64,000 nt of DNA. It comes from Amorphoplanes friuliensis DSM 7358 (lineage in GTDB: Bacteria > Actinomycetota > Actinomycetes > Mycobacteriales > Micromonosporaceae). Each line of letters starts with the position of its first letter. Within the stretch, counting starts at the first letter, position 1. Below are positions 1-64,000 of the stretch, one piece after another. Both the position numbers and the translations under genes were made by a program. The notes under the pieces are model-generated. The model was not told where the DNA came from and searched no databases. It saw only the letters and a list, made by a program, of their open reading frames with translations. The DNA lies in NCBI RefSeq assembly GCF_000494755.1, contig NC_022657.1, positions 6,974,001 to 7,038,000 on the forward strand, in the 5' to 3' direction.

Positions 1-346
1 GCTCCCCGACCAGGCCGCGGGTGTCGACGATCGTGCCGCCCGCGACGTCGGTCACCACCCGGTCCGGCAGCCCGGCCCGGTCGACGGTGCCGCGCCGGAT
101 CAGGTAGACGTCGACGCCGTCGGCGCGCAGGCGCGAGACGATGCGTTCGCGGGCGACCTGGCGCTCGGTGGTGAGGAGCTCGACAGCGAGCGCCGATTTT
201 TCGATCAGGTCCTCGCGGGCGGCGTTGTTGGCGGACCGCACGGCGATCGGGAGGGCCACGAGCGCGGTGATGATCACGGCAACGACCGCGGTGGCCGCCG
301 TGACCAGCACCGTCCGCCCGGACAGGGTGCCGAGGAACCTACGCAT
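1..346 (-). CDS. Two-component sensor histidine kinase, N-terminal part (truncated by window edge)
   Basis: About 115 codons are visible. The start is the ATG at 346, which overlaps the stop of the upstream response-regulator gene by 8 bases, a typical sign of translational coupling. The protein begins with a short basic leader, then one hydrophobic segment (about residues 10-32, rich in Val/Ala/Ile), then a polar stretch expected to be the extracytoplasmic sensor region. The HAMP, dimerisation and ATPase domains lie outside the window, so the kinase call rests on position after an OmpR-type regulator and on topology. The signal sensed cannot be told from what is present. Confidence 0.75.
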   Translation of the reverse strand, partial: MRRFLGTLSGRTVLVTAATAVVAVIITALVALPIAVRSANNAAREDLIEKSALAVELLTTERQVARERIVSRLRADGVDVYLIRRGTVDRAGLPDRVVTDVAGGTIVDTRGLVGE

Positions 347-1019
347 CGGCGGTGTAACCGACGCCGCGCACGGTGCGGATCAGGCCCGCGGCCGGGCCCA
401 GCTTGGCGCGGACCTGGGCCACGTGCACGTCGACCGTCCGTGTGCCGGCGTGCGCCGCGTAGCCCCAGACACTGGCCAGCAGCTGCTCGCGGGTGAAGAC
501 CTGTCCCGGGCGGGCGAGCAGGTGACCGAGCAGGTCGAACTCCGTCGGGGTCAGCGCCAGGGGTGAGCCGTCCACCGTGGCCAGGCGCCGGCCGGGGTCG
601 AGCTGCAGCGGCCCGAGGGTCCGGACCCGCCCGCCGTCGGGAGGACCCGAGGCACGCCTCAGCAGCGCCCGCACCCGCGCCACGAGCTCCCGCGGGCTGA
701 ACGGCTTGGTCAGGTAGTCGTCGCCGCCGAGCTCGAGCCCGAGGATCCGGTCGACCTCGTCGTCGCGGGCGGTGAGGAACACGACCGGTGTCCAGTCGCC
801 GTCCTCCCGCAGCCGTCGGCAGATCTCGGTGCCCTCCAGACCCGGCAGCGCGATGTCGAGCACACACGCGACCGGTCGCAGCCGCCGCGCCGCCGCCAGC
901 CCGGCCGTGCCGTCGTGCTCGACGTGCACACCGAAGCCGTCCCGGGTCAGGTAGAGCCGGACCAGGTCCGCGATGGGCCGCTCGTCCTCGACGAGCAGAA
1001 TCAGACCTTTGTCGCTCAC
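339..1019 (-). CDS. OmpR/PhoB-family response regulator
   Basis: A 226-residue protein with an N-terminal receiver domain (LVEDE acidic pocket near the start, phosphoacceptor Asp in the VLDIALPG segment, conserved Lys in the TKPFSPRELVARV segment). A C-terminal winged-helix domain follows (LTPTEFDLL, then GYAAHAGTRTVDVHVAQVRAK style recognition and wing region, and an RTVRGVGY ending). These are hallmarks of the OmpR/PhoB class. I chose the GTG at 1019 because it immediately precedes the first receiver strand; the frame stays open upstream without a better start. It is coupled to the kinase gene by an 8-base overlap and should be activated by phosphotransfer from it. Target genes are unknown. 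Confidence 0.9.
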   Translation of the reverse strand: MSDKGLILLVEDERPIADLVRLYLTRDGFGVHVEHDGTAGLAAARRLRPVACVLDIALPGLEGTEICRRLREDGDWTPVVFLTARDDEVDRILGLELGGDDYLTKPFSPRELVARVRALLRRASGPPDGGRVRTLGPLQLDPGRRLATVDGSPLALTPTEFDLLGHLLARPGQVFTREQLLASVWGYAAHAGTRTVDVHVAQVRAKLGPAAGLIRTVRGVGYTADA

Positions 1020-1048
1020 CGCACCATCATGCCCGTCCGGGCGGCGGC

Positions 1049-2290
1049 TCAATGTTCGGATGTTGTACGGGTCGCGAGCGCGGCAGCCCGCAGTGTCAGA
1101 TAGCGCTGCTCGGGCAGGCTGGCCGTCATCTCCGCCGCCCGCAGGTAACAGGCGTGCGCGGCCGCGGTGTCACCGGCGAGCTCGAGCAGATGGGCCCGGA
1201 CCGACTCGAGCCGGTGGTTGGCGGCCATCCGCTCGTCGCTGTCCAGCTCGGCGAGCACGGCCAGACCGGCCAGCGGTCCCCGGGCGCGAGCCACGGCGAC
1301 CGCGCGGTTCAGCGTGACCACCGGCCCGGGTGAGACGCGTTCGAGCACGTCGTAGAGCGCGAGGATCTGCGGCCAGTCGGTCGCCGCGGCGGTCGTGGCC
1401 TCGTCGTGCAGCGCGGCGATCGCGGCCTGCAACTGGTACGCCCCGATCGGCCCACGGCCGAGCGTTCCCGAGACCAGCGCCACCCCCTCGGTGATGAAGG
1501 CGGTGTTCCACAACGTCCGGTCCTGCTCGTCGAGCGGGACCAGCGCACCGTGGGCGTCCGTCCGGGCGGCCCGGCGCGCGTCGGTGAGCAGCATCAGCGC
1601 CAGCAGCCCGGCGGTCTCGCCGTCACCGGGGACCAGCCGGTGCAGCATCCGGGTCAGCCGGATCGCCTCGGCGGTCAGGTCGGCACGGTGCAGCTGCGCC
1701 CCGGCGCTGGTCGTGTAGCCCTCGTTGAAGACGAGGTAGAGCACCTGCCGCACCACCCGCAGCCGCTCGGCGCGCTCACCCTCGGGTGGTGCGGTGAAAC
1801 CCAGCCCGCTGGCCCGGATCCGCTGTTTGGCGCGGCTGATGCGCTGCGCCATCGTGGCCTCGGGGACGAGGAAGGCTCGGGCAATCTCGGCCGTGCTGAG
1901 GCCACCGACCGCCCGCAGGGTCAGCGCGAGCTGCGAGGGCCCGGACAGCGAGGGATGGCAGCACAGGAACAGCAGGGTGAGGGTGTCGTCCTCCTCCGGC
2001 GCGGCGGCCGGTCCGGACGGTTCGAGCAGCGCGACGTTCTCCTCGCGGGCCCGGCGTGCGCTCTCGCTGCGCCACTCGTCGACCAGGCGCCGCCCGGCCA
2101 CCGTGATGAGCCAGGAACGCGGGTTGTCCGGCAGCCCTTCGACGGGCCACTTGAGCGCGGCGGAGAGCAGCGCTTCCTGCACCGCGTCCTCGGCCGCGTC
2201 GAACTGCCCGTACCGGCGGACGAGGAACCCGAGGGCCTGCGGCGCCAGCTCGCGCAGCAGGCCCTCGATCCGGGGGTCGTCCGTCGTCAC
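1049..2290 (-). CDS. ECF42-type RNA polymerase sigma factor with C-terminal extension
   Basis: A 413-residue protein. Residues about 1-170 carry the sigma-70 region 2 (QFDAAEDAVQEALLSAALKW, then NPRSWLITVAGRRLVDEWR) and region 4 helix-turn-helix (LSTAEIARAFLVPEATMAQRI). The remaining ~230 residues form the long, helical, TPR-like extension typical of the ECF42 group (includes FNEGYTTS and TLNRAVAVA motifs). The start is the GTG at 2290, which overlaps the stop of the upstream YCII/DGPF gene by four bases (GTGA). Pairing with a DGPF protein is the genomic hallmark of ECF42 sigma factors, which lack a classical anti-sigma factor and are thought to be controlled through the extension. The regulon is unknown. 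Confidence 0.92.
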   Translation of the reverse strand: MTTDDPRIEGLLRELAPQALGFLVRRYGQFDAAEDAVQEALLSAALKWPVEGLPDNPRSWLITVAGRRLVDEWRSESARRAREENVALLEPSGPAAAPEEDDTLTLLFLCCHPSLSGPSQLALTLRAVGGLSTAEIARAFLVPEATMAQRISRAKQRIRASGLGFTAPPEGERAERLRVVRQVLYLVFNEGYTTSAGAQLHRADLTAEAIRLTRMLHRLVPGDGETAGLLALMLLTDARRAARTDAHGALVPLDEQDRTLWNTAFITEGVALVSGTLGRGPIGAYQLQAAIAALHDEATTAAATDWPQILALYDVLERVSPGPVVTLNRAVAVARARGPLAGLAVLAELDSDERMAANHRLESVRAHLLELAGDTAAAHACYLRAAEMTASLPEQRYLTLRAAALATRTTSEH

Positions 2291-2646
2291 AGCTCGGGCG
2301 GGCCCGCGGGAACCTCGCGCAGCTCGACCCGCTCGGCCCAGACGACAACCTCGCCGGCCCGCTCGATCGCGCGCTTCTCGTCGGCGACATCGAGGATCCA
2401 GAATCCGGCGAGGGACTCCTTGGCCTCCGCGAACGGCCCGTCGGTGACCACCACCTGACCGTCCACGAGGCTGACCGTCTTGGCCGAGGACGGGTCGGCC
2501 AGGCCCTCGGCCACGAGGAACTCGCCGGATTTCTGCAGGTCGGCGTTGAACGACTCCATGAACGCGATCATCTCGCCGAACCACTCCTGAGTGTGGCTCT
2601 GCATCATGGTGGCGCCGTCGCCGAACATCATCAGCATGTACTTCAT
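2287..2646 (-). CDS. DGPF/YCII-related protein, partner of the ECF42 sigma factor
   Basis: A 119-residue single-domain protein of the YCII fold. It contains the diagnostic DGPF motif (VVVTDGPFAEAKESLAGFW), preceded by a strand ending in VDGQ, and begins MKYMLMMFG as is usual in this family. It is the first gene of a two-gene operon with the sigma factor (4-base overlap). In ECF42 loci such proteins are presumed targets or modulators of the sigma factor; the biochemical role is not established. A small dimeric alpha/beta-barrel enzyme function is possible from the fold but unproven. Confidence 0.9.
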   Translation of the reverse strand: MKYMLMMFGDGATMMQSHTQEWFGEMIAFMESFNADLQKSGEFLVAEGLADPSSAKTVSLVDGQVVVTDGPFAEAKESLAGFWILDVADEKRAIERAGEVVVWAERVELREVPAGPPEL

Positions 2647-2755
2647 GGCTCAGTCTCCCAGCTCATCGGTGCCCCGGGTGGGGCACTTCCACCGGTGAGT
2701 CGGAGACCCCGCGCTGTTCTCGACATCCTTGCCCGAACAAATCCGCGGAGGAGGT

Positions 2756-2785
2756 CGTGGCCGGCGGCTCGCGCCGCCGGCCACG
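2756..2785. other. GC-rich perfect hairpin next to operator O1
   Basis: Arms of 13 bases (CGTGGCCGGCGGC and its exact complement) flank a TCGC loop. There is no T-run on either strand and no gene ends here, so it is not a clear terminator. It abuts operator O1 directly. Confidence 0.6.
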
Positions 2786-2805
2786 CTTGGAGAGCGCTCT
2801 CCAAG
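2786..2805. promoter_or_regulatory. LacI-type operator O1 (distal, glycosidase promoter)
   Basis: Perfect 20-base palindrome CTTGGAGAGCGCTCTCCAAG with the central CG dyad typical of LacI/PurR sites. It shares the GGAGAGCGCTCTCC core with sites upstream of the other discoidin-domain genes and of the LacI gene at 15451. Centre is 178 bp upstream of O2, about 17 helical turns. Confidence 0.85.
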
Positions 2806-2964
2806 AAGCATCCAACCTCGTCGCTCCAGCCGTCGCTGTCAAGAGATCCAGATCCGATTAGCGGCCTTTGACGGCATAAGCAGGACGACTTTGGCGGCTC
2901 GAAGCTCGCACACGCGCCTCCGCTATTGACACGAATGAAAAGCGGGCGTAACACTGCGGCAAGC

Positions 2965-2982
2965 ATGGAGAGCGCTCTCCAT
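2965..2982. promoter_or_regulatory. LacI-type operator O2 (proximal, glycosidase promoter)
   Basis: Perfect 18-base palindrome ATGGAGAGCGCTCTCCAT, centred about 58 bases before the GTG start at 3032, where bound repressor would cover the promoter or block the transcript start. Same core as O1, O3, O4 and O5. Confidence 0.85.
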
Positions 2983-3031
2983 CATCTCGATCCGCTCCCC
3001 GCGACTCCGTCCCCGATCGTCAGGAGTTCCC

Positions 3032-6000
3032 GTGCATCCGGCCTCTCCCCCGGCGCCTCCCCGAGCGCCCAGACCCCGCCGCTGGCGCCGGTTGATCCCC
3101 GTCACCGTGCTCGCCGTCGTCGCCGCCTATCTCGGCGTCGTGCAGCTCACCGCGCACGCCGCCGATTCGTTGCTGTCGCAGGGCAGGACAGCCACCGCCT
3201 CGTCGCAGGAGGGCGCCGACGTCGCGGCCGCCAACGCGGTCGACGGCAACGCCGGCACCCGCTGGTCCAGCGTCTTCGCCGACCCGCAGTGGCTGCAGGT
3301 CGACCTCGGCGCGACCGCCACCATCAACCAGGTCGTGCTGCAGTGGGAGGGCGCGTACGGCAAGGCGTACAAGATCCAGACCAGTGCGAACGGCACCACC
3401 TGGACCGACGTCTACTCGACCACCATCGGCGCGGGCGGCACGGAAACGCTGGCCGTGACCGGAAGCGGCCGGTACGTCCGGATGTACGGCACCGCGCGGG
3501 CGAGCGGCTACGGCTACTCGCTCTACGAGTTCAAGGTCTACGGCTCGACCGGCGCCACACCTCCGCCGGCCGAATGCGGCACCAGCAACGCCGCGCAGGG
3601 CAGGACCGCCACCGCGTCCTCTCAGGAGGGTGCGGACGTCTCGGCCGCGAAGGCCGTCGACGGTGACGCGGGATCACGCTGGTCCAGCGTCTTCGCCGAC
3701 CCGCAGTGGCTGCAGGTCGACCTCGGCTCCAGCCAGACGATCTGCCAGGTCGTGCTGCAGTGGGAAGGCGCGTACGGCAAGGCGTACAAGATCCAGACCA
3801 GTGCGAACGGCACCACCTGGACCGACGTCTACTCCACGACCACGGGCGCCGGCGGCACCGAGACGCTGACCGTCAGCGGCACCGGCCGCTACGTGCGCAT
3901 GTCCGGCACCGTGCGCGGCAGCGGCTACGGCTACTCGCTCTACGAGTTCAAGGTCTTCACCGGTGGTGGTGGCACCCCGCCGACCGACCCGACCACCCCG
4001 CCGCCGATCCCGGGCAACTTCACGACGGTCTGGACCGACGACTTCACCGGCGGCGCCAACACCTCACCGAACTCCGCGAACTGGCTGCTGCGCACCGGCA
4101 CCCAGTACCCCGGCGGCGCCGCCAACTGGGGCACCGGTGAGGTCGAGACCGCGAGCGACTCCACCGCGAACGTCTACCTCGACGGCGCCGGCAAGCTCAA
4201 CATCAAGGCGATCCGGGACGGCGCGGGCAAGTGGACCTCCGGCCGGATCGAGACGCAGCGCACCGACTTCGAGCCGCTCGCCGGACAGCAGACGAAGTTC
4301 ACCGCCGTCCTCAAGCAGCCCGACGTCGCCAACGCCGCGGGGTACTGGCCCGGCTTCCGCGCGACCGGCGCGGCCTACCGCGGCAACTACACCAACTGGC
4401 CCGGTGTCGGCGAGACCGACATCATGACCGACGTCAACGGCCGCAGCCAGCTGTCGCAGACCCTGCACTGCGGCACCGCGCCCGACGGGCCGTGCGCCGA
4501 GTACAACGGGCGGCAGAGCGGGCTGGCCAGCTGCACCGGCTGCCAGACCGGATTCCACGAGTACACCCAGATCGTCGACCGGACCAGGACCGACGAGGAG
4601 ATCCGCTTCTACCTCGACGGCCGGCAGACGTGGGTCGTGCGGCAGTCGCAGGTCGGGGTCACCGCGTGGAACGCCGCCGTGCACCACGGCTTCTTCCTCC
4701 GCTTCGACCTGGCCATCGGCGGCTCGCTGCCGAACGCCATCGCCGGTTTCACCACCCCCACCCCGGAGACCACCTCCGGCGGGGTGCTCAGCGTCGACTC
4801 CGTGACGGTCGCCCGCGCCACCGGCACCACGCCGGCCGCTATGACCGACCCGGCCACACCGTCCGGACCGTCGACCGTGCGGGTCACCGGCTCCCAGGGC
4901 AACTGGCAGCTCACCGTCAACGGCTCCCCGTACGAGGTCAAGGGCATCACGTACGGCCCGCCGCAGGCCGCCGCCGACGGGTACATGCGCGACCTGAAGA
5001 ACATGGGCGTCAACACGATCCGCCTCTGGGGTGTCGACGACACCAACACCCCGGTGCTGCTCGACCGCGCCGCCCAGCAGGGCATCAAGGTCGTCGTCGG
5101 GCACTGGCTCAACCAGGGCGCGGACTACGTGAACGACACCGCGTACAAGACCAACACGAAGAACGAGATCGTGGCCCGGGTCAACGCGCTCAAGGGCAAG
5201 CAGGGCGTCCTGATGTGGGACGTCGGCAACGAGGTCATCCTCACGATGCAGGACCACGGGCTCTCCGCCGCCGAGGTCGAGGCGCGGCGGGTCGCGTACG
5301 CGAAGTACGTCAACGAATTGGCCGTCGCGATCCACGCCGCGGACCCGAACCACCCGGTCACCTCGACGGACGCGTACACCGGGGCGTGGAAGTACTACAA
5401 GGCCGACTCGCCCGCGCTGGACCTGCTGGCCGTGAACTCGTACGGCGCGATCGGCGGCGTCAAGCAGGACTGGATCAGCGGCGGTTACACCAAGCCGTAC
5501 ATCCTGACCGAGGGTGGCCCGGACGGCGAGTGGGAGGTGCCCAACGACGTCAACGGGGTGCCGACCGAGCCGACCGACCTGCAGAAACGCGCCGGGTACA
5601 CCGCGAGCTGGAACGCCATCAAGTCGCACCCGGGTGTGGCGCTCGGCGCGACCGAGTTCCACTACGGTCTCGAGAACGACTTCGGCGGCGTGTGGCTCAA
5701 CACCTTCACCGGCGGCTGGCGCCGGCTCGGGTACCACGCGCTGAAGCAGGCGTACACCGGGCAGGCCTCGGCGAACACCCCGCCGGAGATCAACTCGATG
5801 TCGGTGAGCAACCAGACCGCCGTACCGGCGGGCGGGACGTTCACCATCAACGCCGGTGTCAGCGACCCGAACGGTGACCTGATCCGCTACAACCTGATGT
5901 ACAGCAACAAGCACATCACCGGCGGGACCGGCCTCACCAACGTCGTCTTCACCGACAACGGCAACGGCTCGTTCACCGCGAAGGCCCCCGAACAGCTCGG

Positions 6001-6490
6001 GGTCTGGAAGGTCTACGTCTACGCCTTCGACGGGCAGGGCAACGTCGGCATCGACCAGCGCTCGTTCAAGGTGGTTCCGCCGACGATCCCCGGCACGAAC
6101 CTGTCGCAGGGCAAGACCGTCACCGCGTCGTCCTACCAGCCGACCGGCACGAACGGACCACAGCTGCCCGCGTACGCCGTGGACGGCAACTACAGCACCC
6201 GCTGGGCCAGCGAATGGGTCGACACCGCCTGGGTGCAGGTCGACCTGGGCTCGGTGCAGTCGTTCAACCGGGTGCTGCTGGCCTGGGAAGCCGCGTACGC
6301 CAAGGGGTACACGGTCCAGGTCTCCGACAACGGCAGCACCTGGACCACCGTCCACACCGCGACGGCCGGCAACGGCGGCTTCGACGACCTGGCGATCTCC
6401 GGCACCGGCCGGTACGTCCGGGTCAACGGCACCGCCCGCGCCACCGATTACGGCTACTCCCTGTGGGAGCTCGGCGTCTACCGCAGCTGA
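3032..6490 (+). CDS. Secreted multidomain glycosidase: GH16-like + clan-A barrel + three discoidin domains
   Basis: A 1152-residue exported protein. The GTG at 3032 is preceded by AGGAG at 3022-3026. Order: Arg/Pro-rich n-region and signal peptide ending AHA near residue 43; discoidin (F5/8 C, CBM32-like) domains at about 45-172 and 185-310; Pro/Thr linker; GH16-like domain about 328-600; a TIM-barrel domain about 612-925 with WDVGNE (acid/base Glu734) and ILTEGG (nucleophile Glu827), as in clan GH-A; an Ig-like domain about 930-1015; and a third, more divergent discoidin domain to the end. In the GH16-like part the catalytic motif reads GETDIMTD (Glu461, Asp463, then Thr466), so the usual acid/base Glu is absent. 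The likely substrate is a beta-glucan or similar polymer (inference). Two LacI-type operators precede it and a hairpin terminator follows. Confidence 0.88.
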   Translation: MHPASPPAPPRAPRPRRWRRLIPVTVLAVVAAYLGVVQLTAHAADSLLSQGRTATASSQEGADVAAANAVDGNAGTRWSSVFADPQWLQVDLGATATINQVVLQWEGAYGKAYKIQTSANGTTWTDVYSTTIGAGGTETLAVTGSGRYVRMYGTARASGYGYSLYEFKVYGSTGATPPPAECGTSNAAQGRTATASSQEGADVSAAKAVDGDAGSRWSSVFADPQWLQVDLGSSQTICQVVLQWEGAYGKAYKIQTSANGTTWTDVYSTTTGAGGTETLTVSGTGRYVRMSGTVRGSGYGYSLYEFKVFTGGGGTPPTDPTTPPPIPGNFTTVWTDDFTGGANTSPNSANWLLRTGTQYPGGAANWGTGEVETASDSTANVYLDGAGKLNIKAIRDGAGKWTSGRIETQRTDFEPLAGQQTKFTAVLKQPDVANAAGYWPGFRATGAAYRGNYTNWPGVGETDIMTDVNGRSQLSQTLHCGTAPDGPCAEYNGRQSGLASCTGCQTGFHEYTQIVDRTRTDEEIRFYLDGRQTWVVRQSQVGVTAWNAAVHHGFFLRFDLAIGGSLPNAIAGFTTPTPETTSGGVLSVDSVTVARATGTTPAAMTDPATPSGPSTVRVTGSQGNWQLTVNGSPYEVKGITYGPPQAAADGYMRDLKNMGVNTIRLWGVDDTNTPVLLDRAAQQGIKVVVGHWLNQGADYVNDTAYKTNTKNEIVARVNALKGKQGVLMWDVGNEVILTMQDHGLSAAEVEARRVAYAKYVNELAVAIHAADPNHPVTSTDAYTGAWKYYKADSPALDLLAVNSYGAIGGVKQDWISGGYTKPYILTEGGPDGEWEVPNDVNGVPTEPTDLQKRAGYTASWNAIKSHPGVALGATEFHYGLENDFGGVWLNTFTGGWRRLGYHALKQAYTGQASANTPPEINSMSVSNQTAVPAGGTFTINAGVSDPNGDLIRYNLMYSNKHITGGTGLTNVVFTDNGNGSFTAKAPEQLGVWKVYVYAFDGQGNVGIDQRSFKVVPPTIPGTNLSQGKTVTASSYQPTGTNGPQLPAYAVDGNYSTRWASEWVDTAWVQVDLGSVQSFNRVLLAWEAAYAKGYTVQVSDNGSTWTTVHTATAGNGGFDDLAISGTGRYVRVNGTARATDYGYSLWELGVYRS

Positions 6491-6536
6491 GCAACGGACC
6501 GACGGCGGACGTCTGGCGGTGGCCGCCGTACCGGAA

Positions 6537-6574
6537 CCGTGGCGCCCCTTCCTTTCCGGGAGGGGGCGCCACGG
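6537..6574. terminator. Hairpin terminator after the glycosidase gene
   Basis: Arms of 12 bases (CCGTGGCGCCCC and its complement) separated by a 14-base loop, starting 46 bases after the glycosidase stop, followed by CGCTTTG. It separates the glycosidase from the next plus-strand gene at 6594. Confidence 0.75.
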
Positions 6575-6593
6575 CGCTTTGTAGAGTCGATGG

Positions 6594-7922
6594 ATGTCCA
6601 GCGTGATCGAGCTCGGGCTGATCCCCGGTGACGCTCCCGAGCCGCCGGCACGCCCGCGGCGGCTGCGGGTGCCCCCGCGGACCGGGGTCGTGGTTGTCGC
6701 GGTCCTGTGCGCGCTCACGCTCACCGGATCGGCGCTGCCGCGTTCGCGGGCGCCGCTCCCGCTCTGGAGCATCCGCCTCGACGTCAGTGTCGCCAGCTCC
6801 TTCGCCGTGACGGGCGACGGCGTCTACGTCCTCACCGGTACGAGCCAGGGGCGCCGGCTCACCGCTTACGACCGGCGTACGGGTGTCTCCCGCTGGAGTG
6901 TTCCGGTGGCACGGCTCGCGAGCAGCTTCGGCCTGGTCCGGGCCGGGGTGATCCAGCTGGCGGTCGAGCCGGAACCGGCCGTCGAGTGGCAACAGGACGG
7001 CAGCCGGGTCAGCCGCACGACCGGGCGGAGGACCATCGGCATCGACGCGGCCACCGGACGGCAGCTCTGGATGCTTCCCGGTGATCTCTCCTTCACCCGG
7101 GACGGACTGGCCGTCGCCGCCGACTGGGACGAAACGGGTTCCGTCCTGCTGTCCTTGCGCATCGTCGACGTCCGGAGCGGTGCCACGGTTTGGACCCACC
7201 CGGCCCGAGGTCTGAGTTCCTGGGGGCTCTCCGACACGATCGCCGCCAGCCGCGTGGTTACCGCAGCGCCCGACGGCCGGGTCGAGGTCCGCGACCTCGC
7301 CGACGGCCGGCTGGTGACGTCACGCGTGCTGCCACAGCTCACGCGGACCGGGCCGGACGACGCTCCGGCCGACCTCGGCGTCGCCGGCGATCTGGTCCTG
7401 CTCAAGGAGCAGGAGGCCCTCACCGCGCACGACGCGACGACGTTGCGCGAGCGGTGGCGCCTCGGCACCGAACGGTTCCAGGGCTCCTACGGCTGTGCGC
7501 CGATCCTGTGTGTCACCAGCGATTCGGGGACTGCCGGCGTCGACCCGGCCACCGGGAGGCAGCTCTGGCGGCGTCCGGGCAGCGGCCTGTCGATCGACCT
7601 GGGTGCCGGCGTCGTCCTGGACCAGGGCAACGACGGAAGCCGGTCGGCGCTGATCGACACCGCCACCGGGCGCACCCTCGTCGACCTGGGCTCGGGCGGC
7701 GTGGCGTGGAACGACGGCGAGGCCGTCGAACCGTTGCCCGTGCTGCTGCCGACCCGCGACCCGGCGGGGCGCACCGCGGCCGGCCGGCTGGACCAGCGCA
7801 CGGGCCGGGTCACCTGGCTGGGCACGATCGACCCGGTGGGCAGTTTCGCCTGCCGATCGGCGGGCGCCATCATGGCCTGTGTGACCGGCTTCGAGCTGAC
7901 GGTCATCGACCTCGCACCCTAG
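6594..7922 (+). CDS. Membrane-anchored PQQ-like beta-propeller protein, copy 1
   Basis: A 442-residue protein with one membrane-spanning segment near the N-terminus (about residues 28-46) and a large extracytoplasmic region. It is built from PQQ/WD-like blades: recurrent patterns such as RLTAYDRRTGVSRW, GIDAATGRQLWML, VRSGATVWTHP and GVDPATGRQLWRR mark successive blades ending in Trp. Quinoprotein catalytic residues are not evident, so it is probably a binding or scaffold propeller rather than a dehydrogenase. It is followed after nine bases by a close paralogue in the same orientation, so the two are likely co-transcribed. Function unknown. Confidence 0.78.
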   Translation: MSSVIELGLIPGDAPEPPARPRRLRVPPRTGVVVVAVLCALTLTGSALPRSRAPLPLWSIRLDVSVASSFAVTGDGVYVLTGTSQGRRLTAYDRRTGVSRWSVPVARLASSFGLVRAGVIQLAVEPEPAVEWQQDGSRVSRTTGRRTIGIDAATGRQLWMLPGDLSFTRDGLAVAADWDETGSVLLSLRIVDVRSGATVWTHPARGLSSWGLSDTIAASRVVTAAPDGRVEVRDLADGRLVTSRVLPQLTRTGPDDAPADLGVAGDLVLLKEQEALTAHDATTLRERWRLGTERFQGSYGCAPILCVTSDSGTAGVDPATGRQLWRRPGSGLSIDLGAGVVLDQGNDGSRSALIDTATGRTLVDLGSGGVAWNDGEAVEPLPVLLPTRDPAGRTAAGRLDQRTGRVTWLGTIDPVGSFACRSAGAIMACVTGFELTVIDLAP

Positions 7923-7931
7923 GATGCGACC

Positions 7932-9266
7932 GTGAGCGTCATCGAGCTCGGGCTGGTCACGGCCGACGCTCCCGAACCACCCGCACCTGACTGGCGGCAT
8001 CAGCTGCCGCGGTTCGGGGCGGGTGCCGTCGCGGTCCTCTGTGCGCTCACGCTCACCGGTTCGGTGCCACCCCGGTCGCAGGCGCCGCTCCCGCTCTGGA
8101 GTGTCGGCCTCGACGTCAGTGTCTCCAGTTCCTTCGCCATGATGAACGACGGTCTCTACGTCCTCGCCGGTGCGGAGGACCAGCGCCGGCTCACCCGGTA
8201 CGACCCGCGTACCGGCGCCACCCGCTGGAGTGTGCCGGTGGCGCGGCTGGCGACCACGCTGAGTTTCATCCGGTCCGGCGTGATCCAGCTTCCGGTCGAG
8301 CGCGAACCGGTGATCGAGTGGCAGGAGGACGGCAGCCGGGTCAGCCGCACCTCCGGGCAGGAGACCGTCGGCATCGACACGGCCACCGGACAGCAGCTCT
8401 GGACGCTGCCGGGTGATCTCTCGTTCACCCGGGACGGACGGGCCGTGATCGCCGACTGGGACGACACCGGCGCCGCCCTGCGCTCGCTGCGGGTGGTGGA
8501 CGTGCACAGCGGTGCCACCGTCTGGACCCACCCGGGTCGCGGGCTGCGGACCTGGGCGGTTCCCGACGACACGGCCGCCGGGCTGCTGGTCACCGCCGCG
8601 AACGACGGGCAGGTCGAGGTCCGGGACCTGGCCGGCGGCCGGCTGGTGACCTCACGCCGGCTGCCGCAACTGGCCGGGGCGAGCCGGGACGACACCTCGG
8701 CCGACCTCGGCGTCGCCGGTGACGTCGTGCTGACGCAGGACGTGGACGGCGGGAAGGCCACGCTGAAGGCGTACGACACGATGACGATGCGCGAGCTCTG
8801 GCACCTCGGCGCCGACCGGTTCCAGGGCTTCTTCGGCTGCGCACCGGTCCTCTGCATCACCACCGAGGCCGGGACGTCGGGCCACGATCTGGCCACCGGG
8901 CAAAAGCTCTGGCAGCGCGAGGGCGGCGGCCTGTCCATCTCGTTGAGCGACGGTGTCCTCATGGACCAGGGTGAGGACGCGTCCCGGTCGATCCTGGTCG
9001 ACACCGGCACCGGCCGGACGATCATCGACCTGGAGGCAGGCGGTGTCGCGTGGAACGACAGCGACAGGAACGAGCCGGTCGCCGTGCTGCTCCCGACCCG
9101 CGCCCCGCCGGGGAACACCGCGGTCGGCCGGCTCGACCAGCGCACCGGCCGGGTGACGTGGCGGGGCCTGATCGATCCGGTGGAGAGCTTCGCCTGCCGG
9201 GCCGCGGGCACCCTGATGGCCTGCACCACGGGCACTCAGCTCTCGGTCCTCGACCTGGCGCCGTAG
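7932..9266 (+). CDS. Membrane-anchored PQQ-like beta-propeller protein, copy 2 (tandem paralogue)
   Basis: A 444-residue paralogue of the preceding gene, similar along its whole length. The starts align (SVIELGL in both), as do the membrane segment (LCALTLTGS), the propeller blades (GIDTATGQQLW, VHSGATVWTHPGRG) and the C-terminal GRLDQRTGRVTW block. The GTG start at 7932 lies nine bases after the previous stop, with no terminator between. Divergence is spread evenly rather than concentrated in a domain, as expected of an older tandem duplication. No enzymatic residues were recognised. Confidence 0.78.
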   Translation: MSVIELGLVTADAPEPPAPDWRHQLPRFGAGAVAVLCALTLTGSVPPRSQAPLPLWSVGLDVSVSSSFAMMNDGLYVLAGAEDQRRLTRYDPRTGATRWSVPVARLATTLSFIRSGVIQLPVEREPVIEWQEDGSRVSRTSGQETVGIDTATGQQLWTLPGDLSFTRDGRAVIADWDDTGAALRSLRVVDVHSGATVWTHPGRGLRTWAVPDDTAAGLLVTAANDGQVEVRDLAGGRLVTSRRLPQLAGASRDDTSADLGVAGDVVLTQDVDGGKATLKAYDTMTMRELWHLGADRFQGFFGCAPVLCITTEAGTSGHDLATGQKLWQREGGGLSISLSDGVLMDQGEDASRSILVDTGTGRTIIDLEAGGVAWNDSDRNEPVAVLLPTRAPPGNTAVGRLDQRTGRVTWRGLIDPVESFACRAAGTLMACTTGTQLSVLDLAP

Positions 9267-9415
9267 CGCTCCAGGTCAGCCCGGCGGCCAGTTCGGTGAT
9301 CCAGGCGGCGTGACCGGGGCAGTAGCGCACGGGTTTCTCACCCGGGAGGAAGACGCGCTCGAGATGACCGCCGGGGCGCCCCGTCGAGATCCAGCAGCAG
9401 AACGGGCCGGCTCAC
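9267..9415 (-). pseudogene. Remnant of a HAD-like hydrolase gene
   Basis: Reading the minus strand from a GTG at 9415 gives SRPVLLLDLDG, the phosphoacceptor motif with which small actinobacterial HAD hydrolases begin. After a change of frame and apparent internal loss it continues as GGHLERVFLPGEKPVRYCPG and HAAWITELAAGLTW, matching the next part of such proteins as I know them. The remnant ends against the stop of the upstream propeller gene, so the C-terminal two thirds are missing. No intact frame spans it. Homology is recognised by eye only. Confidence 0.6.
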
Positions 9416-9451
9416 CGTGCCGTTGAAACCCGGCGGGCTTACGGTCGGAGC

Positions 9452-10252
9452 ATGCGGGTCATGACCTGGAACGTGTGGTGGCGTTTCGGCGGCAACTGGC
9501 GCGAGCGGGCCACCGGCATCAAGATCACCCTGGAGACGTACCAGCCGGATGTGATCGGGCTGGTCGAGACCTGGGCCGGGAACGGGACAACTCAGCCGGA
9601 CGAGCTGGCGCGGATCCTCGGCCTGCACGCGGCTTTTGCGCCCACGTCGCTGCCGCCGGCACCGGACCCGATCGAACATCCGGACCAGGCCGGGGTGACC
9701 GTCGGTCTCGGTCTGCTCAGCCGCTGGCCGATCCTGCGGACCAGGGTGCACGAGCTGCCGCACCCGCAGCGCGGTGGTGAACCGCCCACGGCCCTGGTCG
9801 CGACCCTGGACCATCCGCGCGGCGAGCTGCACGTCATCGTCACGTGCCGGGAGTGGGAGCCGCACCACGCGGCCGACCGTCTTGCCCAGTCGGAGGCGCT
9901 GGCCGAACTGATCATGGATCCCGCCCTGGACGGCCCGCTGCCGGTCCTGCTGGTCGGCGACCTGAACGCCCCGCCGGACGAGCCCGAGCTCGCGCCGCTG
10001 CGTGAGGTCACCGTCGACACCTGGGAAGCCGGTGGCGGTGATCCCGGGGTGACCACACTGGACTCGTTGCTGCCGTACGCGCCGCTGGAGGCGACAACAC
10101 TGATCGACCGCCGGATCGACCACGTGCTGGTCCGGCCCGGGCGGCCGGGTGTGGCGGTCACGGTCCGCGGGGCCTTCATCGCGGGCGACCGCCCGATCGA
10201 CGGCCACTACCCGTCGGACCACTACGCCATCGGCGCGGACCTGGATCCCTGA
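9452..10252 (+). CDS. Endonuclease/exonuclease/phosphatase family protein
   Basis: A 266-residue single-domain protein of the EEP (DNase I-like) superfamily, without a signal peptide. Visible landmarks are MTWNVWW at the start (metal-binding Asn), the catalytic Glu in GLVETW, the GDLNAPPDEPE segment (Asp/Asn pair), the RIDHVLV motif, and the terminal SDHYAI (Asp-His). All catalytic positions of the fold are present, so it should be an active metal-dependent phosphoesterase. Whether it acts on nucleic acid, phosphoinositide-like or other substrates cannot be told. It ends convergently against the beta-helix gene, with a bidirectional terminator between them. Confidence 0.88.
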   Translation: MRVMTWNVWWRFGGNWRERATGIKITLETYQPDVIGLVETWAGNGTTQPDELARILGLHAAFAPTSLPPAPDPIEHPDQAGVTVGLGLLSRWPILRTRVHELPHPQRGGEPPTALVATLDHPRGELHVIVTCREWEPHHAADRLAQSEALAELIMDPALDGPLPVLLVGDLNAPPDEPELAPLREVTVDTWEAGGGDPGVTTLDSLLPYAPLEATTLIDRRIDHVLVRPGRPGVAVTVRGAFIAGDRPIDGHYPSDHYAIGADLDP

Positions 10253-10268
10253 CGGAGCTGGAGGCCCC

Positions 10269-10303
10269 TGCGCGCCACGGCCTCGGTGGCACCGTGGCGC
10301 GCA
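10269..10303. terminator. Bidirectional hairpin terminator between convergent genes
   Basis: Perfect 12-base arms (TGCGCGCCACGG and its complement) with an 11-base loop, between the EEP gene ending at 10252 and the beta-helix gene ending at 10315. The symmetric position suggests it serves both strands. Confidence 0.75.
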
Positions 10304-10314
10304 AGGGAATTCTG

Positions 10315-12957
10315 TTACGGGCCGGACGTCAGGTACTGGATCTCCGCACCCTTCTGCGCCGTACCACCCTTGTCGTTGATGATCTTGTTGATGGTGCCCT
10401 GGCCGCCGAGCGAGACGGTGACCATGTTGGTGAACTGGATGCCGGGCTTGACCGGGGCCTCGATCGCGCGCTCCCCCACCACCGACTGGTCGAGGGTGAA
10501 GACGCAGTAGCTGCCCAGACCCCACGCCTGGTGGGTGTTCACCGTGTCGGCGACCTTGTAGGCCGCGTAACCACGGGTCGCCCCGTTCATCCAGGACGCT
10601 TGGTTCGGCATCTCGTAGGGCATCTCGTTCTGGTAGAAGTACGTCCGGCCTCGTTCGCCGTTCCAGACCGTCTGATACTTCTGGAAGTGCTCGACGAACA
10701 GGCCGTACATCGTGACGTCGGCGCCGTTGACGACCAGGCCCTGGTCGGCGGTGTTGACCGACCAGCCGACGCCGTCACCGTGGTCCGCGCGCCACAGCCA
10801 CAGGTGGTCGCCGATGACGTTGTTGCTGTTGACGACGACGCTGGTGGTGGCCCGGCCGATGCCCGAGCCGCCGATCCGGACGAAGACGTCGTGCAGCGAG
10901 ATCGGGTTCGCGGCGTTGTTCGCGCTGCTGCCCGCCTGACCGACCTCGATCAGCGTCGGCGAGTTGGTGGCGCCGGCCTCGACGAGCACACCCGCCAGCT
11001 TCACCCCGGCGACGTCGGCGATCTTGACGGCCGCGGTGCCCGTGGTCGGCCGCAGTGTGGCGAGACCCAGACCGAGGATCACGGTGTCCGGGCGGTTCAC
11101 CTGCAGCGCCTGGTCGACGTTGTAGACGCCCGGTGTGAACAGCAGGTTCTTGCCCTGCGCGAGGGCGGCGTTCATGGTCGCCGCGGTGGCGCCCGGACGG
11201 ACGACGGAGAAGTCGCTCAGCGAGATCGACGAGCCGGCCGGGGTCTTGTTGTACCAGCTCGTGCCGGTGCTGTTCTGGCGTAGTGCCGGGACGAACACCT
11301 TGTACTCGCCGGTGCTGTCCACGTACAGGAAGGGCTTCTCCCGGACCGTGGGGGTGGTGTTGATGACCGTGTGGGAGGGATTGGGGAAGTTGGGGGCGGG
11401 GGCGCCCTGCACACCCTGGAAGACCATGTTCCAGACCGATCCGGCCCAGCTGCCGAACTCGCTGTTGCGCGAGTACCACTGCTGCTGCGAGCCGGAGACG
11501 ACCGCACCGTCCACCTTGGTGTCGGCCATCAGGCCGCCGGACGACCAGCCGTCACCACCGTTCCAGAGCTGGATCTGGTTGCCCGCACCCTTGAGGTGCA
11601 TCCGGCGGTACGGCGCGGCCTGCGAGACGGCGTACCGCTCGACGGTCGTACCGGCGGGGAGGGTGACCGACAGGTTCTCGGCGACCCGCCAGAAGTTCTG
11701 GGTGGCGTTGCCGTTCATCCAGCCGGCCTCGACACGCACGTGGCCGTTGAGGTTGACGTCGTCGGGCGACAGGCCCAGCCCGGACACCTGGGTGAAGAAG
11801 CCGAGGTTGACGTCGGCCGAGTAGTTGCCCGGCTTGAACAGCACGGCGTAGCGCTCGGGACCGAACTGGTTGGTCTCCTGCGCGGTGAAGAGCGCGTTCA
11901 GACGGTTCTGGATCGTGGCGGCCGGCGTCGACGGGTCGAAGACGTTGACGTTCGGGCCGAGGTTGGGGTTACGCGGGTCGGTCGGCTCGACAGGGTCACC
12001 CGTCGTCGGCGGCGGCGTCACGCTGCCCGAGCCGGTGAAGACCTTGAGTTCGTACAGCGAGTAGCCGTAGCCGCTGCCACGGACGGTGCCGTACATCCGC
12101 ACGTAGCGGCCGGAGCCCGTCACGGCGAGGGTCTCGGTGCCGCCCGCACCAGCGGCCGTGGAGAAGCTGTCGGTCCAGGTGGTGCCGTTCGCACTGGTCT
12201 GGATCTTGTACGCCTTGCCGTACGCGCCCTCCCACTGCAGCACCACCCGGCAGATCGACTGGGTGCTGCCGAGGTCGACCTGCAACCACTGCGGGTCACT
12301 GAACTGGCTCGACCAGCGGGTGCCGGCGTCACCGTCCACGGCCTTCGCGGCGGCGACGTCGGCGCCCTCCTGCGACGAGGCGGTCGCAGTCTTCCCCTGG
12401 GCCGCGTTGGTCGTGCCGCACTCGGACGGCGGCGGGTTGGCACTCGTGGAGCCGTAGACCTTGAACTCGTAGAGCGAGTAGCCGTAGCCGCTCGCGCGGG
12501 TCGTGCCGTACATCCGGACGTAGCGCCCCGACCCCGTCACGGCCAGCGTTTCCGTGCCGCCCGCGCCCGTGGTCGTCGAGTAGACGTCGGTCCAGGCGGT
12601 GCCGTTCGCACTGGTCTGGATCTTGTACGCCTTCCCGTACGCGCCCTCCCACTGCAGCACCACCTGACTGATGGTGGCGGTGGCACCGAGGTCGACCTGC
12701 AGCCACTGCGGGTCGGCGAAGACGCTGGACCACCGCGTACCGGCGTTGCCGTCCACTGCCTTCGCGGCCGAGACGTCGGCGCCCTCCTGCGACGAGGCGG
12801 TCGCGGTCTTCCCCTGCGACAGCAGCGTGTCGGCCGCACTGGCCGAGGTGGTGACGGACGCGACGGTCAGGCCCAGCGCCGTGGCGAGGACGGCGGCGAG
12901 CACGGTGAACTTGCGGCGTCTGCGCCGGGGCGGCGCAGCCAGGGGTATCGGAGTCAT
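10315..12957 (-). CDS. Secreted beta-helix protein with two N-terminal discoidin domains
   Basis: An 880-residue exported protein. The ATG at 12957 is preferred because longer starts would run into the LacI-type operator at 12987-13004. A signal peptide with a poly-Arg n-region (PPRRRRRKFTVLAA) ends near ASA-ADT. Two discoidin/CBM32-like domains follow (about residues 43-170 and 183-311), nearly identical in sequence to those of the glycosidase at 3032. After a Pro-rich linker comes a ~560-residue region with repeating short strands and Asn/Val/Gly turns (GVYNVDQALQVNRPDTVILG, NPISLHDVFVRIGG, VNGADVTMYGLFVEHFQ), characteristic of a right-handed parallel beta-helix (pectate-lyase-like fold). 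The sugar substrate and catalytic residues are not recognisable; lyase or glycosidase are both possible. Confidence 0.82.
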   Translation of the reverse strand: MTPIPLAAPPRRRRRKFTVLAAVLATALGLTVASVTTSASAADTLLSQGKTATASSQEGADVSAAKAVDGNAGTRWSSVFADPQWLQVDLGATATISQVVLQWEGAYGKAYKIQTSANGTAWTDVYSTTTGAGGTETLAVTGSGRYVRMYGTTRASGYGYSLYEFKVYGSTSANPPPSECGTTNAAQGKTATASSQEGADVAAAKAVDGDAGTRWSSQFSDPQWLQVDLGSTQSICRVVLQWEGAYGKAYKIQTSANGTTWTDSFSTAAGAGGTETLAVTGSGRYVRMYGTVRGSGYGYSLYELKVFTGSGSVTPPPTTGDPVEPTDPRNPNLGPNVNVFDPSTPAATIQNRLNALFTAQETNQFGPERYAVLFKPGNYSADVNLGFFTQVSGLGLSPDDVNLNGHVRVEAGWMNGNATQNFWRVAENLSVTLPAGTTVERYAVSQAAPYRRMHLKGAGNQIQLWNGGDGWSSGGLMADTKVDGAVVSGSQQQWYSRNSEFGSWAGSVWNMVFQGVQGAPAPNFPNPSHTVINTTPTVREKPFLYVDSTGEYKVFVPALRQNSTGTSWYNKTPAGSSISLSDFSVVRPGATAATMNAALAQGKNLLFTPGVYNVDQALQVNRPDTVILGLGLATLRPTTGTAAVKIADVAGVKLAGVLVEAGATNSPTLIEVGQAGSSANNAANPISLHDVFVRIGGSGIGRATTSVVVNSNNVIGDHLWLWRADHGDGVGWSVNTADQGLVVNGADVTMYGLFVEHFQKYQTVWNGERGRTYFYQNEMPYEMPNQASWMNGATRGYAAYKVADTVNTHQAWGLGSYCVFTLDQSVVGERAIEAPVKPGIQFTNMVTVSLGGQGTINKIINDKGGTAQKGAEIQYLTSGP

Positions 12958-12986
12958 GGCGCTACCTGTCGCTCGAGGAATGATCT

Positions 12987-13004
12987 TGGGAAAGCGCTCT
13001 CCCA
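12987..13004. promoter_or_regulatory. LacI-type operator O3 (beta-helix gene)
   Basis: TGGGAAAGCGCTCTCCCA, palindromic except for one position pair, centred 38 bases upstream of the ATG at 12957. Same core as the other four operators. Confidence 0.82.
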
Positions 13005-13174
13005 CTGCTGCGATTGTTACGGGGACGTTGCGTCACGTCAATACGCTGGGGTTCCGGAATTGAAAGATGACGCCGTGAAGGAAGGGCCAATGCCGCATTG
13101 ACACCCGAGTCGGCGGCATTGACACTGAGACGCTTCCCTTTCGGCTTTCGCGCCCCGTGTGGAATGGAGTCGGC

Positions 13175-13735
13175 GTGATCTATCCGCAGCGCACGGCCGT
13201 GGCCGGCTGTCTGCTCGCCCTGCTGCTGGGCGCCTCGGCCTGCGACGCGGGCACCGCCTCGGCCCCGCCGCCGGCGGCCAGTTCCGCCGCGTCGTCCTTC
13301 TTCGGCGGCACCGACCTGGCCTGGGTCGAGATCAACATCGCGATGAACGAGGAGCTGCTCCCGCTGCTCGACCTGGTCCCCGCACACAGCACCGACCCCG
13401 AGGTCAAAGCACTGGTCACCGAGGTCAGAGCCGTCAACGACCAGGAGCTGGCCACCCTGCGGGCCCTGCACGACGAGGCGAAGCTCCCCGCCGAGAACCC
13501 GCACAAGGGCATGCCGATGCCGGGCATGATGACCCCCGAACTGGTCGCGGAGGCCGCCAAGGTGCGCGGACCTGCGTTCGACAAACTGCTGCTGGCCCAC
13601 CTCGAGGCGCACTTCGACCAGGGTGTGCGGCTGGCCGGCAGCGAGGAGAAATCCGGACTCGAGCCCCGCACCAAGGCACTCGCCGGCGAGGTCATCGGCA
13701 CCCGCAAAAAATATCTGCCGAAAGTCGCCGGATAA
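13175..13735 (+). CDS. DUF305-type lipoprotein
   Basis: A 186-residue lipoprotein. The start is the GTG at 13175, with GGAG five bases upstream; an in-frame GTG at 13157 is the alternative. A hydrophobic segment is followed by the lipobox LGASAC, so Cys should be lipidated and the protein tethered outside the membrane. After a Ser/Ala/Pro linker comes a helical domain with the DUF305 pattern: acidic and histidine/methionine-rich segments (MNEELLPLLDLV, HKGMPMPGMMTPE, LLAHLEAHFDQGVRLA). DUF305 proteins have a ferritin-like four-helix fold and some bind copper; the His/Met content here fits metal binding, but that is inference. Confidence 0.85.
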   Translation: MIYPQRTAVAGCLLALLLGASACDAGTASAPPPAASSAASSFFGGTDLAWVEINIAMNEELLPLLDLVPAHSTDPEVKALVTEVRAVNDQELATLRALHDEAKLPAENPHKGMPMPGMMTPELVAEAAKVRGPAFDKLLLAHLEAHFDQGVRLAGSEEKSGLEPRTKALAGEVIGTRKKYLPKVAG

Positions 13736-13755
13736 TTGTTATCGAGCGGACCGTA

Positions 13756-13791
13756 AATCGTCCGGGTGCCCGTGCGGGCACCCGGACGATT
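13756..13791. terminator. Bidirectional hairpin terminator (17-bp perfect stem)
   Basis: Perfect 17-base arms (AATCGTCCGGGTGCCCG and complement) around a two-base TG turn, followed on the plus strand by GCTTTTATC. It lies between the convergent DUF305 and DUF1996 genes and probably ends both transcripts. Confidence 0.85.
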
Positions 13792-13802
13792 GCTTTTATC
13801 GG

Positions 13803-15209
13803 TTACGGAAGGACGTAGTTCTCGTTGAGCGCCGCACCCCGCTCGGGCTTGTACTGATCGAAGCCGCGCGGGTCACACTGCAGCCCGCCCTTGATGCAGT
13901 GGTTGACGAGCGCGTTCAGGGTCGGCGCGTCCCAGGCGTTGTAGAAGTCGTAGTGGAACGAGTAGGCCCGCCCGCTCGACAGCTTGACGTTCGCCATGTT
14001 CCCGCTGACCGGGAACGCCATCTTGAACTCGATCATCGGGACGGCCACCGGGTGACTCGCCGGACAGACACCCACCGTCGGGTACGCCATGTGGCTCTTG
14101 TGGTCGGGCGTGTCCAGGTGGATGCCGTCCCAGCAGCTCGGAGCCTGGTACCGGATGTTCAGCTGCGTGCCGTCCGGGCAGGACGCCGGGAAGTCCCAGT
14201 TACGGACGCTGTCGCCGCACTCCCAGCCCTCGACGGCGCCGGGCGCGTTCTTGAACTCGTCCAGCGTCGCCACCGGACTGCCCACCACGTACCGCAGACC
14301 GGGAGGAGACGGGCGGACACTGCGGTAGTCGATCACGCCGCTCTTGTAGTAGATGACCTGACGGCCGAGCGGCTGCACCGCGGTGGTGCCGTTGAGCAGC
14401 GTCGGCATCCAGTACCCGGTCTTGTCACCCGGCGTGATGCACGAGGTGCCGCCCGCGTTCAGGCTGGCCAGTGTCGTCGCGGCGTTCGTGGTCGTGTTGC
14501 CCATGAACGTGTGCGAGTGGGAAGCGCCCGGCATGTTCGGGAAGACGATCGGGTCGTCGGGCAGGTTCGACCGGCTCACCGAACAGTTCGCCTGGAACTC
14601 GTGGTGCGTGGTGGGCGGGTTCGTCGCCGGCGGGGTGGCCGTCGACGGGACCACACCGGTCACCGGCGGGTTCGCGAGGACATAACCGTCACCACCACCG
14701 GCGGGCGGGGTGCTGCCGCTCGTGCCGTACACCTTGAACTCGTACAGCGAGTAGCCGTAGCCGGTGCCGCGCTGGGTGCCGTAGAGACGGACGTACCGGC
14801 CGCTGCCGTTGACCGTCAGCGTCTGCGTGCCGCCGGTCGCCGTTGTGGTGCTGTAGATGCTGGTCCAGGCGTTGCCGTCCGGCGAGGTCTGGATCTGGAA
14901 CGACTTCGCGTACGCCGCCTCCCACTGCAGCACGACCTGACTGATCGTGGCCGTGCTGCCGAGATCGACACGCAGCCACTGCGGGTCGGCCCACTGGCTG
15001 CCCCAGCGGGTGTCGGCCCGGCCGTCGACCGCGGCGGCCGCGGGCGACTCGCCGTTCTCCAGCGAGGAGGCGAGCGCCGGCCTGCCCTGCGACAGCAGAG
15101 TGTCGGCGGCGTGCGCCGACTGAACCCCCGCCACCAGCAGCGATCCGGCGACGGCGGCCACGCCGAGCGGCGCGATGAGCCGTCTGAACCGGCTTTTCCC
15201 TGATCTCAT
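13803..15209 (-). CDS. Secreted DUF1996 protein with one discoidin domain
   Basis: A 468-residue exported protein. The ATG at 15209 has GGGAG upstream. A signal peptide (RFRRLIAPLGVAAVAG ... AHA) is followed by one discoidin/CBM32-like domain (about residues 45-175), a Gly/Pro/Thr linker, and a DUF1996 domain of about 250 residues with its characteristic HHEFQANC beginning, SHSHTFMG, GYWMPTL, the SCWDGIHLD motif and a C-terminal HYDFYNAW segment. DUF1996 is common in fungi and soil actinomycetes and has no established activity; conserved His/Cys/Asp suggest an enzyme or metal site. The shared discoidin domain and operator tie it to the two other secreted proteins of this island. Confidence 0.88.
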   Translation of the reverse strand: MRSGKSRFRRLIAPLGVAAVAGSLLVAGVQSAHAADTLLSQGRPALASSLENGESPAAAAVDGRADTRWGSQWADPQWLRVDLGSTATISQVVLQWEAAYAKSFQIQTSPDGNAWTSIYSTTTATGGTQTLTVNGSGRYVRLYGTQRGTGYGYSLYEFKVYGTSGSTPPAGGGDGYVLANPPVTGVVPSTATPPATNPPTTHHEFQANCSVSRSNLPDDPIVFPNMPGASHSHTFMGNTTTNAATTLASLNAGGTSCITPGDKTGYWMPTLLNGTTAVQPLGRQVIYYKSGVIDYRSVRPSPPGLRYVVGSPVATLDEFKNAPGAVEGWECGDSVRNWDFPASCPDGTQLNIRYQAPSCWDGIHLDTPDHKSHMAYPTVGVCPASHPVAVPMIEFKMAFPVSGNMANVKLSSGRAYSFHYDFYNAWDAPTLNALVNHCIKGGLQCDPRGFDQYKPERGAALNENYVLP

Positions 15210-15284
15210 GAGTTCTCCCACGGGGACGAGGACGAGTGCCTCACCGGACGGCGGTGCGGGGATCGGCCGACGAGGCGGGACGTA

Positions 15285-15305
15285 CTTGGAGAGCGCTTTC
15301 CGAAG
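15285..15305. promoter_or_regulatory. LacI-type operator O4 (DUF1996 gene)
   Basis: CTTGGAGAGCGCTTTCCGAAG, an imperfect copy of the shared palindrome, centred 85 bases upstream of the DUF1996 start. Its centre is 104 bp (about 10 helical turns) from O5 in front of the divergent LacI gene. Confidence 0.8.
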
Positions 15306-15390
15306 TGTTACGCCCAAGTTGCACGCTCGTCAATATGCTGGGGCAGATCCGGAACTAATACGCGGCGCACCGGGGCTGGAGCGGTCTTGT

Positions 15391-15406
15391 CGGAGAGCGC
15401 TCTCCG
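15391..15406. promoter_or_regulatory. LacI-type operator O5 (autoregulation of the LacI gene)
   Basis: Perfect palindrome CGGAGAGCGCTCTCCG, followed nine bases later by a TATAAA candidate -10 element (15415-15420) and 52 bases before the GTG start of the LacI gene. This position would give negative autoregulation. Confidence 0.83.
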
Positions 15407-15450
15407 AGGTGTGCTATAAAACCTGTTATGAAGACCCGGAGCTCGACCCC

Positions 15451-16509
15451 GTGACCGCCGGCACCGGACGGGTGCCCGTGGGTGAGCGACTGCCGACCCT
15501 CGAGGACGTCGCCCGGGTCGCCGGAGTGTCCCGGGCGACCGTCTCCCGCGTCATCAACGGCATCCGCAACGTCGACCCGCAGCTCCACGAAATGGTGTGG
15601 AACGCGGTCGGCCAGACGGGTTACGTCCCCAACCGGCTGGCACGCTCCCTGGTCACCCGGCGCACCGGCACGGTCGCCCTGGTCGTCTCCGACTCCGAGT
15701 CCCACGACGACGACCCGTTCATGGGCCGCTTCTTCGCCGACCCGTACTTCGGCCGCGTCGTCGGCGGCCTGATGAGCGTCCTGCGTACGGCCGGCATCCA
15801 GCTCGCCCTCCAGATCGTCGGCACCGAGGAACAACGCACCCGCCTCGTCGGCGACCTCCGCCACGGCCTCGCCGACGGCGTGATCGTCCTGTCCCTGCCG
15901 GGCCACGACCCGCTCCCCCGCATGCTCACCGACGCCGGCGTCCCCGCCGTACTGATCGGCCGCCCCGCCGACCCCGTCCCCATCAACTACGTCGACCTCG
16001 CCAACGACACCGGCGCGTCCCTCGCCGCCGACCACCTCGTCACCCGCGGCTGCCAGCTCATAGGCATGATCTCCGGCCCGGCCGACGTCCCCGCCAGCAA
16101 CGACCGCATCACCGGCTTCCGCCGCTCCATGGCCCGCCACGGCCACGCCTGGGTCCCCCTCGTCTCCGGCAACTTCACCCAGGAGAGCGGCGAAGAAGCC
16201 ATGCGTACGCTCCTCGCCGAAAACCCCCGCCTCGACGGCGTCTTCGTCGCCAACGACCTGATGGCCCTCGGCGCCCTCCTCGCCCTCCGCGACGCCGGCC
16301 GCCAGGTCCCTGCCGACGTCGCCATGGTCGGCTTCGACGACAGCAGCGCGGCGGTGGCCGCCAGCCCGGCCCTGACGACGGTCCGGCACCCCCTGGAAGA
16401 CATGGCGGCGGAGAGCGCCCGGCTGCTCCTGGCCCGCGTCGAGGACCCGACGATGCGCATCTCGTCCGTCATCTACGAACCCACCCTGATCGTCCGCCAG
16501 TCGGCCTGA
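15451..16509 (+). CDS. LacI-family transcriptional regulator, probable master of the discoidin regulon
   Basis: A 352-residue LacI/GalR regulator. The GTG at 15451 (GGAG nine bases upstream) places the helix-turn-helix at the usual distance from the N-terminus (LEDVARVAGVSRATVSRVIN), followed by the hinge helix (NRLARSLVTRRT) that reads the central CG of LacI operators. The periplasmic-binding-protein-like core includes GMISGP, FVANDLMALGALLALRDAGR and VGFDDS, the usual sugar-binding architecture. It is transcribed divergently from the DUF1996 gene. Five copies of one palindrome, including one at its own promoter, lie only upstream of the three secreted discoidin proteins and of itself, so it most likely represses them until a sugar effector binds. 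The effector is unknown. Confidence 0.93.
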   Translation: MTAGTGRVPVGERLPTLEDVARVAGVSRATVSRVINGIRNVDPQLHEMVWNAVGQTGYVPNRLARSLVTRRTGTVALVVSDSESHDDDPFMGRFFADPYFGRVVGGLMSVLRTAGIQLALQIVGTEEQRTRLVGDLRHGLADGVIVLSLPGHDPLPRMLTDAGVPAVLIGRPADPVPINYVDLANDTGASLAADHLVTRGCQLIGMISGPADVPASNDRITGFRRSMARHGHAWVPLVSGNFTQESGEEAMRTLLAENPRLDGVFVANDLMALGALLALRDAGRQVPADVAMVGFDDSSAAVAASPALTTVRHPLEDMAAESARLLLARVEDPTMRISSVIYEPTLIVRQSA

Positions 16510-16692
16510 CCCCGGACGCTCCGCCCGGCCTCCTCTTGCTTGCACGCCCCTGGGCACTCGACCGGCCGAGACAAGCACCAGCGGGCATCCCGCCTGCAAC
16601 GGCTGCCGCCCGGGCCGCTGCTCCCTGCCGCCTCCCGCCACGAAGGTGGACGTGCTGCATGGACCAGCGGTCGACGGGGTAGCGGTCCCGGC

Positions 16693-17037
16693 ATGGCAAT
16701 AACCCGGCTACTGGCACAGATGACGGTCACCGACCCGGAAACCGCCGTCGGGTGGTACACGAGGCTGCTCGGCCGCGACCCCGATGAGCGGCCGATGGAA
16801 GGCCTGACCGAATGGCACCTGACCTCGACATTCGGCGTCCAGGTCTGGAAGGACACCGACCGCGCCGGCCGCTCGACGATGGTCGTCGACGAGTCCGACC
16901 TCGACGAGCTCGCCGACCGGCTGAACCGCGAAGGAATCGACCACCCCGGCATCCAAGGGGCAACGTCCTCCCGCGTTCTCACAGTGACGGACCCGGACGG
17001 AAACACCATCGTCTTCACCGCACCGCTTCCCACCTGA
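16693..17037 (+). CDS. VOC (glyoxalase/bleomycin-resistance superfamily) protein
   Basis: A 114-residue protein with one VOC module: betaalphabetabetabeta elements from TRLLAQMTVTDPETAVGWYTR to a C-terminal VTDPDGNTIVF, the standard family ending. The start is the ATG at 16693. The VOC metal-ligand pattern is incomplete by eye (one Glu near a TEWHLTST strand is the clearest candidate), so resistance/binding or enzymatic roles both remain possible. It stands alone with a small hairpin downstream at 17052. Confidence 0.8.
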   Translation: MAITRLLAQMTVTDPETAVGWYTRLLGRDPDERPMEGLTEWHLTSTFGVQVWKDTDRAGRSTMVVDESDLDELADRLNREGIDHPGIQGATSSRVLTVTDPDGNTIVFTAPLPT

Positions 17038-17051
17038 GCGCCGCAATCCCG

Positions 17052-17071
17052 CAGCAGGCAGCGGCCTGCTG
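17052..17071. terminator. Possible hairpin terminator after the VOC gene
   Basis: Eight-base arms CAGCAGGC/GCCTGCTG with a four-base loop, 14 bases after the VOC stop. No T-run follows, so this is a weaker candidate. Confidence 0.5.
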
Positions 17072-17230
17072 GGCTGACCCGCAAGTTCGAACTCTTCGAC
17101 AAACGGCGCGAGCGCATCCCCGCTGTCAACCACCGCACTCGTGGCGCCGTCGAGCTGACGCCCGTACTCACGACCAGGCCATCACCAGGCCCGACCGACA
17201 CCAACAATCCCGATAAACCACTGCCAAGTC

Positions 17231-17314
17231 CATCGCCGATGCGGTGCCCATTCACAACATCAAGGAAGTTGGGCCTTCCCCCAGCTGGTACAGCCCCAAC
17301 TTCCCTGAAGTTGG
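17231..17314. repeat. Outlying copy of the 41-bp repeat with direct-repeat flank
   Basis: The segment from about 17234 to 17283 recurs 228 bases downstream with few changes (sharing CACAACATCAAGGAAGTTGG). It ends in a perfect inverted repeat at 17296-17314, with arms CCAACTTC and GAAGTTGG around CCT. This is the least degraded version of the hairpin found in the tandem array. Confidence 0.8.
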
Positions 17315-17492
17315 AGGAGAGACCGGCGGATTCCTGCTCCGCCTCGACCACCGCGCGCCCGGCGCGGTCGACCGGACACCCAGACCCACGATCAGAACCA
17401 CCACGGACCTGGCCGCCGCATCAGCAGCCGCAACAAACCGACAAATCATCCCGAGGTTGATCGCCGATGCGGCGCCTCGTCACAACATCAAG

Positions 17493-17680
17493 GAAGTTGG
17501 GCCTTCCCCAGCCCGTATAGCCTCGACTTCCCTGAAGTTGGGCCTTCCCCAGCCCGTGTAGCCCCGACTTCCCTGAAGTTGGGCCTTCCCCAGCCCGTAT
17601 AGCCCCGACTTCCCTGAAGTTGGGCCTTCCCCAGCCCGTGTAGCCCCAGCCCGTACAGCCCCGACTTCCCTGAAGTTGGG
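17493..17680. repeat. 41-bp tandem repeat array
   Basis: GAAGTTGGGCCTTCCCC starts at 17493, 17534, 17575 and 17616 (exact 41-base period). A last GAAGTTGGG lies at 17672 after a 56-base unit that carries an extra internal duplication of about 15 bases. Units are near identical, with only single-base changes. Each contains the imperfect dyad CGACTTCCCTGAAGTTGG and a second GC-rich block. No unique spacers separate the units. Confidence 0.9.
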
Positions 17681-18014
17681 GCAGACGGTCCATACCGAGC
17701 GGCCATGCCCGACATCCGTCACATCACAGTCGATCGTCATCCCCACCGGACAGGCCAAAGATCTCGGAGCGGGACCCGGCCCGGAGCCGACTGGCCAAGA
17801 CGTAGCGAAGGCCGGGATCGACAGGCGGGACGACCGTTGACAAGCCGCCCGCCGAACCGTCAGGTCGCCCGACCCTGGCGGAGCGGCGGCCAGCACTACG
17901 CACGGACCGTTGCAAGACGGCCGGTGACGTTGATCCGGCCGCCGCAGCCACCACCCTCCCCCGCTCCCCGAAGGAGCAGCTGGGACGGCGCCGGTTTGGA
18001 GAGTGCGCGTTGGG

Positions 18015-19115
18015 TTACGGGCTGGCGGCCAGGAAGAGGAAGACGGCCAGCAGGCTCAGGTGGATGCCGCCTTGGAGGACGTTGGCGCGGCCGGGGACGA
18101 CCGTCAGCGTTCCGACCACGACGGTCAGGGCGAGCAGCACCATCTGCGTGCCGCCCAGGCCGAGGAGCAGGGGTCCGTCGAGCCAGATCATGGCGATCGC
18201 GATGGCCGGGATGGTCAGGCCGATGCTGGCCATCGCCGAGCCGAGCGCCAGGTTCAAGCTTGTCTGCATGCGGTCGCGCGCCGCGGCCCGAACCGCTGCA
18301 ATCGTCTCGGGGAGCAGCACCAGCAGAGCAATGACCACGCCGACGACGGCCTGGGGCATTCCCGCGGCTGCGACGGCTGATTCGATGGCTGGGGATACGC
18401 CTTTGGCGAGGCCGACGACCGCGATGAGGGCGACCAGCAGGAGGCCCAGGCTGGTCAGGGCTGCTTTGGACGAGGGTGGTTCGAGGTGGTCCTCGCCTTC
18501 GATGACTTCGCCGGCGGTGGTGATCGGCATGAAGTAGTCGCGGTGGCGGCGGGTCTGGACCAGGACGAAGAGCAGGTAGAGACCGAGGGAGGCCACGGCG
18601 GCGAAGGCGAGCTGGGCCGGGGAGAACTGCGGGCCGGGGCGGCTGGTCGTGAAGCTGGGCAGGACCAGGCTGAGGGTGGCGATCGTGGCTACGGCGGCGA
18701 GGGCGCCGCCGGTGCCTTCGGGGTTGAAGACGGCGATGCGGCGGCGGACGGCGCCGACGAGCAGGGAGATGCCGAGGATGCCGTTGCAGGTGATCATCAC
18801 TGCGGCGAAGACGGTGTCGCGGGCCAGGGCCTGGGTTTTTTCGCCGCCGCTGATCATCAGGGTGACGATGAGGGCCACCTCGATGATGGTGACCGCTACG
18901 GCGAGGACGAGGGAGCCGAAGGGTTCGCCGACCTTGTGGGCGACGACCTCCGCGTGGTGGACCGCTGCCAGGACCGCGCCGGCGAGCAGGAGGCCGCTGA
19001 TGATCACGAGGGGTGGGGGGAGGTCCCGGCCGAAGGTCACAACGAGGACCGCCACGGCGAGGATCGGGATCCAGGCCGTCCAGCGAGCCAGCACAGCGGC
19101 GATCTTGGCGGTCAT
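18015..19115 (-). CDS. Ca2+/H+ antiporter, ChaA/CAX family
   Basis: A 366-residue integral membrane protein with about eleven hydrophobic segments and a short charged cytosolic loop in the middle (QTRRHRDYFMP ... EGEDHLEPPSS). The two inverted halves each carry the family's alpha-repeat: GEPFGSLVLAVAVTIIEVAL in the first and LLPETIAAVRAAARDRMQ plus NLALGSAMASIGLT in the second. These hold the acidic residues used for cation exchange. The ATG at 19115 is preferred over the GTG at 19124 because an AGGGTG element lies at a proper distance. It should export Ca2+ (or Na+/K+) in exchange for protons. It is transcribed divergently from the FAD monooxygenase gene. Confidence 0.9.
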   Translation of the reverse strand: MTAKIAAVLARWTAWIPILAVAVLVVTFGRDLPPPLVIISGLLLAGAVLAAVHHAEVVAHKVGEPFGSLVLAVAVTIIEVALIVTLMISGGEKTQALARDTVFAAVMITCNGILGISLLVGAVRRRIAVFNPEGTGGALAAVATIATLSLVLPSFTTSRPGPQFSPAQLAFAAVASLGLYLLFVLVQTRRHRDYFMPITTAGEVIEGEDHLEPPSSKAALTSLGLLLVALIAVVGLAKGVSPAIESAVAAAGMPQAVVGVVIALLVLLPETIAAVRAAARDRMQTSLNLALGSAMASIGLTIPAIAIAMIWLDGPLLLGLGGTQMVLLALTVVVGTLTVVPGRANVLQGGIHLSLLAVFLFLAASP

Positions 19116-19261
19116 GGGATTCACCCTGCCAGAAAGTCCTGGTTGCCGCCTGATGTCAGGCCGTGCCAGCGCCGTGTGCGGGTGGTGCCAGCGGGTCGCG
19201 CCAGTCTGCGTGTCGAGGACGGGGCCCGCACGGTCCCGTCCGCGACGGAAAGGACGGAGAC

Positions 19262-20671
19262 ATGGGCGAACCTGTGCACGACGTTGTTGTTGTCGGTGCC
19301 GGCCCGGTCGGACTGCTCCTCGCCATCGAGCTCGAGACCGCGGGTGTGAAGCCGCTGGTGCTTGAACGGCTGGCGGAGCCCGACCGGGGGATCAAGGCGG
19401 CCGCGGTCGGTGCGGTGGGGGCCGAGGCGCTGGAACGGCGCGGGTTCCTGCCGGCGCTCGACGGCGAGCAGGTCACGATGCTGATGAAAAAGCCGGGCGG
19501 CGGTCACTTCTCCGCGCTGTTCGTGGTCGATCAGGAGCTGCAGGACGACCCCGGACGCCACAGTCGCGTGGTCCCGCAGGACGCCCTCGAGAGGATCCTG
19601 ACCGTACGCGCCGGTGAACGCGGGATCGAGATCCGGCGCGGCGTCACGGTGGAAAGCTTCGAGCAGGACCCCGGCGGTGTGAGCGTGCAGACGAGCGCGG
19701 GACCACTGAGGACAAGATATCTGGTCGGCTGTGACGGTGGCCGGAGCCGTGTCCGCAAGCTGGCCGGATTCGCGTTCCCCGGCACGGACCCGACGATCAC
19801 CGGCTATCAGGCGCTCGTCGAGTTCGACGCACCCGGCAAGCTCACCCAGGGCTGGCAGCGGACACCGCGTGGGCTCATCACGTCGATCCCGGGACGTGTG
19901 TTCACAGCGGAGTTCGACGGGCCGCCACCGGACCGGGACGCGCCCGTCACCCGGGCCGAGGTCGAGGCGTCGATCCAGCGGGTGAGCGGCACCGACGTCC
20001 GGGTGCTGTCGATGACCAAGGCGTCCCGCTGGACCGACCACGCGCGGCAGGCGACGACCTATCGCCTCGGCCGGGTCCTGCTCGCCGGTGACGCCGCGCA
20101 CGTCCACTCGCCTTTCGGCGGCCAGGGTCTGAACCTCGGTCTGGTCGACGCGGCCAACCTCGGCTGGAAACTCGCCGCGGCCGTACGGGGTGACGACCGG
20201 CTCCTCGACTCCTACACCGCTGAACGGCACCCGGTCGGTGCACGTGTGCTGGAGAACACCCGTGCGCAGGTCGCGCTCGTACGCCCCGACCCGCTCACGA
20301 CCGCCCTGCGATCCATCGTGAGCGAGCTGATCAGGCTGCCCGACGGCAACCGCCTCATCGGCGGGATGCTCTCGGGCACCGGCATCCGGTACGACCTCGG
20401 CGACGACGACCCGCTCGTCGGCACCCTGGCCAAGGACCAGCTCCTGACGCTGGCCGACGGCACTGAGGGACGGCTCTACGCGCTGATGGAGAACGGTGGC
20501 GGCCTGCTCGTCTCGCCGTCGGAACGGCTGCTGCCGCCCGGCGTCCAGCAGGCACAGACCAAGGAAGGCCCGTCGCTGCTCGTACGCCCCGACGGCTGCA
20601 TCGCGTGGACCGAGACCTCGTCCACGTCACTCGACGAGGCGCTCGCGCGCTGGTTCCCCCGGAAAGGCTGA
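19262..20671 (+). CDS. FAD-dependent aromatic hydroxylase (PHBH/PheA-like monooxygenase)
   Basis: A 469-residue flavoprotein monooxygenase. It has an N-terminal Rossmann motif (VVVVGAGPVGLLLAIELE), the GCDGGRSRVRK motif in the middle, and the FAD ribityl-binding motif LLAGDAAHVHSPFGGQGLN. This order is diagnostic of the class A (p-hydroxybenzoate hydroxylase-like) family that hydroxylates phenolic or polyketide substrates using NAD(P)H and O2. The start is the ATG at 19262, after GGAG. The next gene, an SGNH hydrolase, begins five bases after its stop, so the two form an operon. The substrate cannot be predicted, and no biosynthetic cluster surrounds it. Confidence 0.9.
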   Translation: MGEPVHDVVVVGAGPVGLLLAIELETAGVKPLVLERLAEPDRGIKAAAVGAVGAEALERRGFLPALDGEQVTMLMKKPGGGHFSALFVVDQELQDDPGRHSRVVPQDALERILTVRAGERGIEIRRGVTVESFEQDPGGVSVQTSAGPLRTRYLVGCDGGRSRVRKLAGFAFPGTDPTITGYQALVEFDAPGKLTQGWQRTPRGLITSIPGRVFTAEFDGPPPDRDAPVTRAEVEASIQRVSGTDVRVLSMTKASRWTDHARQATTYRLGRVLLAGDAAHVHSPFGGQGLNLGLVDAANLGWKLAAAVRGDDRLLDSYTAERHPVGARVLENTRAQVALVRPDPLTTALRSIVSELIRLPDGNRLIGGMLSGTGIRYDLGDDDPLVGTLAKDQLLTLADGTEGRLYALMENGGGLLVSPSERLLPPGVQQAQTKEGPSLLVRPDGCIAWTETSSTSLDEALARWFPRKG

Positions 20672-20675
20672 GTCC

Positions 20676-21848
20676 ATGATCGAGCTCCGCACCTGGATCG
20701 CCACCTGGGGTACCGCCCAGCAGCTCGCCCCGCCCGCCGAACCCGGTGGCGGCCCGCAGATGCCGGACTTCCCGGACGACGAGCCGCCCGCCGGACCGCC
20801 GGAGAAGGTCAGCGCCCAGACCGTACGCATGGTGGCGCGGGCCACCGTCGGCGGTTCAGCCGTCCGCGTCGCCCTGGCGAACTCCTTCGGCAACGCGCCG
20901 GTGCACATCGGGGCTGCGCGGATCGACGGTCACCGGCTGACATTCGGCGGGCGCACGTCCGTGGTGCTGCCGACGGGTGCGCAGATCTCCAGCGATCCCC
21001 TCGACCACCACGTACGCGCGCAGACCGATCTGGTCGTCTCGTTGTACGTGCCCGGCGAGAACGTGACGCCCACGACGCACGAGGTCGGGCTGCGTACGGG
21101 CTGGGTCGCGCCGGGTGATCAGACCGCCGAGCGTGACCTGCGGGACGCCACCGAGTTCCGGTCCTATCTGTGGCTCGCCGGCATCGACGTGGTCGCCGAG
21201 CCCGCGGCGGCCGCCATCGTCGTCCTCGGCGATTCCGTCGTCGACGGCATGGAGACCACACCGGACGCGGACGCGCCGTGGCCGTCTGTGCTGGCGCGCC
21301 GGCTCGCCGCGCGGCCGGACCTGCCGCCCCGCGCGGTGCTCAACATGGGTATCGCCGGTAACCGCGTCCTGCGGGAGACCGACGGGATGGGCGCCGCCGC
21401 ACCGGCCCGTTTCGACCGCGACGTGCTGGCCCGGCCCGGTGTGCGCTGGGTCGTGGTGTCGGAAGGACTCAACGACATCTTCTTCGGCTCTTTCCCGGGT
21501 GTGCCGGAGAGCGAGCGGGCAACGGCCGAGGACCTCATCGCCGGCTACCGGCTGCTGATCGCCCGCGCGCACCTGCACCGCCTGCGGATCGTCGGCTGCA
21601 CACTCCTGCCCATCGGCAGCACGCCGTTCTTCACACCGGAGACCGAACAGGTACGCCAGGAGGTGAACAGCTGGATCCGGGGCAGCGGCGAGTTCGACGC
21701 GGTGGCCGACCTGGAGGCGGCGACCCACGATCCGGCGGCGCCGGCGTGCGTCCGCCCCGAGCTGCTGTCCGGTGACAACGTGCATCCGAACGATGCCGGG
21801 CAGCGGGTGATCGCCGAGGCCTTCGACCTCGAGATCTTCCGCGGCTAG
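20676..21848 (+). CDS. SGNH/GDSL-family hydrolase (esterase)
   Basis: A 390-residue protein with all four SGNH blocks: GDSVVDG (nucleophile Ser), NMGIAGNRVL (oxyanion Gly), SEGLNDIFF (Asn) and the C-terminal DNVHPND (Asp-His). About 170 residues precede the catalytic domain and form an N-terminal beta-sandwich common in actinomycete GDSL esterases that begin TWGTA. There is no signal peptide, so it is probably cytosolic. It follows the FAD monooxygenase with GGAAAGG as ribosome-binding site. Its TAG stop (21846-21848) lies inside the CTAG target duplication of the IS701-family element that begins immediately after it, so the gene is intact despite the insertion. Confidence 0.9.
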   Translation: MIELRTWIATWGTAQQLAPPAEPGGGPQMPDFPDDEPPAGPPEKVSAQTVRMVARATVGGSAVRVALANSFGNAPVHIGAARIDGHRLTFGGRTSVVLPTGAQISSDPLDHHVRAQTDLVVSLYVPGENVTPTTHEVGLRTGWVAPGDQTAERDLRDATEFRSYLWLAGIDVVAEPAAAAIVVLGDSVVDGMETTPDADAPWPSVLARRLAARPDLPPRAVLNMGIAGNRVLRETDGMGAAAPARFDRDVLARPGVRWVVVSEGLNDIFFGSFPGVPESERATAEDLIAGYRLLIARAHLHRLRIVGCTLLPIGSTPFFTPETEQVRQEVNSWIRGSGEFDAVADLEAATHDPAAPACVRPELLSGDNVHPNDAGQRVIAEAFDLEIFRG

Positions 21849-21915
21849 TAGTGCTTTGTCATCTTTTGGGTGGGTGACGGTGACATATCAATGCTGATCT
21901 TGGTGTCCTGGAGGG

Positions 21916-23169
21916 ATGGACACTGCTGAGGTTCAGCAACTGGCCGATGATCTGGACGCGTTCGTGGCGGATGTGTTCGCTTCATTGACCAGGTCGCGGT
22001 GGCAGGAGCGCGCCGAGCATTACCTGCGCGGTCTGATGTTGGACGGTCGTCGCAAGTCGATCCAGCCGATGGCGGCCCGGCTTGCCGGGCCGCACGAACA
22101 GGCGTTGAACCATTTCGTCACCAACAGTCCGTGGGATGCCGCGTTGGTGCGCCGACGGCTGGCGGTGCGGATGGACGAGGCGATCGTCCCGGCTGCGTGG
22201 GCGTTGGACGACACCGGCTGGCTCAAATACGGTACCGCGTCGGTGGGTGTGACCCGGCAATACACCGGCACGGCCGGGAAAGTGACCAACTGCCAGATCG
22301 GAGTCAGCCTGAACCTGGTCACCGACACCGCGTCGTGCCCGGTCGACTGGCGGCTGTTCGTTCCCGAGTCCTGGGACCCGGCCAGCGACAAGGCCACCTC
22401 CGAGACCCCCGAGCGCCGCCGCAAAACCGGAATGCCGGACGACGTCGTGCATCGCGAGAAGTGGCGTCTGGGCATGGACATGATCGATGAAGCCCGCGGG
22501 TGGGGGCTGACGCCGCCGTTGATCGTCGCTGATGCCGGTTACGGCGACGCCGCTGAGTTCCGCCAAGGTCTCGAGGACCGGAACCTGAGCTACGTCGTCG
22601 GCGTGAACTGCGCGCATACCGCTTTCACCATCGACGCCCAGCGCACCTCACCCCCGTATAAGGGTGCTGGCCGGCGGCCGCCGCTGATCTACCGGCAAGC
22701 CGCACCCGGCCTCAAAACCCACGTCTTGGCCGCCGGCCGCGACGCGACTCGCAGGGTCACCTGGCGCGAGGGTTCACGCCGCCGGGCCGGCAAAGCCCGG
22801 AAGATGGGCGGCAGTTTCGTGTTCCTGCGGCTGCGTCCCGCCAGCCTGGTGCATCGCCGGGCCGTCGGCTTCGACGAAGACCTGCCCGTGCGGTGGCTGA
22901 TCGCCGAATGGCCACCCGGCGAGCCGGAACCGACCCGCTACTGGCTGTCGAACCTGCCCGCCACGACCCCATATCGGCACCTCGTCAGGCAGGCCAAGCT
23001 GCGCTGGCGCATCGAACACGACTACCGCGAGGTCAAAACCGGGCTCGGCCTGGACCACTACGAAGGCCGCACCTGGCAAGGCTGGCACCACCACACCACC
23101 CTGGTCTCCGCCGCTCACGCGTTTCTCACCCTGCAACGCCTGGACCCAAAAACCCGTGCGCCGGAATGA
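21916..23169 (+). CDS. IS701-family transposase (DDE)
   Basis: A 417-residue transposase beginning after GGAGGG. Family landmarks are RKSIQPMAARL and NHFVTNSPWD near the start, AWALDDTGWLKYG (first catalytic Asp), VADAGYGD (second Asp), and WRIEHDYREVKTGLGLDHYEGR (catalytic Glu of the DDE triad). All three acidic residues are present and the frame is open throughout the catalytic domain. The stop overlaps an ATG by four bases (ATGA), leading into a 39-codon frame that encodes the C-terminal tail seen fused to the transposase in relatives as I recall them. Confidence 0.93.
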   Translation: MDTAEVQQLADDLDAFVADVFASLTRSRWQERAEHYLRGLMLDGRRKSIQPMAARLAGPHEQALNHFVTNSPWDAALVRRRLAVRMDEAIVPAAWALDDTGWLKYGTASVGVTRQYTGTAGKVTNCQIGVSLNLVTDTASCPVDWRLFVPESWDPASDKATSETPERRRKTGMPDDVVHREKWRLGMDMIDEARGWGLTPPLIVADAGYGDAAEFRQGLEDRNLSYVVGVNCAHTAFTIDAQRTSPPYKGAGRRPPLIYRQAAPGLKTHVLAAGRDATRRVTWREGSRRRAGKARKMGGSFVFLRLRPASLVHRRAVGFDEDLPVRWLIAEWPPGEPEPTRYWLSNLPATTPYRHLVRQAKLRWRIEHDYREVKTGLGLDHYEGRTWQGWHHHTTLVSAAHAFLTLQRLDPKTRAPE

Positions 23170-23285
23170 CTCTCTACGCCGTACTCCGACGCCTGCAACA
23201 CCTGCTGGCCCGCCTCATCGGCACCTGCCCGACCTGCCAAACCCGCTTTCCGCAACGAAAAACCCGCGCGGGAAGAGGACCATGA
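23166..23285 (+). CDS. Short CxxC frame overlapping the transposase 3' end
   Basis: A 39-codon frame starting at an ATG that overlaps the transposase stop (ATGA). The product reads MTLYAVLRRLQHLLARLIG followed by a TCPTC zinc-ribbon-like motif and a basic tail. It resembles the C-terminal tail of longer IS701-family transposases, so it is either a separate re-initiated peptide, the product of a -1 frameshift, or the sign of a small indel that split the tail from the enzyme. Confidence 0.5.
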   Translation: MTLYAVLRRLQHLLARLIGTCPTCQTRFPQRKTRAGRGP

Positions 23286-23295
23286 CAAAGCACTA

Positions 23296-23355
23296 CTAGG
23301 GGGTGTCTGGTGGATCACGGCGAGTCTGCGGCGAGGTCCACCAGACACCCCCTAG
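23296..23355. terminator. Bidirectional terminator with 19-bp arms containing stop codons
   Basis: CTAGGGGGTGTCTGGTGGA at 23296-23314 is exactly complementary to 23337-23355, with a 22-base loop. The right-arm CTAG contains the TAG stop of the minus-strand AfsR-type gene. The left-arm CTAG is the one originally shared with the TAG stop of the SGNH gene, now duplicated by the IS insertion. Confidence 0.88.
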
Positions 23356-26300
23356 GAACGCGGATCGATCCGGCGCGAGGCCGTCTTCCCGTCCAGCTGC
23401 CAGCCCTCCTGGTACGCCGCGGCGAAGGCGGCCTCGCCCAGCGCCGTACGGCCTCGGTCGGTCAGCGCCCGGATCCGCTGATCGCTGTGGTCGTGGGTGC
23501 CACGCAGCCGGGCCGCCGCGCCGAGCAGCCGGGCCACGTCCCGGTGCCGTCCCTGCAGCCCGGCCAGTTCGGCGGCGGGCACCGCGACCAGCGCCAGGAT
23601 CGGCCGGTCCCGGCTGTCGAGGGCCGCCGCGTACGCCTGGGCCAGCGCCACCCGGGCGCCGTCGGTGTCGCCGCGGTGCAGGCACAACGTGGCCCGGACC
23701 GAGCTGACGACGGCCTGGCCGTGGCCGCCGCCGGACAGCTCCGCCTCGGCGGCCTCGATGCGGGCCTCGGCGCGGTCCGGGTCGCCGAGCCGCAACCACG
23801 TGCCGGCCTCCTGCGCGGCGACGATGACGCTCAGGTTCGGTGTTCCCGACCGCTCCGCCCGCTCGCGGACCCCGTCGAGCAGCGCCCGCGCCCGGGTGTC
23901 CTCGCCCCGCCGCAGGTGGAGGTCGATCCAGCGCAGGTCGAGAAAAACCTCGTCGGCCGCACTGAGCGCACCGAACTCCCGGGCGTACGCGCGGGCCTCA
24001 CGCAGATCCGCCAGCGCGCCGTCGAGATCCCCGTCGTACTGCCGTAGCTGGGCCCGCATGGGCAGCACACCGGCCAGGCCCCAGCGGTCGCCGGCCCGGG
24101 TGAAGGCGTCGAGCGCGGCGGCGACATCGGTGCGTACCTGGTCGAGGTCGCCCTCGTTCTCGGCGAACGAGGCCCGGAACAGGTGGGCCAGCCCGGACAA
24201 CCACACGTCGGGCCCACCGGCCAGCCGCTGGACGAGGACGATCGACGCCTCGTGCTCCTGCAGGAAGTGCAGCGTGATCGCGGTGAGAACCCCGGCAAAC
24301 CCGGGCAGCGACGGGTACGCGAGCAGGCGATCAGCGAGCACCCGCAGCGCCGCCTCGTTCTCCCGCAAGGCATCGACGGACAGTGGCGAACGGGCGTTGA
24401 TGCGGTTCAGCACCAGCATCGTCTCGGCGGTGTCCCGATCCACCGTGTGCCCGGCGGCGGGGAGCCCCAGCGCCTCCGCCTGCCAGTACAGGGAGTCGGT
24501 CTGGCGGCCGAGAATCTGCCAGTACCAGGAGAGATCCATGGTCAGCCGGACGGCGGCGGTGGCATCGCCGGTGTCGCACAGGCGGCGCAGCGCGGCGAGG
24601 GCGTTGTCGTACTCGGCGCGGAGCACCCGCAGCGCAGCGAGCTGGTCGGGGCCGCGCAGCCGTGGCTCCTCGCGGGCGACCAGCGCGGCCAGGTGGCGGG
24701 CGGCGCGTTCCCGCACGGCGTCGAGCGCACCGGTGGTCGCGAGCCGCTCGATCCCGTACTCCCGCAGGGTTTCCAGCATCCGGTAGCGGCCCGCCTCACC
24801 GCCCAGCTGCAGCAGCGACTTGTCGACCAGGGCCGCGAGCACCTCGGGCATCTCCGCCACGGGCACGCCCGACACCGCCGCGGCCGACTCCACGGTCACA
24901 CCGCCGGGCAGGACCGAGACCCGGTCGGCCACCGTACGCTCGGAGTCGCCGAGCAGGTCCCAGCTCCAGGCGATGACCGCACGCAGCGTGCGGTGCCGCG
25001 GGGACGCAGCCCGGCTGCCCGTGGTCAGCAGCCCGAAGCGGTCGGACAGCCCGGCGGCCAGCTCGGCCAGCGACAGGGTCCGCAGCCGGGCCGCGGCCAG
25101 CTCCAACGCCAGCGGCAGGCCGTCCAGCCCGCACACCAGCCGTACGACGTCCGCGCACGTCCGCTCGTCGATGTCAAAACCGGGTCGTACCGCCGCGGCC
25201 CGTTCGGTGAACAGGCGTACCGACGCGCTGCGGCGGATGTCCTCGAGGTCACCGTCGGGGTCCGGCAGCTCCAGCGGGCCGAGCGGGACCAGCGCCTCAC
25301 CGTCGATGGCCAGCGGCTCGCGGCTGGTCGCCACGACCCGCAGACCGGCGCAGCGTGACAGCAGCGCTGCGACCAGGTGCGCAACGGCCTCGATCAGGTG
25401 CTCGCAGTTGTCCACCACGAGCAGGAGCTCCCGGCCGGTGAGCACATCCAGCTCGTCTCCCCCGGCGGGCATCCGGCCGGAGGGCTCGAACAGTCCGGCG
25501 CCGCGGACACCGATCGCGGCCAGCACCGCAGCACCCGCTTTGTCCGGCTCGGTGACCGCGGCCAGGTCGACGAGCCAGGTGCCGTCGCGGTATTCGTGCC
25601 GGTGGCGACGGCCCGCCTCGACCGCGAGCCGCGTCTTGCCGGCACCGCCCGGACCGACCACTGTGACCAGACGGCCGCGGGCCAGCAGCGTACCGATCCG
25701 GGCGAGGTCGTCGTCGCGCCCGACAAAACTGGTCACGGCGTGAGGGAGATTTCCCGCAGGCCGGGCCGGGCGAACGGACGCCGGCGACTGCAGCAGCCGC
25801 AGGTGACGCTCGCGCAGGGCCGCGCCGGGGTCGGCGCCGAGTCGCTCGGCGAGAGTCTCGCGCACCTGTTCGTACAGGGTGAGGGCGTCGGCCTGGCGGC
25901 CCTGCGCGGCCAGCGTGTCCATCTGCAGGGCGGCCAGCCGCTCGTCCGCCGGATGGTCGGCGAGCAGGGCGCCCAGCCGGGCGGCGGCCGCGTCCGTGCG
26001 GCCCAGGGCCAGCTCCGCCTCGGCCAGATCCGCGGACGCCTCGATGGCACCGCGCGCCAGCCGTGTGGCGACCATCGGGGCGATTGCGGCGAGCTCCGAC
26101 GGCTCCCCGCTGCTCAGCGCGACCGCCTCACCCAGCAGGGCGGCCGCCGCCCGGGCATCACCGGCTCTGAGCCGCTCCCGGCCGGAGGCGGCGAGCCGCT
26201 CGAACCTCAGCGCGTCGACGTCGTCGTCCGTGACCGCGAGGCGGTAGCCGCCCTCGGACTGCATGACCGAGGCAGCGTCACCGAGCAGTTTGCGCAGCCG

Positions 26301-26525
26301 CGACACCAACGACTGCAACGCGTTCGCCGGATCCGCGGGAAGCTCCTGCTGCCACAGCGAGCCGACCAGAACTGCTGCTTCCACCGACCGGCCGCCCGCC
26401 AGCGCGAGCCGCACGATCAGCCCGCGGAGGCGGGCACCGGGAACGGCCACCGGGGTGTCCCCGCGGCGCACCTCGACGGCGCCGAGCAGCCTCACCCGCA
26501 GGCGTGTCCCCTGGTTGTCCCGCAC
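23352..26525 (-). CDS. AfsR/SARP-family transcriptional regulator with NB-ARC ATPase
   Basis: A 1057-residue regulator. An OmpR-like winged helix at about residues 10-90 (VRLLGAVEVRRGDTPV start, SRLRKLLGD) is followed by a bacterial transcriptional activation (BTAD) domain to about 245 (TLYEQVRETLAERLGADPGAAL). Then comes an NB-ARC/AAA-type ATPase with Walker A VTVVGPGGAGKTRLA and Walker B LLLVVDNCEHL, the CGLDGLPLALELAAARL motif, and a long TPR-like C-terminal half. This is the AfsR/large SARP layout, used to activate secondary metabolism or development genes. The GTG at 26525 starts three bases after the dehydrogenase stop; a GTG at 26495 (after AGGGGA) is an alternative. Target genes are unknown. 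Confidence 0.9.
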   Translation of the reverse strand: MRDNQGTRLRVRLLGAVEVRRGDTPVAVPGARLRGLIVRLALAGGRSVEAAVLVGSLWQQELPADPANALQSLVSRLRKLLGDAASVMQSEGGYRLAVTDDDVDALRFERLAASGRERLRAGDARAAAALLGEAVALSSGEPSELAAIAPMVATRLARGAIEASADLAEAELALGRTDAAAARLGALLADHPADERLAALQMDTLAAQGRQADALTLYEQVRETLAERLGADPGAALRERHLRLLQSPASVRPARPAGNLPHAVTSFVGRDDDLARIGTLLARGRLVTVVGPGGAGKTRLAVEAGRRHRHEYRDGTWLVDLAAVTEPDKAGAAVLAAIGVRGAGLFEPSGRMPAGGDELDVLTGRELLLVVDNCEHLIEAVAHLVAALLSRCAGLRVVATSREPLAIDGEALVPLGPLELPDPDGDLEDIRRSASVRLFTERAAAVRPGFDIDERTCADVVRLVCGLDGLPLALELAAARLRTLSLAELAAGLSDRFGLLTTGSRAASPRHRTLRAVIAWSWDLLGDSERTVADRVSVLPGGVTVESAAAVSGVPVAEMPEVLAALVDKSLLQLGGEAGRYRMLETLREYGIERLATTGALDAVRERAARHLAALVAREEPRLRGPDQLAALRVLRAEYDNALAALRRLCDTGDATAAVRLTMDLSWYWQILGRQTDSLYWQAEALGLPAAGHTVDRDTAETMLVLNRINARSPLSVDALRENEAALRVLADRLLAYPSLPGFAGVLTAITLHFLQEHEASIVLVQRLAGGPDVWLSGLAHLFRASFAENEGDLDQVRTDVAAALDAFTRAGDRWGLAGVLPMRAQLRQYDGDLDGALADLREARAYAREFGALSAADEVFLDLRWIDLHLRRGEDTRARALLDGVRERAERSGTPNLSVIVAAQEAGTWLRLGDPDRAEARIEAAEAELSGGGHGQAVVSSVRATLCLHRGDTDGARVALAQAYAAALDSRDRPILALVAVPAAELAGLQGRHRDVARLLGAAARLRGTHDHSDQRIRALTDRGRTALGEAAFAAAYQEGWQLDGKTASRRIDPRS

Positions 26526-26527
26526 TC

Positions 26528-27487
26528 TCAGGCCGTCAGCACCCGGACCGGCGACCCGGACCGCCACGCCGCGATGTCCTCGACGACCTGCTGGAACATC
26601 GTGCGGTAACCCGCTTCGGTGACGTACCCGAGATGCGGTAGCAGCACGGTGTTGGGCGCGCCCCGCAGTGGGTTGCCGGCGGGCAGTGGCTCGGTGTCGT
26701 AGACGTCCAGGCCGGCGCCGGCGATCGACCCGGTGGTCAGGGCGGCGACCAGCGCGGTCTCGTCGACGATCGGGCCGCGGGAGGTGTTCACCAGGATCGC
26801 GGTGGTCTTCATGGCGGCCAGCTCGGGCGCGCCGATCAGACCGGTGGACCGCTCGCTGAGCTTGAGGTGGACGGTGAGGACGTCGGCGTCGGCGAACAGC
26901 TGCTCCCGTGGCACCCAGGTCGCACCGGCTTCGGCGGCCCGTTCGGGTGTCAGGTTGTGGCTCCAGGCGATCACCCGCGTGTCGAAAGCCTGACCGATCC
27001 GCGCGACCTGGGTGCCGAGCCGGCCCAGCCCGAGCACAGCCAGGGTGCTGCCGGCCAGGTCGGTGCCGAGAGTGGTCTGCCAGCGGCCGTTCCGCAGCGC
27101 CCGGTCCTCGGCGACCACGTGACGCCGGCAGGCCAAAATCAGCGCCCAGGTCAGCTCGGCGGTGTTCGAACTCTTCGCCGAACCGGACATCACCGTGCCG
27201 GAGACCGTGACGCCGTGCTCGGCCGCGGCCGCCAGGTCGATGGCCGCGTTGAGCATCCCCGTGGTCACCAGCAGGCGCAGATCCGGCAGCCGGTCGAACA
27301 GCCCGGCCGGGAACGCCGTCCGCTCCCGCATCGCGACGACGACCTCCGCGCCCCGCAACGCCTCGACCAGCTCGTCCTGGTCGTCGACGTGCTCACGCAG
27401 CACCTCGACCTGGTCACCGGTCAGCGTGTCGAACGGCCCCAGCTCGCGGGCCACCCCCTGGTAGTCGTCCAGAACGACGATCTTCAT
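26528..27487 (-). CDS. D-isomer-specific 2-hydroxyacid dehydrogenase
   Basis: A 319-residue NAD(P)-dependent dehydrogenase. The nucleotide-binding motif is LAVLGLGRLGTQVARIGQAF. The catalytic residues fall in the expected places: Arg in VNTSRGPIVDE, Glu in YDTEPLP and His in LLPHLGYVTE. Activity is therefore likely on a 2-hydroxy/2-keto acid, but the substrate cannot be assigned. The ATG at 27487 opens MKIVVLDDYQG. The gene is followed after two bases by the AfsR-type gene and preceded by a TetR gene in the same direction, so all three may be transcribed together. Confidence 0.92.
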   Translation of the reverse strand: MKIVVLDDYQGVARELGPFDTLTGDQVEVLREHVDDQDELVEALRGAEVVVAMRERTAFPAGLFDRLPDLRLLVTTGMLNAAIDLAAAAEHGVTVSGTVMSGSAKSSNTAELTWALILACRRHVVAEDRALRNGRWQTTLGTDLAGSTLAVLGLGRLGTQVARIGQAFDTRVIAWSHNLTPERAAEAGATWVPREQLFADADVLTVHLKLSERSTGLIGAPELAAMKTTAILVNTSRGPIVDETALVAALTTGSIAGAGLDVYDTEPLPAGNPLRGAPNTVLLPHLGYVTEAGYRTMFQQVVEDIAAWRSGSPVRVLTA

Positions 27488-27491
27488 GCCC

Positions 27492-28070
27492 TCACGGTAC
27501 GCGCGGAGCACCGCCGACGGGCGCCGCGGCCAGCGTCCGGAAGCAGGGGCGCAGCAGCTCGACGATGTGTTCGGGTGAGGCGTCGGCCAGGGGGCCGAGC
27601 CGCAGCAGATAGCGCTCGATGATCACGCCGTGGACGATCGCGCTGAGCAGACCGGCGCGCAGCTCGGCGTCGGCGGCCGGTATGCCCTCGGTGATGCGGC
27701 TGAGCTCGGGCCCGGCGGCGGCCCGGTAACGATCGGCGGCGTCGGCGTTGGTGAGCATCGACCGCAGCACGGCCAGGGAGGCCTCCGGCTCGCTGTCGAG
27801 ACGGTCGGCCAGCGAAGTGAGCAGTGCTTCGGTCACGTCACCGGCCTCAGCGTCACTCGCGGCGGCCACGGGTGGCTCGGCGGCGCGTGCGAAGAGTTTG
27901 TCCTTGGAGCCGAAGTAGTGCATCACCAGTCCGGCATCCACGCCGGCTTCCCCGGCCACACCACGGATCGTGGTGCGGTCGTAGCCCAGCTCGGCGAAGA
28001 GGCGGCGGGCCGTCGCCAGGATGCGTGCCTCGGTCCGGCGGCGCTGGTCCGCCCGGGTCGGCTTGGTCAC
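27492..28070 (-). CDS. TetR-family transcriptional regulator
   Basis: A 192-residue TetR regulator with a classic N-terminal helix-turn-helix (ARRLFAELGYDRTTIRGVAG, HYFGSKDKLF) and an all-helical ligand domain. It starts at the GTG at 28070 and faces a SnoaL-like gene at 28124. Between the two starts are two copies of a TCTACG-N2-CGTTGA palindrome 31 bp apart, so it probably represses itself and the divergent gene. Downstream on its own strand, five bases on, is the 2-hydroxyacid dehydrogenase gene. Confidence 0.92.
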   Translation of the reverse strand: MTKPTRADQRRRTEARILATARRLFAELGYDRTTIRGVAGEAGVDAGLVMHYFGSKDKLFARAAEPPVAAASDAEAGDVTEALLTSLADRLDSEPEASLAVLRSMLTNADAADRYRAAAGPELSRITEGIPAADAELRAGLLSAIVHGVIIERYLLRLGPLADASPEHIVELLRPCFRTLAAAPVGGAPRVP

Positions 28071-28078
28071 CCGGTCAT

Positions 28079-28123
28079 TCTACGAACGTTGACCGGAGGC
28101 CCAGCTCGTTCTACGGTCGTTGA
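28079..28123. promoter_or_regulatory. Paired TetR operators in a divergent promoter
   Basis: TCTACGAACGTTGA (28079-28092) and TCTACGGTCGTTGA (28110-28123) are each imperfect palindromes of the form TCnACG-N2-CGTnGA. Their centres are 31 bp apart, three helical turns, so two dimers could bind on one face. The second copy ends directly against the ATG at 28124. Confidence 0.75.
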
Positions 28124-28546
28124 ATGAGTGGGACAGCACGGGAGATCGTCGAGCGGCTGCTCCGGGCCGGTCGCGAGGTCGACATCGACACGTTTGTCGG
28201 GCTGATGGCGCCTGAGGGCTACCTCGAATGGCCGTACCGGCCGCCGGGCGTGCCCGCGCGCGTGGAGGGCCGCACGGCGATCCGCCGGCACCTCACCGAG
28301 GCTGCCGAAGCGTTCATCACGATCGACGACCACCGCAACGTCGTGATCCACGAGTCCCTCGACCCGGAGGTGGTCATCGTGGAGTACGACGCTCACGGCC
28401 GGGTGGTACGGACCGGGGCGCCGTTCGAGCAGACGGTCATCGCCGTGTTCCGGGTGCGGGACGGCCAGGTCCTGTCCTGCCGTGACTACCTGAATCCGCT
28501 TCCCCTGCTGGAGGCGCTCGCCGGCGCTCAGGGAGCACGGACCTGA
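28124..28546 (+). CDS. SnoaL-like/NTF2-fold protein
   Basis: A 140-residue single-domain protein of the cystatin-like NTF2 superfamily: helical start (AREIVERLLRAGREVDIDTFVGLM), the PEGYLEWPYRPPG strand, then beta strands ending in VIAVFRVRDGQVLSCRDYLNPL, as in SnoaL-like ketosteroid-isomerase relatives. The ATG follows the TetR operator directly with no Shine-Dalgarno sequence, so the transcript may be leaderless or translation may begin slightly further in. It is probably a small hydrolase, isomerase or binding protein under control of the divergent TetR. Confidence 0.82.
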   Translation: MSGTAREIVERLLRAGREVDIDTFVGLMAPEGYLEWPYRPPGVPARVEGRTAIRRHLTEAAEAFITIDDHRNVVIHESLDPEVVIVEYDAHGRVVRTGAPFEQTVIAVFRVRDGQVLSCRDYLNPLPLLEALAGAQGART

Positions 28547-28550
28547 CAAT

Positions 28551-28594
28551 CGGCGGGAGCGACGGTCGGTGCCGGGCACCCACCTACGACATTG
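28551..28594. repeat. Dispersed 44-bp intergenic element, copy A
   Basis: The 44 bases from CGGCGGGAGC to ACGACATTG match 60847-60890 with roughly 85% identity and no gaps. The copy lies between the SnoaL-like gene and the glutathionyl-hydroquinone reductase gene, outside both coding frames. Confidence 0.55.
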
Positions 28595-28641
28595 ATGGTG
28601 AAGTTGCTTTTGGGGCGGTCGGAAGCGGGCAGACTACGTCC

Positions 28642-29646
28642 ATGGCCTATGTCAATCCTGCCGGTGAGTTCAGCCGGGATCAGCGATACATCACCACCCG
28701 GATCACCGCCGACGGGCGGGACGGTTATCCGGTCGAGGCGGGGCGTTATCGGCTGGTGGTGAGCCGGGCCTGTCCGTGGGCCAACCGTTCCATCATCGTG
28801 CGGCGGCTGCTCGGGCTCGAGGATGCGCTGTCCATGGGAATTGCCGGGCCGACACACGACGAACGGAGCTGGACCTTCGATCTGGATCCGGGAGGCAAGG
28901 ACCCGGTGCTCGGGATCGAGCGATTGCAGGAGGCGTTCCTCGCTCGGTTCCCGGATTACGACAAGGGCATCACCGTGCCGGCCATCGTGGACGTTCCGAC
29001 AGGCCAGGTGGTCACCAACGACTTCGCGCAGATCACCATCGATCTGAGTCTGGAATGGAAGCAGTTCCATCGCGAGGGTGCGCCCGACCTCTATCCCGAG
29101 GCGCTCCGCGAGCAGATCGACAAGGTGAACCGGCTCGTCTTCGCCGATGTGAACAACGGCGTCTACCGGGCGGGTTTTGCCGGCACCCAGGAGGCCTATC
29201 AGAAAGCCTACGACCGGCTCTTCGCGCGGCTCGATCAGCTGTCGGAACTGCTCTCCGGTCAGCGTTATCTGGTCGGCGACACCATCACCGAGGCGGACGT
29301 GCGGTTGTTCACCACGCTGGCCCGCTTCGATCCGGTCTACCACGGGCATTTCAAGTGCAACCGGCAGAAGCTCAGCGAGATGCCGGTGCTGTGGGCCTAT
29401 GCGCGGGACCTTTTCCAGACGCCGGGGTTCGGCGACACCACCGACTTCGTGCACATCAAGCAGCACTATTACGAGGTCCACCGCGACATCAATCCGACCG
29501 GGATCGTTCCCGCCGGACCGGACCTGTCGAACTGGCTGACCGAGCACGGCCGGGAGTCGCTCGGCGGGCGGCCGTTCGGTGACGGGACGCCGCCTCCGCC
29601 GCCGCGGCCGGAGGAGACCGTTCCGGCGGGGCACGGGGCGATCTGA
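28642..29646 (+). CDS. Glutathionyl-hydroquinone reductase-like (Xi-class glutathione S-transferase family)
   Basis: A 334-residue protein of the YqjG/ECM4 family. The active-site motif is VSRACPWANRS (Cys in place of the Ser/Tyr of ordinary GSTs), followed by the DPVLGIERLQEAF segment, TVPAIVD (cis-Pro of the thioredoxin fold) and the C-terminal helical domain with FARLDQLSELLSGQRYLVGD. The family reduces thiol adducts of hydroquinones; in actinomycetes the thiol is presumably mycothiol (inference). The C-terminus carries a Pro-rich tail (GTPPPPPRPEE) not needed for catalysis. Confidence 0.9.
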   Translation: MAYVNPAGEFSRDQRYITTRITADGRDGYPVEAGRYRLVVSRACPWANRSIIVRRLLGLEDALSMGIAGPTHDERSWTFDLDPGGKDPVLGIERLQEAFLARFPDYDKGITVPAIVDVPTGQVVTNDFAQITIDLSLEWKQFHREGAPDLYPEALREQIDKVNRLVFADVNNGVYRAGFAGTQEAYQKAYDRLFARLDQLSELLSGQRYLVGDTITEADVRLFTTLARFDPVYHGHFKCNRQKLSEMPVLWAYARDLFQTPGFGDTTDFVHIKQHYYEVHRDINPTGIVPAGPDLSNWLTEHGRESLGGRPFGDGTPPPPPRPEETVPAGHGAI

Positions 29647-29696
29647 GCGGGACAGGGTGGCCTACGATGATCGGGACGTCCACCCTGGAGGCCCCC

Positions 29697-30497
29697 GTGA
29701 GCGACCAGATCGACAGCTCGACCGCTCAGCCGGCCCGGCGTTACAACTACTGGCTCGGCGGCAAGGACAACTTCGCCGTCGACCGGGCCTCCGGGGACGA
29801 GATCCTCAAGACGTTTCCGACGGCCCGGATCGCGGCGCTGGAAAATCGGCGTTTCCTGCAGCGGGCCACCCGCTTTCTCGCGGCCGAGGCCGGCATCCGG
29901 CAGTTCCTCGACATCGGGACAGGGCTGCCGACCGCGGACAACACGCACGAGGTCGCGCAGGGCATCGCGCCGGAGAGCCGCGTCGTTTACGTCGACAACG
30001 ACCCGATGGTGATGGTGCACGCGCGGGCCCTGCTGACCAGCACGCCGGCGGGCCGGACCACTTATCTCGAGGCCGACCTGCGCTCGCCCGAGACCATTCT
30101 CGCGGACCCGGAGTTGCGCGAGACCCTCGATCTCGGCCGGCCGGTCGCCCTGATGCTGGTGGCCGTCCTGCACTTCATCGAGGGATACGGTGCCGGCGCG
30201 CCCATCGTGCGCACCCTGATGGACGCCCTCCCCAGCGGCAGTTTCCTGGTGGCCACCAATTCCACGAAGGATCCGCTGCCGCCGAAGATGGCAGCCGATT
30301 ACGACGCGGCACTGGCGGCGGGCATCACCAACATCTGGCCTCGGGACAGGGCCGAGTTCACCGCCCTCTTCGACGGCCTGGAATTGGTCGAGCCCGGTGT
30401 CACACCGGTCAGCGAATGGCGTTCGGAAGGCGAGACCGAACCGCGCCCGAACCCCGCCCACGTCGCGATGTACGGCGGCGTGGCCCGCAAGCCCTAG
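29697..30497 (+). CDS. SAM-dependent methyltransferase, DUF574/Methyltransf_19 type
   Basis: A 266-residue protein. The GTG at 29697 is preceded by GGAG six bases upstream, so I prefer it to an ATG ten codons earlier. It opens with the family's signature RRYNYWLGGKDNFAVDR, then the SAM-binding loop FLDIGTGLPTADNTHE, VVYVDNDPMV (acidic residue for the SAM ribose) and VAVLHFIEGY. This family is greatly expanded in actinomycetes and its substrates are unknown. It ends convergently with a MarR gene, the two TAG stops sharing one CTAG. Confidence 0.9.
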   Translation: MSDQIDSSTAQPARRYNYWLGGKDNFAVDRASGDEILKTFPTARIAALENRRFLQRATRFLAAEAGIRQFLDIGTGLPTADNTHEVAQGIAPESRVVYVDNDPMVMVHARALLTSTPAGRTTYLEADLRSPETILADPELRETLDLGRPVALMLVAVLHFIEGYGAGAPIVRTLMDALPSGSFLVATNSTKDPLPPKMAADYDAALAAGITNIWPRDRAEFTALFDGLELVEPGVTPVSEWRSEGETEPRPNPAHVAMYGGVARKP

Positions 30498-30985
30498 TCG
30501 GCAGCGAGCGCCTCCCGGAGCAGATCGGCGAGCTGACGTTGTTTGGCCGGTGAAAGATGGGCGAGCAGACGCTGCTGTTCGGCGAGGCCCGCGCCGAGTG
30601 CGGCATCGACAACTTCCCGGCCTTTGGGTGTCAGGCGCACGAGCACACCGCGGCGGTCGGTCGGTGACGGGAAACGATCGGCCAGGCCGGCCTTTTCGAG
30701 CCGGTCGAGCCGGGCCGTCGTGCCGCCGGTGCTGAGCATCATCGACGCCGCGAGTGCGCCCGGCGAGAGCTCGAAAGGCTCGCCGGACCGGCGCAGAGTC
30801 GCCAGGACGTCGAACTCCGGCCGCCCGATGCCGAACTCCGCATAGATGCGCTCGGTAGTGTCGCCCGCCAGGCGCGACAGGCGGTGGGTCCGGCCGAAGA
30901 TGGCCATGGCGGTCGTGTCCACCAGGTCGGAGCGTTCGGTGCGCCACTGGTCGATGATCCGGTCGACGCCATCAGGGTGTGCCAC
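30494..30985 (-). CDS. MarR-family transcriptional regulator
   Basis: A 163-residue MarR regulator with the winged helix FDVLATLRRSGEPFELSPG ... LSTGGTTARLDRLEKAGL and the wing DRRGVLVRLTPKGREV. The GTG at 30985 directly follows GGAGAG; a TTG at 31033 would extend the frame but lacks support. It faces an EamA transporter gene at 31092 and two palindromic sites lie between them, so it probably represses both. Its stop shares a CTAG with the stop of the convergent methyltransferase gene. Confidence 0.9.
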   Translation of the reverse strand: MAHPDGVDRIIDQWRTERSDLVDTTAMAIFGRTHRLSRLAGDTTERIYAEFGIGRPEFDVLATLRRSGEPFELSPGALAASMMLSTGGTTARLDRLEKAGLADRFPSPTDRRGVLVRLTPKGREVVDAALGAGLAEQQRLLAHLSPAKQRQLADLLREALAAD

Positions 30986-31009
30986 CTCTCCATTGTCTCG
31001 ATCCCACTG

Positions 31010-31068
31010 TTTCGATGTCGAGCTTCTTGACAAGGAGAGACTCTCAGAGAAGTCTCTTGATGTCGAGA
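31010..31068. promoter_or_regulatory. MarR operator pair upstream of the EamA transporter gene
   Basis: TCTTGATGTCGAGA (31055-31068) is an inverted repeat with one mismatch (TCTTGA, TCGAGA). A related site TTTCGATGTCGAGC lies at 31010-31023, centre-to-centre 45 bp. Both share GATGTCGAG, and both lie between the divergent MarR and EamA starts. Confidence 0.65.
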
Positions 31069-31091
31069 TACTTTACGTCGAGGGAGTCGCG

Positions 31092-32234
31092 ATGCGCCCG
31101 CCGGTCCTGCTCGTCACCGCGCTCACCCCGATCGTCTGGGGCACCACATATGCCGCTACGACCGAATTCCTGCCGCCGGACCGCCCACTGCTGGCCGGCA
31201 CCCTGCGCGCGCTTCCGGCGGGCCTGCTGCTCCTCGCGGTGACCCGCCGGCTGCCCCGCGGCGACTGGTGGTGGCGGTCGGCCGTGCTCGGCGCCCTCAA
31301 CATCGGGGTGTTCTTCGCGCTGCTGTTCGTCAGCGCATACAGGCTGCCCGGCGGCATGGCGGCCGTGCTCGGCGCCGCTCAGCCGCTGGTCGTCGCCGGG
31401 CTCACCGTGCTGCTGCTGACCGAGCGGGTCGCCCTGCGGACCGTTCTCGCCGCGGTCGCCGGCGCCGCCGGTGTGGCGCTCGCGGTGCTGACGGCGAGCG
31501 CCCGCCTGGACCCGGTCGGACTGCTCGCCGGGCTGGGTGGCACGGCGTCGATGGCGCTCGGGCTGGTGCTGACCAAACGCTGGGGACGTCCCGAGGTCTC
31601 GCTGCTCACCACGACGGGCTGGCAGCTGACGGCCGGCGGACTGCTGCTCGCCCCGCTGGCGCTCGGCGTCGAAGGGCTGCCGGCCACGCTCACGGGCGCG
31701 AACGTGGCCGGCTACGCCTACCTGACCGTGGTGGGTACGGCTTTGGCGTACACGGTCTGGTTCTGGGGTCTGGAGCGGTTGCCGGCCGCCCGGGTCTCTC
31801 TGCTCGGGTTGCTGTCGCCGCTGGTGGCGACGGCGGTCGGCTGGGCGGCGCTGGGTCAGAGCCTCACGCCGGTGCAAGTGCTCGGAATGGCGCTCGCCTT
31901 CGGCGCGGTGCTCTTCGGGGCGTCAGCGCAGGTCCGCGTTCTCCACGATGTGAGTCGGGAAGCCGGTGCGCGCGGCGCGCAGCATGGCCCGGCCGAGCCG
32001 GTCGGTGCTGGTGACGTACTTGGGCACAAAACGCATGAGCAGCGGCATCAGCGGGGCGGTCAACGCGTAACCGGCCCGGTAGAGGCCCGTCTTCGAGGTG
32101 GCACCGAAGGTCGGCTGGATGTAACCCGGACGGAAGCCGTACCCGTTCGGGAAGGTCTTGATGATCTCGACCTCGGTCCGGCCCTTGACCCGCGACCACA
32201 TGGTGCGGCTGTCCGGATTGGTCCCTGCCCCTGA
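31092..32234 (+). CDS. DMT-superfamily (EamA) transporter with abnormal C-terminal extension
   Basis: A 380-residue frame. The first ~275 residues form a normal EamA transporter with ten membrane segments in two repeats, from VTALTPIVWGTTYAATTEF to MALAFGAVLFGASA, where such proteins usually end. GAGGG precedes the ATG at 31092. No stop occurs after that point: the frame runs on for about 105 hydrophilic residues that are simply the antisense of the convergent NAD(P)-binding gene, an overlap of 312 bases. The most economical reading is loss of the original stop codon, perhaps tolerated. It probably exports a metabolite or drug under MarR control. Confidence 0.85.
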   Translation: MRPPVLLVTALTPIVWGTTYAATTEFLPPDRPLLAGTLRALPAGLLLLAVTRRLPRGDWWWRSAVLGALNIGVFFALLFVSAYRLPGGMAAVLGAAQPLVVAGLTVLLLTERVALRTVLAAVAGAAGVALAVLTASARLDPVGLLAGLGGTASMALGLVLTKRWGRPEVSLLTTTGWQLTAGGLLLAPLALGVEGLPATLTGANVAGYAYLTVVGTALAYTVWFWGLERLPAARVSLLGLLSPLVATAVGWAALGQSLTPVQVLGMALAFGAVLFGASAQVRVLHDVSREAGARGAQHGPAEPVGAGDVLGHKTHEQRHQRGGQRVTGPVEARLRGGTEGRLDVTRTEAVPVREGLDDLDLGPALDPRPHGAAVRIGPCP

Positions 32235-32567
32235 GACGTAGAGGAAGGTCATCTCGGGGTTGAGCTCGGCGAGCAGGTGCGCGGCTGCGACCGGGAAGTC
32301 GTAGGAGATCCGGGTGTACGCCTCCTCGCTCAGGCCGACCGACGAGACGCCCAGGCAGTAGAAACAGGCGTCGTAGCCCCGCAGCTGATCCTTGATCGGC
32401 GTGAGGTCGGCGAAGTCCTCGATGGTGATCTCTTCGAGCTTCGGATGCCGGACCCCGGTGGGCTTGCGCACCACCGCGAGCACCTTCTCGACGTCCGCGG
32501 CGAGCAGGCTCTCGCGCAGCGCACCCTGACCGACCATGCCGGTCGCGCCGAAAATGATGATCTTCAT
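31923..32567 (-). CDS. NAD(P)H-binding oxidoreductase/epimerase-like protein
   Basis: A 214-residue Rossmann protein starting MKIIIFGATGMVGQGALRESL (GxxGxxG dinucleotide motif), in the atypical short-chain/NmrA-like group that starts this way. YDACFYCLGVSS and TFLYVSGAGTNP are the further conserved strands; a catalytic Tyr-Lys pair is not obvious. It follows a TetR gene with a 4-base overlap (ATGA), so the two are co-transcribed and presumably co-repressed through the operators at 33150-33218. Its 3' half lies antisense to the extended EamA frame. Confidence 0.88.
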   Translation of the reverse strand: MKIIIFGATGMVGQGALRESLLAADVEKVLAVVRKPTGVRHPKLEEITIEDFADLTPIKDQLRGYDACFYCLGVSSVGLSEEAYTRISYDFPVAAAHLLAELNPEMTFLYVSGAGTNPDSRTMWSRVKGRTEVEIIKTFPNGYGFRPGYIQPTFGATSKTGLYRAGYALTAPLMPLLMRFVPKYVTSTDRLGRAMLRAARTGFPTHIVENADLR

Positions 32568-33133
32568 TTCTCGTCCTTCGTGATGAGGATGCGGACGCTC
32601 TCGACGACCGTCCGGCGGCGTTCGGCCAGGCCCTCCGGCCCGTCGAAGTGCGTCAGGGCGAGGTCCGGGGCGCCCAGGATGGAGAGCCCGGTGATCAGGA
32701 CCATCAGCTCGCCGGCGGGGAACCGGTCGGTGATGCGCCCGTCGCGCTGGGCGGCCGCGATCGCCTCGACCTTGCCGAGGTTGGCGGCGACGACCGCCTC
32801 GGGCATAGCGGCGCCACCGCGCTCCAGCGAGTGCCAGAGAGCCAGGCGGAGCACCTGCGGCTGCTCCTGGCCGTGATCAAACAGCCTGCCCGCATACCCG
32901 GGGAGGTCGTCGGCGTCGATCGGGACGTCCTCGACGGTGTCCACGACCAGGGCGTTGAAAACGGCGTCGAACAGGTCTTCCTTGTTACCGAAGTAGCTGT
33001 AGATGAGGGCTTTGTTCGCCGCCGCGGCCGCCGCGATCCGGTCGACGCGCGCGCCGGCGATGCCGCGTTCGGCGAACTCGTTCGCCGCGGCCTCCAGCAG
33101 GCGCCGCTTCGTGTCTTCCGCATCCCGTGCCAC
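32564..33133 (-). CDS. TetR-family transcriptional regulator
   Basis: A 189-residue TetR regulator. The helix-turn-helix is LEAAANEFAERGIAGARVDRIA, followed by NKALIYSYFGNKEDLFDAVF. It is divergent from the SDR gene at 33230 and overlaps the downstream NAD(P)-binding gene by four bases. Two palindromes carrying TAAC/GTTA elements in the divergent promoter are the probable operators, which would make the regulator, the co-transcribed Rossmann protein and the SDR one small regulon. Confidence 0.92.
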   Translation of the reverse strand: MARDAEDTKRRLLEAAANEFAERGIAGARVDRIAAAAAANKALIYSYFGNKEDLFDAVFNALVVDTVEDVPIDADDLPGYAGRLFDHGQEQPQVLRLALWHSLERGGAAMPEAVVAANLGKVEAIAAAQRDGRITDRFPAGELMVLITGLSILGAPDLALTHFDGPEGLAERRRTVVESVRILITKDEK

Positions 33134-33149
33134 CCCGGCATCGTATCTG

Positions 33150-33218
33150 ACTAACTGGTTAGTTGACGACTGAGCACTCCCGGTGCTTCACTCGATGAGG
33201 TAACCAACTAGTCAGTTA
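33150..33218. promoter_or_regulatory. TetR operators in the TetR/SDR divergent promoter
   Basis: ACTAACTGGTTAGT (33150-33163) has perfect six-base arms. TAACCAACTAGTCAGTTA (33201-33218) is a second, longer dyad with outer TAAC/GTTA and inner ACTAGT. The first lies just upstream of the TetR start (33133), the second 11 bases before the SDR start (33230). Confidence 0.75.
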
Positions 33219-33229
33219 GGAGCTCGGTC

Positions 33230-34150
33230 ATGGACATCCCCTCACAAGCGGGCAAGATCGCGGTGGTCACCGGCGCCAACAGCGGCGTCGGTCTCGAGAC
33301 CGCCCGGCGGCTCGCGGCGGCCGGCGCCGAGGTGGTGCTGGCGGTCCGCAGCCCGGCCAAGGCGCTCGCCGCGACCAGGACGTTTCCCGGCACGTTCCGC
33401 GCCGTGACACTGGACCTGGCCTCGCTGACCTCGGTCTCCGACTTCGCCGCGGGCCTGCTGCACGCCGGCCGGCCGATCGACCTTCTGATCAACAACGCCG
33501 GGGTGATGGCCGTGCCGGAGCGCCGGACCACCACCGACGGCTTCGAGCTGCAGCTCGGAACCAACTACCTCGGCCACTTCGCGCTGACCGCCCGCCTGCT
33601 GCCGCTGCTGGCCGCCGCCCCCGCACCCCGCGTGACCTCGCTCAGCAGCGGCACGCACTGGTTCGGGCGCATCAATCTCGACGACCTTCAAAGCCTTCAC
33701 GCGTACGCGGGCGGTCGCGCGTACGCGCAGTCGAAGCTCGCGATGCTGATGTTCGCTGGTGAGCTCCAGCGGCGCAGCGACGCCGGTGGGTGGGGTCTGC
33801 TGAGCAACGCGGCGCACCCGGGAGCCACCCGGTCGAACCTCCAGACGACCGGCCCGCTGATGGGCACCGGCAAGTCCTCGCTGGGCCTCCTCGGCCGGCT
33901 GCAGCTGCACATTCCCGGCATGTGGCAGAACGTCGACACCGGCGCGTTGCCCACTCTCTACGCGGCGACCAGCCCGGACGCGCAACCGGACGGGTACTAC
34001 GGGCCCGACGGGAAGCCGTTCGGGCTGCGCGGACACGCCGGGGCCGCGCGCCGCTCGCAGCGCGCGAAGGACACCGCGGTGGCCGCCCGGCTGTGGGACG
34101 CATCGGTAGCGCTCACCGGCGTGAGCTGGGGTGTCACTCTGCCGGCGTAA
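33230..34150 (+). CDS. Short-chain dehydrogenase/reductase (retinol-dehydrogenase-like)
   Basis: A 306-residue classical SDR: nucleotide motif [22 protein letters not shown] (NNAG), a catalytic Ser in [10 protein letters not shown] and the catalytic Tyr/Lys in YAQSKLAML. The length and the NxGVMAVPE segment match the retinol-dehydrogenase/WWOX-like subgroup common in actinomycetes. It is probably derepressed with the divergent TetR operon in response to a small molecule. The substrate is unknown. Confidence 0.92.
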
Positions 34151-34180
34151 AACGTCGTACCGGGCTTCTAGAGTGCTGCG

Positions 34181-37045
34181 GTGCCCGTTGAACGCTGGTC
34201 CACCGCCCAGATCACCGCCCTGGCCCCCGACGCGAGTTCGCTGAAGGGTGCCCGTGGTGTCAGCAGTGCGTCGAAGTGGCAGGAGGCCGGGCTGCTCGAC
34301 GAGGTGCTGTGGGGGCTGTGCCGGGGCAGCGGCAAGAACCCCTATCAGGTGTGTGTCGACCTGGCCGGGCCTGTGTACAAGTGCTCGTGCCCGAGCCGGA
34401 AGTTCCCGTGCAAGCACGCGCTCGGGCTGCTGCTCCACTGGGCCGAGGGTGGTGGTTTCACCGCGCCGGCGCCCGCGTTTGTCAGCGAGTGGCAGGCGAG
34501 TCGCGCGGCCAAGGTTGCCGCGCCGAAAACCACCGGGACGGCCGACCCCGCCGCGGCGCAGAAAAGAGCGCTCCAGCGCGCGGACCGGGTCGCGGCGGGC
34601 ATGACCGAGCTGCGGCGCTGGCTCGACGACCAGGTGCACCAGGGCCTGGCCGGGGCGGAGCAGGCCGGGCACCGGCCGTACGAGACGATGGCCGCCCGCC
34701 TCGTCGACGCGCAGGCACCGACGGCTGCCTCGGCCGTGCGGCGGCTCGGCGGGGTCGCGGGCATCGGGCCGCACTGGGCCGACCGGCTGCTCGGCGATCT
34801 TGCACTGCTGCGCCTGCTGGTCGCGGGTCACGAACGCCTCGACACCTTGCCCGACGCGCTGGCCGCGACGGTCCGGGCCCGGATCGGTTTCCCGGTCGCG
34901 ACCGAGGACGTCCTCGCCACCACACCGGTCCGCGACGAGTGGCAGGTGCTGGGACAGGTCGACAGCGAGGACGGCGCCATCACGACACGCCGGACCTGGC
35001 TGCTGGGTGTCTCCGGTGGACGGTTCGCGCTGGTGCTGTCGTTCGCGGCGCCGGGGCAGTCACTGACCGCCGACCTTCTGCCGGGGACGACCTTCGACGG
35101 CGCTCTCTGCTTCTATCCGGGAGCCGCTCCCCTGCGGGCCCTCGTCAAAGAAAAATTTGGTACGCCCCGGCCGCTGACCACACCGTCCGGTGCCCGGGGC
35201 CTGCGCGACGCGCTCGCCGGATGGTCCACGACGGTCGCCGCCGAGCCCTGGCGGTACGACGCGCCGGTGTTGCTGGCCGGCGTGGTGCCCGGCCCGGACG
35301 GGTTCCTCGTCGACGCCGCCGGGGAGTCGCTGCCGCTCGCGCCCGGCCACCGGGAGCCGTGGTGGCTGCTGGCCGCAGCCGGAGGACGTCCCGCGACGGT
35401 GGCGGGTGAATGGTCGCCCTCGGGCCTGCGACCACTGGCCGCCTGGGTGCGGGGACAGTTCCTTCCGGCGGCCGCCCCGGTGCCGGACGGGCCGAGCGTG
35501 CGCGGTCCCGAGCTTCCGGCCGACCTGCTGGCGGCGGCGCTGGTGGGAACGGCCCGGCGGCCCTGGAGCTCACCCGACATACACGTCGGCGACCGTGTCC
35601 TGACCATGTCCAAGGGCGGCGAGCTGCTCGAGGCCGCCGGCGCCGCCCTGGTCTACCGGCGGGCCGGGATCACGCCCTCGGCCGGGCACGCTCCGGTCGA
35701 GGCGGCCCCCGTGGAGATCGACCGGCCGTTGCCGGAGGCGGCCGGGGCCCGGTTGCTGCGGCTGCTGACCGACGGTGGTGCGCCCGGTGGCGCCCAGCAG
35801 GCGCAGGAGCTGCTGTCCCAGTGGCTCTTCGCCGCGGCCCAGCGCGGCGGATTTGTCCCGCCCGAGTCGCTGCCCGCACTGCTCGACGCCGGACGCCGCA
35901 ACAGTGCCGTCCGGCCCGCGATCGGGCGGATCGCCGGTCAGCGCGGCACCTGGCTCGCCCGGATGCGCCCCGACTGGAAATGGCTCAGTGACGAGGCGCC
36001 CGGCACGGCCACCTCCGACGACCCGGAGATCTGGGAGACCGGCACCGGGGGCGAACGCCTGGCCTACCTCACCAAGCTCCGCGGCACCGACCCCGGCGCC
36101 GCGCTCGCCCTGCTGGAGAGCACGTGGAAAACCGAGGCGCCCGAGGACCGCGCCCGTTTCCTCGGCGCCCTAGACATCGGCCTCTCCCCCGCCGACGACA
36201 CGTTCCTCGACCGGGCACTCGACGACCGGCGCAAAGAGGTCCGCGAGACCGCCCTCGACCTGCTGCAACGGTTGCCCGGATCGTCGCTGGGGCAACGCAT
36301 GGCGGCCCGGGCCACGGCGGCGGTGCGGCTCGAACGCCGTACCTTCGGGCGTGACCGGCTGCTCGCCGACCCACCCACCGAGCTGACCCCCGACCTGCGG
36401 CGCGACGGGGTTGCGGCGCAGCCGTCCCGGGGTACGGGGGTGCAGGCCTGGCTCCTCGAGGAGATCATCGCCGGCACTCCCCTGACCACCTGGACCGAGG
36501 CCTTCGACCGCTCCCCGGCTGCGGTGGTCGACCTGGCCCGCAACAACGACTGGGAGACGCCGCTGCTGCACGGCTGGGCCAAGGCCGCGATCGTGCAGGC
36601 CGACCCCACCTGGGCCGCCGCGCTGGTCAGGAACGACACCCGGGAGAGCGCCGCCGGGCTGCGCGAGGCCGTCCGCTGGGACCTGCACCTGCTGCTGCCC
36701 CCGGCCGACCTGGCCCGGATCGCCGCCGACTTCCTCCGGCGCGAGGACCACCTCGCACACCGCCTGCTGGCCGTGCACCCGGGCGCGTGGCCGGACGAGC
36801 TGGCCGTCGCGGTGGTGGAGACGATCGCCCACCGGGCCCGGACCGACAAACACAGCTGGCAGCTCGCCGAGCTGTGCCGGGCCGCGGCGATGGCGATGCC
36901 CCCGAAGTACGCGATGCACGTCGCCGGGCTGGCCGAACAGCTCGATCAGCAGCCGGCCGACCCGTCGCGCGTACGGCCGGTCGCCGAGCTGGCACGCACC
37001 CTGATCTTCCGCGCGGAGATGCTCGACGAGCTCGCCTCCGAGTGA
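34181..37045 (+). CDS. SWIM zinc-finger protein fused to a DUF5691 domain
   Basis: A 954-residue protein, first of a four-gene operon. The N-terminal part carries a SWIM zinc finger (KCSCPSRKFPCKHALGLLL, pattern CxC-x6-CxH, about residues 66-80), which binds Zn2+ and can contact nucleic acid or protein. From about residue 443 (DLLAAALVGTARRPW) the sequence matches what I know as DUF5691, an alpha-helical repeat domain. In other actinomycetes these two parts are usually separate neighbouring genes, so this is a natural fusion. A GTG start at 34181 is used. The operon partners are a MoxR-like ATPase, a DUF5682 protein and a VWA protein; the function of the set is unknown. Confidence 0.85.
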   Translation: MPVERWSTAQITALAPDASSLKGARGVSSASKWQEAGLLDEVLWGLCRGSGKNPYQVCVDLAGPVYKCSCPSRKFPCKHALGLLLHWAEGGGFTAPAPAFVSEWQASRAAKVAAPKTTGTADPAAAQKRALQRADRVAAGMTELRRWLDDQVHQGLAGAEQAGHRPYETMAARLVDAQAPTAASAVRRLGGVAGIGPHWADRLLGDLALLRLLVAGHERLDTLPDALAATVRARIGFPVATEDVLATTPVRDEWQVLGQVDSEDGAITTRRTWLLGVSGGRFALVLSFAAPGQSLTADLLPGTTFDGALCFYPGAAPLRALVKEKFGTPRPLTTPSGARGLRDALAGWSTTVAAEPWRYDAPVLLAGVVPGPDGFLVDAAGESLPLAPGHREPWWLLAAAGGRPATVAGEWSPSGLRPLAAWVRGQFLPAAAPVPDGPSVRGPELPADLLAAALVGTARRPWSSPDIHVGDRVLTMSKGGELLEAAGAALVYRRAGITPSAGHAPVEAAPVEIDRPLPEAAGARLLRLLTDGGAPGGAQQAQELLSQWLFAAAQRGGFVPPESLPALLDAGRRNSAVRPAIGRIAGQRGTWLARMRPDWKWLSDEAPGTATSDDPEIWETGTGGERLAYLTKLRGTDPGAALALLESTWKTEAPEDRARFLGALDIGLSPADDTFLDRALDDRRKEVRETALDLLQRLPGSSLGQRMAARATAAVRLERRTFGRDRLLADPPTELTPDLRRDGVAAQPSRGTGVQAWLLEEIIAGTPLTTWTEAFDRSPAAVVDLARNNDWETPLLHGWAKAAIVQADPTWAAALVRNDTRESAAGLREAVRWDLHLLLPPADLARIAADFLRREDHLAHRLLAVHPGAWPDELAVAVVETIAHRARTDKHSWQLAELCRAAAMAMPPKYAMHVAGLAEQLDQQPADPSRVRPVAELARTLIFRAEMLDELASE

Positions 37046-37135
37046 CGGAATTCTTGTCAGAGGTGCTGAGTAACGTGCTTTTCAGCAGCACCGCCGGGTG
37101 ATCGGCCCGGTCGTGCGAGAGGACAGGGAGCTCGA

Positions 37136-38197
37136 GTGACCGCACTGCGACCGCACGCCGAGGATCAGTATGCCGAGGAGCTGGCGCTGCTCGCCGGGAC
37201 GGACGACCGGCCGCGCCCGCCGGGCTGGCGACTCTCCCCGCAGGCGGTGGTGACGTACCTCCTCGGTGACGGCGCGAAGATCACCCCGAAGTACGTGGGT
37301 CCGCGGCGGCTCATGGAGGTCGCCGTCTCCACGCTGGTCACCGATCGTGCGCTGCTGCTGCTCGGCGTTCCCGGCACGGCCAAGACCTGGGTCTCCGAGC
37401 ACCTCGCGGCGGCCATCTCCGGCGACTCGACCCTGCTCGTGCAGGGCACGGCCGGCACCGCCGAGGAGGCCATCCGCTACGGGTGGAATTACGCCCGCCT
37501 GCTCGCCGACGGCCCGTCCGAGGCAGCCATCGTGCCCAGCCCGATCATGCGCGCCATGCAGACCGGCACGATCGCCCGCATGGAGGAGCTGACCCGTGTC
37601 CCCTCCGACGTGCAGGACGCCCTGATCACCGTCCTCTCCGAGAAGACTCTCCCGGTGCCGGAGCTCAACACCGAGGTCCAGGCCCAGCGCGGCTTCAACC
37701 TGATCGCCACGGCCAACGACCGCGACCGCGGCGTCAACGAGCTGTCCAGCGCCCTGCGCCGCCGCTTCAACACCGTGGTCCTCCCCATGCCCGCCTCCGC
37801 CGACGACGAGGTCGAGATCGTCGCGCGCCGCGTGGCCCAGCTGGGCCGGTCGCTCGCCCTGCCCGAGGTCCCCACCGCCCTCGAGGAGATCCGCCGGGTC
37901 GTCACCGTCTTCCGCGAGCTGCGCAGCGGCCTCACCGAGGACGGCCGCACCAAACTCAAATCCCCGACCGGCACCCTCTCCACCGCCGAAGCCATCTCCG
38001 TCATCACCAGCGGCATGGCTCTGGCCGCCCACTTCGGCGACGGCCGCCTCCACCCCTCCGACGTCGCCTCCGGCATCGTCGGCGCCGTCATCAAGGACCC
38101 CGTCTCCGACAGCGTCGTCTGGCGCGAATACCTCGAAACAGTGGTCCGCGACCGCCCCGACTGGCGAGACTTCTACCGAGCCGCCCGCGATGCCTGA
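37136..38197 (+). CDS. MoxR-like AAA+ ATPase
   Basis: A 353-residue AAA+ protein. Walker A is LLGVPGTAKTWVSEHL, the Walker B region is around IARMEELTRVPSDVQDAL, sensor 1 is LIATANDRDRGVNE and the arginine-finger region is SSALRRRFN. This is the MoxR/RavA-type layout, in which the ATPase acts as a chaperone together with a VWA-domain partner; such a partner is encoded two genes downstream. The GTG start at 37136 follows AGGGAG. It overlaps the next gene by eight bases, so translation of the two is coupled. Confidence 0.92.
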   Translation: MTALRPHAEDQYAEELALLAGTDDRPRPPGWRLSPQAVVTYLLGDGAKITPKYVGPRRLMEVAVSTLVTDRALLLLGVPGTAKTWVSEHLAAAISGDSTLLVQGTAGTAEEAIRYGWNYARLLADGPSEAAIVPSPIMRAMQTGTIARMEELTRVPSDVQDALITVLSEKTLPVPELNTEVQAQRGFNLIATANDRDRGVNELSSALRRRFNTVVLPMPASADDEVEIVARRVAQLGRSLALPEVPTALEEIRRVVTVFRELRSGLTEDGRTKLKSPTGTLSTAEAISVITSGMALAAHFGDGRLHPSDVASGIVGAVIKDPVSDSVVWREYLETVVRDRPDWRDFYRAARDA

Positions 38198-41086
38198 AAA
38201 GCACTACGGCATCCGCCACCACGGCCCGGGCTCAGCCCGTGCGGTGGTCCAGGAGCTCGATCGCCAACGCCCCGACCTCGTCCTGATCGAAGGCCCACCG
38301 GAAGCCGACTCCCTGATCCGCTGGGCCGCCGACACGGGCCTCGAACCCCCGGTCGCCCTCCTCGGCTACGCCACCGACGACCCGAGCCGCGCGGCGTTCT
38401 GGCCCTTCGCGGTCTTCTCCCCGGAATGGCAGGCGATCAAATGGGCGGTGGAGCACGGAGTGCCGGTCCGTTTCTTCGATTTGCCCTACGCCTTCCGCCT
38501 GACCGACGCCAAGACGCCCGACGCCCCACCGGCCGCGGGGCCGCCGCCAGCGCTCGCACCACCGTCCAAACAGGACGCTGAAGGCTCCGCGGCACCGGCT
38601 GACGGTGGTCCGGTTCCGGCCGCTGGGCCGAACTCTTCGCGGCCGGTCCCCACCTCGCCGGACGAGCGCCTCGCACCGAACACCGACGAACTGGCCGCAT
38701 TACCCGCCGAGACCGAGATCGACCTGGCTCTGGAAGAACTCCCCGCGGCCGGCCCAGACCCCGCGCCTGGCTTGAGCACTGCACCTAGCAGCGGCTCTCC
38801 CCCCGGCCGCAGCGCCACGCCCAGCTCAGGCGCCACACCCGGCCGTGACTTGCCTTCCGGCCCCGGCGCCGCAGCCGGTGATGACCTTTCGCTCAGTCAC
38901 GACCCCACGCCGAGCGTGGATGCTCCGTCGAACAGCAACCAGCCGCCCAGTCTCGACGTCACGTCCCGGCTGGGCGCAGCACCCGGCTCCGATACCTCGC
39001 CGGACCTCAGCCCCACGCCCAGCCCCGGCGCTGCGTCCGGAAGTGACTCTGCGCCTGGTAGGGCGGCTGTGCCCAGTAGTGAGTCCGCGCCCGGCCGCGA
39101 GCCCGTCCCCGGAGGAGATGACTCCCCACACGGCGTGGACGCTCCGGCTGGTGAGGGTGACGCGCCGGGTCACGGTGAGAGCGGCGCACCTGACCTGCTG
39201 GAGACCTCCGACCTCGGGGCTGCGCCTGGCGGGGAGGTTGAGGCCGGGCGGCGGGTTCGGCCTGTCGATCCGATCGGGGAGTTGGCCGCTGCGGCCGGGT
39301 ATGACGATCCCGAGCGGTGGTGGGAGGACGTGGTCGAGCATCGGGGGATGCCGGCGTTCGAGGCTGTCGGGGAGGCGATGGCGGCCATTCGGGAGACGTC
39401 CGCCGAGGATCCTGAGGATCTGGTTCGTGAGGCTTACATGCGGACCGTGCTGCGGGAGGTTCGGAAGACGCACGAGAACATCGCTGTCGTTTGTGGAGCG
39501 TGGCATGTTCCGGCGCTGACGGGGAAGGTGACGGCGCGGGAGGATGCCGCGTTGCTCAAGGGGCGGAAGAAGGCGAAGGTTTCGTTCACCTGGGTGCCGT
39601 GGACCTATGGGCGGCTGGCTTCGTGGTCCGGTTACGGTGCCGGGGTTCGGTCGCCGGGGTGGTACCACCATCTGTTCACCGCCACCGACGAGGTTGTTCC
39701 GCGGTGGCTGGTGGATGCGGCCGGGGTGTTGCGGGCCGAAGGAGTTCCGACGTCGTCGGCGCATGTCATCGAGGCGACACGGCTGGCCGAAGCGCTGGCC
39801 ACGGTTCGGGGTCGGCCGCTGGCCGGGCTGGCCGAGGTCACCGAAGCGGCCGAGGCCGTCATGTGTGACGGGGAGCCGTTGCGGGTGGCGTTGATCGACC
39901 GGCGGCTGGTGGTCGGCGAGCGGCTCGGTGGGGTGCCCGAGGACATGCCGGCCGTACCGCTCGCCAAGGACCTTGCTGCGCAGCAGAAGAGGGTGCGGCT
40001 GAAGCCGGAGGCGCTCGAGCGCACCCTCGAGCTGGACCTGCGCCGGGACATCGACCTGTCGCGGAGCCGGTTGCTGCACCGGCTGCGGGCGATCGGTGTG
40101 CCGTGGGGTGAGGCCGAGACGGCGCGGAGGGGCACCGGCACGTTCCGGGAGACGTGGAAATTGCGGTGGCATCCGGAGTTCGCGGTGCAGCTGGTCGAGG
40201 GCAGCATGTGGGGAACCACCGTGGCGGCCGCGGCGACCACGAAGGTGATCGACGCAGCGCGGAAAGCCGCCACGCTCGGGGATGTGACCGAGCTGGTCGA
40301 GGTGTGCCTGCTGGCGGACCTGACCGACGCCTACCCCCAGGTGCTGGACGCCCTCGACAGCCGGGCGGCGGTCGACGCGGACATCAACCACCTCATGGCG
40401 GCGATTCCCGCGCTGGCGCGGACCCTCCGGTACGGCGATGTCCGTCGCACCGACGTCGCCGGACTGTCCACAGTGACCGCGAGTCTGCTGACGCGGGTCT
40501 GCGCCGGGCTGCCGGCGGCCGTGGGTTCGCTCTCCGACGAGGCGGCCAAGGAGATGCGCGGACGCATCGACGGGGTGCACTCGGCCGTGAGCCTGCTCGA
40601 CGACGAGGAGTTGCGGGAGCGGTGGCTGACCACTCTCGCCTCCGTTTCGCAGCGCGCCGATCTGCACGGGCTGCTGGCCGGGCGGCTCACCCGGCTGCTG
40701 CTCGACGCCGGGCGGCTCGGGCTCGCCGAGGTGCAGCGACGGCTGCGGCTGCCGCTCACCATCGGTACGCCGCCGGCACGTGGTGCTGCCTGGGTGGAGG
40801 GGTTCCTGTCCGGGGGCGGGCTGCTGCTGGTGCACGACGACGCGTTGCTGGAGCTGCTCGACGGGTGGCTCGCCGACATCGCACCGGAGGCGTTCGACGA
40901 CGTGTTGCCGTTGTTGCGCCGTACCTTCGGGGGTTTGCCTCCGGGGAGCGGCGGGCGATCGGTGAGCGGGTCGCCGGGCCGGGAGCGGCCGGGCGGGCCG
41001 TGGCCGAGGAACTGGTGCTGGACCACGACCGGGCGGCGCTGGTGCTGCCCACCCTGAGTGCGCTGCTGGGCCGGGAGGTCTCATGA
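38190..41086 (+). CDS. DUF5682-family protein with low-complexity insert and 3' frameshift
   Basis: About 965 residues if the frame is restored. The open frame ends at 41057 with an aberrant tail (GRRWCCPP). One extra G in the run at 40929-40933 restores FGGFASGERRA and a natural stop at 41084-41086 that overlaps the next ATG (ATGA). The N-terminus (HYGIRHHGPGSARAV, LVLIEGPPEAD) and VVCGAWHVPALTG recall the TraB/EreA/ChaN-like fold, by inference. Residues about 106-354 are a Pro/Gly/Ser/Ala-rich, probably disordered insert; ordered sequence resumes at ERWWEDVVEH. The operon position between MoxR and VWA genes suggests one complex. The frameshift may be real, programmed, or a sequencing error in a G run. 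Confidence 0.82.
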
Positions 41087-42267
41087 CGGACAACGAGGAC
41101 CCGGCGCGGCGGGAACGTCTGCGCCGGTGGCGGCTCGTGCTGGGCGGCCCGGCCGAGGAAGCGCTGGGGTCGGCGGACGGCCGCGACGGTGCGATGGACG
41201 CGGCGCTGGCCGCGCTCTACGACGGCAACGGCGACAACGACGGGTCACGTACCTCACGGTCGGCCGGGCTGGGCGGGTCCGCGCCGAAGGTCGCCCGGTG
41301 GCTGGGTGACATCCGCGAATACTTCCCCAGCACCGTCGTGCAGGTGATGCAGGCCGACGCGATCGAACGTCTCGACCTGACCCGGCTGCTCCTCGAACCG
41401 GAAATGCTGGAGGCCGTCGAACCCGACGTGCACCTCGTCGGCACGCTGCTGTCGCTCAACCGTGTGATGCCGGAGAAGACGAAGGACGCGGCGCGGCAGG
41501 TGGTCCGCAAGGTCGTCTCCGAGCTGGAGCAGCGGATCTCGCAGCAGACCCGGACGGCGGTCAACGGTGCGCTGAACCGGGCGGCGCGGATCAACCGGCC
41601 CCGGCACGCGGACATCGACTGGGACAAGACGATCCGCGCGAACCTCAAGCACTACCAGGCCGAACACCACACGGTCATCCCGGAACGCCTGGTCGGGTAC
41701 GGGCGGCGGGCCACCGCCATCCAGCGTGACGTGGTGCTGTGCGTCGACCAGTCGGGGTCGATGGCGGCGTCGGTGGTGTTCTCCGGGGTCTTCGCGGCGG
41801 TGCTGGCGTCGATGCGGTCGCTGCGGACGTCGCTGGTCGTCTTCGACACGGCGGTGGTCGACCTGACCGACCAGCTCAGCGACCCGGTGGAGGTGCTGTT
41901 CGGCACCCAGCTCGGTGGCGGCACCGACATCAACCGGGCCATCGGCTACAGCCAGCAGCTCATCACCCGGCCCCGGGACAGCATCTTCGTGCTGATCAGC
42001 GACCTGTACGAGGGTGGCGTCCGTGCGCAGATGCTGCGCCGCGTGGCGGAGATGACGGCAGCGGGAGTGCAAGTGGTGGTTCTGCTGGCGCTGTCGGACG
42101 AGGGGGCGCCGGCCTACGACCACGAGAACGCGGCGGCTCTGGCGGCGATGGGCGTACCGGCGTTCGCGTGCACACCCGACGCTTTCCCCGACCTGATGGC
42201 GGCGGCGATCGAACGCCGCGACCTGATGGCGTTCGCGGAACGCCTGGCCGACAAGGGAGACAAGTGA
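41083..42267 (+). CDS. VWA-domain protein, partner of the MoxR-like ATPase
   Basis: A 394-residue protein. The C-terminal half is a von Willebrand A domain with an intact MIDAS (VVLCVDQSGSMAASV, the DxSxS motif, and the later Thr in GGGTDINRAI and Asp in LISDLYEG). The N-terminal ~190 residues are helical (IREYFPSTVVQVMQADAIERL). VWA proteins paired with MoxR ATPases act as metal-dependent adaptors for chaperone substrates. Its ATG overlaps the restored stop of the DUF5682 gene by four bases. It ends the operon, with a hairpin just downstream. Confidence 0.9.
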   Translation: MTDNEDPARRERLRRWRLVLGGPAEEALGSADGRDGAMDAALAALYDGNGDNDGSRTSRSAGLGGSAPKVARWLGDIREYFPSTVVQVMQADAIERLDLTRLLLEPEMLEAVEPDVHLVGTLLSLNRVMPEKTKDAARQVVRKVVSELEQRISQQTRTAVNGALNRAARINRPRHADIDWDKTIRANLKHYQAEHHTVIPERLVGYGRRATAIQRDVVLCVDQSGSMAASVVFSGVFAAVLASMRSLRTSLVVFDTAVVDLTDQLSDPVEVLFGTQLGGGTDINRAIGYSQQLITRPRDSIFVLISDLYEGGVRAQMLRRVAEMTAAGVQVVVLLALSDEGAPAYDHENAAALAAMGVPAFACTPDAFPDLMAAAIERRDLMAFAERLADKGDK

Positions 42268-42277
42268 CGTAGCGTGG

Positions 42278-42299
42278 GCCGAGGTCAGCCGACCTCGGC
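42278..42299. terminator. Hairpin between convergent VWA and nitrilase-family genes
   Basis: GCCGAGGTC and GACCTCGGC arms of nine bases around AGCC, 11 bases after the VWA stop and overlapping the last codons of the minus-strand nitrilase-family gene. Plausible terminator for the four-gene operon. Confidence 0.6.
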
Positions 42300-43004
42300 G
42301 AGGGCGAACCCCTCCTGGTCGGGGCCCGCGTCGGCGATCCGCTCGCCGTCCGGGCCCCACACACCGCTGCGGCCCACGCACGGGCCCGCCTCGCTCGGGC
42401 CGATGAGGTTGGCCAGAACCACGTACAGCCCGAAGTCCTTGGCCCGTACCGGATACACCTTGTCGAACGAGTCGTTGCCGGTGTCCAGCGCCGAGCTGGC
42501 AAGATAAACCGCGCAGCCGTCCGAGGCGGCCCGCTCGGCGATGTCGGGAAAGCGGTTGTCGTAGCAGGTGGCCAGCGAGAAACGGACGCCGTCGAGGGTG
42601 AAGCGCCCGTCGGCGGTGCCCGGGGTGAAGACCTCGGCCTCAAAGCCGTACAGATGCCTCTTGTCGTAACGGGTGAGCAGCGCACCGTCGGGGCCGATGA
42701 CCAGCGAGGTGATAGCCGGACCGCCCTTCGCCCCGGCCGTGAGCACCGGCCCGTTGACGACGGCCGCCGATCCTGCCGCGCGGCACGCCTCCCGGACCGG
42801 ATCGAGCCGAGCATCTCCCTCGGTGAGGCAAACGGCCGGGGTCGCGTCGATGACGGACGGTTCGTAGCCAGTGAGGGCCAGCTCGGGGAAGACCACCACT
42901 CGTGCATCCGCGGCACCGGCCCGGCGGATCAGGCCGGACACGGTTCGGACGTTGCCTTCGACGTCCCCGGCGACCGGGGCGAACTGCGCAGCCGCGACGA
43001 TCAT
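42285..43004 (-). CDS. Carbon-nitrogen hydrolase (nitrilase superfamily)
   Basis: A 239-residue protein with the complete catalytic triad of the superfamily: Glu41 in VVFPELALTGYE, Lys115 in RYDKRHLYGFE and Cys147 in LATCYDNRFPD. The size is that of a single-domain amidase. It probably hydrolyses an amide or carbamoyl compound in the cytosol; the substrate is not predictable. The ATG at 43004 precedes MIVAAAQFAP, the usual family start. It lies downstream of the PPTase/SnoaL operon on the same strand, 53 bases away, and may be read through from it. Confidence 0.93.
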   Translation of the reverse strand: MIVAAAQFAPVAGDVEGNVRTVSGLIRRAGAADARVVVFPELALTGYEPSVIDATPAVCLTEGDARLDPVREACRAAGSAAVVNGPVLTAGAKGGPAITSLVIGPDGALLTRYDKRHLYGFEAEVFTPGTADGRFTLDGVRFSLATCYDNRFPDIAERAASDGCAVYLASSALDTGNDSFDKVYPVRAKDFGLYVVLANLIGPSEAGPCVGRSGVWGPDGERIADAGPDQEGFALAEVG

Positions 43005-43057
43005 GTCCGCATCATCCCGCGCGCCCGCCGCGGGCGGAACCCGCACTCGGGCCTGCC

Positions 43058-43381
43058 CTAGGCGCGGATCGTCATGCGGGTCACGTGGTCGCCGTCGACC
43101 TGGAAGGTGAAGTGGCTGGGGCCGTTGAAGCCGTCACCGCCGACCGTCGCCGTGACGACGTACGCGTCGGCGGCGTGCGAGACCTCGGTGACCTCGAACG
43201 TGGAATGCGCGCCGATGTTCTCGGCGTCGCTCCACTGCTTGATCGCCTCGCGGCCGTGGAACTCGCGGCCCCAGTCGTCGACAACACCGTTCTCGGCGAA
43301 CGCCGACAGGAATGCAGCCGTGTCGCCGGCGTTGGTGGCGTCGAAGACAGCTTGGACCGGAGGGGGCAGGGACACGCTCAT
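43058..43381 (-). CDS. SnoaL-like/NTF2-fold protein
   Basis: A 107-residue protein of the NTF2-like superfamily: VQAVFDATNAGDTAAFLSAF helix, VVDDWGREFHGREAIKQW (the usual Trp/Asp pocket region), then strands ending in FTFQVDGDHVTRMTIRA, the standard nuclear-transport-factor-2-like ending. The start is the ATG at 43381, overlapping the upstream PPTase stop by four bases (ATGA). It is the last clearly coupled gene of a three-gene operon with an alpha/beta hydrolase and a phosphopantetheinyl transferase. Role unknown. Confidence 0.85.
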   Translation of the reverse strand: MSVSLPPPVQAVFDATNAGDTAAFLSAFAENGVVDDWGREFHGREAIKQWSDAENIGAHSTFEVTEVSHAADAYVVTATVGGDGFNGPSHFTFQVDGDHVTRMTIRA

Positions 43382-44016
43382 GCGGCACACGCTATCGCCG
43401 TCAGCACGATCCCGTCCTCGATCAGGAAACGTCCCGTCAGCGTCTCGAACGGCCCGTCCACCAGGATCCTCGCCGTGAACGTCGACGCGGCCGGGTCGAA
43501 CGTCAGAGCCGCTTCCTCAAAACCGAGCCACCTGCCGGTCCGCGGCGACCACACCTTGTACACCGACTCCTTGGCGCTGAAGAGCAACCGTTCCCACTGC
43601 ACGCCAGGGTCGGACTCGGCGAGCGAGGCGAGGTGCGCGCGTTCCTCCTCGGACGACACCAGATCGAGGACACCCTCGGGGAGCGGGCCGTCGACCTCCG
43701 CGTCGATGCCCACGCCTGAGCATGCGGTCGTGCGGGCCACCGCCGCCGCCCGGTATCCCGCGCAGTGCGTCATGCTCCCGACGATGCCGGACGGCCACAC
43801 CGGCGCGCCGCGGACACCCGGCAGGATCGGTGCGGGCGGCACGTCCAGCGAGGCCAGGGCGAGGCGGGCGCAGTGCCGCACCGTGGTGAACTCCTGCCGG
43901 CGTTTCGGGACGGCGGTCGTGACGAGCGCGGCCTCCTCGGCGAACAGCACGGCTTCCGGCGGGTCGGTCCTCGAGGACACCACTTTCACCGCCGCCGGAA
44001 GGATGCGGTCAATCAT
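43378..44016 (-). CDS. 4'-phosphopantetheinyl transferase, EntD/PptT type
   Basis: A 212-residue protein with the three conserved PPTase motifs: GSMTHCAGYRAAAV, the Mg2+-binding GVGIDAEVDGP and FSAKESVYKVW. The enzyme transfers the phosphopantetheine arm of CoA to Ser of acyl, aryl or peptidyl carrier proteins. The layout matches the EntD/PptT group that serves siderophore and polyketide/nonribosomal systems. No such cluster lies in this window, so it probably acts on carrier proteins encoded elsewhere. The ATG at 44016 overlaps the stop of the alpha/beta hydrolase gene by eight bases. Confidence 0.93.
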   Translation of the reverse strand: MIDRILPAAVKVVSSRTDPPEAVLFAEEAALVTTAVPKRRQEFTTVRHCARLALASLDVPPAPILPGVRGAPVWPSGIVGSMTHCAGYRAAAVARTTACSGVGIDAEVDGPLPEGVLDLVSSEEERAHLASLAESDPGVQWERLLFSAKESVYKVWSPRTGRWLGFEEAALTFDPAASTFTARILVDGPFETLTGRFLIEDGIVLTAIACAA

Positions 44017-44815
44017 GGAGAAAGGCCAGCAGGGCGCTGTTCACCGCGTCCGGCTGCTCCAGATAGCCGTAGTGGCCGGCGTCCGCGATCTCCGCGTACC
44101 GCGCGCCGGGGATCGCCGCCGCCAGTTCGCGGCCGCGGACGGCCGGGGCGATCAGGTCGTCGGCGAACGACATCACCAGGGTGGGGACGGTGATGGTCCG
44201 GTACGCCGCGCGGCGGTCGGTGTCCACGGTGACGCCGAGCTGCGCCCGATGGCCGGCGTCGGTCCAGTCCGTCGGCGACATCTCCAGGATGTCGAGCCAG
44301 TCCTGCGCGGTCACCGGGTCCTCGAGCGTACGCGGGGAGAGGTTCTGCAGCGCACGAGTGACCGCGTCGTACTCCGGTGGCAGCACAACACCGGCGGCGA
44401 CCAGGGCACGTTCGGCGGCGGCGAGTGTCGCGGACACCGCGTCGGGGCGCGCCCGGCCCGCCATCAGCACGGCCCGGTACACCAGGTCGGGGCGCGTGAC
44501 CAGCAGCTCCTGCACCACGTAGGCGCCCATCGACGTACCGATGAGCCGGCAGGGACCACCCACGACCTGCTCGATCACCGCGACGGTGTCACCGACGAGG
44601 TCCGCGATCGACAGGCCGGGCACGGCCGGCCCGCTCTTGCCCACGCCCCGGTTGTCCAGGGTGATCGCGCGGTATCCGGCGGCGACCAGCGCCGGCACCT
44701 GGTGCAGCCACCAGGTGCGGCCGCGCGCCGCCGTTCCGGGGATCAGGAGGACAGGCGCGCCCCGCCCGGACTCCTCGTAGTGCAGGGTGATGTCACCGAC
44801 ACCGATCGCAGGCAT
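44009..44815 (-). CDS. Alpha/beta-fold hydrolase
   Basis: A 268-residue hydrolase of the classical fold: oxyanion region LLIPGTAARG, LDNRGVGKSG, nucleophile elbow IGTSMGAYVVQEL (Ser in GTSMG), acid in SFADDLIAP and catalytic His in IADAGHYGYLE. It begins MPAIGVGDITLHY, and the ATG at 44815 is chosen because that start is typical. It resembles proteins annotated as 3-oxoadipate enol-lactonase-like or lactone/ester hydrolases. It is the first gene of the operon with the PPTase; a thioesterase-like role in the same pathway is possible but unsupported. Confidence 0.9.
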   Translation of the reverse strand: MPAIGVGDITLHYEESGRGAPVLLIPGTAARGRTWWLHQVPALVAAGYRAITLDNRGVGKSGPAVPGLSIADLVGDTVAVIEQVVGGPCRLIGTSMGAYVVQELLVTRPDLVYRAVLMAGRARPDAVSATLAAAERALVAAGVVLPPEYDAVTRALQNLSPRTLEDPVTAQDWLDILEMSPTDWTDAGHRAQLGVTVDTDRRAAYRTITVPTLVMSFADDLIAPAVRGRELAAAIPGARYAEIADAGHYGYLEQPDAVNSALLAFLHD

Positions 44816-44858
44816 GATCGTGAGGCTAGCCGACCGCCGGAAAGGCCATACTGTCCCG

Positions 44859-45770
44859 ATGCGACCGGAGATCCGAGCGATGGTCACCGGCTTGCCGCGT
44901 GAGCCCGGCGTCTACCGTTTCCGCGACGAGCGGGGGCGTGTCCTCTACGTCGGGCGGGCCACCGAGCTGCGCAGCCGTGTCGGTTCCTACTGGGGTGAGC
45001 TGCACGGCCGGCGGCATCTGCGGCGCATGGTCGCGGCGGTGGTCCGGATCGAGGCGGTGACCTGCGCGTCCGTTCACGAGGCGGCGTGGCTGGAACGCAA
45101 CCTGCTCGAGGAGTCGCTCCCCCGGTGGAACAGGACGCGCGGCGGGCAGGAGGTCCCCGCGTACCTGCGGCTGGATGGGCGACCGGCGACACCCGGGCTG
45201 CGCCTCACTCACGATGCGGGGCAGGCGGTCGCGGGGGTTCGGGTTTTCGGGCCCTATCTCGGTGGGGCGCGGGCGCGGCTCGCGGTCGGCGCACTGCACC
45301 GGCTGCACCCGCTGGCCTACGCCACGACCGCCCTGACGGGTGCGGAGCGTGACCTGGCCGCACAACGCGGAGTGACCGCGGCCGACCGGGAAGAACTCGT
45401 GGCGGCGCTCGTGGCGGTCCTTCAGCGTGATCCGGTCGCGGTCGCGGCCGCCCGGCACAAGCTCGAGACGGTACGCGACAGAGCAGCCGGATCCCTCGCC
45501 TTCGAACTCGCCGGCCGGGTCCAGGAGGAGCTGGCCGCCCTGGCCTGGATCACGGCTCCGCAGCAGGTCACGACGCTGGAGCCGGGCGACTACGCCGTGC
45601 AGGGGTGGTCCGACGGATGGCTGGTGTCGTTCGCCGTGCGCGACGGCCGGGTCCGGTCGTGGAGCCAGCGCCGCAGCGCGCAGCCCCGCCCGGCGCTGCC
45701 GGAGGCCTGGGCCGGGTTCGCCCAGCGTAATGCCGAGCTGGCCGCGACCCTGGCTAGGCTTTCGGCGTGA
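44859..45770 (+). CDS. GIY-YIG nuclease-domain protein (UvrC N-terminal-like)
   Basis: A 303-residue protein whose N-terminal ~95 residues are a GIY-YIG domain: EPGVYRFRDERGRVLYVGRA, with the conserved Arg in TELRSRVGSYW and Glu in EAAWLERNLLEE. The next region resembles the central part of UvrC (PGLRLTH, VFGPYLGG), but the UvrC RNase H-like and HhH domains are missing, so it is not the excision-repair UvrC itself. It may be a DNA-repair or junction nuclease. It overlaps the following acetyltransferase gene by four bases (GTGA), heading a five-gene plus-strand run. Confidence 0.87.
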   Translation: MRPEIRAMVTGLPREPGVYRFRDERGRVLYVGRATELRSRVGSYWGELHGRRHLRRMVAAVVRIEAVTCASVHEAAWLERNLLEESLPRWNRTRGGQEVPAYLRLDGRPATPGLRLTHDAGQAVAGVRVFGPYLGGARARLAVGALHRLHPLAYATTALTGAERDLAAQRGVTAADREELVAALVAVLQRDPVAVAAARHKLETVRDRAAGSLAFELAGRVQEELAALAWITAPQQVTTLEPGDYAVQGWSDGWLVSFAVRDGRVRSWSQRRSAQPRPALPEAWAGFAQRNAELAATLARLSA

Positions 45771-46195
45771 CGATCGTCTACGCCTGGCGGGCCGGCTTCG
45801 ACAGCGGTGCCCTCGACGCCCTGCACGCGGTGGGTTTCGGTCATGCCCCCGGGGGAATCGACTGGCTGTCACGCGTCGAGAAGCACAGCCTCGGCTGGGT
45901 CTGCGCCCACCGCCGCGACACGCTGGTCGGTTTTGTCAACGTCGCCTGGGACGGTGGCACCCACGCCTTCCTGCTCGACACGGTCGTCGCGCCGGACGTC
46001 CGCGGGCAGGGTGTCGGCACCCGGCTGGTGCAGGCCGCGGCCGACGGCGCCCGCGCCGCGGGGTGCGGCTGGCTGCACGTCGACTACGAGCCTCACCTGA
46101 CCGCGTTCTATCAGGAGGCCTGCGGTTTTGCACCGACCGCCGCCGGCCTCGTCGCACTGGAGAAAGGTAGGGATAAACATGCCACTGACCGGTGA
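45767..46195 (+). CDS. GNAT-family N-acetyltransferase
   Basis: A 142-residue acetyltransferase with the acetyl-CoA-binding motif [19 protein letters not shown] (R/Q-x-x-G-x-G/A) and a C-terminal strand ending [10 protein letters not shown], the standard GNAT end. The GTG start overlaps the nuclease gene by four bases. Its 3' end overlaps the first deazaflavin reductase gene by 17 bases, so all are translated from one mRNA. The substrate is unknown. Confidence 0.9.
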
Positions 46196-46619
46196 ATACG
46201 CGCCGAGCACGTCGGACTGGGCCCGTGAGCAGGCGGAGCAGTTCGAGGCCACCTCCGGCTCCGAGGCCAACGAGCTGCGCGGCAAGCCGATCATCGTGCT
46301 GACCTCGATCGGCGCGAAGAGCGGCAAGCTCCGCAAGACGCCGCTGATGCGGGTCGAGCACAACGGCGAGTACGCCGTGGTGGCCTCGCTGGGCGGCGCG
46401 CCGAAGCACCCCGTCTGGTACTGGAACCTGGTCAAGAACCCGCACGTCGAGCTGCAGGACGGCGACGTGAAGCGTGACTACGTCGCCCGCGAGGTGCAGG
46501 GTGAGGAGCGCGAGCAGTGGTGGGCGCGCGCCGTCGAGGCCTGGCCGCCGTACGAGGACTACCAGACCAAGACCGAACGCGTCATCCCGATCTTCGTCCT
46601 GACCGCGACCGACGCCTGA
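46179..46619 (+). CDS. Deazaflavin (F420)-dependent nitroreductase-family protein, copy 1
   Basis: A 146-residue protein of the Ddn family: [24 protein letters not shown] (F420-phosphate-binding segment), [13 protein letters not shown] and a C-terminal VIPIFVLT strand. The family uses reduced F420 to reduce quinones or nitro-compounds at the membrane or cytosol. The ATG at 46179 lies inside the end of the acetyltransferase gene after AGGGA. A closely similar second copy follows 11 bases after its stop. Confidence 0.93.
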
Positions 46620-46630
46620 GGAGTTCTTCC

Positions 46631-47068
46631 ATGCCGCTGTCCGGCGAGTACGCCCCGAGCACGTCGGGCTGGGCCCGCAAGCAGGCCGAGACGTACGAGG
46701 CGACGAACGGTGAGCGGGCCGGTGACATCCAGGGCCGCCCGGTTGTCGTCCTGACCTCGATCGGCGCCCGCACGGGCCTGTTGCGCAAGACGGCGCTGAT
46801 GCGTGTCGAGCACAACGGCGATTACGCCGTGGTCGGCTCGCTGGGCGGCGGCCCGAAGAACCCGGTCTGGGTCTACAACCTGCGCCGGAACCCCGAGGTC
46901 GAGCTGCAGGACGGCGACCGCAAGCGTGACTACGTGGCACGTGAGGTGTCCGGCGACGAGCGGGCGGTGTGGTGGGAACGCTCGGTCGAGGCGTTCCCCA
47001 CCTACGCGGGTTACGCGAAGAAGACCGACCGCCTGATCCCGGTGTTCGTCCTGGAGCCGCGCGAGTGA
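46631..47068 (+). CDS. Deazaflavin (F420)-dependent nitroreductase-family protein, copy 2
   Basis: A 145-residue tandem paralogue of the preceding gene, colinear throughout (both start [14 protein letters not shown] and contain [22 protein letters not shown] and VELQDGD). The most visible differences are in the middle loop ([11 protein letters not shown] against [10 protein letters not shown]) and the aromatic pocket (VYNL against YWNL), which may change substrate preference. Its stop overlaps the GTG of the macro-domain gene by four bases. Confidence 0.92.
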
Positions 47069-47538
47069 CACCGTTGCAGTTCCGGCGGGGTGACGCGACG
47101 AGCCCGCAGGCCAAGGGCCCCAAGGTGATCGCGCACATCTGCAACGACCTCGGCGGCTGGGGCAAGGGTTTTGTGCTCGCGGTGTCCCGCCGCTGGCCGG
47201 AGCCCGAGCGCGACTACCGCCAGTGGCACCGCGAGCGCTCGAAGAACGATTTTCGCCTCGGCGCCGTGCGGCTGATCCAGGTCCGCCCGGACACCTGGGT
47301 GGCCAACATGATCGGCCAGCACGGCATGAAACACGGCAGCTCCGGCCCGCCGATCCGTTACGACGCCGTCGAGAAGTGCCTGACGACGCTGGGCGAGCAG
47401 GCCGCCGGGCTGGAGGCGAGTGTCCACATGCCACGGATCGGCTGCGGCCTCGCCGGCGGCAAGTGGGAGCGCATCGAGCCGCTGGTGCAGTCGGCCCTGT
47501 CAGACCGCGGCATCCCGGTCACCGTCTACGACCACTAG
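47065..47538 (+). CDS. Macro-domain protein (ADP-ribose-binding/processing)
   Basis: A 157-residue single macro domain: [37 protein letters not shown] and [15 protein letters not shown] are the strand/loop elements that line the ADP-ribose pocket. The GCNDLG-like NDxGGxGKG pattern groups it with Poa1p/ALC1-like macro domains that hydrolyse ADP-ribose-1''-phosphate or remove ADP-ribose from proteins. It is co-translated with two F420-dependent reductases (GTGA overlap). Its TAG stop shares one CTAG with the stop of the convergent ABC ATPase gene. Confidence 0.9.
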
Positions 47539-48341
47539 CGGACCAGGCGGCCCGCGCGGGCGGTGCGGGCGGCCGGGACGACCAGGGGTGTGTTCGTCTG
47601 GGGGTCGGGGATGACCTCGCAGACCAGGCCGTAGACGTCCTCGACCAGCTCGGCGGTGATGATCTCGCTCGGGTTGCCCTCCGCGACGATCCGGCCGGAC
47701 TTCATGGCGATCAGGTGGGTCGCGTAGCGGCAGGCCTGGTTGAGGTCGTGGAGCACCGCAACCAGCGTGCGGCCCTCCTCGTTGAGGTCGGCGCAGAGGT
47801 CCAGCAGGTCGATCTGGTAGGCGATGTCCAGGTAGGTCGTGGGTTCGTCCAGCAGCAGGATGTTCGTCTGCTGGGCCAGTGCCATCGCCATCCAGACGCG
47901 CTGGCGCTGGCCGCCGGAGAGTTCGTCGACCGCGCGGTCGGCCAGGGCGGTCACGGCGGTTGCCTCCATGGCCGCGGCGACCTGGTTCTCGTCCTCCGGC
48001 GTCCACTGGCGCAGGAGTTTCTGGTGGGGGTACCGCCCCCGGGCCACGAGGTCGGCGACCGAGATGCCCTCGGGTGCCGTCGCGGTCTGGGGCAGCAGCC
48101 CGAGGCGCCGGGCGACCTCCTTGGCCCGGTACGAGTTGATCGCCGCACCGTCGAGCACCACCGAGCCGGCCTTGGGTGCCAGCAGACCGGACAGGGCCCG
48201 CAGCAGTGTCGACTTGCCGCACGCGTTCGGCCCGACGATCACCGTGAACGAGCCGTCGGGGATGGTCACGTCGAGAGCCGAGGTGATCACCCGGTTGTCG
48301 TACGCGAGGGTCAGGTCCGAGCCGGACAGCCGCGAGGTCAT
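47535..48341 (-). CDS. Iron-siderophore ABC transporter ATP-binding protein (FecE/FepC-like)
   Basis: A 268-residue ABC ATPase: Walker A VGPNACGKSTLLRAL, Q-loop LPQTATAP, signature ELSGGQRQRVWMA, Walker B NILLLDEPTTYLDI, and the switch His in AVLHDLNQACRY. The DIAYQIDLLDL segment after Walker B is typical of iron-siderophore importers. The ATG at 48341 overlaps the permease stop by one base (TGATG). It energises import by the two FecCD-type permeases upstream in the operon. Confidence 0.95.
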   Translation of the reverse strand: MTSRLSGSDLTLAYDNRVITSALDVTIPDGSFTVIVGPNACGKSTLLRALSGLLAPKAGSVVLDGAAINSYRAKEVARRLGLLPQTATAPEGISVADLVARGRYPHQKLLRQWTPEDENQVAAAMEATAVTALADRAVDELSGGQRQRVWMAMALAQQTNILLLDEPTTYLDIAYQIDLLDLCADLNEEGRTLVAVLHDLNQACRYATHLIAMKSGRIVAEGNPSEIITAELVEDVYGLVCEVIPDPQTNTPLVVPAARTARAGRLVR

Positions 48342-49372
48342 CAGCTTCCCTTTCGCCATTGGAGGCTGAGCAGCCAGGCCAGGTAGACCCCGCCGACCGC
48401 ACCGGTCACCACTCCGACGGGCAGCTGGGCGGGGGCCAGCAGCCGTTGCGCGACGTAGTCGCTGAGCACCATCAGCAGTGCTCCGGTGATGGCCGTCGGC
48501 AGCAGTTGCAGGGCCGGCGAGCCGGTGAGGCGGCGGGTGATCTGCGGTGCGGCCAGCGCCACGAACGCCACCGGGCCGGTCGCGGCGGTCGCCACCGCAC
48601 ACACCGCCACGGCGAGGATCACGAGCAACAACCGGGACCTGTTCACGCGTACGCCCAGGGACTGCGCCGACTCGTCACCCATCTCCAGCATCTGCAGACG
48701 GCGGCTGAGCAGGAGCAGCAGCGGCGCCAGGATCAGCAGGGCCAGCCCGAGCAGCCGGACGTACTCCCAGGTGCGGCCGTTCAGGGTGCCCACCAGCCAG
48801 ATCGCGGCGGCCTGGGCGGCGTCGAGACGGGCCCGGCTGATGAGGTAGCTGTTGACGGCGACCAGCATCGCGCTGATGCCGATGCCCACGAGCACGATGC
48901 GGCGGACGGCACCCCCGCCGATCGAAGCCAGCCCGTACACGATCAGTGCGGTGAGGATGCCGGCCACGATGGCCGCGCCGGCGGCACCGGCCGGACCCGC
49001 GCCGAAGACGACGATCGCGAGGACCGCGCCGGTGGCCGAGCCGGTGGTGAAGCCGACGATGTCGGGGCTGCCGAGCGGGTTGCGCGACAGGCTCTGGAAG
49101 ACCGCGCCGGACAGGGCCAGGGCCGCACCGGCGAGCAGGCCGAGGGTGACACGGGGCAGACGCAGGTCGAGCAGGATGAAGCGGTCGGCCCGGCGCCCGC
49201 CACCGTTGAGGATCTCGATGATGTCGGCGATCGGCAGGCGGGTGCCGGCCGCGACGACCGTGAGCGTGACGACGGCGGCGGTCGCCAGCAGCAACGCGCC
49301 GCTGACCCAGATGGTGCGCAGGTCCAGGCGCAGGGCGAGGCCGGCGCCGCGGACGGTGATCCGGCGGCTCAC
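48341..49372 (-). CDS. Iron-siderophore ABC permease (FecCD family), second subunit
   Basis: A 343-residue membrane protein of the BtuC/FecCD family with about nine to ten membrane segments and the family motifs LRLPRVTLGLLAGAALALSG, RNPLGSPDIVGFTTG, and the EAA-like region ALAAPQITRRLTGS that contacts the ATPase. The GTG at 49372 overlaps the preceding permease stop by four bases. It should form a heterodimeric channel with the other permease. Confidence 0.94.
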   Translation of the reverse strand: MSRRITVRGAGLALRLDLRTIWVSGALLLATAAVVTLTVVAAGTRLPIADIIEILNGGGRRADRFILLDLRLPRVTLGLLAGAALALSGAVFQSLSRNPLGSPDIVGFTTGSATGAVLAIVVFGAGPAGAAGAAIVAGILTALIVYGLASIGGGAVRRIVLVGIGISAMLVAVNSYLISRARLDAAQAAAIWLVGTLNGRTWEYVRLLGLALLILAPLLLLLSRRLQMLEMGDESAQSLGVRVNRSRLLLVILAVAVCAVATAATGPVAFVALAAPQITRRLTGSPALQLLPTAITGALLMVLSDYVAQRLLAPAQLPVGVVTGAVGGVYLAWLLSLQWRKGS

Positions 49373-50433
49373 AGCGGCACGATCCGGCGGCGCAGGATCA
49401 CGGCGAGGAAGACCGGGGCACCGATGAACGCGGTGACGAGTCCGGCCTGCACTTCACCGGGGCGCGCGAGGACCCGTCCGGCGATGTCCGCGATCAGCAG
49501 CAGTGTCGGCGCGAAGACCAGGGAGTACGGCAGCAGCCAGCGCTGGTCCGGTCCGACGAGCATCCGGGCGATGTGGGGAACGGCGAGCCCGACAAACGCG
49601 ATCGGCCCGACGGCGGCGGTGGCGGCGCCGCAGAGCAGCGTGATCGCGATCGCCGACAGGACCCGCGTGCGGTTCAGGTTGGCGCCCAGGGCCCGGGCGG
49701 TGTCCTCGCCGAGCGCGATGACGTTGAGCGACGGCCCGAGTCCGAGGGCGAGCACCGTGCCGATCACGATGAACGGCAGCACACCCCAGAGGACGTCCAG
49801 ATCACGGCCGGAGAGTGCGCCGACCGTCCAGAGCCGGTAGCGGTCGAAGGTGGTGACGTCGAGCAGCGCGACCGCGTTGGTGACCGCCAGCAGGGCAGCG
49901 CCGACGGCCGCACCGGCCAGCGCCAGCCGCTCGGGTGACGCACCGGACCGGCCGCGGGTGCCGAGCAGGTAGACGACCACGAACGCACCGGCGGCACCGG
50001 CGAAGGCGAACCAGATGTAGCCGGTCAGCGAGCCGACACCGAGCACCCGGATCGCGAGGACGACGGCCGTGGCCGCGCCCGCGTTGATGCCGAGGATGCC
50101 CGGGTCGGCGAGGGGGTTGCGGGTCAGCGCCTGCATCAGCGCGCCCGCCAGGCCGAGCGCAACACCGGCCGCCAGACCGATCAGCGTCCGCGGGACCCGC
50201 AGGTCGAGGATGATGCGGACGTCCTCGGTGGTCGAACCCCGGGAGAAGAGCGCGTCCCAGACCGTGCCGAGCGGGATCGACTTGGTGCCGACCGCGAGGC
50301 TGACCACGGAGACCACGATCAGCCCGGCGAGCGCGAGCACCAGCCCGAGCCCACGCGCGGTGAGACCGCCGCGGGCGCGGGTTCGCGCATCCGCGGAGGT
50401 GTACCCGGCCCGCTCGGCCGCGGTCGTGGTCAC
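49369..50433 (-). CDS. Iron-siderophore ABC permease (FecCD family), first subunit
   Basis: A 354-residue FecCD permease: LRVPRTLIGLAAGVALGLAGALMQ, RNPLADPGILGINAGAATAV, and GLAVPHIARMLVGPDQRW, with about ten membrane segments after a ~35-residue polar N-terminus. The start is the GTG at 50433, overlapping the binding-protein stop by four bases. A longer frame exists upstream but lies inside the binding-protein gene and is a shadow. Confidence 0.94.
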   Translation of the reverse strand: MTTTAAERAGYTSADARTRARGGLTARGLGLVLALAGLIVVSVVSLAVGTKSIPLGTVWDALFSRGSTTEDVRIILDLRVPRTLIGLAAGVALGLAGALMQALTRNPLADPGILGINAGAATAVVLAIRVLGVGSLTGYIWFAFAGAAGAFVVVYLLGTRGRSGASPERLALAGAAVGAALLAVTNAVALLDVTTFDRYRLWTVGALSGRDLDVLWGVLPFIVIGTVLALGLGPSLNVIALGEDTARALGANLNRTRVLSAIAITLLCGAATAAVGPIAFVGLAVPHIARMLVGPDQRWLLPYSLVFAPTLLLIADIAGRVLARPGEVQAGLVTAFIGAPVFLAVILRRRIVPL

Positions 50434-51440
50434 GCCAGGGCGGCCTTCACCATCGGCACGAACTTCTCGAGGGTGTACGGCGTGCTCAGCACCGAGTTCG
50501 TCGAGAAGGAGTTGACGAGGTCGGCGTCGTCGATGATGAGCAGCCGGCCGTCCTTGGCCGACGGGAGGCTCTGCAGAACGGTGTCCTTCTTGAGCTCCGC
50601 GCCCGCGCCGAGGGCGAAGATGACGGTCAGGTCGGCGTCGAGCAGGCCGACACGCTCCTTGGAGACCTCGGCGTAGAAGTTCGCCGGCTTGAGGTCCTCG
50701 ATCTTCTGGGAGTTCTGGAAGCCGAGCGCCTCCATGAACTGCACCCGGCCGTCGCCACGGGTGTACGCGCCGTACTGACCGCCGAATGCGGCCGCGACGA
50801 CGACACTCTTGCCGGTGAAGTCGGCGTTGGCGGCCTTGGCGTCGGCCAGCAGCTTGTCGTTGGCGGCCACGAGCGCCTCGCCCTCGGACCTGCGGCCCAG
50901 CGCCTCGGCGATCAGCACCGTCTGGTCCTTCAGCGTGGTGCCGTAGGGCTGGGTGCCGGCCGGGCCGGAGAGGGTGGGTGCGAGCTTCTCGAGCTGGTCC
51001 CAGGTGGCCTTCACGTTGTCGCTCTTGGTGAAGGTCACGAGGTCGGGCCGCAGCGTGGCCACACTCTCGAAGTTGATTTCCGGGCCCTTGAGGATCGTGG
51101 GCTTCGCGCCGTTGAGCTTCGGCTGGGCCCACGGGCCGACACCGGTCGGCCAGGCCTGGAACCAGTCGAGGATGCCGACGGGCACCACACCGAGGGCGAG
51201 CAGCACGTCGGCGTCACCCCAGCCGAGCGAGACGACGGTCTTGGGCGCCTCCTCGACGGTCGTGCTGCCGAACTGGTGGGTCACGGTGGCCGGGAAGGTG
51301 CCGCCGGTCGCCGCGGAGGAGCTGCCCGAGCTGGGACTGTCGCTGTCGCTGTCACCGCAGGCGGCGAGAAGTCCGGCGGCCGCGACACCCGCAGCGCCGA
51401 AGAGAAGATTCCGGCGCGAGATGGACGGGTGGGTCGCCAT
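50430..51440 (-). CDS. Iron-siderophore-binding lipoprotein (FecB/FhuD family)
   Basis: A 336-residue substrate-binding protein. The ATG at 51440 (after GGAGG) is preferred to one 12 codons earlier. The N-terminus has SRRNLLFGAAGVAAAGLLAAC, a twin-arginine-like signal combined with a lipobox (LLAAC), so it is probably exported folded and lipid-anchored. The mature part has two lobes joined by a long helix (VSLGWGDADVLLALGVVPVG, NFESVATLRPDLVTF). It delivers ferric siderophore to the two permeases. An IdeR/DtxR-type iron box lies 43 bases upstream of the start, so the four-gene operon should be repressed by iron. Confidence 0.94.
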   Translation of the reverse strand: MATHPSISRRNLLFGAAGVAAAGLLAACGDSDSDSPSSGSSSAATGGTFPATVTHQFGSTTVEEAPKTVVSLGWGDADVLLALGVVPVGILDWFQAWPTGVGPWAQPKLNGAKPTILKGPEINFESVATLRPDLVTFTKSDNVKATWDQLEKLAPTLSGPAGTQPYGTTLKDQTVLIAEALGRRSEGEALVAANDKLLADAKAANADFTGKSVVVAAAFGGQYGAYTRGDGRVQFMEALGFQNSQKIEDLKPANFYAEVSKERVGLLDADLTVIFALGAGAELKKDTVLQSLPSAKDGRLLIIDDADLVNSFSTNSVLSTPYTLEKFVPMVKAALA

Positions 51441-51482
51441 GACGGGCCTCCAATCGGTTATATGAGTGCTGGTCAATGCAAG

Positions 51483-51501
51483 TTAGGCAACCCTCACCTT
51501 A
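51483..51501 (-). promoter_or_regulatory. IdeR/DtxR-type iron box of the siderophore import operon
   Basis: TTAGGCAACCCTCACCTTA matches the 19-base TTAGGTTAGGCTAACCTAA consensus at 13 positions, including both outer TTAGG/CCTnA half-sites. It is centred 52 bases before the binding-protein start, where Fe2+-loaded repressor would block the promoter. Confidence 0.75.
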
Positions 51502-51616
51502 CCGAGGTTGAAAGATCTTGGGAAATGGACGTGCGCGTGCGCACACCCGGTCCCGTTCGGTTACACCTGGGCGAAAACGGGGTGCCCATCCCCCACCTGG
51601 GTACGATCATGGGGTA

Positions 51617-52762
51617 ATGCGTACCCCCCATCAGTCCGTCGACCGGCTCGCCAGCCGCACCGGGGATCCGGCGGGTGCGTCGCCCCTCTCCGCCTCCCTC
51701 CCGCTGTCCGGCTCCGTCGACGACGGTGACCGGCTGGTGGACGTCGTCGACCTGCTCGCGCTGGACGCGTTCGTCACCGGGCGGGAGCCGTACGGCCGCA
51801 CGACCTACCTCGAGAACGTCCGCACCGACGCCGCCCTGACCACCGACGACGCTCGCATCGTGCGCGACGCCGTCGAGGAGGACGGCCACGGACGGCTCTC
51901 CGTCGGCGAAGGCTGGACCCTGCACGTCACCCGCTGGAAGCAGAGCCGCCGCGCCCGCGTGACGGTCACGGCGATCAGCGCCGAGCTGGCCGAGTCCGTG
52001 CTCGCCGTCGCGGTCGACAACGCCGTCGAGGAGCCCGCGCCGGCCGCCGACAGCGTGCCGATCGGCTTCTGGCACTTCGGCCCCCACGGCCCCCGCCGCG
52101 TGCAACGCGAGATCGACGCGGCGCCGTGGGACAAGATCCGCACGAACTACTCGGACCCGGTCGCCCGCACCCTGGAACGCCTGATGGCGATCGACGGCAC
52201 CGCGGTCAACGGCCGCCTCCTGCTGCTGCACGGCGAACCCGGCACCGGCAAGACGACCGCCCTGCGAGCGCTGGCCCAGCAGTGGCGCTCGTGGTGCCAG
52301 GTCGACTGCGTGCTCGACCCCGAACGCCTCTTCGGCGACCCCGCGTACCTGATGAGCGTGGCGCTGGGCAGCGGCGACGACGACGAGCCGCGCTGGCGGC
52401 TGCTCATGCTCGAGGACTGCGACGAGCTGATCAGCGGCGAGGCCAAGGCGGCGGCGGGACAGTCGCTCTCGCGCCTGCTCAACCTCACCGACGGACTCCT
52501 CGGCCAGGGCCGCAACGCGCTCATCGCGATCACCACCAACGAGGACCTGGCGTCACTGCACCCCGCGGTGGTCCGGCCGGGGCGGTGCCTGGCCAGCATC
52601 GAGGTCGGGCGTCTCCCGTACGCGGAAGCGGTGTCCTGGCTCGGCACCCCGGCGGGTGTGGGGCCGGACGGGGCAACCCTGGCCGAGCTCTACGCCCTGA
52701 AGACGGGTGCCCGCCCGGTGACCGTGCCCATGACCTCACCGACGACCGGCATGTACCTCTAG
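51617..52762 (+). CDS. AAA-family ATPase with DUF5925-like N-terminus
   Basis: A 381-residue protein. The N-terminal ~190 residues form an alpha/beta region seen with this ATPase type (DUF5925-like, by recognition). Then comes a AAA core with Walker A LLLHGEPGTGKTTALRAL, Walker B LLMLEDCDELIS, and sensor region NALIAITTNEDLASLHPAVVRPGRC, which resembles bacterial relatives of the BCS1/Vps4-like AAA clade. The substrate is unknown. The ATG at 51617 sits in a stretch where GGGTAC/GTACCC and ATGGGG/CCCCAT could pair and mask the start. It is divergent from the siderophore operon, and its TAG stop shares a CTAG with the convergent TetR gene. Confidence 0.85.
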   Translation: MRTPHQSVDRLASRTGDPAGASPLSASLPLSGSVDDGDRLVDVVDLLALDAFVTGREPYGRTTYLENVRTDAALTTDDARIVRDAVEEDGHGRLSVGEGWTLHVTRWKQSRRARVTVTAISAELAESVLAVAVDNAVEEPAPAADSVPIGFWHFGPHGPRRVQREIDAAPWDKIRTNYSDPVARTLERLMAIDGTAVNGRLLLLHGEPGTGKTTALRALAQQWRSWCQVDCVLDPERLFGDPAYLMSVALGSGDDDEPRWRLLMLEDCDELISGEAKAAAGQSLSRLLNLTDGLLGQGRNALIAITTNEDLASLHPAVVRPGRCLASIEVGRLPYAEAVSWLGTPAGVGPDGATLAELYALKTGARPVTVPMTSPTTGMYL

Positions 52763-53322
52763 ACGATCAAGTCCGCGAGGGTACGCAGGAAGCGGTCCTC
52801 GTCGACGCCGTGGGGATGGCGGCCGGCGTACACGTCAGTGAGCACCCAGTAGTGGCTGAGCGCCGACATCAGCACCGAGGCCAGTGCGGCCGGATCGGGG
52901 TGATCCGGCGACTCCCTCTCCACCCAGCTCGTGAGTGCGCGGTGGACGCGGGCGAGCTCGTGGTCGCGTACCTGGTCGAGAAGGTCGGGGAACGTCGCCA
53001 GATCGCGCAGGAGCAGGCGGTTGACGTCACGCTCCTGATCGAGCCGGCGGAGCCCGGCCCGGGCGACCGCGAGGATCCGCTCGCGGCGCGGGAGATCCGC
53101 GGTCTGCTCCAGGCTCGCGAGCAGGGGTGCGCCCGCCTCGAACTGGCGCCGCAGACCCTCCTCGAGCAAGGCCCGCTTGCTCTTGAAATGCCGGTAGAGG
53201 CCTCCGGCACCGGCCGACAACCCGGCCGCGGCCTCGATCTGCGCGATCGTGGTGGCGTGGTAGCCCTGGCGTCCGAAGAGGCCCATCGCCGCCGCGACGA
53301 TCGCATCCCGCGTGCTGGTCAG
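52759..53322 (-). CDS. TetR-family regulator with probable CTG start
   Basis: A 187-residue TetR regulator if started at the CTG at 53322. From there the protein reads LTSTRDAIVAAAMGLFGRQG, giving a complete first helix before YHATTIAQIEAAAGLSAG. The first ATG (53286) would remove most of helix 1, and no in-frame ATG, GTG or TTG exists further up. The CTG overlaps the upstream reductase stop as CTGA, exactly like the ATGA/GTGA overlaps used throughout this window, with GGAG five bases before it. It is co-transcribed with the F420-type reductase and probably binds the GTAAGTA palindrome at 53721. Confidence 0.8.
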   Translation of the reverse strand: MTSTRDAIVAAAMGLFGRQGYHATTIAQIEAAAGLSAGAGGLYRHFKSKRALLEEGLRRQFEAGAPLLASLEQTADLPRRERILAVARAGLRRLDQERDVNRLLLRDLATFPDLLDQVRDHELARVHRALTSWVERESPDHPDPAALASVLMSALSHYWVLTDVYAGRHPHGVDEDRFLRTLADLIV

Positions 53323-53699
53323 CTCGGCTCCAGGGTCAGCTCGTAGTGGAGAGTGGTCCAGCCCTTGCGCCGGTGCAGCGCGGGCACCAGCCGACCATGC
53401 AGCACCGGGTGCTTGGCGGCAAGCATCCTCCGCACGGGCGCGGCCTCCTCGTCACTCAGCAGGCGGGCGCTCCCTGCTACGGCCGGACCGGTGGGACGCC
53501 CGCGCATCGTGCACGGCGCGACCCGCACCTGCGGGAAGTTGCGCAGCCGCTTGGCCTTGCCGGCCGCGTCGTAGCTGCGGAAATAGGCCCGGCCCGCGTC
53601 CGCCACGATGCTGACCGGCGTGGCGACCCAGCTGCCGTCACGCTTGCGCGTCTCGAGAAGGACGGTCCGCTGCAGCGCGAGGGTGTCAAGGCTGATCAT
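53319..53699 (-). CDS. PPOX-class F420-dependent oxidoreductase
   Basis: A 126-residue split-barrel flavin/deazaflavin reductase: LDTLALQRTVLLETRKRDGS, ATPVSIVADAGRAYFRSYDAAG and KAKRLRNFPQVRVAPCTMRG are the family's strand pattern and cofactor-phosphate-binding residues. The start is the ATG at 53699. It is first in a two-gene operon with the TetR gene whose CTG start overlaps its stop, and a palindromic operator lies 22-41 bases upstream. The likely role is reduction of a xenobiotic or quinone that also acts as inducer (inference). Confidence 0.9.
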   Translation of the reverse strand: MISLDTLALQRTVLLETRKRDGSWVATPVSIVADAGRAYFRSYDAAGKAKRLRNFPQVRVAPCTMRGRPTGPAVAGSARLLSDEEAAPVRRMLAAKHPVLHGRLVPALHRRKGWTTLHYELTLEPS

Positions 53700-53720
53700 G
53701 GCGTACCGCCGATCTCGTGA

Positions 53721-53740
53721 GTAAGTAAGTACCTACTTAC
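53721..53740 (-). promoter_or_regulatory. Palindromic operator of the PPOX-reductase/TetR operon
   Basis: GTAAGTAAGTACCTACTTAC is a 20-base palindrome with one mismatched pair, 22 bases upstream of the reductase start. It also contains the stop codon of the next TetR gene (TAA on the minus strand at 53737-53739). Confidence 0.8.
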
Positions 53741-54315
53741 GAGGCTACTCCGGCCAGCAGGGTCCGCACGAAGGACGTGGCCGCCTTCCCGTCGGTGAGG
53801 CGGCCCGGCCAGCCCATGTGGCCCAGGAAGGCGTGCTGCATGCAGGACCCCACCAGCAGGCCAGCGGCACCGTAGAGATCGGCGTCGGCGCGGATCGTGC
53901 CCGCCTCGACCTCCCGCCGCAGGGTGCGCATCAACGCCTCATTGACCTTGTACGGGCCGGCATCGCGATCACGCAGCTTGTCCTTGTGGGTCTCCAGCAG
54001 TTTGCGGTCCGCGAAGATCGACGCGAGCATCGGGAAGTTGTCGCCGTAGAAGTCGATCAACGCCCGGGCGATCGCGGTGAGCCGGGTCTCGAGGTCGCCG
54101 CTGGTGCGGGCGAGCGCCTCCGCCAGCGCGGTGAACGCCGTGGAGCGTTCACTGAGGACGGCCAGCATCAGGTCAACTTTGTCGATGAAATGTTTGTAGA
54201 GCGTGGCCTCCGTGTAGCCCGCGAGAGCGGCGATGTGCCTGGTCTTGACGTTGGCGAGGCCCTGTTCGCGCATCAGCGAAGCGGCCGCGTCGAGGAGCTT
54301 GTCCCTGGTGGTCAC
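53737..54315 (-). CDS. TetR-family transcriptional regulator
   Basis: A 192-residue TetR regulator: LLDAAASLMREQGLANVKTRHIA then TEATLYKHFIDKVDLMLAVL. GTG start at 54315. It faces an NAD(P)-binding protein gene at 54391, and two long dyads (GGTTAGT...) lie in the 75 bases between them, so it probably represses both. Its stop codon lies inside the operator of the downstream reductase/TetR operon. Confidence 0.92.
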   Translation of the reverse strand: MTTRDKLLDAAASLMREQGLANVKTRHIAALAGYTEATLYKHFIDKVDLMLAVLSERSTAFTALAEALARTSGDLETRLTAIARALIDFYGDNFPMLASIFADRKLLETHKDKLRDRDAGPYKVNEALMRTLRREVEAGTIRADADLYGAAGLLVGSCMQHAFLGHMGWPGRLTDGKAATSFVRTLLAGVAS

Positions 54316-54322
54316 CTTGACA

Positions 54323-54373
54323 GGTTAGTAAACACTCACCACCCTGGAAAGGGTTAGTGAGTGTTTACTAACC
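54323..54373. promoter_or_regulatory. Paired TetR operators in mirror orientation
   Basis: 54352-54373 reads GGTTAGT, eight bases, ACTAACC. 54323-54343 repeats the same element in the opposite direction with one base lost in the second arm. The two share the interior AAACACTC/GAGTGTTT and lie between the divergent TetR and NAD(P)-binding genes. Confidence 0.8.
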
Positions 54374-54390
54374 AGAGGAGGGGCAGGGCT

Positions 54391-55014
54391 GTGAGAATCA
54401 CTGTTTGCGGATCCACCGGGCTCACCGGTGCCGAGATCGTCCGCCGAGCCATCGAGGGAGGCCACGCCGTCACGGCCGTGGCCCGCAGCGAGTTCACCGG
54501 ATTTCCCGCGGGCGTCGAGCTCGTCCGCGCCGACGTCATGGATCCGTCCGCCATCGAACCCGCGGTCGCCGGCAGCGACATCGTCATCTCCGCCCTCGGC
54601 CACCGCCCCGGCCACGACGAGCCGGTCTGCGCACCGGGGGCGGAGTCCATCATCACGGCCATGCGGGCGACCGGGGTGCGGCGGCTCGTCGTCATCACCG
54701 CGTCCGGCCACGTCACCGACTCCCACGACGACTTCCTGACGGCACGGGTCGTAAAGCCGCTCCTGAAACGCTTCCTGCGGGCCTCGTTCACCGACTTCGA
54801 GGCCACGGAGTCCCTGGTCCGCGCCTCGGGGCTGGACTGGACGATCATGCGGCCGCCACGGCTGACGAACGGGTCCTCCAAGGCGTACCGGACGGCCGTC
54901 GACCACACCGTGCGCCGGGGGAATCTGATCGCGCGGACCGACCTGGCCGCGGCGACCCTGGACGCTGCGGCCAACCCAGCCACCATCGGTCACGCGGTGG
55001 CGATCGGCTACTGA
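54391..55014 (+). CDS. NAD(P)H-binding protein (NmrA/SDR-a5-like)
   Basis: A 207-residue Rossmann protein. The GTG at 54391 follows AGGAGGGG and gives VRITVCGSTGLTGAEIVRRA (GxxGxxG motif). DIVISALGHRPG, RRLVVITASGHVTD and LDWTIMRPPRLTNG are the further landmarks of the biliverdin-reductase-B/flavin-reductase-like atypical SDRs. It is under a divergent TetR with two operators. The substrate is unknown. Confidence 0.9.
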   Translation: MRITVCGSTGLTGAEIVRRAIEGGHAVTAVARSEFTGFPAGVELVRADVMDPSAIEPAVAGSDIVISALGHRPGHDEPVCAPGAESIITAMRATGVRRLVVITASGHVTDSHDDFLTARVVKPLLKRFLRASFTDFEATESLVRASGLDWTIMRPPRLTNGSSKAYRTAVDHTVRRGNLIARTDLAAATLDAAANPATIGHAVAIGY

Positions 55015-55514
55015 AACGACAGGATGACCTTGCGGAGCAGGGTGTTGAGCTGCTTCAGCTCGTCCGGGGTCAGCGCCGACAGCAGTTGCTGATCGCGGGC
55101 CATACCGGCGTGGATGTGCCGCTCCCAGGCGGCACGTCCGGCCGGGGTCGGACGGACGATCACCCGCCGGCGGTCCTGCGGCTCCACCTCGCGGGTGATC
55201 AGCTCGGCCTTGGCCAGCCGGTCCAGGCGGGCGGTCATCGCCGCCCGGGTGACGTTCGTGGCCTCGGCGAGCTGCGCCGGCGTGGCCTCGGTCGGGTAGG
55301 GCTGGATCATCAGCGCGTGCAGCGTCGAATAGTCCTCGAAGGTGAAGTCCGCGTCCGGGAAGGCCACGCCGTCACTCCGGCGGGAGCGGCGCAGGATGTT
55401 CTTCATGCGGACGAGGGCACCCTCGACCTCGGGCGCGAAGTCGGTGTTGTCCTCCCAGAACTCCGCCCACCGGGCCACATGGCGGTCTACGTCATCCCTG
55501 GCCTGCTTGGTCAT
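55008..55514 (-). CDS. MarR-family transcriptional regulator
   Basis: A 168-residue MarR regulator with a winged helix (EATPAQLAEATNVTRAAMTARLDRLAKAEL, wing DRRRVIVRPTPAGRAAWERH). It is divergent from an MFS transporter gene at 55584, with a direct repeat of TTAGnnGGTGAAT between them. Regulation of drug or metabolite efflux is the usual role of such pairs. Its 3' end overlaps the convergent NAD(P)-binding gene by seven bases. Confidence 0.92.
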   Translation of the reverse strand: MTKQARDDVDRHVARWAEFWEDNTDFAPEVEGALVRMKNILRRSRRSDGVAFPDADFTFEDYSTLHALMIQPYPTEATPAQLAEATNVTRAAMTARLDRLAKAELITREVEPQDRRRVIVRPTPAGRAAWERHIHAGMARDQQLLSALTPDELKQLNTLLRKVILSFQ

Positions 55515-55542
55515 GCAGCAATGATCTCAGAGCAGCCGATAA

Positions 55543-55572
55543 TTAGCTGGTGAATAGTTAGACGGTGAATTA
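55543..55572. promoter_or_regulatory. Direct repeat in the MarR/MFS divergent promoter
   Basis: TTAGCTGGTGAATA (55543-55556) and TTAGACGGTGAATT (55558-55571) repeat with a 15-base period in an AT-rich stretch between the two starts, so they are likely operator and/or promoter elements. Confidence 0.6.
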
Positions 55573-55583
55573 CATTCTCCGGC

Positions 55584-56807
55584 ATGACGGATTTTCGGCT
55601 GCTGGCGACCGGCATGTCGCTGTCCTGGCTCGGCAACGGCTTCCAGACCGTGGCGCTGGCCGTCGCCGTGCTCGTCGCGGGTGGCGGCGCCGGAGACCTC
55701 GGCCTGGTGATGGCCGCGTCGATCGTGGCGATGCTGCTCTGCACTCTCTTCGGCGGCGTGTGGGCCGACCGGGTGCAGCCGCAGCGGGTGATGGTGCTCT
55801 CCGACGCCGTGCGGTTCGTGGCGACGGCGGGGATCACGGTCATGTTCGGCTCGGGCTCCTACCACCTGCCTGTGCTGTGTGCGCTCGCCGTCGTGTCCGC
55901 GGGGGCGGGCGCCTTCTTCGAGCCGGCGATGACCACCCTCAAGCCGATGCTGGTCAGCGTCGACCGGCGGCAGCACGCCAACGCGACGCTGAGCCTGCTG
56001 AAGACCGGCGCGGCCGTCCTCGGCCCGGCGATCGGCGGTCTGACGGTCGCGCAGTTCGGGGCGACGGCCGGATTTGCGGTGAACGCCGCGAGCTTCCTGG
56101 CGTCGCTGGTGGCCGCCGCTCTGATCCGCGCCCGCGCCGAGCGGGGCATCCGGAGCGGCATGCTGACCGAGCTCGGCGCGGGCTGGCGGGAGATCCGGGC
56201 ACGGGACTGGCTGCTGACCGGTGTGCTCGCGGCGGCGGTCTACCACGTCGCGAACGGCGTGGTGCTGGTGCTGGTGCAGGTGGTGGCGATCGAGCAGCTG
56301 GGCGGCGCCCGCTCGGCCGGCTTCATCGCCGCGGCCGAGGGTCTCGGTGGTGTGGTCGGGGCGACGATCGCGATGCGCTGGCGGCCCGTACGCCTCCTAC
56401 GCGCCGGCGGGTTCACCCTGCTGCTGATGCCGTTCTGGGCGCTGGCCTACGTGTGGCCCGGCCTGCTCACCGCGGTGCTGGCCGGCGCCGTGCTCGGGTA
56501 CGCGGGGCTGACGTTCTTCTCCGTCGCGTGGGACACCGCCCTGCAGGACCACATTCCCCACGGCGTACTGGCCCGGGTGTCCTCGTGGGATCTGCTGACG
56601 TCGTTCCTGGCCATGCCCATCGGCAACGCGCTCGCCGGGCCGCTGTCCGAGGCGTTCGGCATCAACCGGGTGCTGGTCGTGTGCGCGGTGGTCCTGTTCG
56701 GTGCGGGTCTGGCGCCGCTCTTTCTGCGCAGCACCCGCACGCTCACCCGCCGGACGTCACCGGACACCGGCGAGAAAACGCTTGTCGGTGTGCCGGGGAC
56801 CGTGTGA
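55584..56807 (+). CDS. MFS transporter (drug/metabolite exporter type)
   Basis: A 407-residue transporter with twelve predicted membrane segments. LSWLGNGFQTVALAVAVLV is helix 1 and GGVWADRVQPQRVMVLSD is the motif A loop between helices 2 and 3. The layout matches the DHA3-like MFS group (macrolide-efflux type). It is probably controlled by the divergent MarR. The last 51 bases overlap the end of the convergent adenylosuccinate-synthetase-like gene. Confidence 0.92.
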   Translation: MTDFRLLATGMSLSWLGNGFQTVALAVAVLVAGGGAGDLGLVMAASIVAMLLCTLFGGVWADRVQPQRVMVLSDAVRFVATAGITVMFGSGSYHLPVLCALAVVSAGAGAFFEPAMTTLKPMLVSVDRRQHANATLSLLKTGAAVLGPAIGGLTVAQFGATAGFAVNAASFLASLVAAALIRARAERGIRSGMLTELGAGWREIRARDWLLTGVLAAAVYHVANGVVLVLVQVVAIEQLGGARSAGFIAAAEGLGGVVGATIAMRWRPVRLLRAGGFTLLLMPFWALAYVWPGLLTAVLAGAVLGYAGLTFFSVAWDTALQDHIPHGVLARVSSWDLLTSFLAMPIGNALAGPLSEAFGINRVLVVCAVVLFGAGLAPLFLRSTRTLTRRTSPDTGEKTLVGVPGTV

Positions 56808-57956
56808 CTCCAGCACCACGGGCGCGTCGAGCAGGTCGCCGATGCGGGCGGCCCAGTCGCCGGGGCGTTCCAGGTCGCCGGGCCGGGCGCGGTTCAGCAG
56901 AGCCGTGAGCCCGGCCTGGTGACCCAGGTCCTGGAAGGGCCCCGGGACGATGCGGTCCCACCGGGCGCCGTCGAGGTCGTAGGACGTGCAGATCCTCAAC
57001 TGTGGACAGCGCGCGGGTGAGTCCAGGTGCGTTACGGCGAGGGCGTCCACCCCGCCGGCGACCTCGACGGCATAACGGTGGGCGACCGCGTCGAAGTGAC
57101 CGACCCGGAAGCTGCCCTGCCACTCCCCCACGCCGTTGTGCGCCTCGGGCAGATCCAGCGGCGCCTCGGTGACGAACGGGCCGGCGCCGTGCCGGGTCGT
57201 GTACGTCCGCACCACCCCGAGCCGCTCGAACGAAGCACAGAGCGCAGCAACGTTGTCGAAGGTCGTCGTCGACCACGTCGTGTACGGGTGCCACCCGCGC
57301 CACTCGTCGAGCAGCACACCCTGTGCGCCCTCGAAGACGCAACGCCCCCGTTGCAGCAGGCCGTCCAGATAGGACGAGTCGACCACGGACACCAGACGAC
57401 CGAAAGCCGCAAAAACCTCGACGACGTCATCAAGCGGCGCCGACGGAAGGCGACCGTAACAGGACTCGACCTCAGCCAGCCGGGCCCGCAGACGCGCCGG
57501 TGAGAGCACGTCGGAAACCCGTGGGGCGTCGGCGTGGCTCAGGGCGTACGCCATGGTCTCGCCGACCCCCATCCCGCACGAACCGTGCCGGCCGCTGCCG
57601 CGCTGCCGCTCGCGGGCCTGATTGGCCGCACGATGCCACGGAGTGGCGAGCAGCGCGTCACCGTCGACGGTGAGCAGGTGGAACGGGTTGCCGAGGGCGG
57701 CGGCCTCGGCCGCGAGAGCGAGCGGGTCGACGACCACGAACCGCGACAGGTGGGTGGGCACGCCCTGGAACGTGCCCGACCCGAACTGCGCGAAGGTGTG
57801 GTGCCGGCCCTCCGGCGTGACCACGTTGTGGGCGGCCTGCGCTCCCCCGTTGAACCGGATCACCGCGGTGACCGGTTCCGAAGCGCAGAGAGCGTCCACC
57901 ACGGTGCCTTTGCCGGCGTCGCCGTAACCGAGGTCCACCACCGCGACGTGGTTCAC
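56757..57956 (-). CDS. Adenylosuccinate synthetase homologue (divergent PurA-like)
   Basis: A 399-residue protein, last gene of the NrtR/kinase/VWA operon. It matches PurA along its length: nucleotide loop DLGYGDAGKGTVVDAL (PurA has GDEGKG; catalytic Asp13 is kept, the next Glu is Ala14), NGGAQAAHNVV (His43, the catalytic His of PurA), CVFEGAQGVLLDEWRG (PurA EGAQG) and TTRHGAGPFVTE (PurA TTRVGGGPFPTE). It is shorter than the usual ~430 residues and clearly divergent, so it is unlikely to be the housekeeping enzyme of AMP synthesis. It may ligate aspartate or another amine to a purine nucleotide, or only bind IMP/GTP. It overlaps the VWA gene by four bases and the MFS gene by 51. Confidence 0.85.
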   Translation of the reverse strand: MNHVAVVDLGYGDAGKGTVVDALCASEPVTAVIRFNGGAQAAHNVVTPEGRHHTFAQFGSGTFQGVPTHLSRFVVVDPLALAAEAAALGNPFHLLTVDGDALLATPWHRAANQARERQRGSGRHGSCGMGVGETMAYALSHADAPRVSDVLSPARLRARLAEVESCYGRLPSAPLDDVVEVFAAFGRLVSVVDSSYLDGLLQRGRCVFEGAQGVLLDEWRGWHPYTTWSTTTFDNVAALCASFERLGVVRTYTTRHGAGPFVTEAPLDLPEAHNGVGEWQGSFRVGHFDAVAHRYAVEVAGGVDALAVTHLDSPARCPQLRICTSYDLDGARWDRIVPGPFQDLGHQAGLTALLNRARPGDLERPGDWAARIGDLLDAPVVLESHGPRHTDKRFLAGVR

Positions 57957-58921
57957 AGCCGTTCGTTCCCGCCCGGCGTTGCCGCGCCACCCAGGTCCAG
58001 CGGGGAACGAACGACTGCACCCCGTCCCGCACCGATCGGTGCGAGCGCCTTGCCGACCGTGTCACCGGCCGCCGATCCGAACTCGGCCAGATCCGCCAGA
58101 CCGGCGTCGAGGTCGATGGACTCCTCGGCCAGGCCGACGGTCAGCGCGATGGTCTCGCAGACCGCGTCGAGGTCGTCGAGCGCGATGACGTGCTGGCCGA
58201 GCAGCTGCCGCCAGTAACCGAGGATCTCGGCGTCGCCGCCCCAGCCTGCCGCGGTCGGCATGATGTAGTAGATCTCGAAGCTGCGCCGCAGCTCGGCGAT
58301 CATCGCCTCGACGGTGATCGGCTCGTTCAGCCGGTCACCGACGAAGGTCTTGACCTCCTTCGGCTTGACCTGGGTGTACGGCATCTCGTCGCCGATGATG
58401 AACAGGTAGCCCCGGCGCCCGCGCTTCTCCATCGAGTCGAGGCTGACGTGCCGGGCCATGAAGTACATCGCGAGCTCGTAAGACTCGCGGCGCTGACCGC
58501 CACCGCCGCCCTCGAGCACGATCCGGGCCAGATCCTCGTCCATGCGGTTGTCCGACTCGAACTGGCCGATCTGCAGCGGCACCTTGTCGCAGGTGGCGTC
58601 GCCGATCGCGCCGAACATGATGTGCGGGTCGGTCGCGTACCCCTTGCGGGTCAACAGGCCGAGCAGCTGCGGCAGCTTCGTCTGCAGCACCCGCGGGACC
58701 GAGCCCATCGAACCCGTCACGTCGAAGAGGACGGCGATCGGCGTGCTCTGCGGGTGCTCGTCGCTGTCACGGCTCTCCCGCTTGCCGACGTTCATCGGGT
58801 CGAGAGCCGCGTGGGCCTTGCGGGCGCCGCTGTCGCTGTAGGCGAAGGCGCTCTTGCCGGTCGCGGCACGGTAGTTGGCGGCGGCCGAGTAGACGTTGGT
58901 GGACCAGTGTCCGCTTCCCAT
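57953..58921 (-). CDS. VWA-domain protein
   Basis: A 322-residue protein. After an N-terminal Ser/Ala/Tyr-rich region (NVYSAAANYRAATGKSAFAY) comes a VWA-type domain with MIDAS residues in LFDVTGSMGSVP (Asp67, Thr69, Ser71), ARIVLEGGGGGQRRESYE and FIIGDEMPY. The MIDAS variant DxTxS should still bind a divalent metal. It lies between the J-domain kinase-like gene and the PurA-like gene (4-base overlap with the latter), with GGAGGAA before its ATG. In VWA proteins the metal site typically clamps a partner, here possibly an operon neighbour (inference). Confidence 0.85.
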   Translation of the reverse strand: MGSGHWSTNVYSAAANYRAATGKSAFAYSDSGARKAHAALDPMNVGKRESRDSDEHPQSTPIAVLFDVTGSMGSVPRVLQTKLPQLLGLLTRKGYATDPHIMFGAIGDATCDKVPLQIGQFESDNRMDEDLARIVLEGGGGGQRRESYELAMYFMARHVSLDSMEKRGRRGYLFIIGDEMPYTQVKPKEVKTFVGDRLNEPITVEAMIAELRRSFEIYYIMPTAAGWGGDAEILGYWRQLLGQHVIALDDLDAVCETIALTVGLAEESIDLDAGLADLAEFGSAAGDTVGKALAPIGAGRGAVVRSPLDLGGAATPGGNERL

Positions 58922-58939
58922 GGTGTTCCTCCTGGTGAG

Positions 58940-59935
58940 TCAGGCCGGCATCGCGAAGGGGCGAAAACGGCGGGGGCCGTACAGGTTCTCGAGGAGCTCG
59001 TCGAACTCCCCGAGCAGTGACCACGCGTCCTGGGGGCGCATGCGTGGTGCGTCGTAGAGGCAGCCGCGGGCGAAGCGCCGCAGCGCTTCGGGCGGCCGGC
59101 CGATGAGACCGAGCATCAGCCCGGTCGCCATGTAGATGTCGGTGGCGGCCGTCGCCGGCTGCTTGCCGGTCACCTCGGGTGGATAGGCGTCGCGGTGCGT
59201 CGCAACCAGCGCCGGGATCGTCGCGCCGGGCGCCACGGAATAGCACCAGTCGACGAGCACAACACCGTGCTCCGCGGGATGGATCAGCACGTGCTCAGGC
59301 AGGACAGCGCCGTGCACCAGACCGGCACGATGAGCCCAGCCGAGGCCGGTCAGCAGCCGCCGCCACATCCACGCGACGTCGCGCGGGTCGAGCCCGTCCG
59401 GGTAGGCGGCACGCACCTCGGCGAGCGAGACGAACCCGCGCTGCCGTTCCATGATCACGGCGGTCCGGCGGGCCTTCGCGGCGTCCTCGTGCGTGAACGT
59501 CTCGATCAGCCGCGGCGCGTAGGCCCGGAACTTCGGATCCCCGTCGGACGCGAGCTTCTTCAACGCGGTGGCCTCGGCCTGCATCAGGTCGTTGTCACCG
59601 GGCCGGCGCGGGAGTTTCAGCAGCGCGGCGTCACCGTCGATCGTGTGCAGCTCGGCGATGTCACCGCTCGCAACCACACCACCGACCCGGTAAGTCGCCC
59701 GCCTGGTCGTCAGCACCCGGCCGTCACGCCCGGCCCACAGCGCCGAAAGCTTGGCGAAAGCCGCCGTCGCGGTCACCCCGAGACCCGCCGGTGCAACATC
59801 CGGGTGCACAACCTTGACCAGCATCCGGTACGCGTGACCGGCATCAACAACCGCAGCACCGGGGCCGGAGTCGATCAGGTCCCCGAAGCTGCCTGCCCGC
59901 TCGATCCGAGCGGTCGCCTCCGCAAATGAGATCAT
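58940..59935 (-). CDS. J-domain/protein-kinase-like fusion, probable pseudokinase
   Basis: A 331-residue protein. Residues about 1-70 resemble a DnaJ J-domain: AYRMLVKVVHPDVAPAG (HPD at 44-46, the DnaK-stimulating motif), then a helix with AFAKLSALW. From about residue 78 there is a protein-kinase-like fold: Lys107 in ALLKLPRR, helix alphaC EATALKKL, but the catalytic loop reads LVHGAVLPEHVLI (Ala210 at the usual HRD Asp) and the metal loop DWC (Asp229) in place of DFG. Phosphotransfer is therefore doubtful, whereas ATP binding is still possible. It overlaps the NrtR-like gene by four bases. Confidence 0.8.
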   Translation of the reverse strand: MISFAEATARIERAGSFGDLIDSGPGAAVVDAGHAYRMLVKVVHPDVAPAGLGVTATAAFAKLSALWAGRDGRVLTTRRATYRVGGVVASGDIAELHTIDGDAALLKLPRRPGDNDLMQAEATALKKLASDGDPKFRAYAPRLIETFTHEDAAKARRTAVIMERQRGFVSLAEVRAAYPDGLDPRDVAWMWRRLLTGLGWAHRAGLVHGAVLPEHVLIHPAEHGVVLVDWCYSVAPGATIPALVATHRDAYPPEVTGKQPATAATDIYMATGLMLGLIGRPPEALRRFARGCLYDAPRMRPQDAWSLLGEFDELLENLYGPRRFRPFAMPA

Positions 59936-60684
59936 CGGATGCCGTCCTCGCGGGCGGGCCGCAGCAGAGCCGGGTGCAGCAGGCGGGCGTCACCGGCCCG
60001 GTAGAGACGGGCCTTCGGGCCACCACGCTCACCGCCCCGCGTGGACGTCTCGCCGGTGCTCTCGACAAAACCGGGCACCGACAGCACCTTGCGGTGGAAG
60101 TTGCCGGCGTGCAGCTCCTCGTCCCAGACCGCCGCATAAACGGCCCGCAGCTCGCTGATCGTGAACTCGTCGCCGACAAACGCGGTGGCCAGCGGTGTGT
60201 ACTCGAGTTTCGAGCGGGCCCGGTCGAGCCCGTCCGCCAGGATCGTCGTGTGGTCGAACGCCAGCTCACCGACCTCGTCGACCGGCACCCAGAAGGCACC
60301 GGACGCGTCGCCGCCGGCGCGAGGATCGGGCAGGCTGGGTGCGAACGCCAGGTAGGCCACCGAGATGACCCGCATGCGGGGGTCGCGGCCCGGGTCACCG
60401 TACGACCGGAGCTGCTCGAGGTGCACCCGGTCGAGGTCACCCTCGCCCGGCCGCAACCCGGTCTCCTCGGCCAGCTCCCGCAGAGCGGCGGCATCCAGCG
60501 CCTCGTCCTGCACAAAACCACCCGGCAGGGCCCGCCACCCGGCGAACGGATGCCCGCCCCGCTCCACGAGCAGCACGTGCAGCTGCCCGTCGCGGATGGT
60601 CAGAGCGACAACGTCAACGGTGACCGACACCGGCGCGAACTCCGCCGGGTCGTAGCTCTCGAGGAACTCCCGCTCGTCAGTCAT
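59932..60684 (-). CDS. NrtR-like NUDIX transcriptional regulator
   Basis: A 250-residue protein. The NUDIX domain (about residues 18-150) has an intact box at 55-77 (GGFVQDEALDAAALRELAEE then TGL). The C-terminal part (FTISELRAVYAAVWDEELHAGNFHRKVL, GGPKARLYRAG) is the winged-helix extension of the NrtR family, which senses ADP-ribose-type nucleotides and represses NAD-metabolism or related operons. It is the first gene of the operon with the J-kinase, VWA and PurA-like genes. A long GTTGTTCTC/GAGAACAAC inverted repeat lies 12-50 bases upstream, a likely autoregulatory operator. Confidence 0.9.
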   Translation of the reverse strand: MTDEREFLESYDPAEFAPVSVTVDVVALTIRDGQLHVLLVERGGHPFAGWRALPGGFVQDEALDAAALRELAEETGLRPGEGDLDRVHLEQLRSYGDPGRDPRMRVISVAYLAFAPSLPDPRAGGDASGAFWVPVDEVGELAFDHTTILADGLDRARSKLEYTPLATAFVGDEFTISELRAVYAAVWDEELHAGNFHRKVLSVPGFVESTGETSTRGGERGGPKARLYRAGDARLLHPALLRPAREDGIR

Positions 60685-60695
60685 CGTTGCTCCGC

Positions 60696-60734
60696 GTTGT
60701 TCTCGTAGTGAGTAGAACTTGATCTGAGAACAAC
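60696..60734 (-). promoter_or_regulatory. Inverted-repeat operator of the NrtR-like operon
   Basis: GTTGTTCTC (60696-60704) and GAGAACAAC (60726-60734) are exact complements 21 bases apart. A further AGAAC half-site lies between them (60714-60718), giving three GTTCTC-like half-sites just upstream of the NrtR-like start. Confidence 0.78.
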
Positions 60735-60846
60735 CTAGCGTCTTCTCACCCTGAGGTCAACCGCTGGGTTTCGGGAAGCACGGACCCGGCAGGGTGCGGG
60801 TGGCCGTTCATGAGCCGCCAGGCGATTGGTCACCCGCGCCCGGTGT

Positions 60847-60890
60847 CGGCGGGAGCGGCGGTCGGATCCAGGCAACCACGCACGACATTG
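60847..60890. repeat. Dispersed 44-bp intergenic element, copy B
   Basis: Roughly 85% identical, without gaps, to 28551-28594 (both run from CGGCGGGAGC to ACGACATTG). It lies in the 281-base gap between the NrtR-like start and the DUF1540 stop, where I see no gene. Confidence 0.55.
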
Positions 60891-60907
60891 TCGTCGGGTC
60901 ATGGAAA

Positions 60908-60940
60908 AAGGCCGCCGCCGGAAATCCGGGCGACGACCTT
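60908..60940 (-). terminator. Rho-independent terminator of the DUF1540 gene
   Basis: On the minus strand a stem AAGGTCGTCGCCCGG/CCGGCGGCGGCCTT (with G-U pairs and one bulge) around ATTT is followed by TTTTTCC, starting about 26 bases after the DUF1540 stop. Confidence 0.75.
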
Positions 60941-60941
60941 C

Positions 60942-60960
60942 TTAGGTAAGGCTTTGTTGA
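60942..60960. promoter_or_regulatory. Half iron-box-like sequence downstream of the DUF1540 gene
   Basis: TTAGGTAAGGCTTTGTTGA has a strong left half of the IdeR/DtxR consensus but a poor right half. It lies between the DUF1540 stop and its terminator, where no promoter is expected, so it may be fortuitous. Confidence 0.3.
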
Positions 60961-60965
60961 ATTGC

Positions 60966-61256
60966 TTATCGCGCTTCGAAGGTCAGGCAATCGGCGCGGT
61001 CGGCGCCGGCGCCGACATTGATCGACGGCGCGTGGCACTCGAGCTCGGTGTTGTGCACGCACTCGGACCGCTTGCACGCACCGACCTGGGCCTCAGCCTG
61101 GCCCATCCCCCCCTTGTCGGCGGTGTCGACAAACGTGTCGCACTCCGAGCTGGCGCGTCCGATGGTGATCGCGAAGGCCGTGCAGCCGTCGTGGTTGTAT
61201 CCGCATCCGCTGACCGTGCAGGTCTGCACGCGCGGCATGGCCATCATCTGGGTCAT
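60966..61256 (-). CDS. DUF1540 cysteine-rich protein with two repeats
   Basis: A 96-residue protein. The ATG at 61256 follows GGGAGG at a good distance. It contains two DUF1540 modules, each with four cysteines: CTVSGCGYNHDGC...C and CKRSECVHNTELEC...C. The first is preceded by MPRVQ, as is usual. The spacing suggests two small metal-binding (Zn or Fe) knuckles. DUF1540 proteins are small cytosolic proteins of unknown function in Firmicutes and Actinomycetota. A rho-independent terminator follows, and an iron-box-like site lies about 107 bases upstream, between this gene and the divergent GH26-like gene. Confidence 0.88.
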   Translation of the reverse strand: MTQMMAMPRVQTCTVSGCGYNHDGCTAFAITIGRASSECDTFVDTADKGGMGQAEAQVGACKRSECVHNTELECHAPSINVGAGADRADCLTFEAR

Positions 61257-61362
61257 GGTGAGGCCTCCCTTTCTCCGCACCGACCATAAACCATTACCGT
61301 GGCCTTTGCGCGACCACCGGCACAGCGATTTCGGCAATTAAAAGAATGAGGTTCGCCATTCT

Positions 61363-61381
61363 TTAGGTAAGGCATGCCTCA
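61363..61381. promoter_or_regulatory. IdeR/DtxR-like iron box between DUF1540 and GH26-like genes
   Basis: TTAGGTAAGGCATGCCTCA matches the 19-base iron-box consensus at about 14 positions with both half-sites present. It lies 86 bases before the GH26-like ATG (61467) and about 107 bases before the DUF1540 start, so either gene or both could be iron-regulated. Confidence 0.6.
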
Positions 61382-61466
61382 TTTATCGGCGACTGCCCGC
61401 GCCGGTCCGGTGAAACTGGCACACTGGGGCAAACCGCTCGAACCGTCCCATCGGAGGATCCGCCGC

Positions 61467-62591
61467 ATGGCCGACGAACGACCCAGCGGCCGGCGGCACT
61501 GGCTGGTGGCCGGCATCGCCGTCGTCGTGGTGGCCGCCGGTGTCGGAGTGGGCCTGGCGACCACGGACCCCGACAAGCCCGTCGCGGTGCCCTCCTCGGC
61601 CCCTTCGTCCGCCGCCGCCTCCCCCGTGGTCACGTCCTCGGTGCAGTCGCGGTCGGCGCGCAAGCTGATCGGCCTCTCCCGCGCGAACGGCACCTGGCCC
61701 GGCCCGAACGGCATGTCCGGTGTCAACGGCGACCCCCTCTTCGACACGGCGCACGTCAAGGCGTTCTGCACCGCCCGCGGTCGCGCGTGCCGTGTCGCGC
61801 AGACCTACACCGACCGCACCTCGTGGCAGTCGATGACCGCGGGCTCCAGCTGGACCTTCGACCTGTTCTCCGACTTCGAGGGGATGCTGGTCGTCTCCCA
61901 GGGCCTCGTCCCGATCGGCGCGACCGCCGACCTGGCGGCCTGCGCGGCCGGCGACCACGACCAGGACTGGAAGAACTTCGGCAGCCTGATGACCCGGTAC
62001 GGCCGCGGTGACTCGGTGGTCCGCCTGGGCTGGGAGTTCAACGAGACGACCTCCCCGTGGCGCGCGGACGACCCCGCGGTCTGGATCGCCTGCTACCGCC
62101 GTGCCGCCACCAACATCCGCGCCACGAACCCCGAGGTCCTCCTCGACTGGACGATCAACGCCCACGGCACCCCGGCCGGCACCTGCGGCGGCGTGAGCAC
62201 CAACTGCTACCCGGGTGACGACTACGTCGACATCATCGGCATCGACAACTACGACCACTACCCCTGGTCGTCCTCGAAAGCCGTCTTCGACAAGGCCGCC
62301 ACGGACCCGGAGGGCCTGACGTGGCTGCACGACTTCGCCCGCGACCACGACAAACTCTTCTCCGTGGGCGAGTGGGGTGTGGTCCCGACGGGCGACGCCG
62401 GCCAGGAGAACCAGTACTTCGTCCAGTGGATGCACGACTGGTTCGCCGCCCACGCCTCGACGCTGGCCTACGAGGCCTACTTCTCCGACTGCGGCGAGGG
62501 CGGTGTGCAGTCGAGCCTCTACCGCACGGACGCCGCCTGCCTCAAGAACCCCAAGTCGGCCGCCCAGTACCGGGCTTTGTTCGGCTCTTAG
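61467..62591 (+). CDS. Membrane-anchored GH26-like glycoside hydrolase
   Basis: A 374-residue protein. The ATG at 61467 follows GGAGG. A short basic N-terminus and one hydrophobic segment (HWLVAGIAVVVVAAGVG) anchor or export it; a Ser/Ala/Pro linker follows. The catalytic barrel carries the GH26/clan-A acid/base motif RLGWEFNET (Glu190) and the nucleophile motif SVGEWGVV (Glu302), with IIGIDNYDHY between them. GH26 enzymes are mainly beta-mannanases, but this actinomycete subgroup is uncharacterised to my knowledge, so mannan, mixed-linkage glucan or other targets are possible. Four cysteines near residues 103-112 and 234-245 may form disulfides outside the cell. Confidence 0.87.
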   Translation: MADERPSGRRHWLVAGIAVVVVAAGVGVGLATTDPDKPVAVPSSAPSSAAASPVVTSSVQSRSARKLIGLSRANGTWPGPNGMSGVNGDPLFDTAHVKAFCTARGRACRVAQTYTDRTSWQSMTAGSSWTFDLFSDFEGMLVVSQGLVPIGATADLAACAAGDHDQDWKNFGSLMTRYGRGDSVVRLGWEFNETTSPWRADDPAVWIACYRRAATNIRATNPEVLLDWTINAHGTPAGTCGGVSTNCYPGDDYVDIIGIDNYDHYPWSSSKAVFDKAATDPEGLTWLHDFARDHDKLFSVGEWGVVPTGDAGQENQYFVQWMHDWFAAHASTLAYEAYFSDCGEGGVQSSLYRTDAACLKNPKSAAQYRALFGS

Positions 62592-62739
62592 AGTGCAAAT
62601 CCACTGAACTTCGTCACTCTGCGCAATTGCCCGCATACGCCACGTTACGCTCCCTCACGAGACGGCCCGACGATGGTTCTCACGCGCGGGCCCACCTACC
62701 CAACCGACGCGGTCCCTCGTGACCGTAGGAGGACCTCGT

Positions 62740-64000
62740 ATGAGTAAGACCAAGTCCCAATTCCGCTCGCGGCTCGTCCGCGCCGGGGTTGCAACTGGTG
62801 CTGTCACGGCGCTTGTCGTCGCTGCGACTGCTTCATCGGCCTACGCGGCAAGCCTGCCGCTCACGCTCAGCCAGGCAGCAGGGCCCAGCGGCGGCCTGAA
62901 CACCATCACTGCGACCGCGGCAACGGCAACCACGGCCACCGCTCCGTTCGGCGCTGCCGTTACGCCTTACGTTGAGTTCCAGACCATTACATCGACGGCT
63001 TCGGGCTGCAGCGCGACCTACGCAGCTGCCGCGGCCATTGCGGTCAGTACTGCGACACCGCCTGTACAGACCGCGGGTGTCATCGTGGTTCCCGGCGCGA
63101 ACGTGAAGAAGCTGACTACGACAAAGCTCGCCATCACCGTTCCGGCCGCTGTTGTCCTGACCGCGAACAGTGCGACGCCTCCTGCGACGCCTTCGAGCGT
63201 CAGGTACAACATCTGCGTGTACTCCGGCACCACCCCCGGCGTGGGCGGTAGCCCGCTCATCGCCAACGCCGCCTACACCATCGCTGGTAAGCCCACGATT
63301 ACGTCCATCAGCCCCGGCAGCGGTCCTGCCCTCGGCGGCACCCCGGTGACCGTGGTTGGCACCGGACTCACGGGCGCCACTAGCGCAACGGTCACCATCG
63401 GCGGCGTGAACATGACCGGGGTAACCGTCGCTTCAGACGGTCGGAGTCTCACGGGTACCGCGCCCGCCCACGCCGGCGGACAGACCACGGTCTCGATTAC
63501 CTCAACCGGCGGCCGAGTCGTCAGCTCCGACCCAGACAATAATGGTCTGGCGCCTTTGACGCCCACCCCGGGCGACCCCGACGACCCGATCTACTTCACG
63601 TACTCGAATGGCATCGACGTCACGCCGACCACCTCGCCCACCGACCGCAACGTTGATCTCGACATCATGGGCGTCGGTTTCCTCGGCATGGACTTCGACA
63701 ACACGGGCGCCACCCTGGCCAACGCGGACACCGCCCATGTCTACCTGGTCCGGGGCGAATACGACCCGACCGATGCGAGCAACCTCAAAGCGAATGGGCC
63801 AGTCGTCGAGTGTCGCAGCGTCCTGGTTATCAGTGACACTGAAATCATCTGCACCATCAATCTCGCGACTAAACTCGATCCGGCAGACCAGACCACTCCC
63901 ATGACTGGCCCCAACGACGAGGTGCCCTTGGGCGCTTACACCGTCACCGTCGTCAACAACGGCGACATCGACGTTCAGCCTTCGGGCGCTAACGAAGACC
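62740..64000 (+). CDS. Secreted IPT/TIG-domain surface protein (truncated by window edge)
   Basis: The frame is open from the ATG at 62740 (AGGAGG at 62727-62732) to the end of the window, 420 codons. It has a signal peptide (basic start, then GVATGAVTALVVAATASSAYA ending in AYA) and a Thr/Ala-rich mature region. An IPT/TIG immunoglobulin-like domain begins at about residue 183 (KPTITSISPGSGPALGGTPV, then VVGTGLTG), and probably a second starts near residue 290. Third codon positions use many more A/T bases (ACT, GTT, GCT, AAT) than the neighbours, a trait of weakly constrained surface proteins or recent acquisition. Adhesion or envelope function is inferred from the fold. Confidence 0.85.
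   Translation, partial: MSKTKSQFRSRLVRAGVATGAVTALVVAATASSAYAASLPLTLSQAAGPSGGLNTITATAATATTATAPFGAAVTPYVEFQTITSTASGCSATYAAAAAIAVSTATPPVQTAGVIVVPGANVKKLTTTKLAITVPAAVVLTANSATPPATPSSVRYNICVYSGTTPGVGGSPLIANAAYTIAGKPTITSISPGSGPALGGTPVTVVGTGLTGATSATVTIGGVNMTGVTVASDGRSLTGTAPAHAGGQTTVSITSTGGRVVSSDPDNNGLAPLTPTPGDPDDPIYFTYSNGIDVTPTTSPTDRNVDLDIMGVGFLGMDFDNTGATLANADTAHVYLVRGEYDPTDASNLKANGPVVECRSVLVISDTEIICTINLATKLDPADQTTPMTGPNDEVPLGAYTVTVVNNGDIDVQPSGANED

Follow-up and report, generated by a model that had tools for sequence, protein, structure and literature searches.

In a 64-kb stretch of the genome of the soil actinobacterium Amorphoplanes friuliensis (the window, that is, the whole 64,000 nt analyzed), the gene for a LacI-family regulator lies close to three genes whose products have export-type N-termini, as judged solely by reading their sequences. 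The locus raises the question of whether a single operator ties these genes into one regulon and, if so, which polymer the regulon would serve. The genes concerned are the following:

3032-6490, plus strand: predicted secreted CBM32-CBM32-GH16(degenerate)-GH158-CBM32 protein, from domain and PDB matches
10315-12957, minus strand: predicted secreted CBM32-CBM32-GH55 beta-1,3-glucanase, the "beta-helix protein" of the original prediction, from its match to 4pew
13175-13735, plus strand: DUF305 gene, a frequent neighbor of DUF1996
13803-15209, minus strand: predicted secreted CBM32-DUF1996 protein (PF09362), a conserved partner in related loci
15451-16509, plus strand: LacI-family repressor, CelR-like, from Pfam and PDB matches

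The original prediction placed five copies of one palindrome at this locus, two before the GH16/GH158 gene and one each before the genes for the beta-helix protein, DUF1996 and LacI. Allowing up to one mismatch to GGAGAGCGCTCTCC, we recovered exactly these five in the window and none besides, against 0.04 expected (mean of dinucleotide shuffles of the window, with a maximum of 1):

2789-2802: operator O1, a perfect palindrome, CTTGGAGAGCGCTCTCCAAG in its extended form, with O2 following 178 bp downstream
2967-2980: operator O2, a perfect palindrome, immediately past the promoter of the GH16/GH158 gene
12989-13002: operator O3, GGAAAGCGCTCTCC, flanked by the GH55 gene and, divergent from it, the DUF305 gene
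15288-15301: operator O4, GGAGAGCGCTTTCC, immediately 3' of the -10 element of the DUF1996 gene and conserved in orthologous loci
15392-15405: operator O5, a perfect palindrome, just upstream of the lacI TATAAA and 104 bp from O4

Variants of one to three bases had also been admitted as copies, which holds only up to one mismatch: a search of the window at three mismatches returned eight matches against 8.85 expected, and since this is the level of chance, the set with at most one mismatch alone should be used. Nor is the motif common in front of unrelated genes; a genome-wide pattern search found three perfect copies of GGAGAGCGCTCTCC in the 9.38 Mb, all of them at this locus. A sixth site with the outer bases G...C of the locus lies elsewhere in the genome, at 5687957, ~250 bp from the gene for a ThuA/CBM32 protein. 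Upstream paired sites such as O1 and O2 are also seen in relatives.

The three target genes have putative promoters of a common form, TTGACA/G-N16-17-TAACACT/TAACAAT, assigned by inspection:

2926-2955, plus strand: putative promoter TTGACA-N17-TAACACT of the GH16/GH158 gene
13013-13041, minus strand: putative promoter TTGACG-N16-TAACAAT of the GH55 gene
15304-15333, minus strand: putative promoter TTGACG-N17-TAACACT of the DUF1996 gene

At each of them, a palindrome lies directly 3' of the putative -10 element; the position just past the -10 is a classical site for a repressor.

The product of the gene at 15451 belongs to the LacI family by its HTH (PF00356, E 4.6e-14) and PF13377 (E 1.2e-34) domains, both above the curated cut-offs, and its closest solved relative is 5ysz (E 3e-71), CelR of Thermobifida fusca. 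The match to the PBP domain runs to residue 351 of 352 and, since the protein ends where this domain ends, no C-terminal leucine-heptad tetramerization helix is apparent, although the helical phasing described below suggests that operators are in contact. The conserved palindromes in its own promoter and in those of its neighbors lend support to the predicted binding of a palindromic operator by this regulator.

The catalytic modules of the targets point to the polymer. The beta-helix protein is a GH55 enzyme, homologous over the full length of its catalytic domain to SacteLam55A, an exo-beta-1,3-glucanase from Streptomyces sp. SirexAA-E (4pew, E 4e-206); it retains the active-site Glu in FYQNE, the residue mutated to Ala in 4pex, and differs from SacteLam55A in having two N-terminal CBM32 domains and in lying under a GGAGAGCGCTCTCC-type operator. 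It had looked unrecognized because no Pfam model matches its catalytic region and, of the two components predicted to be unrecognized, only the DUF1996 protein stands as such. The product of the gene at 3032 had been described as a GH16/clan-A glycosidase; its clan-A part is an intact GH158 module, and its GH16 part is catalytically degenerate. The GH158 module matches 9oro (E 7e-29) and keeps both catalytic Glu motifs (WDVGNE and TEGG), being homologous to the domains in 9oro and 6pal, although here it sits behind two CBM32 domains and the degenerate GH16 module. The latter matches actinobacterial endo-beta-1,3-glucanases (7eo3/3dgt, E ~1e-75) but reads GETDIMT in place of the GExDIME of 3dgt and 7eo3, departing from the ExDxxE motif of active GH16 enzymes, so that its acid/base Glu is lost. 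Among 77 extracted GH16-GH158 fusions (with some loci entered twice), the third acid of this motif is Thr in 74, Ala in one and Glu in two, both from Streptomycetaceae, while the catalytic GH158 motifs are intact in nearly all. The degenerate GH16 module is most likely a beta-glucan-binding module.

The discoidin (CBM32) domains of the three proteins had been called nearly identical, a description that fits the N-terminal pairs of the GH16/GH158 and GH55 proteins (79-93% identity) but neither the single domain of the DUF1996 protein (61-70% identical to those pairs) nor the C-terminal domain of the GH16/GH158 protein (47-53%). Their nearest relatives in the PDB are the CBM32 domains of a Paenibacillus glucanase/chitosanase. 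Since one target is a GH55 glucanase and another combines GH158 with a GH16 module, the target polymer is almost certainly beta-1,3-glucan, the chief wall polymer of fungi. Two tandem genes for PQQ-like beta-propellers (6594-7922 and 7932-9266) immediately follow the GH16/GH158 gene, and a homolog of these adjoins paired operators in another genome (G010, locus L260).

Across 49 genomes of the Actinoplanes group (Amorphoplanes, Paractinoplanes and others), we found orthologs of the LacI regulator (76-94% identity) in 42, and GGAGAGCGCTYTCC was present in 41 of these 42 versus one of the seven genomes lacking lacI (Fisher p 3e-6, with the caveat that loci sharing descent are not independent). 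One genome with lacI, G008, contains degenerate sites only. By hand count, 97 G...C sites in 28 lacI-containing genomes were distributed as 83 at the lacI locus, four before a GH16/GH158 gene located on a separate contig, and 10 elsewhere. When the outlying sites were inspected one by one, some were near a two-component system, with several relatives retaining one such site, some preceded a pair of alginate-lyase-like and GH55 genes, and one was inside a gene. Given these sites and that at 5687957, a few targets of the regulon may be missing or spurious.

The unit in the Actinoplanes group consists of LacI, DUF1996 and GH16-GH158, each with its own site, with GH55 added in a few species. LacI, DUF1996, GH158 and GH55 also occur in varied combinations and with the same operator in Streptomyces, Planotetraspora, Sphaerisporangium, Nonomuraea, Lentzea, Kineosporia and relatives; the cassette predates the Actinoplanes-group genus. 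The sites of two Kribbella have the form AGAGAGCGCTCTCT or AGAGAGCGCTCTCC, and two small genomes (L148 and L158) carry the cassette genes together without a GGAGAGCGCTCTCC-type operator. In a set of 80 loci, the operator was found from -400 to +60 of the gene start for 63 of 84 DUF1996 genes, 48 of 57 GH158, 36 of 53 LacI and six of 17 GH55 genes, versus 31 of 679 other genes, and three control palindromes had zero occurrences in the same promoter regions. Outside the window, genes were called with a simple codon model and annotated from their BLAST matches among the proteins of the window, which leaves gene starts and some of the counts approximate, and a few species entered both the genome set and the 80-locus set. 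The predicted arrangement of one LacI regulator, one type of operator, three secreted targets, autoregulation and one polymer is supported, and the phylogenetic evidence is strong.

In Streptomyces tateyamensis and Streptomyces sp. SPB162, an ABC importer operon with a GH3 gene behind it (assigned by Pfam on the homolog in L208) likewise has the operator upstream, as would be expected of the uptake and intracellular steps for a beta-gluco-oligosaccharide. In the A. friuliensis genome, we found no importer or GH3/beta-glucosidase gene with this operator, and the nearest homologs of the solute-binding protein have no site nearby. DUF305 may be part of the regulon, with the operator upstream in 11 of 38 cases. 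The DUF305 gene adjoins DUF1996 across actinobacterial families, and is sometimes co-directional and right behind it.

The spacing between paired operators is quantized. In 35 loci, the lacI and DUF1996 operators are separated by 83, 93/94, 103/104 or 114/115 bp, with a few larger values, and the best period is 10.42 bp (R 0.85; p 0.013 using distinct values only). Pairs upstream of GH158 behave likewise (24 loci; best period 10.84; distinct values p 0.0002), and phasing is weaker outside the Actinoplanes group (p 0.07); all these tests use a jitter null, in which shared ancestry stays in. Paired operators thus share one helical face, which points to cooperative binding or looping between two dimers; since two divergent promoters alone need no whole helical turns, cooperation or looping would be the likely cause.

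Instead of being a second GH16/GH158 operator, the site at 2789 could serve the divergent YCII-sigma-response regulator-kinase operon (2-2646, minus strand), which would tie a two-component system to the regulon. This operon starts at 2646, 143 bp from the site, and in L251, L252 and L253, where the two-component genes are found elsewhere, a G...C palindrome occurs 104-305 bp upstream of the response regulator gene. However, paired upstream sites also occur beside other neighbors, such as a pectate lyase gene (L259) or DUF1996 (L219 and L238), and some loci adjoining YCII carry one site only, and we consider this role for the site less likely than not.

The regulon of the LacI protein at 15451 had been thought self-contained, which is correct for sites with outer bases G...C; related palindromes with other outer bases, however, precede other beta-1,3-glucanase genes in the genome. 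Dispersed copies of the 12-bp core precede genes for GH64 (three), GH81, GH55, GH43 and an unknown secreted protein, and their outer bases are mostly T...A as opposed to the G...C of the locus. The look-alikes at 708915, 2941937, 7248842, 338814, 3727276, 7121636, 7396878 and 8029363 stand, in this order, before GH55 (the first two), a protease gene followed by GH64, GH64, GH43, GH81, GH64 and the gene for a secreted protein of 485 aa. The latter (8029401-8030858; L029:4039-5496), behind TGAGAGCGCTCTCA, has no sequence match in Pfam or the PDB and is a candidate for a new glycan-active family.

Control of the dispersed NGAGAGCGCTCTCN sites before GH64, GH81 and GH55 by the same LacI, in a larger genome-wide regulon, would agree with their intergenic location before secreted glycosidases, mostly beta-1,3-glucanases, with a common substrate that makes common control plausible, and with the variants with other outer bases found in the same loci of Streptomyces relatives. 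Nevertheless, genomes without lacI keep the dispersed core sites (mean 6.0, 3-10 per genome, versus 7.7 with lacI when outer bases are ignored; p 0.18) yet lose the G...C class, the outer bases differ between the two sets, and the A. friuliensis genome has other close LacI paralogs, all of which makes the larger regulon improbable. Treating all genomic NGAGAGCGCTCTCN sites as one regulon was likewise set back by the persistence of core sites in genomes lacking lacI. The look-alike sites are probably a second beta-1,3-glucan regulon under another LacI, and the simplest reading is that of two regulators with related operators and substrates, told apart by the outer base pair. Finally, it is very hard to credit that the palindrome is a general LacI-family consensus read by several regulators, with no dedicated one: the CelR sites of actinobacteria resemble it (PMC3377646) and half-sites of the LacI type are much like one another, but the G...C class tracks lacI at 15451 in presence, absence, position and occurrence in its own promoter, both in the Actinoplanes group and in other families.

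Within the regulon of the LacI protein at 15451, the DUF1996 protein matches PF09362 with E 3.5e-43 and 148.8 bits, against a gathering cut-off of 27, and in 50 homologs residues E30, D44, D45, H57, H59, D88, D192, H196, H199, H245 and D247, together with eight Cys, are invariant (domain numbering). The AlphaFold model of DUF1996 is confident (mean pLDDT 85.7; 221 of 294 residues at 90 or above); profile searches gave no match in the PDB, fold searches gave a best E of 0.06 with TM <0.2, and a fold search against viral models gave no significant match. We infer that the protein is a secreted enzyme or an accessory for the same polymer, although it may have a lectin-like or structural role. Tentatively, and with the balance leaning somewhat against it, we suggest that DUF1996 could be a new secreted catalytic domain, with a fold unseen in solved structures and an invariant His/Asp set (HxH, HxxH, HxD), working with GH158 and GH55 to attack or modify the beta-1,3-glucan of fungal walls or the cross-links of that polymer. 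DUF1996 proteins of the fungus Beauveria bassiana are vacuolar and without known activity, and their mutants are sensitive to cell-wall perturbation (PMC4738358). They share with the bacterial protein the DPIxxP head, the HxH motif and the HxD...W tail, but consist of DUF1996 alone; the bacterial protein is predicted to be secreted and carries a CBM32.

A paralogous cassette with the order GH16 (motif intact)-DUF1996-LacI exists at 7374000-7378300 of the same genome (L085:7064-11285), with a LacI (7377254) ~50% (49%) identical to the regulator at 15451. Use of the same operator by this cassette was ruled out, there being no such palindrome in its promoters; a different palindrome, GTTCCGGAAC, recurs before the paralogous cassette in several relatives. 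Both cassettes are adjacent in some species.

The closest known system is the CelR regulon of T. fusca, also governed by a LacI-family repressor of secreted polysaccharide-degrading enzymes, and CebR of Streptomyces is comparable. The CelR site is also a 14-bp palindrome with the same AGCGCT center, from which GGAGAGCGCTCTCC differs by two bases per half-site (PMC3377646). The targets here are beta-1,3-glucanases and DUF1996 instead of cellulases, and the set includes no importer in the Actinoplanes group. The system has neither the CelR operator nor the cellulase or cellobiose-importer targets of CelR/CebR; it would work like CelR without being CelR. In the literature we found no prior account of the operator, of DUF1996 with glucan or of GH158, GH55 and DUF1996 together, nor any that linked DUF1996 to GH158 or to the use of beta-glucan by bacteria. 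For the palindrome itself, we found a single earlier mention, one sentence on GGAGAGCGCTCTCC upstream of Sros_7173 in Streptosporangium roseum, where a putative cellobiose importer was taken to have it as a second site (Anderson et al., 2012; PMC3377646). That site is the same palindrome before a sugar importer, but no regulator or link to glucanases was assigned there.

We are confident, short of certainty, that the locus is a beta-1,3-glucan utilization regulon under the LacI protein at 15451, comprising GH16/GH158, GH55 and DUF1996. Starting from the observed sites, protein families, residue loss, co-conservation and phasing, we infer the following course of binding, repression and induction, and the part of DUF1996 in it. 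The regulator would bind GGARAGCGCTYTCC where the GH16/GH158, GH55 and DUF1996 transcripts begin, as well as at the lacI promoter, and so repress these genes. Extracellular glucanase activity would yield a short beta-1,3-gluco-oligosaccharide, most likely laminaribiose, that would release the repressor. Upon release, GH158 (endo), GH55 (exo) and DUF1996, each with CBM32, would be secreted together.

An operator noticed once with neither regulator nor substrate would thereby be assigned both, and actinobacteria would have, for beta-1,3-glucan, an equivalent of the switch that CelR/CebR provides for cellulose. The GH16 fold has been retained across families after loss of a catalytic residue, and the spacing of operator pairs in helical steps predicts cooperative repression. 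Likewise, the large family DUF1996, widespread also in fungi, is placed inside a defined enzymatic pathway, which makes its function directly testable; if the catalytic role suggested above is true, the fungal DUF1996 proteins would act on the fungus's own glucans.

Follow-up and report, generated by a model that had tools for sequence, protein, structure and literature searches.

The four-gene operon analyzed here raises the question of whether its products form a single molecular machine and, if so, what such a machine could do. It lies within a 64,000-nucleotide stretch of DNA from Amorphoplanes friuliensis (the window), and all four genes are on the forward (+) strand, an arrangement put forward in a first-pass annotation and borne out by Pfam-supported gene calls. 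The first gene (34181..37045) encodes a 954-residue fusion of a SWIM zinc finger, a beta domain, and a HEAT-like DUF5691 solenoid; the zinc finger (CSCPSRKFPCKH; PF04434, 1.2e-5) covers residues 59-87 (34355..34441) and the DUF5691 region (PF18944, 1.6e-148) residues 448-951 (35522..37033). After a gap of 90 nt, with no coupling, come a YehL-like MoxR AAA+ ATPase (37136..38197; AAA_5, 4.3e-39), a DUF5682 protein of 955 residues as read (38190..41057; PF18934, 1.9e-261), and a VWA_CoxE-type protein (41083..42267; VWA_CoxE, 1e-53).

The last three genes had been described as translationally coupled, which holds for MoxR and DUF5682, whose reading frames overlap by 8 nt, but fails for DUF5682 and VWA on the sequence as given, because one base is missing from DUF5682 at about 40929..40937 (+ strand) in comparison with eight out of eight near relatives. 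The DUF5682 reading frame stops at 41057, 25 nt ahead of the VWA ATG and with no overlap; ORF 40154-41086 carries on the homologous C-terminus in its own frame and ends in a stop codon that overlaps the start of VWA (as ATGA), and the same overlap is present in five related loci (L054, L055, L056, L060, and L061). Across the genomes sampled from the genus, the type I match runs to profile position 725-727 in the 57 genomes other than that of the window, in which it ends at 683. This frameshift, which the first-pass annotation had missed, may be either a real mutation or an assembly error.

A conserved cassette and its E. coli counterpart

Linkage was assessed in 80 related loci and in 20 neighborhoods of DUF5682. 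The former contain MoxR in 78 cases, SWIM in 75, VWA in 74, and DUF5691 in 73, the absences falling at contig ends in all cases but one, while in the latter DUF5682 is accompanied by both MoxR and VWA in 19 cases, the twentieth being a short contig. A cyanobacterial locus from a metagenome assembly (L084) carries DUF5682 with no VWA gene downstream. The set had been expected to act as one unit, with frequent separation of its genes named as an observation that would speak against this. Frequent separation was not seen: in each of 18 genomes, DUF5691 matches above cut-off lay no more than approximately 4 kb from DUF5682 and never outside the cassette. SWIM and DUF5691 are fused in 11 of the 80 loci and occupy separate ORFs elsewhere where both are found, the pattern C.C...PC.H is present in 72 ORFs across the related loci, and at Streptomyces-type loci the SWIM/DUF5691 gene, the first of the set, has a divergent orientation.

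Four types of locus (I-IV) can be distinguished, in all of which DUF5682 is the constant partner and the MoxR/DUF5682/VWA trio remains a unit, with no mixing of members between types; type I MoxR proteins are 69-77% identical to the window copy, and those of the other types 43-45%. In type III (L035), DUF5682 and VWA_CoxE form a single ORF, which implies a stable complex. Two ORFs were considered as SWIM-less relatives of the SWIM protein and rejected: the fourth ORF of type IV (about 490 residues; L034, L052, and L053), whose score was reached by 29 of 100 shuffles, and an ORF of type III, for which 49 of 100 shuffles did so. The system is present in all 60 genomes sampled from the window's genus, and the four genes are a real, conserved cassette that is widespread in bacteria.

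The set is not new, a point that had escaped the first-pass annotation: its core is the yehL-yehM-yehP-yehQ cluster of E. coli, which belongs to the YehL subfamily of MoxR ATPases and is present in 5301 of 5426 E. coli genomes. In E. coli K-12, genes for MoxR, DUF5682 (YehM, 2.4e-98), VWA_CoxE, and SWIM proteins are clustered as they are in the window, and the window MoxR is 42% identical to YehL, with which, in this pairwise comparison, it shares a Walker B motif reading EE. The E. coli locus differs in that the SWIM gene comes last, a DUF4132 gene (yehI) lies upstream, and the E. coli control genome yields no DUF5691 match; beyond the SWIM motif, YehQ and the window SWIM protein are weakly similar (score 24.1, probability 1%, without a shuffle control). 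Comparisons of DUF5691 with DUF4132 and with YehQ revealed no similarity. The literature searched yielded no function for yehL, yehM, yehP, or yehQ, and no mention of DUF5682 or DUF5691.

The MoxR-VWA pair and the SWIM-solenoid protein

Within the 80-locus set, the Walker A and Walker B motifs (GVPGTAKT and RMEEL in the window) are found in all 78 MoxR copies, the sensor 1 pattern in 71, and the arginine finger in 76. Among 74 VWA copies, the MIDAS elements DQSGSM, GGGTDI, and LISDLYEGG, all present in the window, are conserved in 73, 72, and 74, respectively. Walker A and B, sensor 1, the arginine finger, and the MIDAS are thus intact, as in MoxR-VWA chaperones. By analogy with such pairs, MoxR and the CoxE-type VWA protein would constitute an ATP-driven remodeling motor; the role of motor initially attributed to MoxR fits this domain evidence, while the VWA protein, initially seen as a putative effector, is more likely a co-chaperone of MoxR. 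The pair resembles NorQ/NorD and CoxD/CoxE in combining a MoxR ATPase with a VWA protein whose MIDAS is intact, the window VWA being itself of the CoxE family. It differs from them in its EE Walker B, in the lack of a known cofactor enzyme in the operon, and in the addition of the SWIM-solenoid and DUF5682 subunits.

The AlphaFold2 model of the SWIM-DUF5691 protein (pLDDT 93.5), together with a fold search, presents DUF5691 as a HEAT-like solenoid of paired helices. A role as substrate receptor is proposed for this protein, and the earlier suggestion of a recruiter agrees with the domain evidence.

DUF5682 and the TraB/TIKI proteins

The DUF5682 N-terminus carries a putative active site composed of four elements: G7-P13 (GIRHHGP; 38208..38228), including H10 and H11; E34, within VLIEGP (codon 38289..38291), aligned with the E66 region of TraB; the RExxM motif R413-M417 (39426..39440); and a second GxxH motif, G436-H439 (GAWH; 39495..39506). 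A Pro/Ala/Ser-rich insertion at about residues 107-352 (38508..39245) is missing from most relatives. All 101 mapped copies, drawn from four distant types, retain the residues of the GxxH...E...RExxM...GxxH series without change; the sole other alignment cell at E34 is the C-terminal half of a split copy (L098). The TIKI/TraB signature GxxH, E, R, GxxH is present in order and with similar spacing, G7, H10, H11, E34, R413, E414, M417, G436, and H439 paralleling the TraB invariants G37, H40, E66, R227, G248, and H251. TIKI enzymes, according to PMC6254334, employ two histidines and two glutamates.

In hhalign comparisons, DUF5682 matched TraB with a score of 30.1 and a probability of only 12%, a score reached by none of 200 shuffles (maximum 22.3) and by none of 17 unrelated families. 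The Ere (erythromycin esterase) family was tried as a second TIKI yardstick and discarded, since its score of 23.8 exceeds 200 shuffles and is equaled by one of the 17 unrelated families; TraB against Ere, employed as a positive control, scored 17.8, indicating that the method misses a relation given in the literature. The TIKI fold has a core of parallel beta-sheet with helices on its flanks. Searches with the AlphaFold2 model of DUF5682 (pLDDT 85.5) by Foldseek against the PDB and BFVD gave no match at E<=0.001; the best match in BFVD, a viral collection, was a TraB protein, at a weak E of 7.7e-3. Against the PDB the whole model returned helical-repeat matches with E above 0.01, because the C-terminus dominates it. 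For residues 1-204 the best VIA match was 7w5z_E, with a Z of 9.2; the complex to which this chain belongs reportedly includes a TraB-family subunit. Neither the TraB profile nor one individual TraB-like protein retrieved any relative of solved structure, so that 7w5z_E was not identified by sequence as the TraB subunit.

At the sequence level, the N-terminus of DUF5682 resembles TraB/TIKI proteins and is a possible enzyme, a likeness that is new in this analysis and in which the protein, previously taken for an adaptor, looks like an enzyme instead. It departs from TraB/GumN in having RE where those proteins have RN, in doubling the histidine (HH), and in extending into a long C-terminus of helical repeats, as well as in its tie to a MoxR/VWA pair.

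A proposed machine and its alternatives

From the linkage, domains, and conserved residues, all of which are directly observed, we infer an enzymatic activity, an order of events, and a cellular role. We propose, with a probability of roughly 0.45, that the operon encodes an actinobacterial YehL-type MoxR system with DUF5682 as its enzymatic subunit and the SWIM-solenoid protein as its receptor. The latter would recruit substrates to an ATP-driven remodeling motor, a ring of MoxR with the CoxE-type VWA protein as co-chaperone, in which the VWA MIDAS would grip the client and MoxR would pull on it. DUF5682 would consist of a TraB/TIKI-like hydrolase at the N-terminus, probably a peptidase dependent on metal, and a helical-repeat region after it; it would cut or process the client, and the machine would probably serve constitutive protein maturation or quality control. 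A bolder form of this proposal, which we hold to be somewhat unlikely, makes DUF5682/YehM the proteolytic subunit of a new class of ATP-dependent protease, consisting of the MoxR/VWA motor, the SWIM-solenoid receptor, and a metallopeptidase of TIKI type; a single actinobacterial genome would encode several machines of this kind that differ in their receptor (SWIM-DUF5691, DUF4132, and others), and one would be core in E. coli.

DUF5682 could instead be the client, with MoxR and VWA as private chaperones for its metal insertion or activation, after which the enzyme would act alone. The model is NorQ/NorD, serving nitric oxide reductase, and CoxD/CoxE, serving CO dehydrogenase. Metalloenzyme maturation is a common task of MoxR/VWA pairs (PMC9976466; PMC7159879, section 8); moreover, no other protein of the operon is enzyme-like, and DUF5682 is the partner that stays constant across all types. 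We nevertheless consider it unlikely, as the type III fusion with VWA is more typical of a permanent subunit and there would be no need for SWIM and solenoid receptors.

It is improbable that DUF5682 has a TIKI-like fold that only binds metal, heme, or peptide, within a chaperone that has no enzyme. ChaN, a heme binder, offers a precedent. The catalytic set is missing in some TIKI-superfamily proteins (PMC6254334), but the candidate catalytic residues of DUF5682 show the invariance described above.

Least probable is the role in phage defense once suggested for the set, which is disfavored because of the core status in E. coli and the window's genus and the lack of viral copies (an IMG/VR search found no relatives). 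The set has in common with the vWA-MoxR ternary systems described by Kaur et al. 2020, proposed to act in biological conflict, the MoxR/VWA pair with an obligatory, constant third component. Its occurrence in Actinobacteria with large genomes and a weak bpMoxR similarity (23.2 bits, below the cut-off of 27) also speak for such a role. Here, however, the third component is DUF5682 rather than VMAP, iSTAND, or beta-propeller, no variable effector was seen, and the distribution in E. coli is not patchy; a Pfam search of the window operon for VMAP, iSTAND, FtsH, and beta-propeller gave nothing over cut-off, PADLOC gave no significant model match to it, and the text of Kaur et al. contains no SWIM, TIKI, or YehL. 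Of ten window neighbor genes scanned, eight have Pfam matches, all ordinary (regulatory, metabolic, acetyltransferase, GIY-YIG), and housekeeping-like neighbors recur at about 20 Streptomyces-type loci.

The YehL branch of the large AAA+ MoxR clade has no assigned role in the literature searched, even though its operon is present in nearly every E. coli. The TraB/TIKI likeness of DUF5682 provides a concrete predicted active site that can be mutated (H10, E34, E414, and H439 in the window, with equivalents in YehM), and thus brings the function within reach of experiments in a K-12 laboratory strain. If the proposed machine is correct, a TIKI-type hydrolase would join the enzymes driven by AAA+ motors.

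Operon architecture and linkage of its genes

The operon comprises four genes on the + strand, all of which score over the Pfam cut-offs: a SWIM+DUF5691 gene (34181-37045), a MoxR gene (37136-38197) that follows after a gap of 90 nt, a DUF5682 gene (38190-41057) that overlaps the MoxR gene by 8 nt, and a VWA_CoxE gene (41083-42267). No NCBIfam model scored above cut-off, and PADLOC gave no significant match. Downstream of the operon, a GIY-YIG nuclease-domain protein is encoded at 44787-45770.

A DUF5682 profile scan of 84,980 genomes confirmed at least 585 relatives, and linkage was surveyed in the best 80 of these. BLASTP identified MoxR in 78/80 loci, SWIM in 75/80, VWA in 74/80 and DUF5691 in 73/80; all missing partners fall at contig ends, the sole exception being VWA in L084, a locus from a cyanobacterial metagenome assembly where DUF5682 (206-2536) retains its motifs and downstream genes are present, with no VWA among them. 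SWIM and DUF5691 are fused in one ORF in 11 of the 80 loci (L054-L063, L121) and separate elsewhere, the pair being divergent from MoxR in Streptomyces-type loci. Among 296 genomes of the phylum, 21 carry DUF5682 and 18 carry DUF5691 above cut-off, adjoining DUF5682 in 18/18. The three sub-threshold DUF5691 matches all lie in genomes without DUF5682.

The DUF5682 frame of the window stops at 41057, 25 nt ahead of the VWA start. At ~40929-40937 the window has one base fewer than 8/8 aligned near relatives (L054-L058, L060-L062), whose C-termini (LLRRTFG..GERRAIG) correspond to the window's other frame, which runs to 41086 and shares an ATGA with the VWA gene. Across 60 genomes of the genus, the type I DUF5682 match extends to profile position 725-727 in 57 other genomes and stops at 683 in the window; this one-base deletion is either a real mutation or an assembly error. 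The same gene carries a Pro/Ala/Ser-rich insertion of ~245 residues with imperfect repeats (38508-39245), and long DUF5682 ORFs also occur in the nearest relatives, L054 and L055, and not in most others.

The DUF5682 N-terminus and its partner subunits

Alignment A1, of 16 sequences from types I-III (see below), has R9, H10, H11, P13, E34, R413, E414, M417, G436 and H439 as invariants (window protein numbering), and H10, H11, E34, R413, E414, M417, G436 and H439 are found in 101/101 copies from all four types (102 ORFs mapped, the L098 copy being split over two). TraB/GumN invariants, from 8 sequences, are G37, H40, E66, R227, G248 and H251. Comparison of the DUF5682 N-terminus with TraB by hhalign gave a score of 30.1 and a probability of 12%, with RNxxW...VGAxH of TraB placed opposite RExxM...VVCGAxH in a first alignment, and GSIH...VEAD opposite GVRHH...IEGP in a second. 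This score was reached by 0/200 column shuffles (maximum 22.3) and by 0/17 unrelated real families (maximum 23.8), and MoxR, VWA, SWIM and DUF5691 all remained under it (14.6-19.9). The erythromycin esterase family (Ere) was rejected as a TIKI yardstick, scoring 23.8, no higher than the real-family control; four genes of that family (L139, L145, L147, L149) are present in the window's genome.

In the AlphaFold2 model of DUF5682 from L058 (pLDDT 85.5, pTM 0.77), an alpha/beta domain at the N-terminus is followed by a helical repeat at the C-terminus. A Foldseek search with this model gave no match at E<=0.001; its top viral match belongs to the TraB family (E 7.7e-3, probability 1.00). The top VIA row, 7w5z_E (Z 9.2, rmsd 4.8, 170 residues), is the sole one on residues 1-204 among the 50 rows listed. 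According to a figure legend in PMC10060162, the Tetrahymena complex of 7w5z includes a TraB-family subunit, which may be chain E. The catalytic set of TIKI enzymes is described in PMC6254334 as two His and two Glu. From sequence and modelled structure, we propose the DUF5682 N-terminus as a candidate TraB/TIKI-like enzyme.

The window SWIM-DUF5691 protein is modelled (pLDDT 93.5) with SWIM, a helical part and, at ~250-430, a beta domain; residues ~519-952 are predicted to form a HEAT/ARM-like solenoid, which gives importin- and PP2A-scaffold-like rows (Z 7-9) of a kind common for these repeats. In MoxR, Walker A is kept in 78/78 copies. Walker B usually reads DE; the R-x-EE found in 78/78 copies, the window's included, is unusual, and E. 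coli YehL shares it. The VWA MIDAS reads DQSGSM in 73/74 copies.

Four types of set and a core distribution

Types were surveyed in 20 neighbourhoods, selected by the authors from places in 16 of the 21 DUF5682-bearing genomes. MoxR and VWA adjoin DUF5682 in 19/20, the remaining one, L049, being a 4.4-kb contig that begins at DUF5682. Type I resembles the window set, and type II (L051, L046) that of E. coli, with DUF4132 upstream; a SWIM gene is present in L051 and was not found in L046. In type III, DUF5682 and VWA form a single ORF (L035 and, from BLAST matches, L050), which in L035 has DUF4132 upstream of it. Type IV has the order VWA-MoxR-distant DUF5682 with an ORF of ~490 aa ahead (L034, L052, L053). 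The assignments of MoxR, VWA and DUF5682 agree at every locus. The window's own genome holds a second set, of type IV (VWA-MoxR-DUF5682, L034 6386-12099; C1 ~3514885-3520598). It is accompanied by an unassigned ORF (L034 4509-6890) and, on the downstream side, by a DUF4407 gene. DUF4132 lies at L035 17509-18603, L051 3975-7637 (with WGR), L046 18887-19900 and L004 4280-7912; yehI of E. coli is likewise upstream of its set, and DUF4132 is a likely fifth component of type II and III sets.

The gene set is already known by name in E. coli, K-12 carrying yehL (MoxR), yehM (DUF5682, 2.4e-98), yehP (VWA_CoxE) and yehQ (SWIM) at 2204596-2210944, and PMC3893208 names YehL as a MoxR subfamily. The 6.3-kb K-12 yeh stretch has a match in 5301/5426 E. 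coli genomes, with at least 80% covered in 5162, and DUF5682 is present in 60/60 genomes of the window's genus. Approximately 20 Streptomyces-type loci share common neighbour genes, which we take, from sequence features, to be sucC, sucD and a UvrD-type helicase, and an IMG/VR search found no relative. Together, these observations form the pattern of a core function and not of a defence island, defence having been among the roles raised in the first-pass annotation.

A proposed client-processing machine

No paper naming DUF5682 or DUF5691 was found in the literature searched. Within the scope of these searches, the following are new: the TraB/TIKI and solenoid assignments, the division into four types, and the core status. 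In MoxR/VWA pairs, a client held by the VWA MIDAS is pulled, according to PMC9976466 and section 8 of PMC7159879. The main rival explanation is that MoxR and VWA mature DUF5682 itself. Such pulling on clients, taken with the DUF5682-VWA fusion of type III, favours by analogy a machine in which the SWIM-solenoid protein would pick the client, VWA and MoxR would remodel it, and DUF5682, through its predicted activity, would hydrolyse it.
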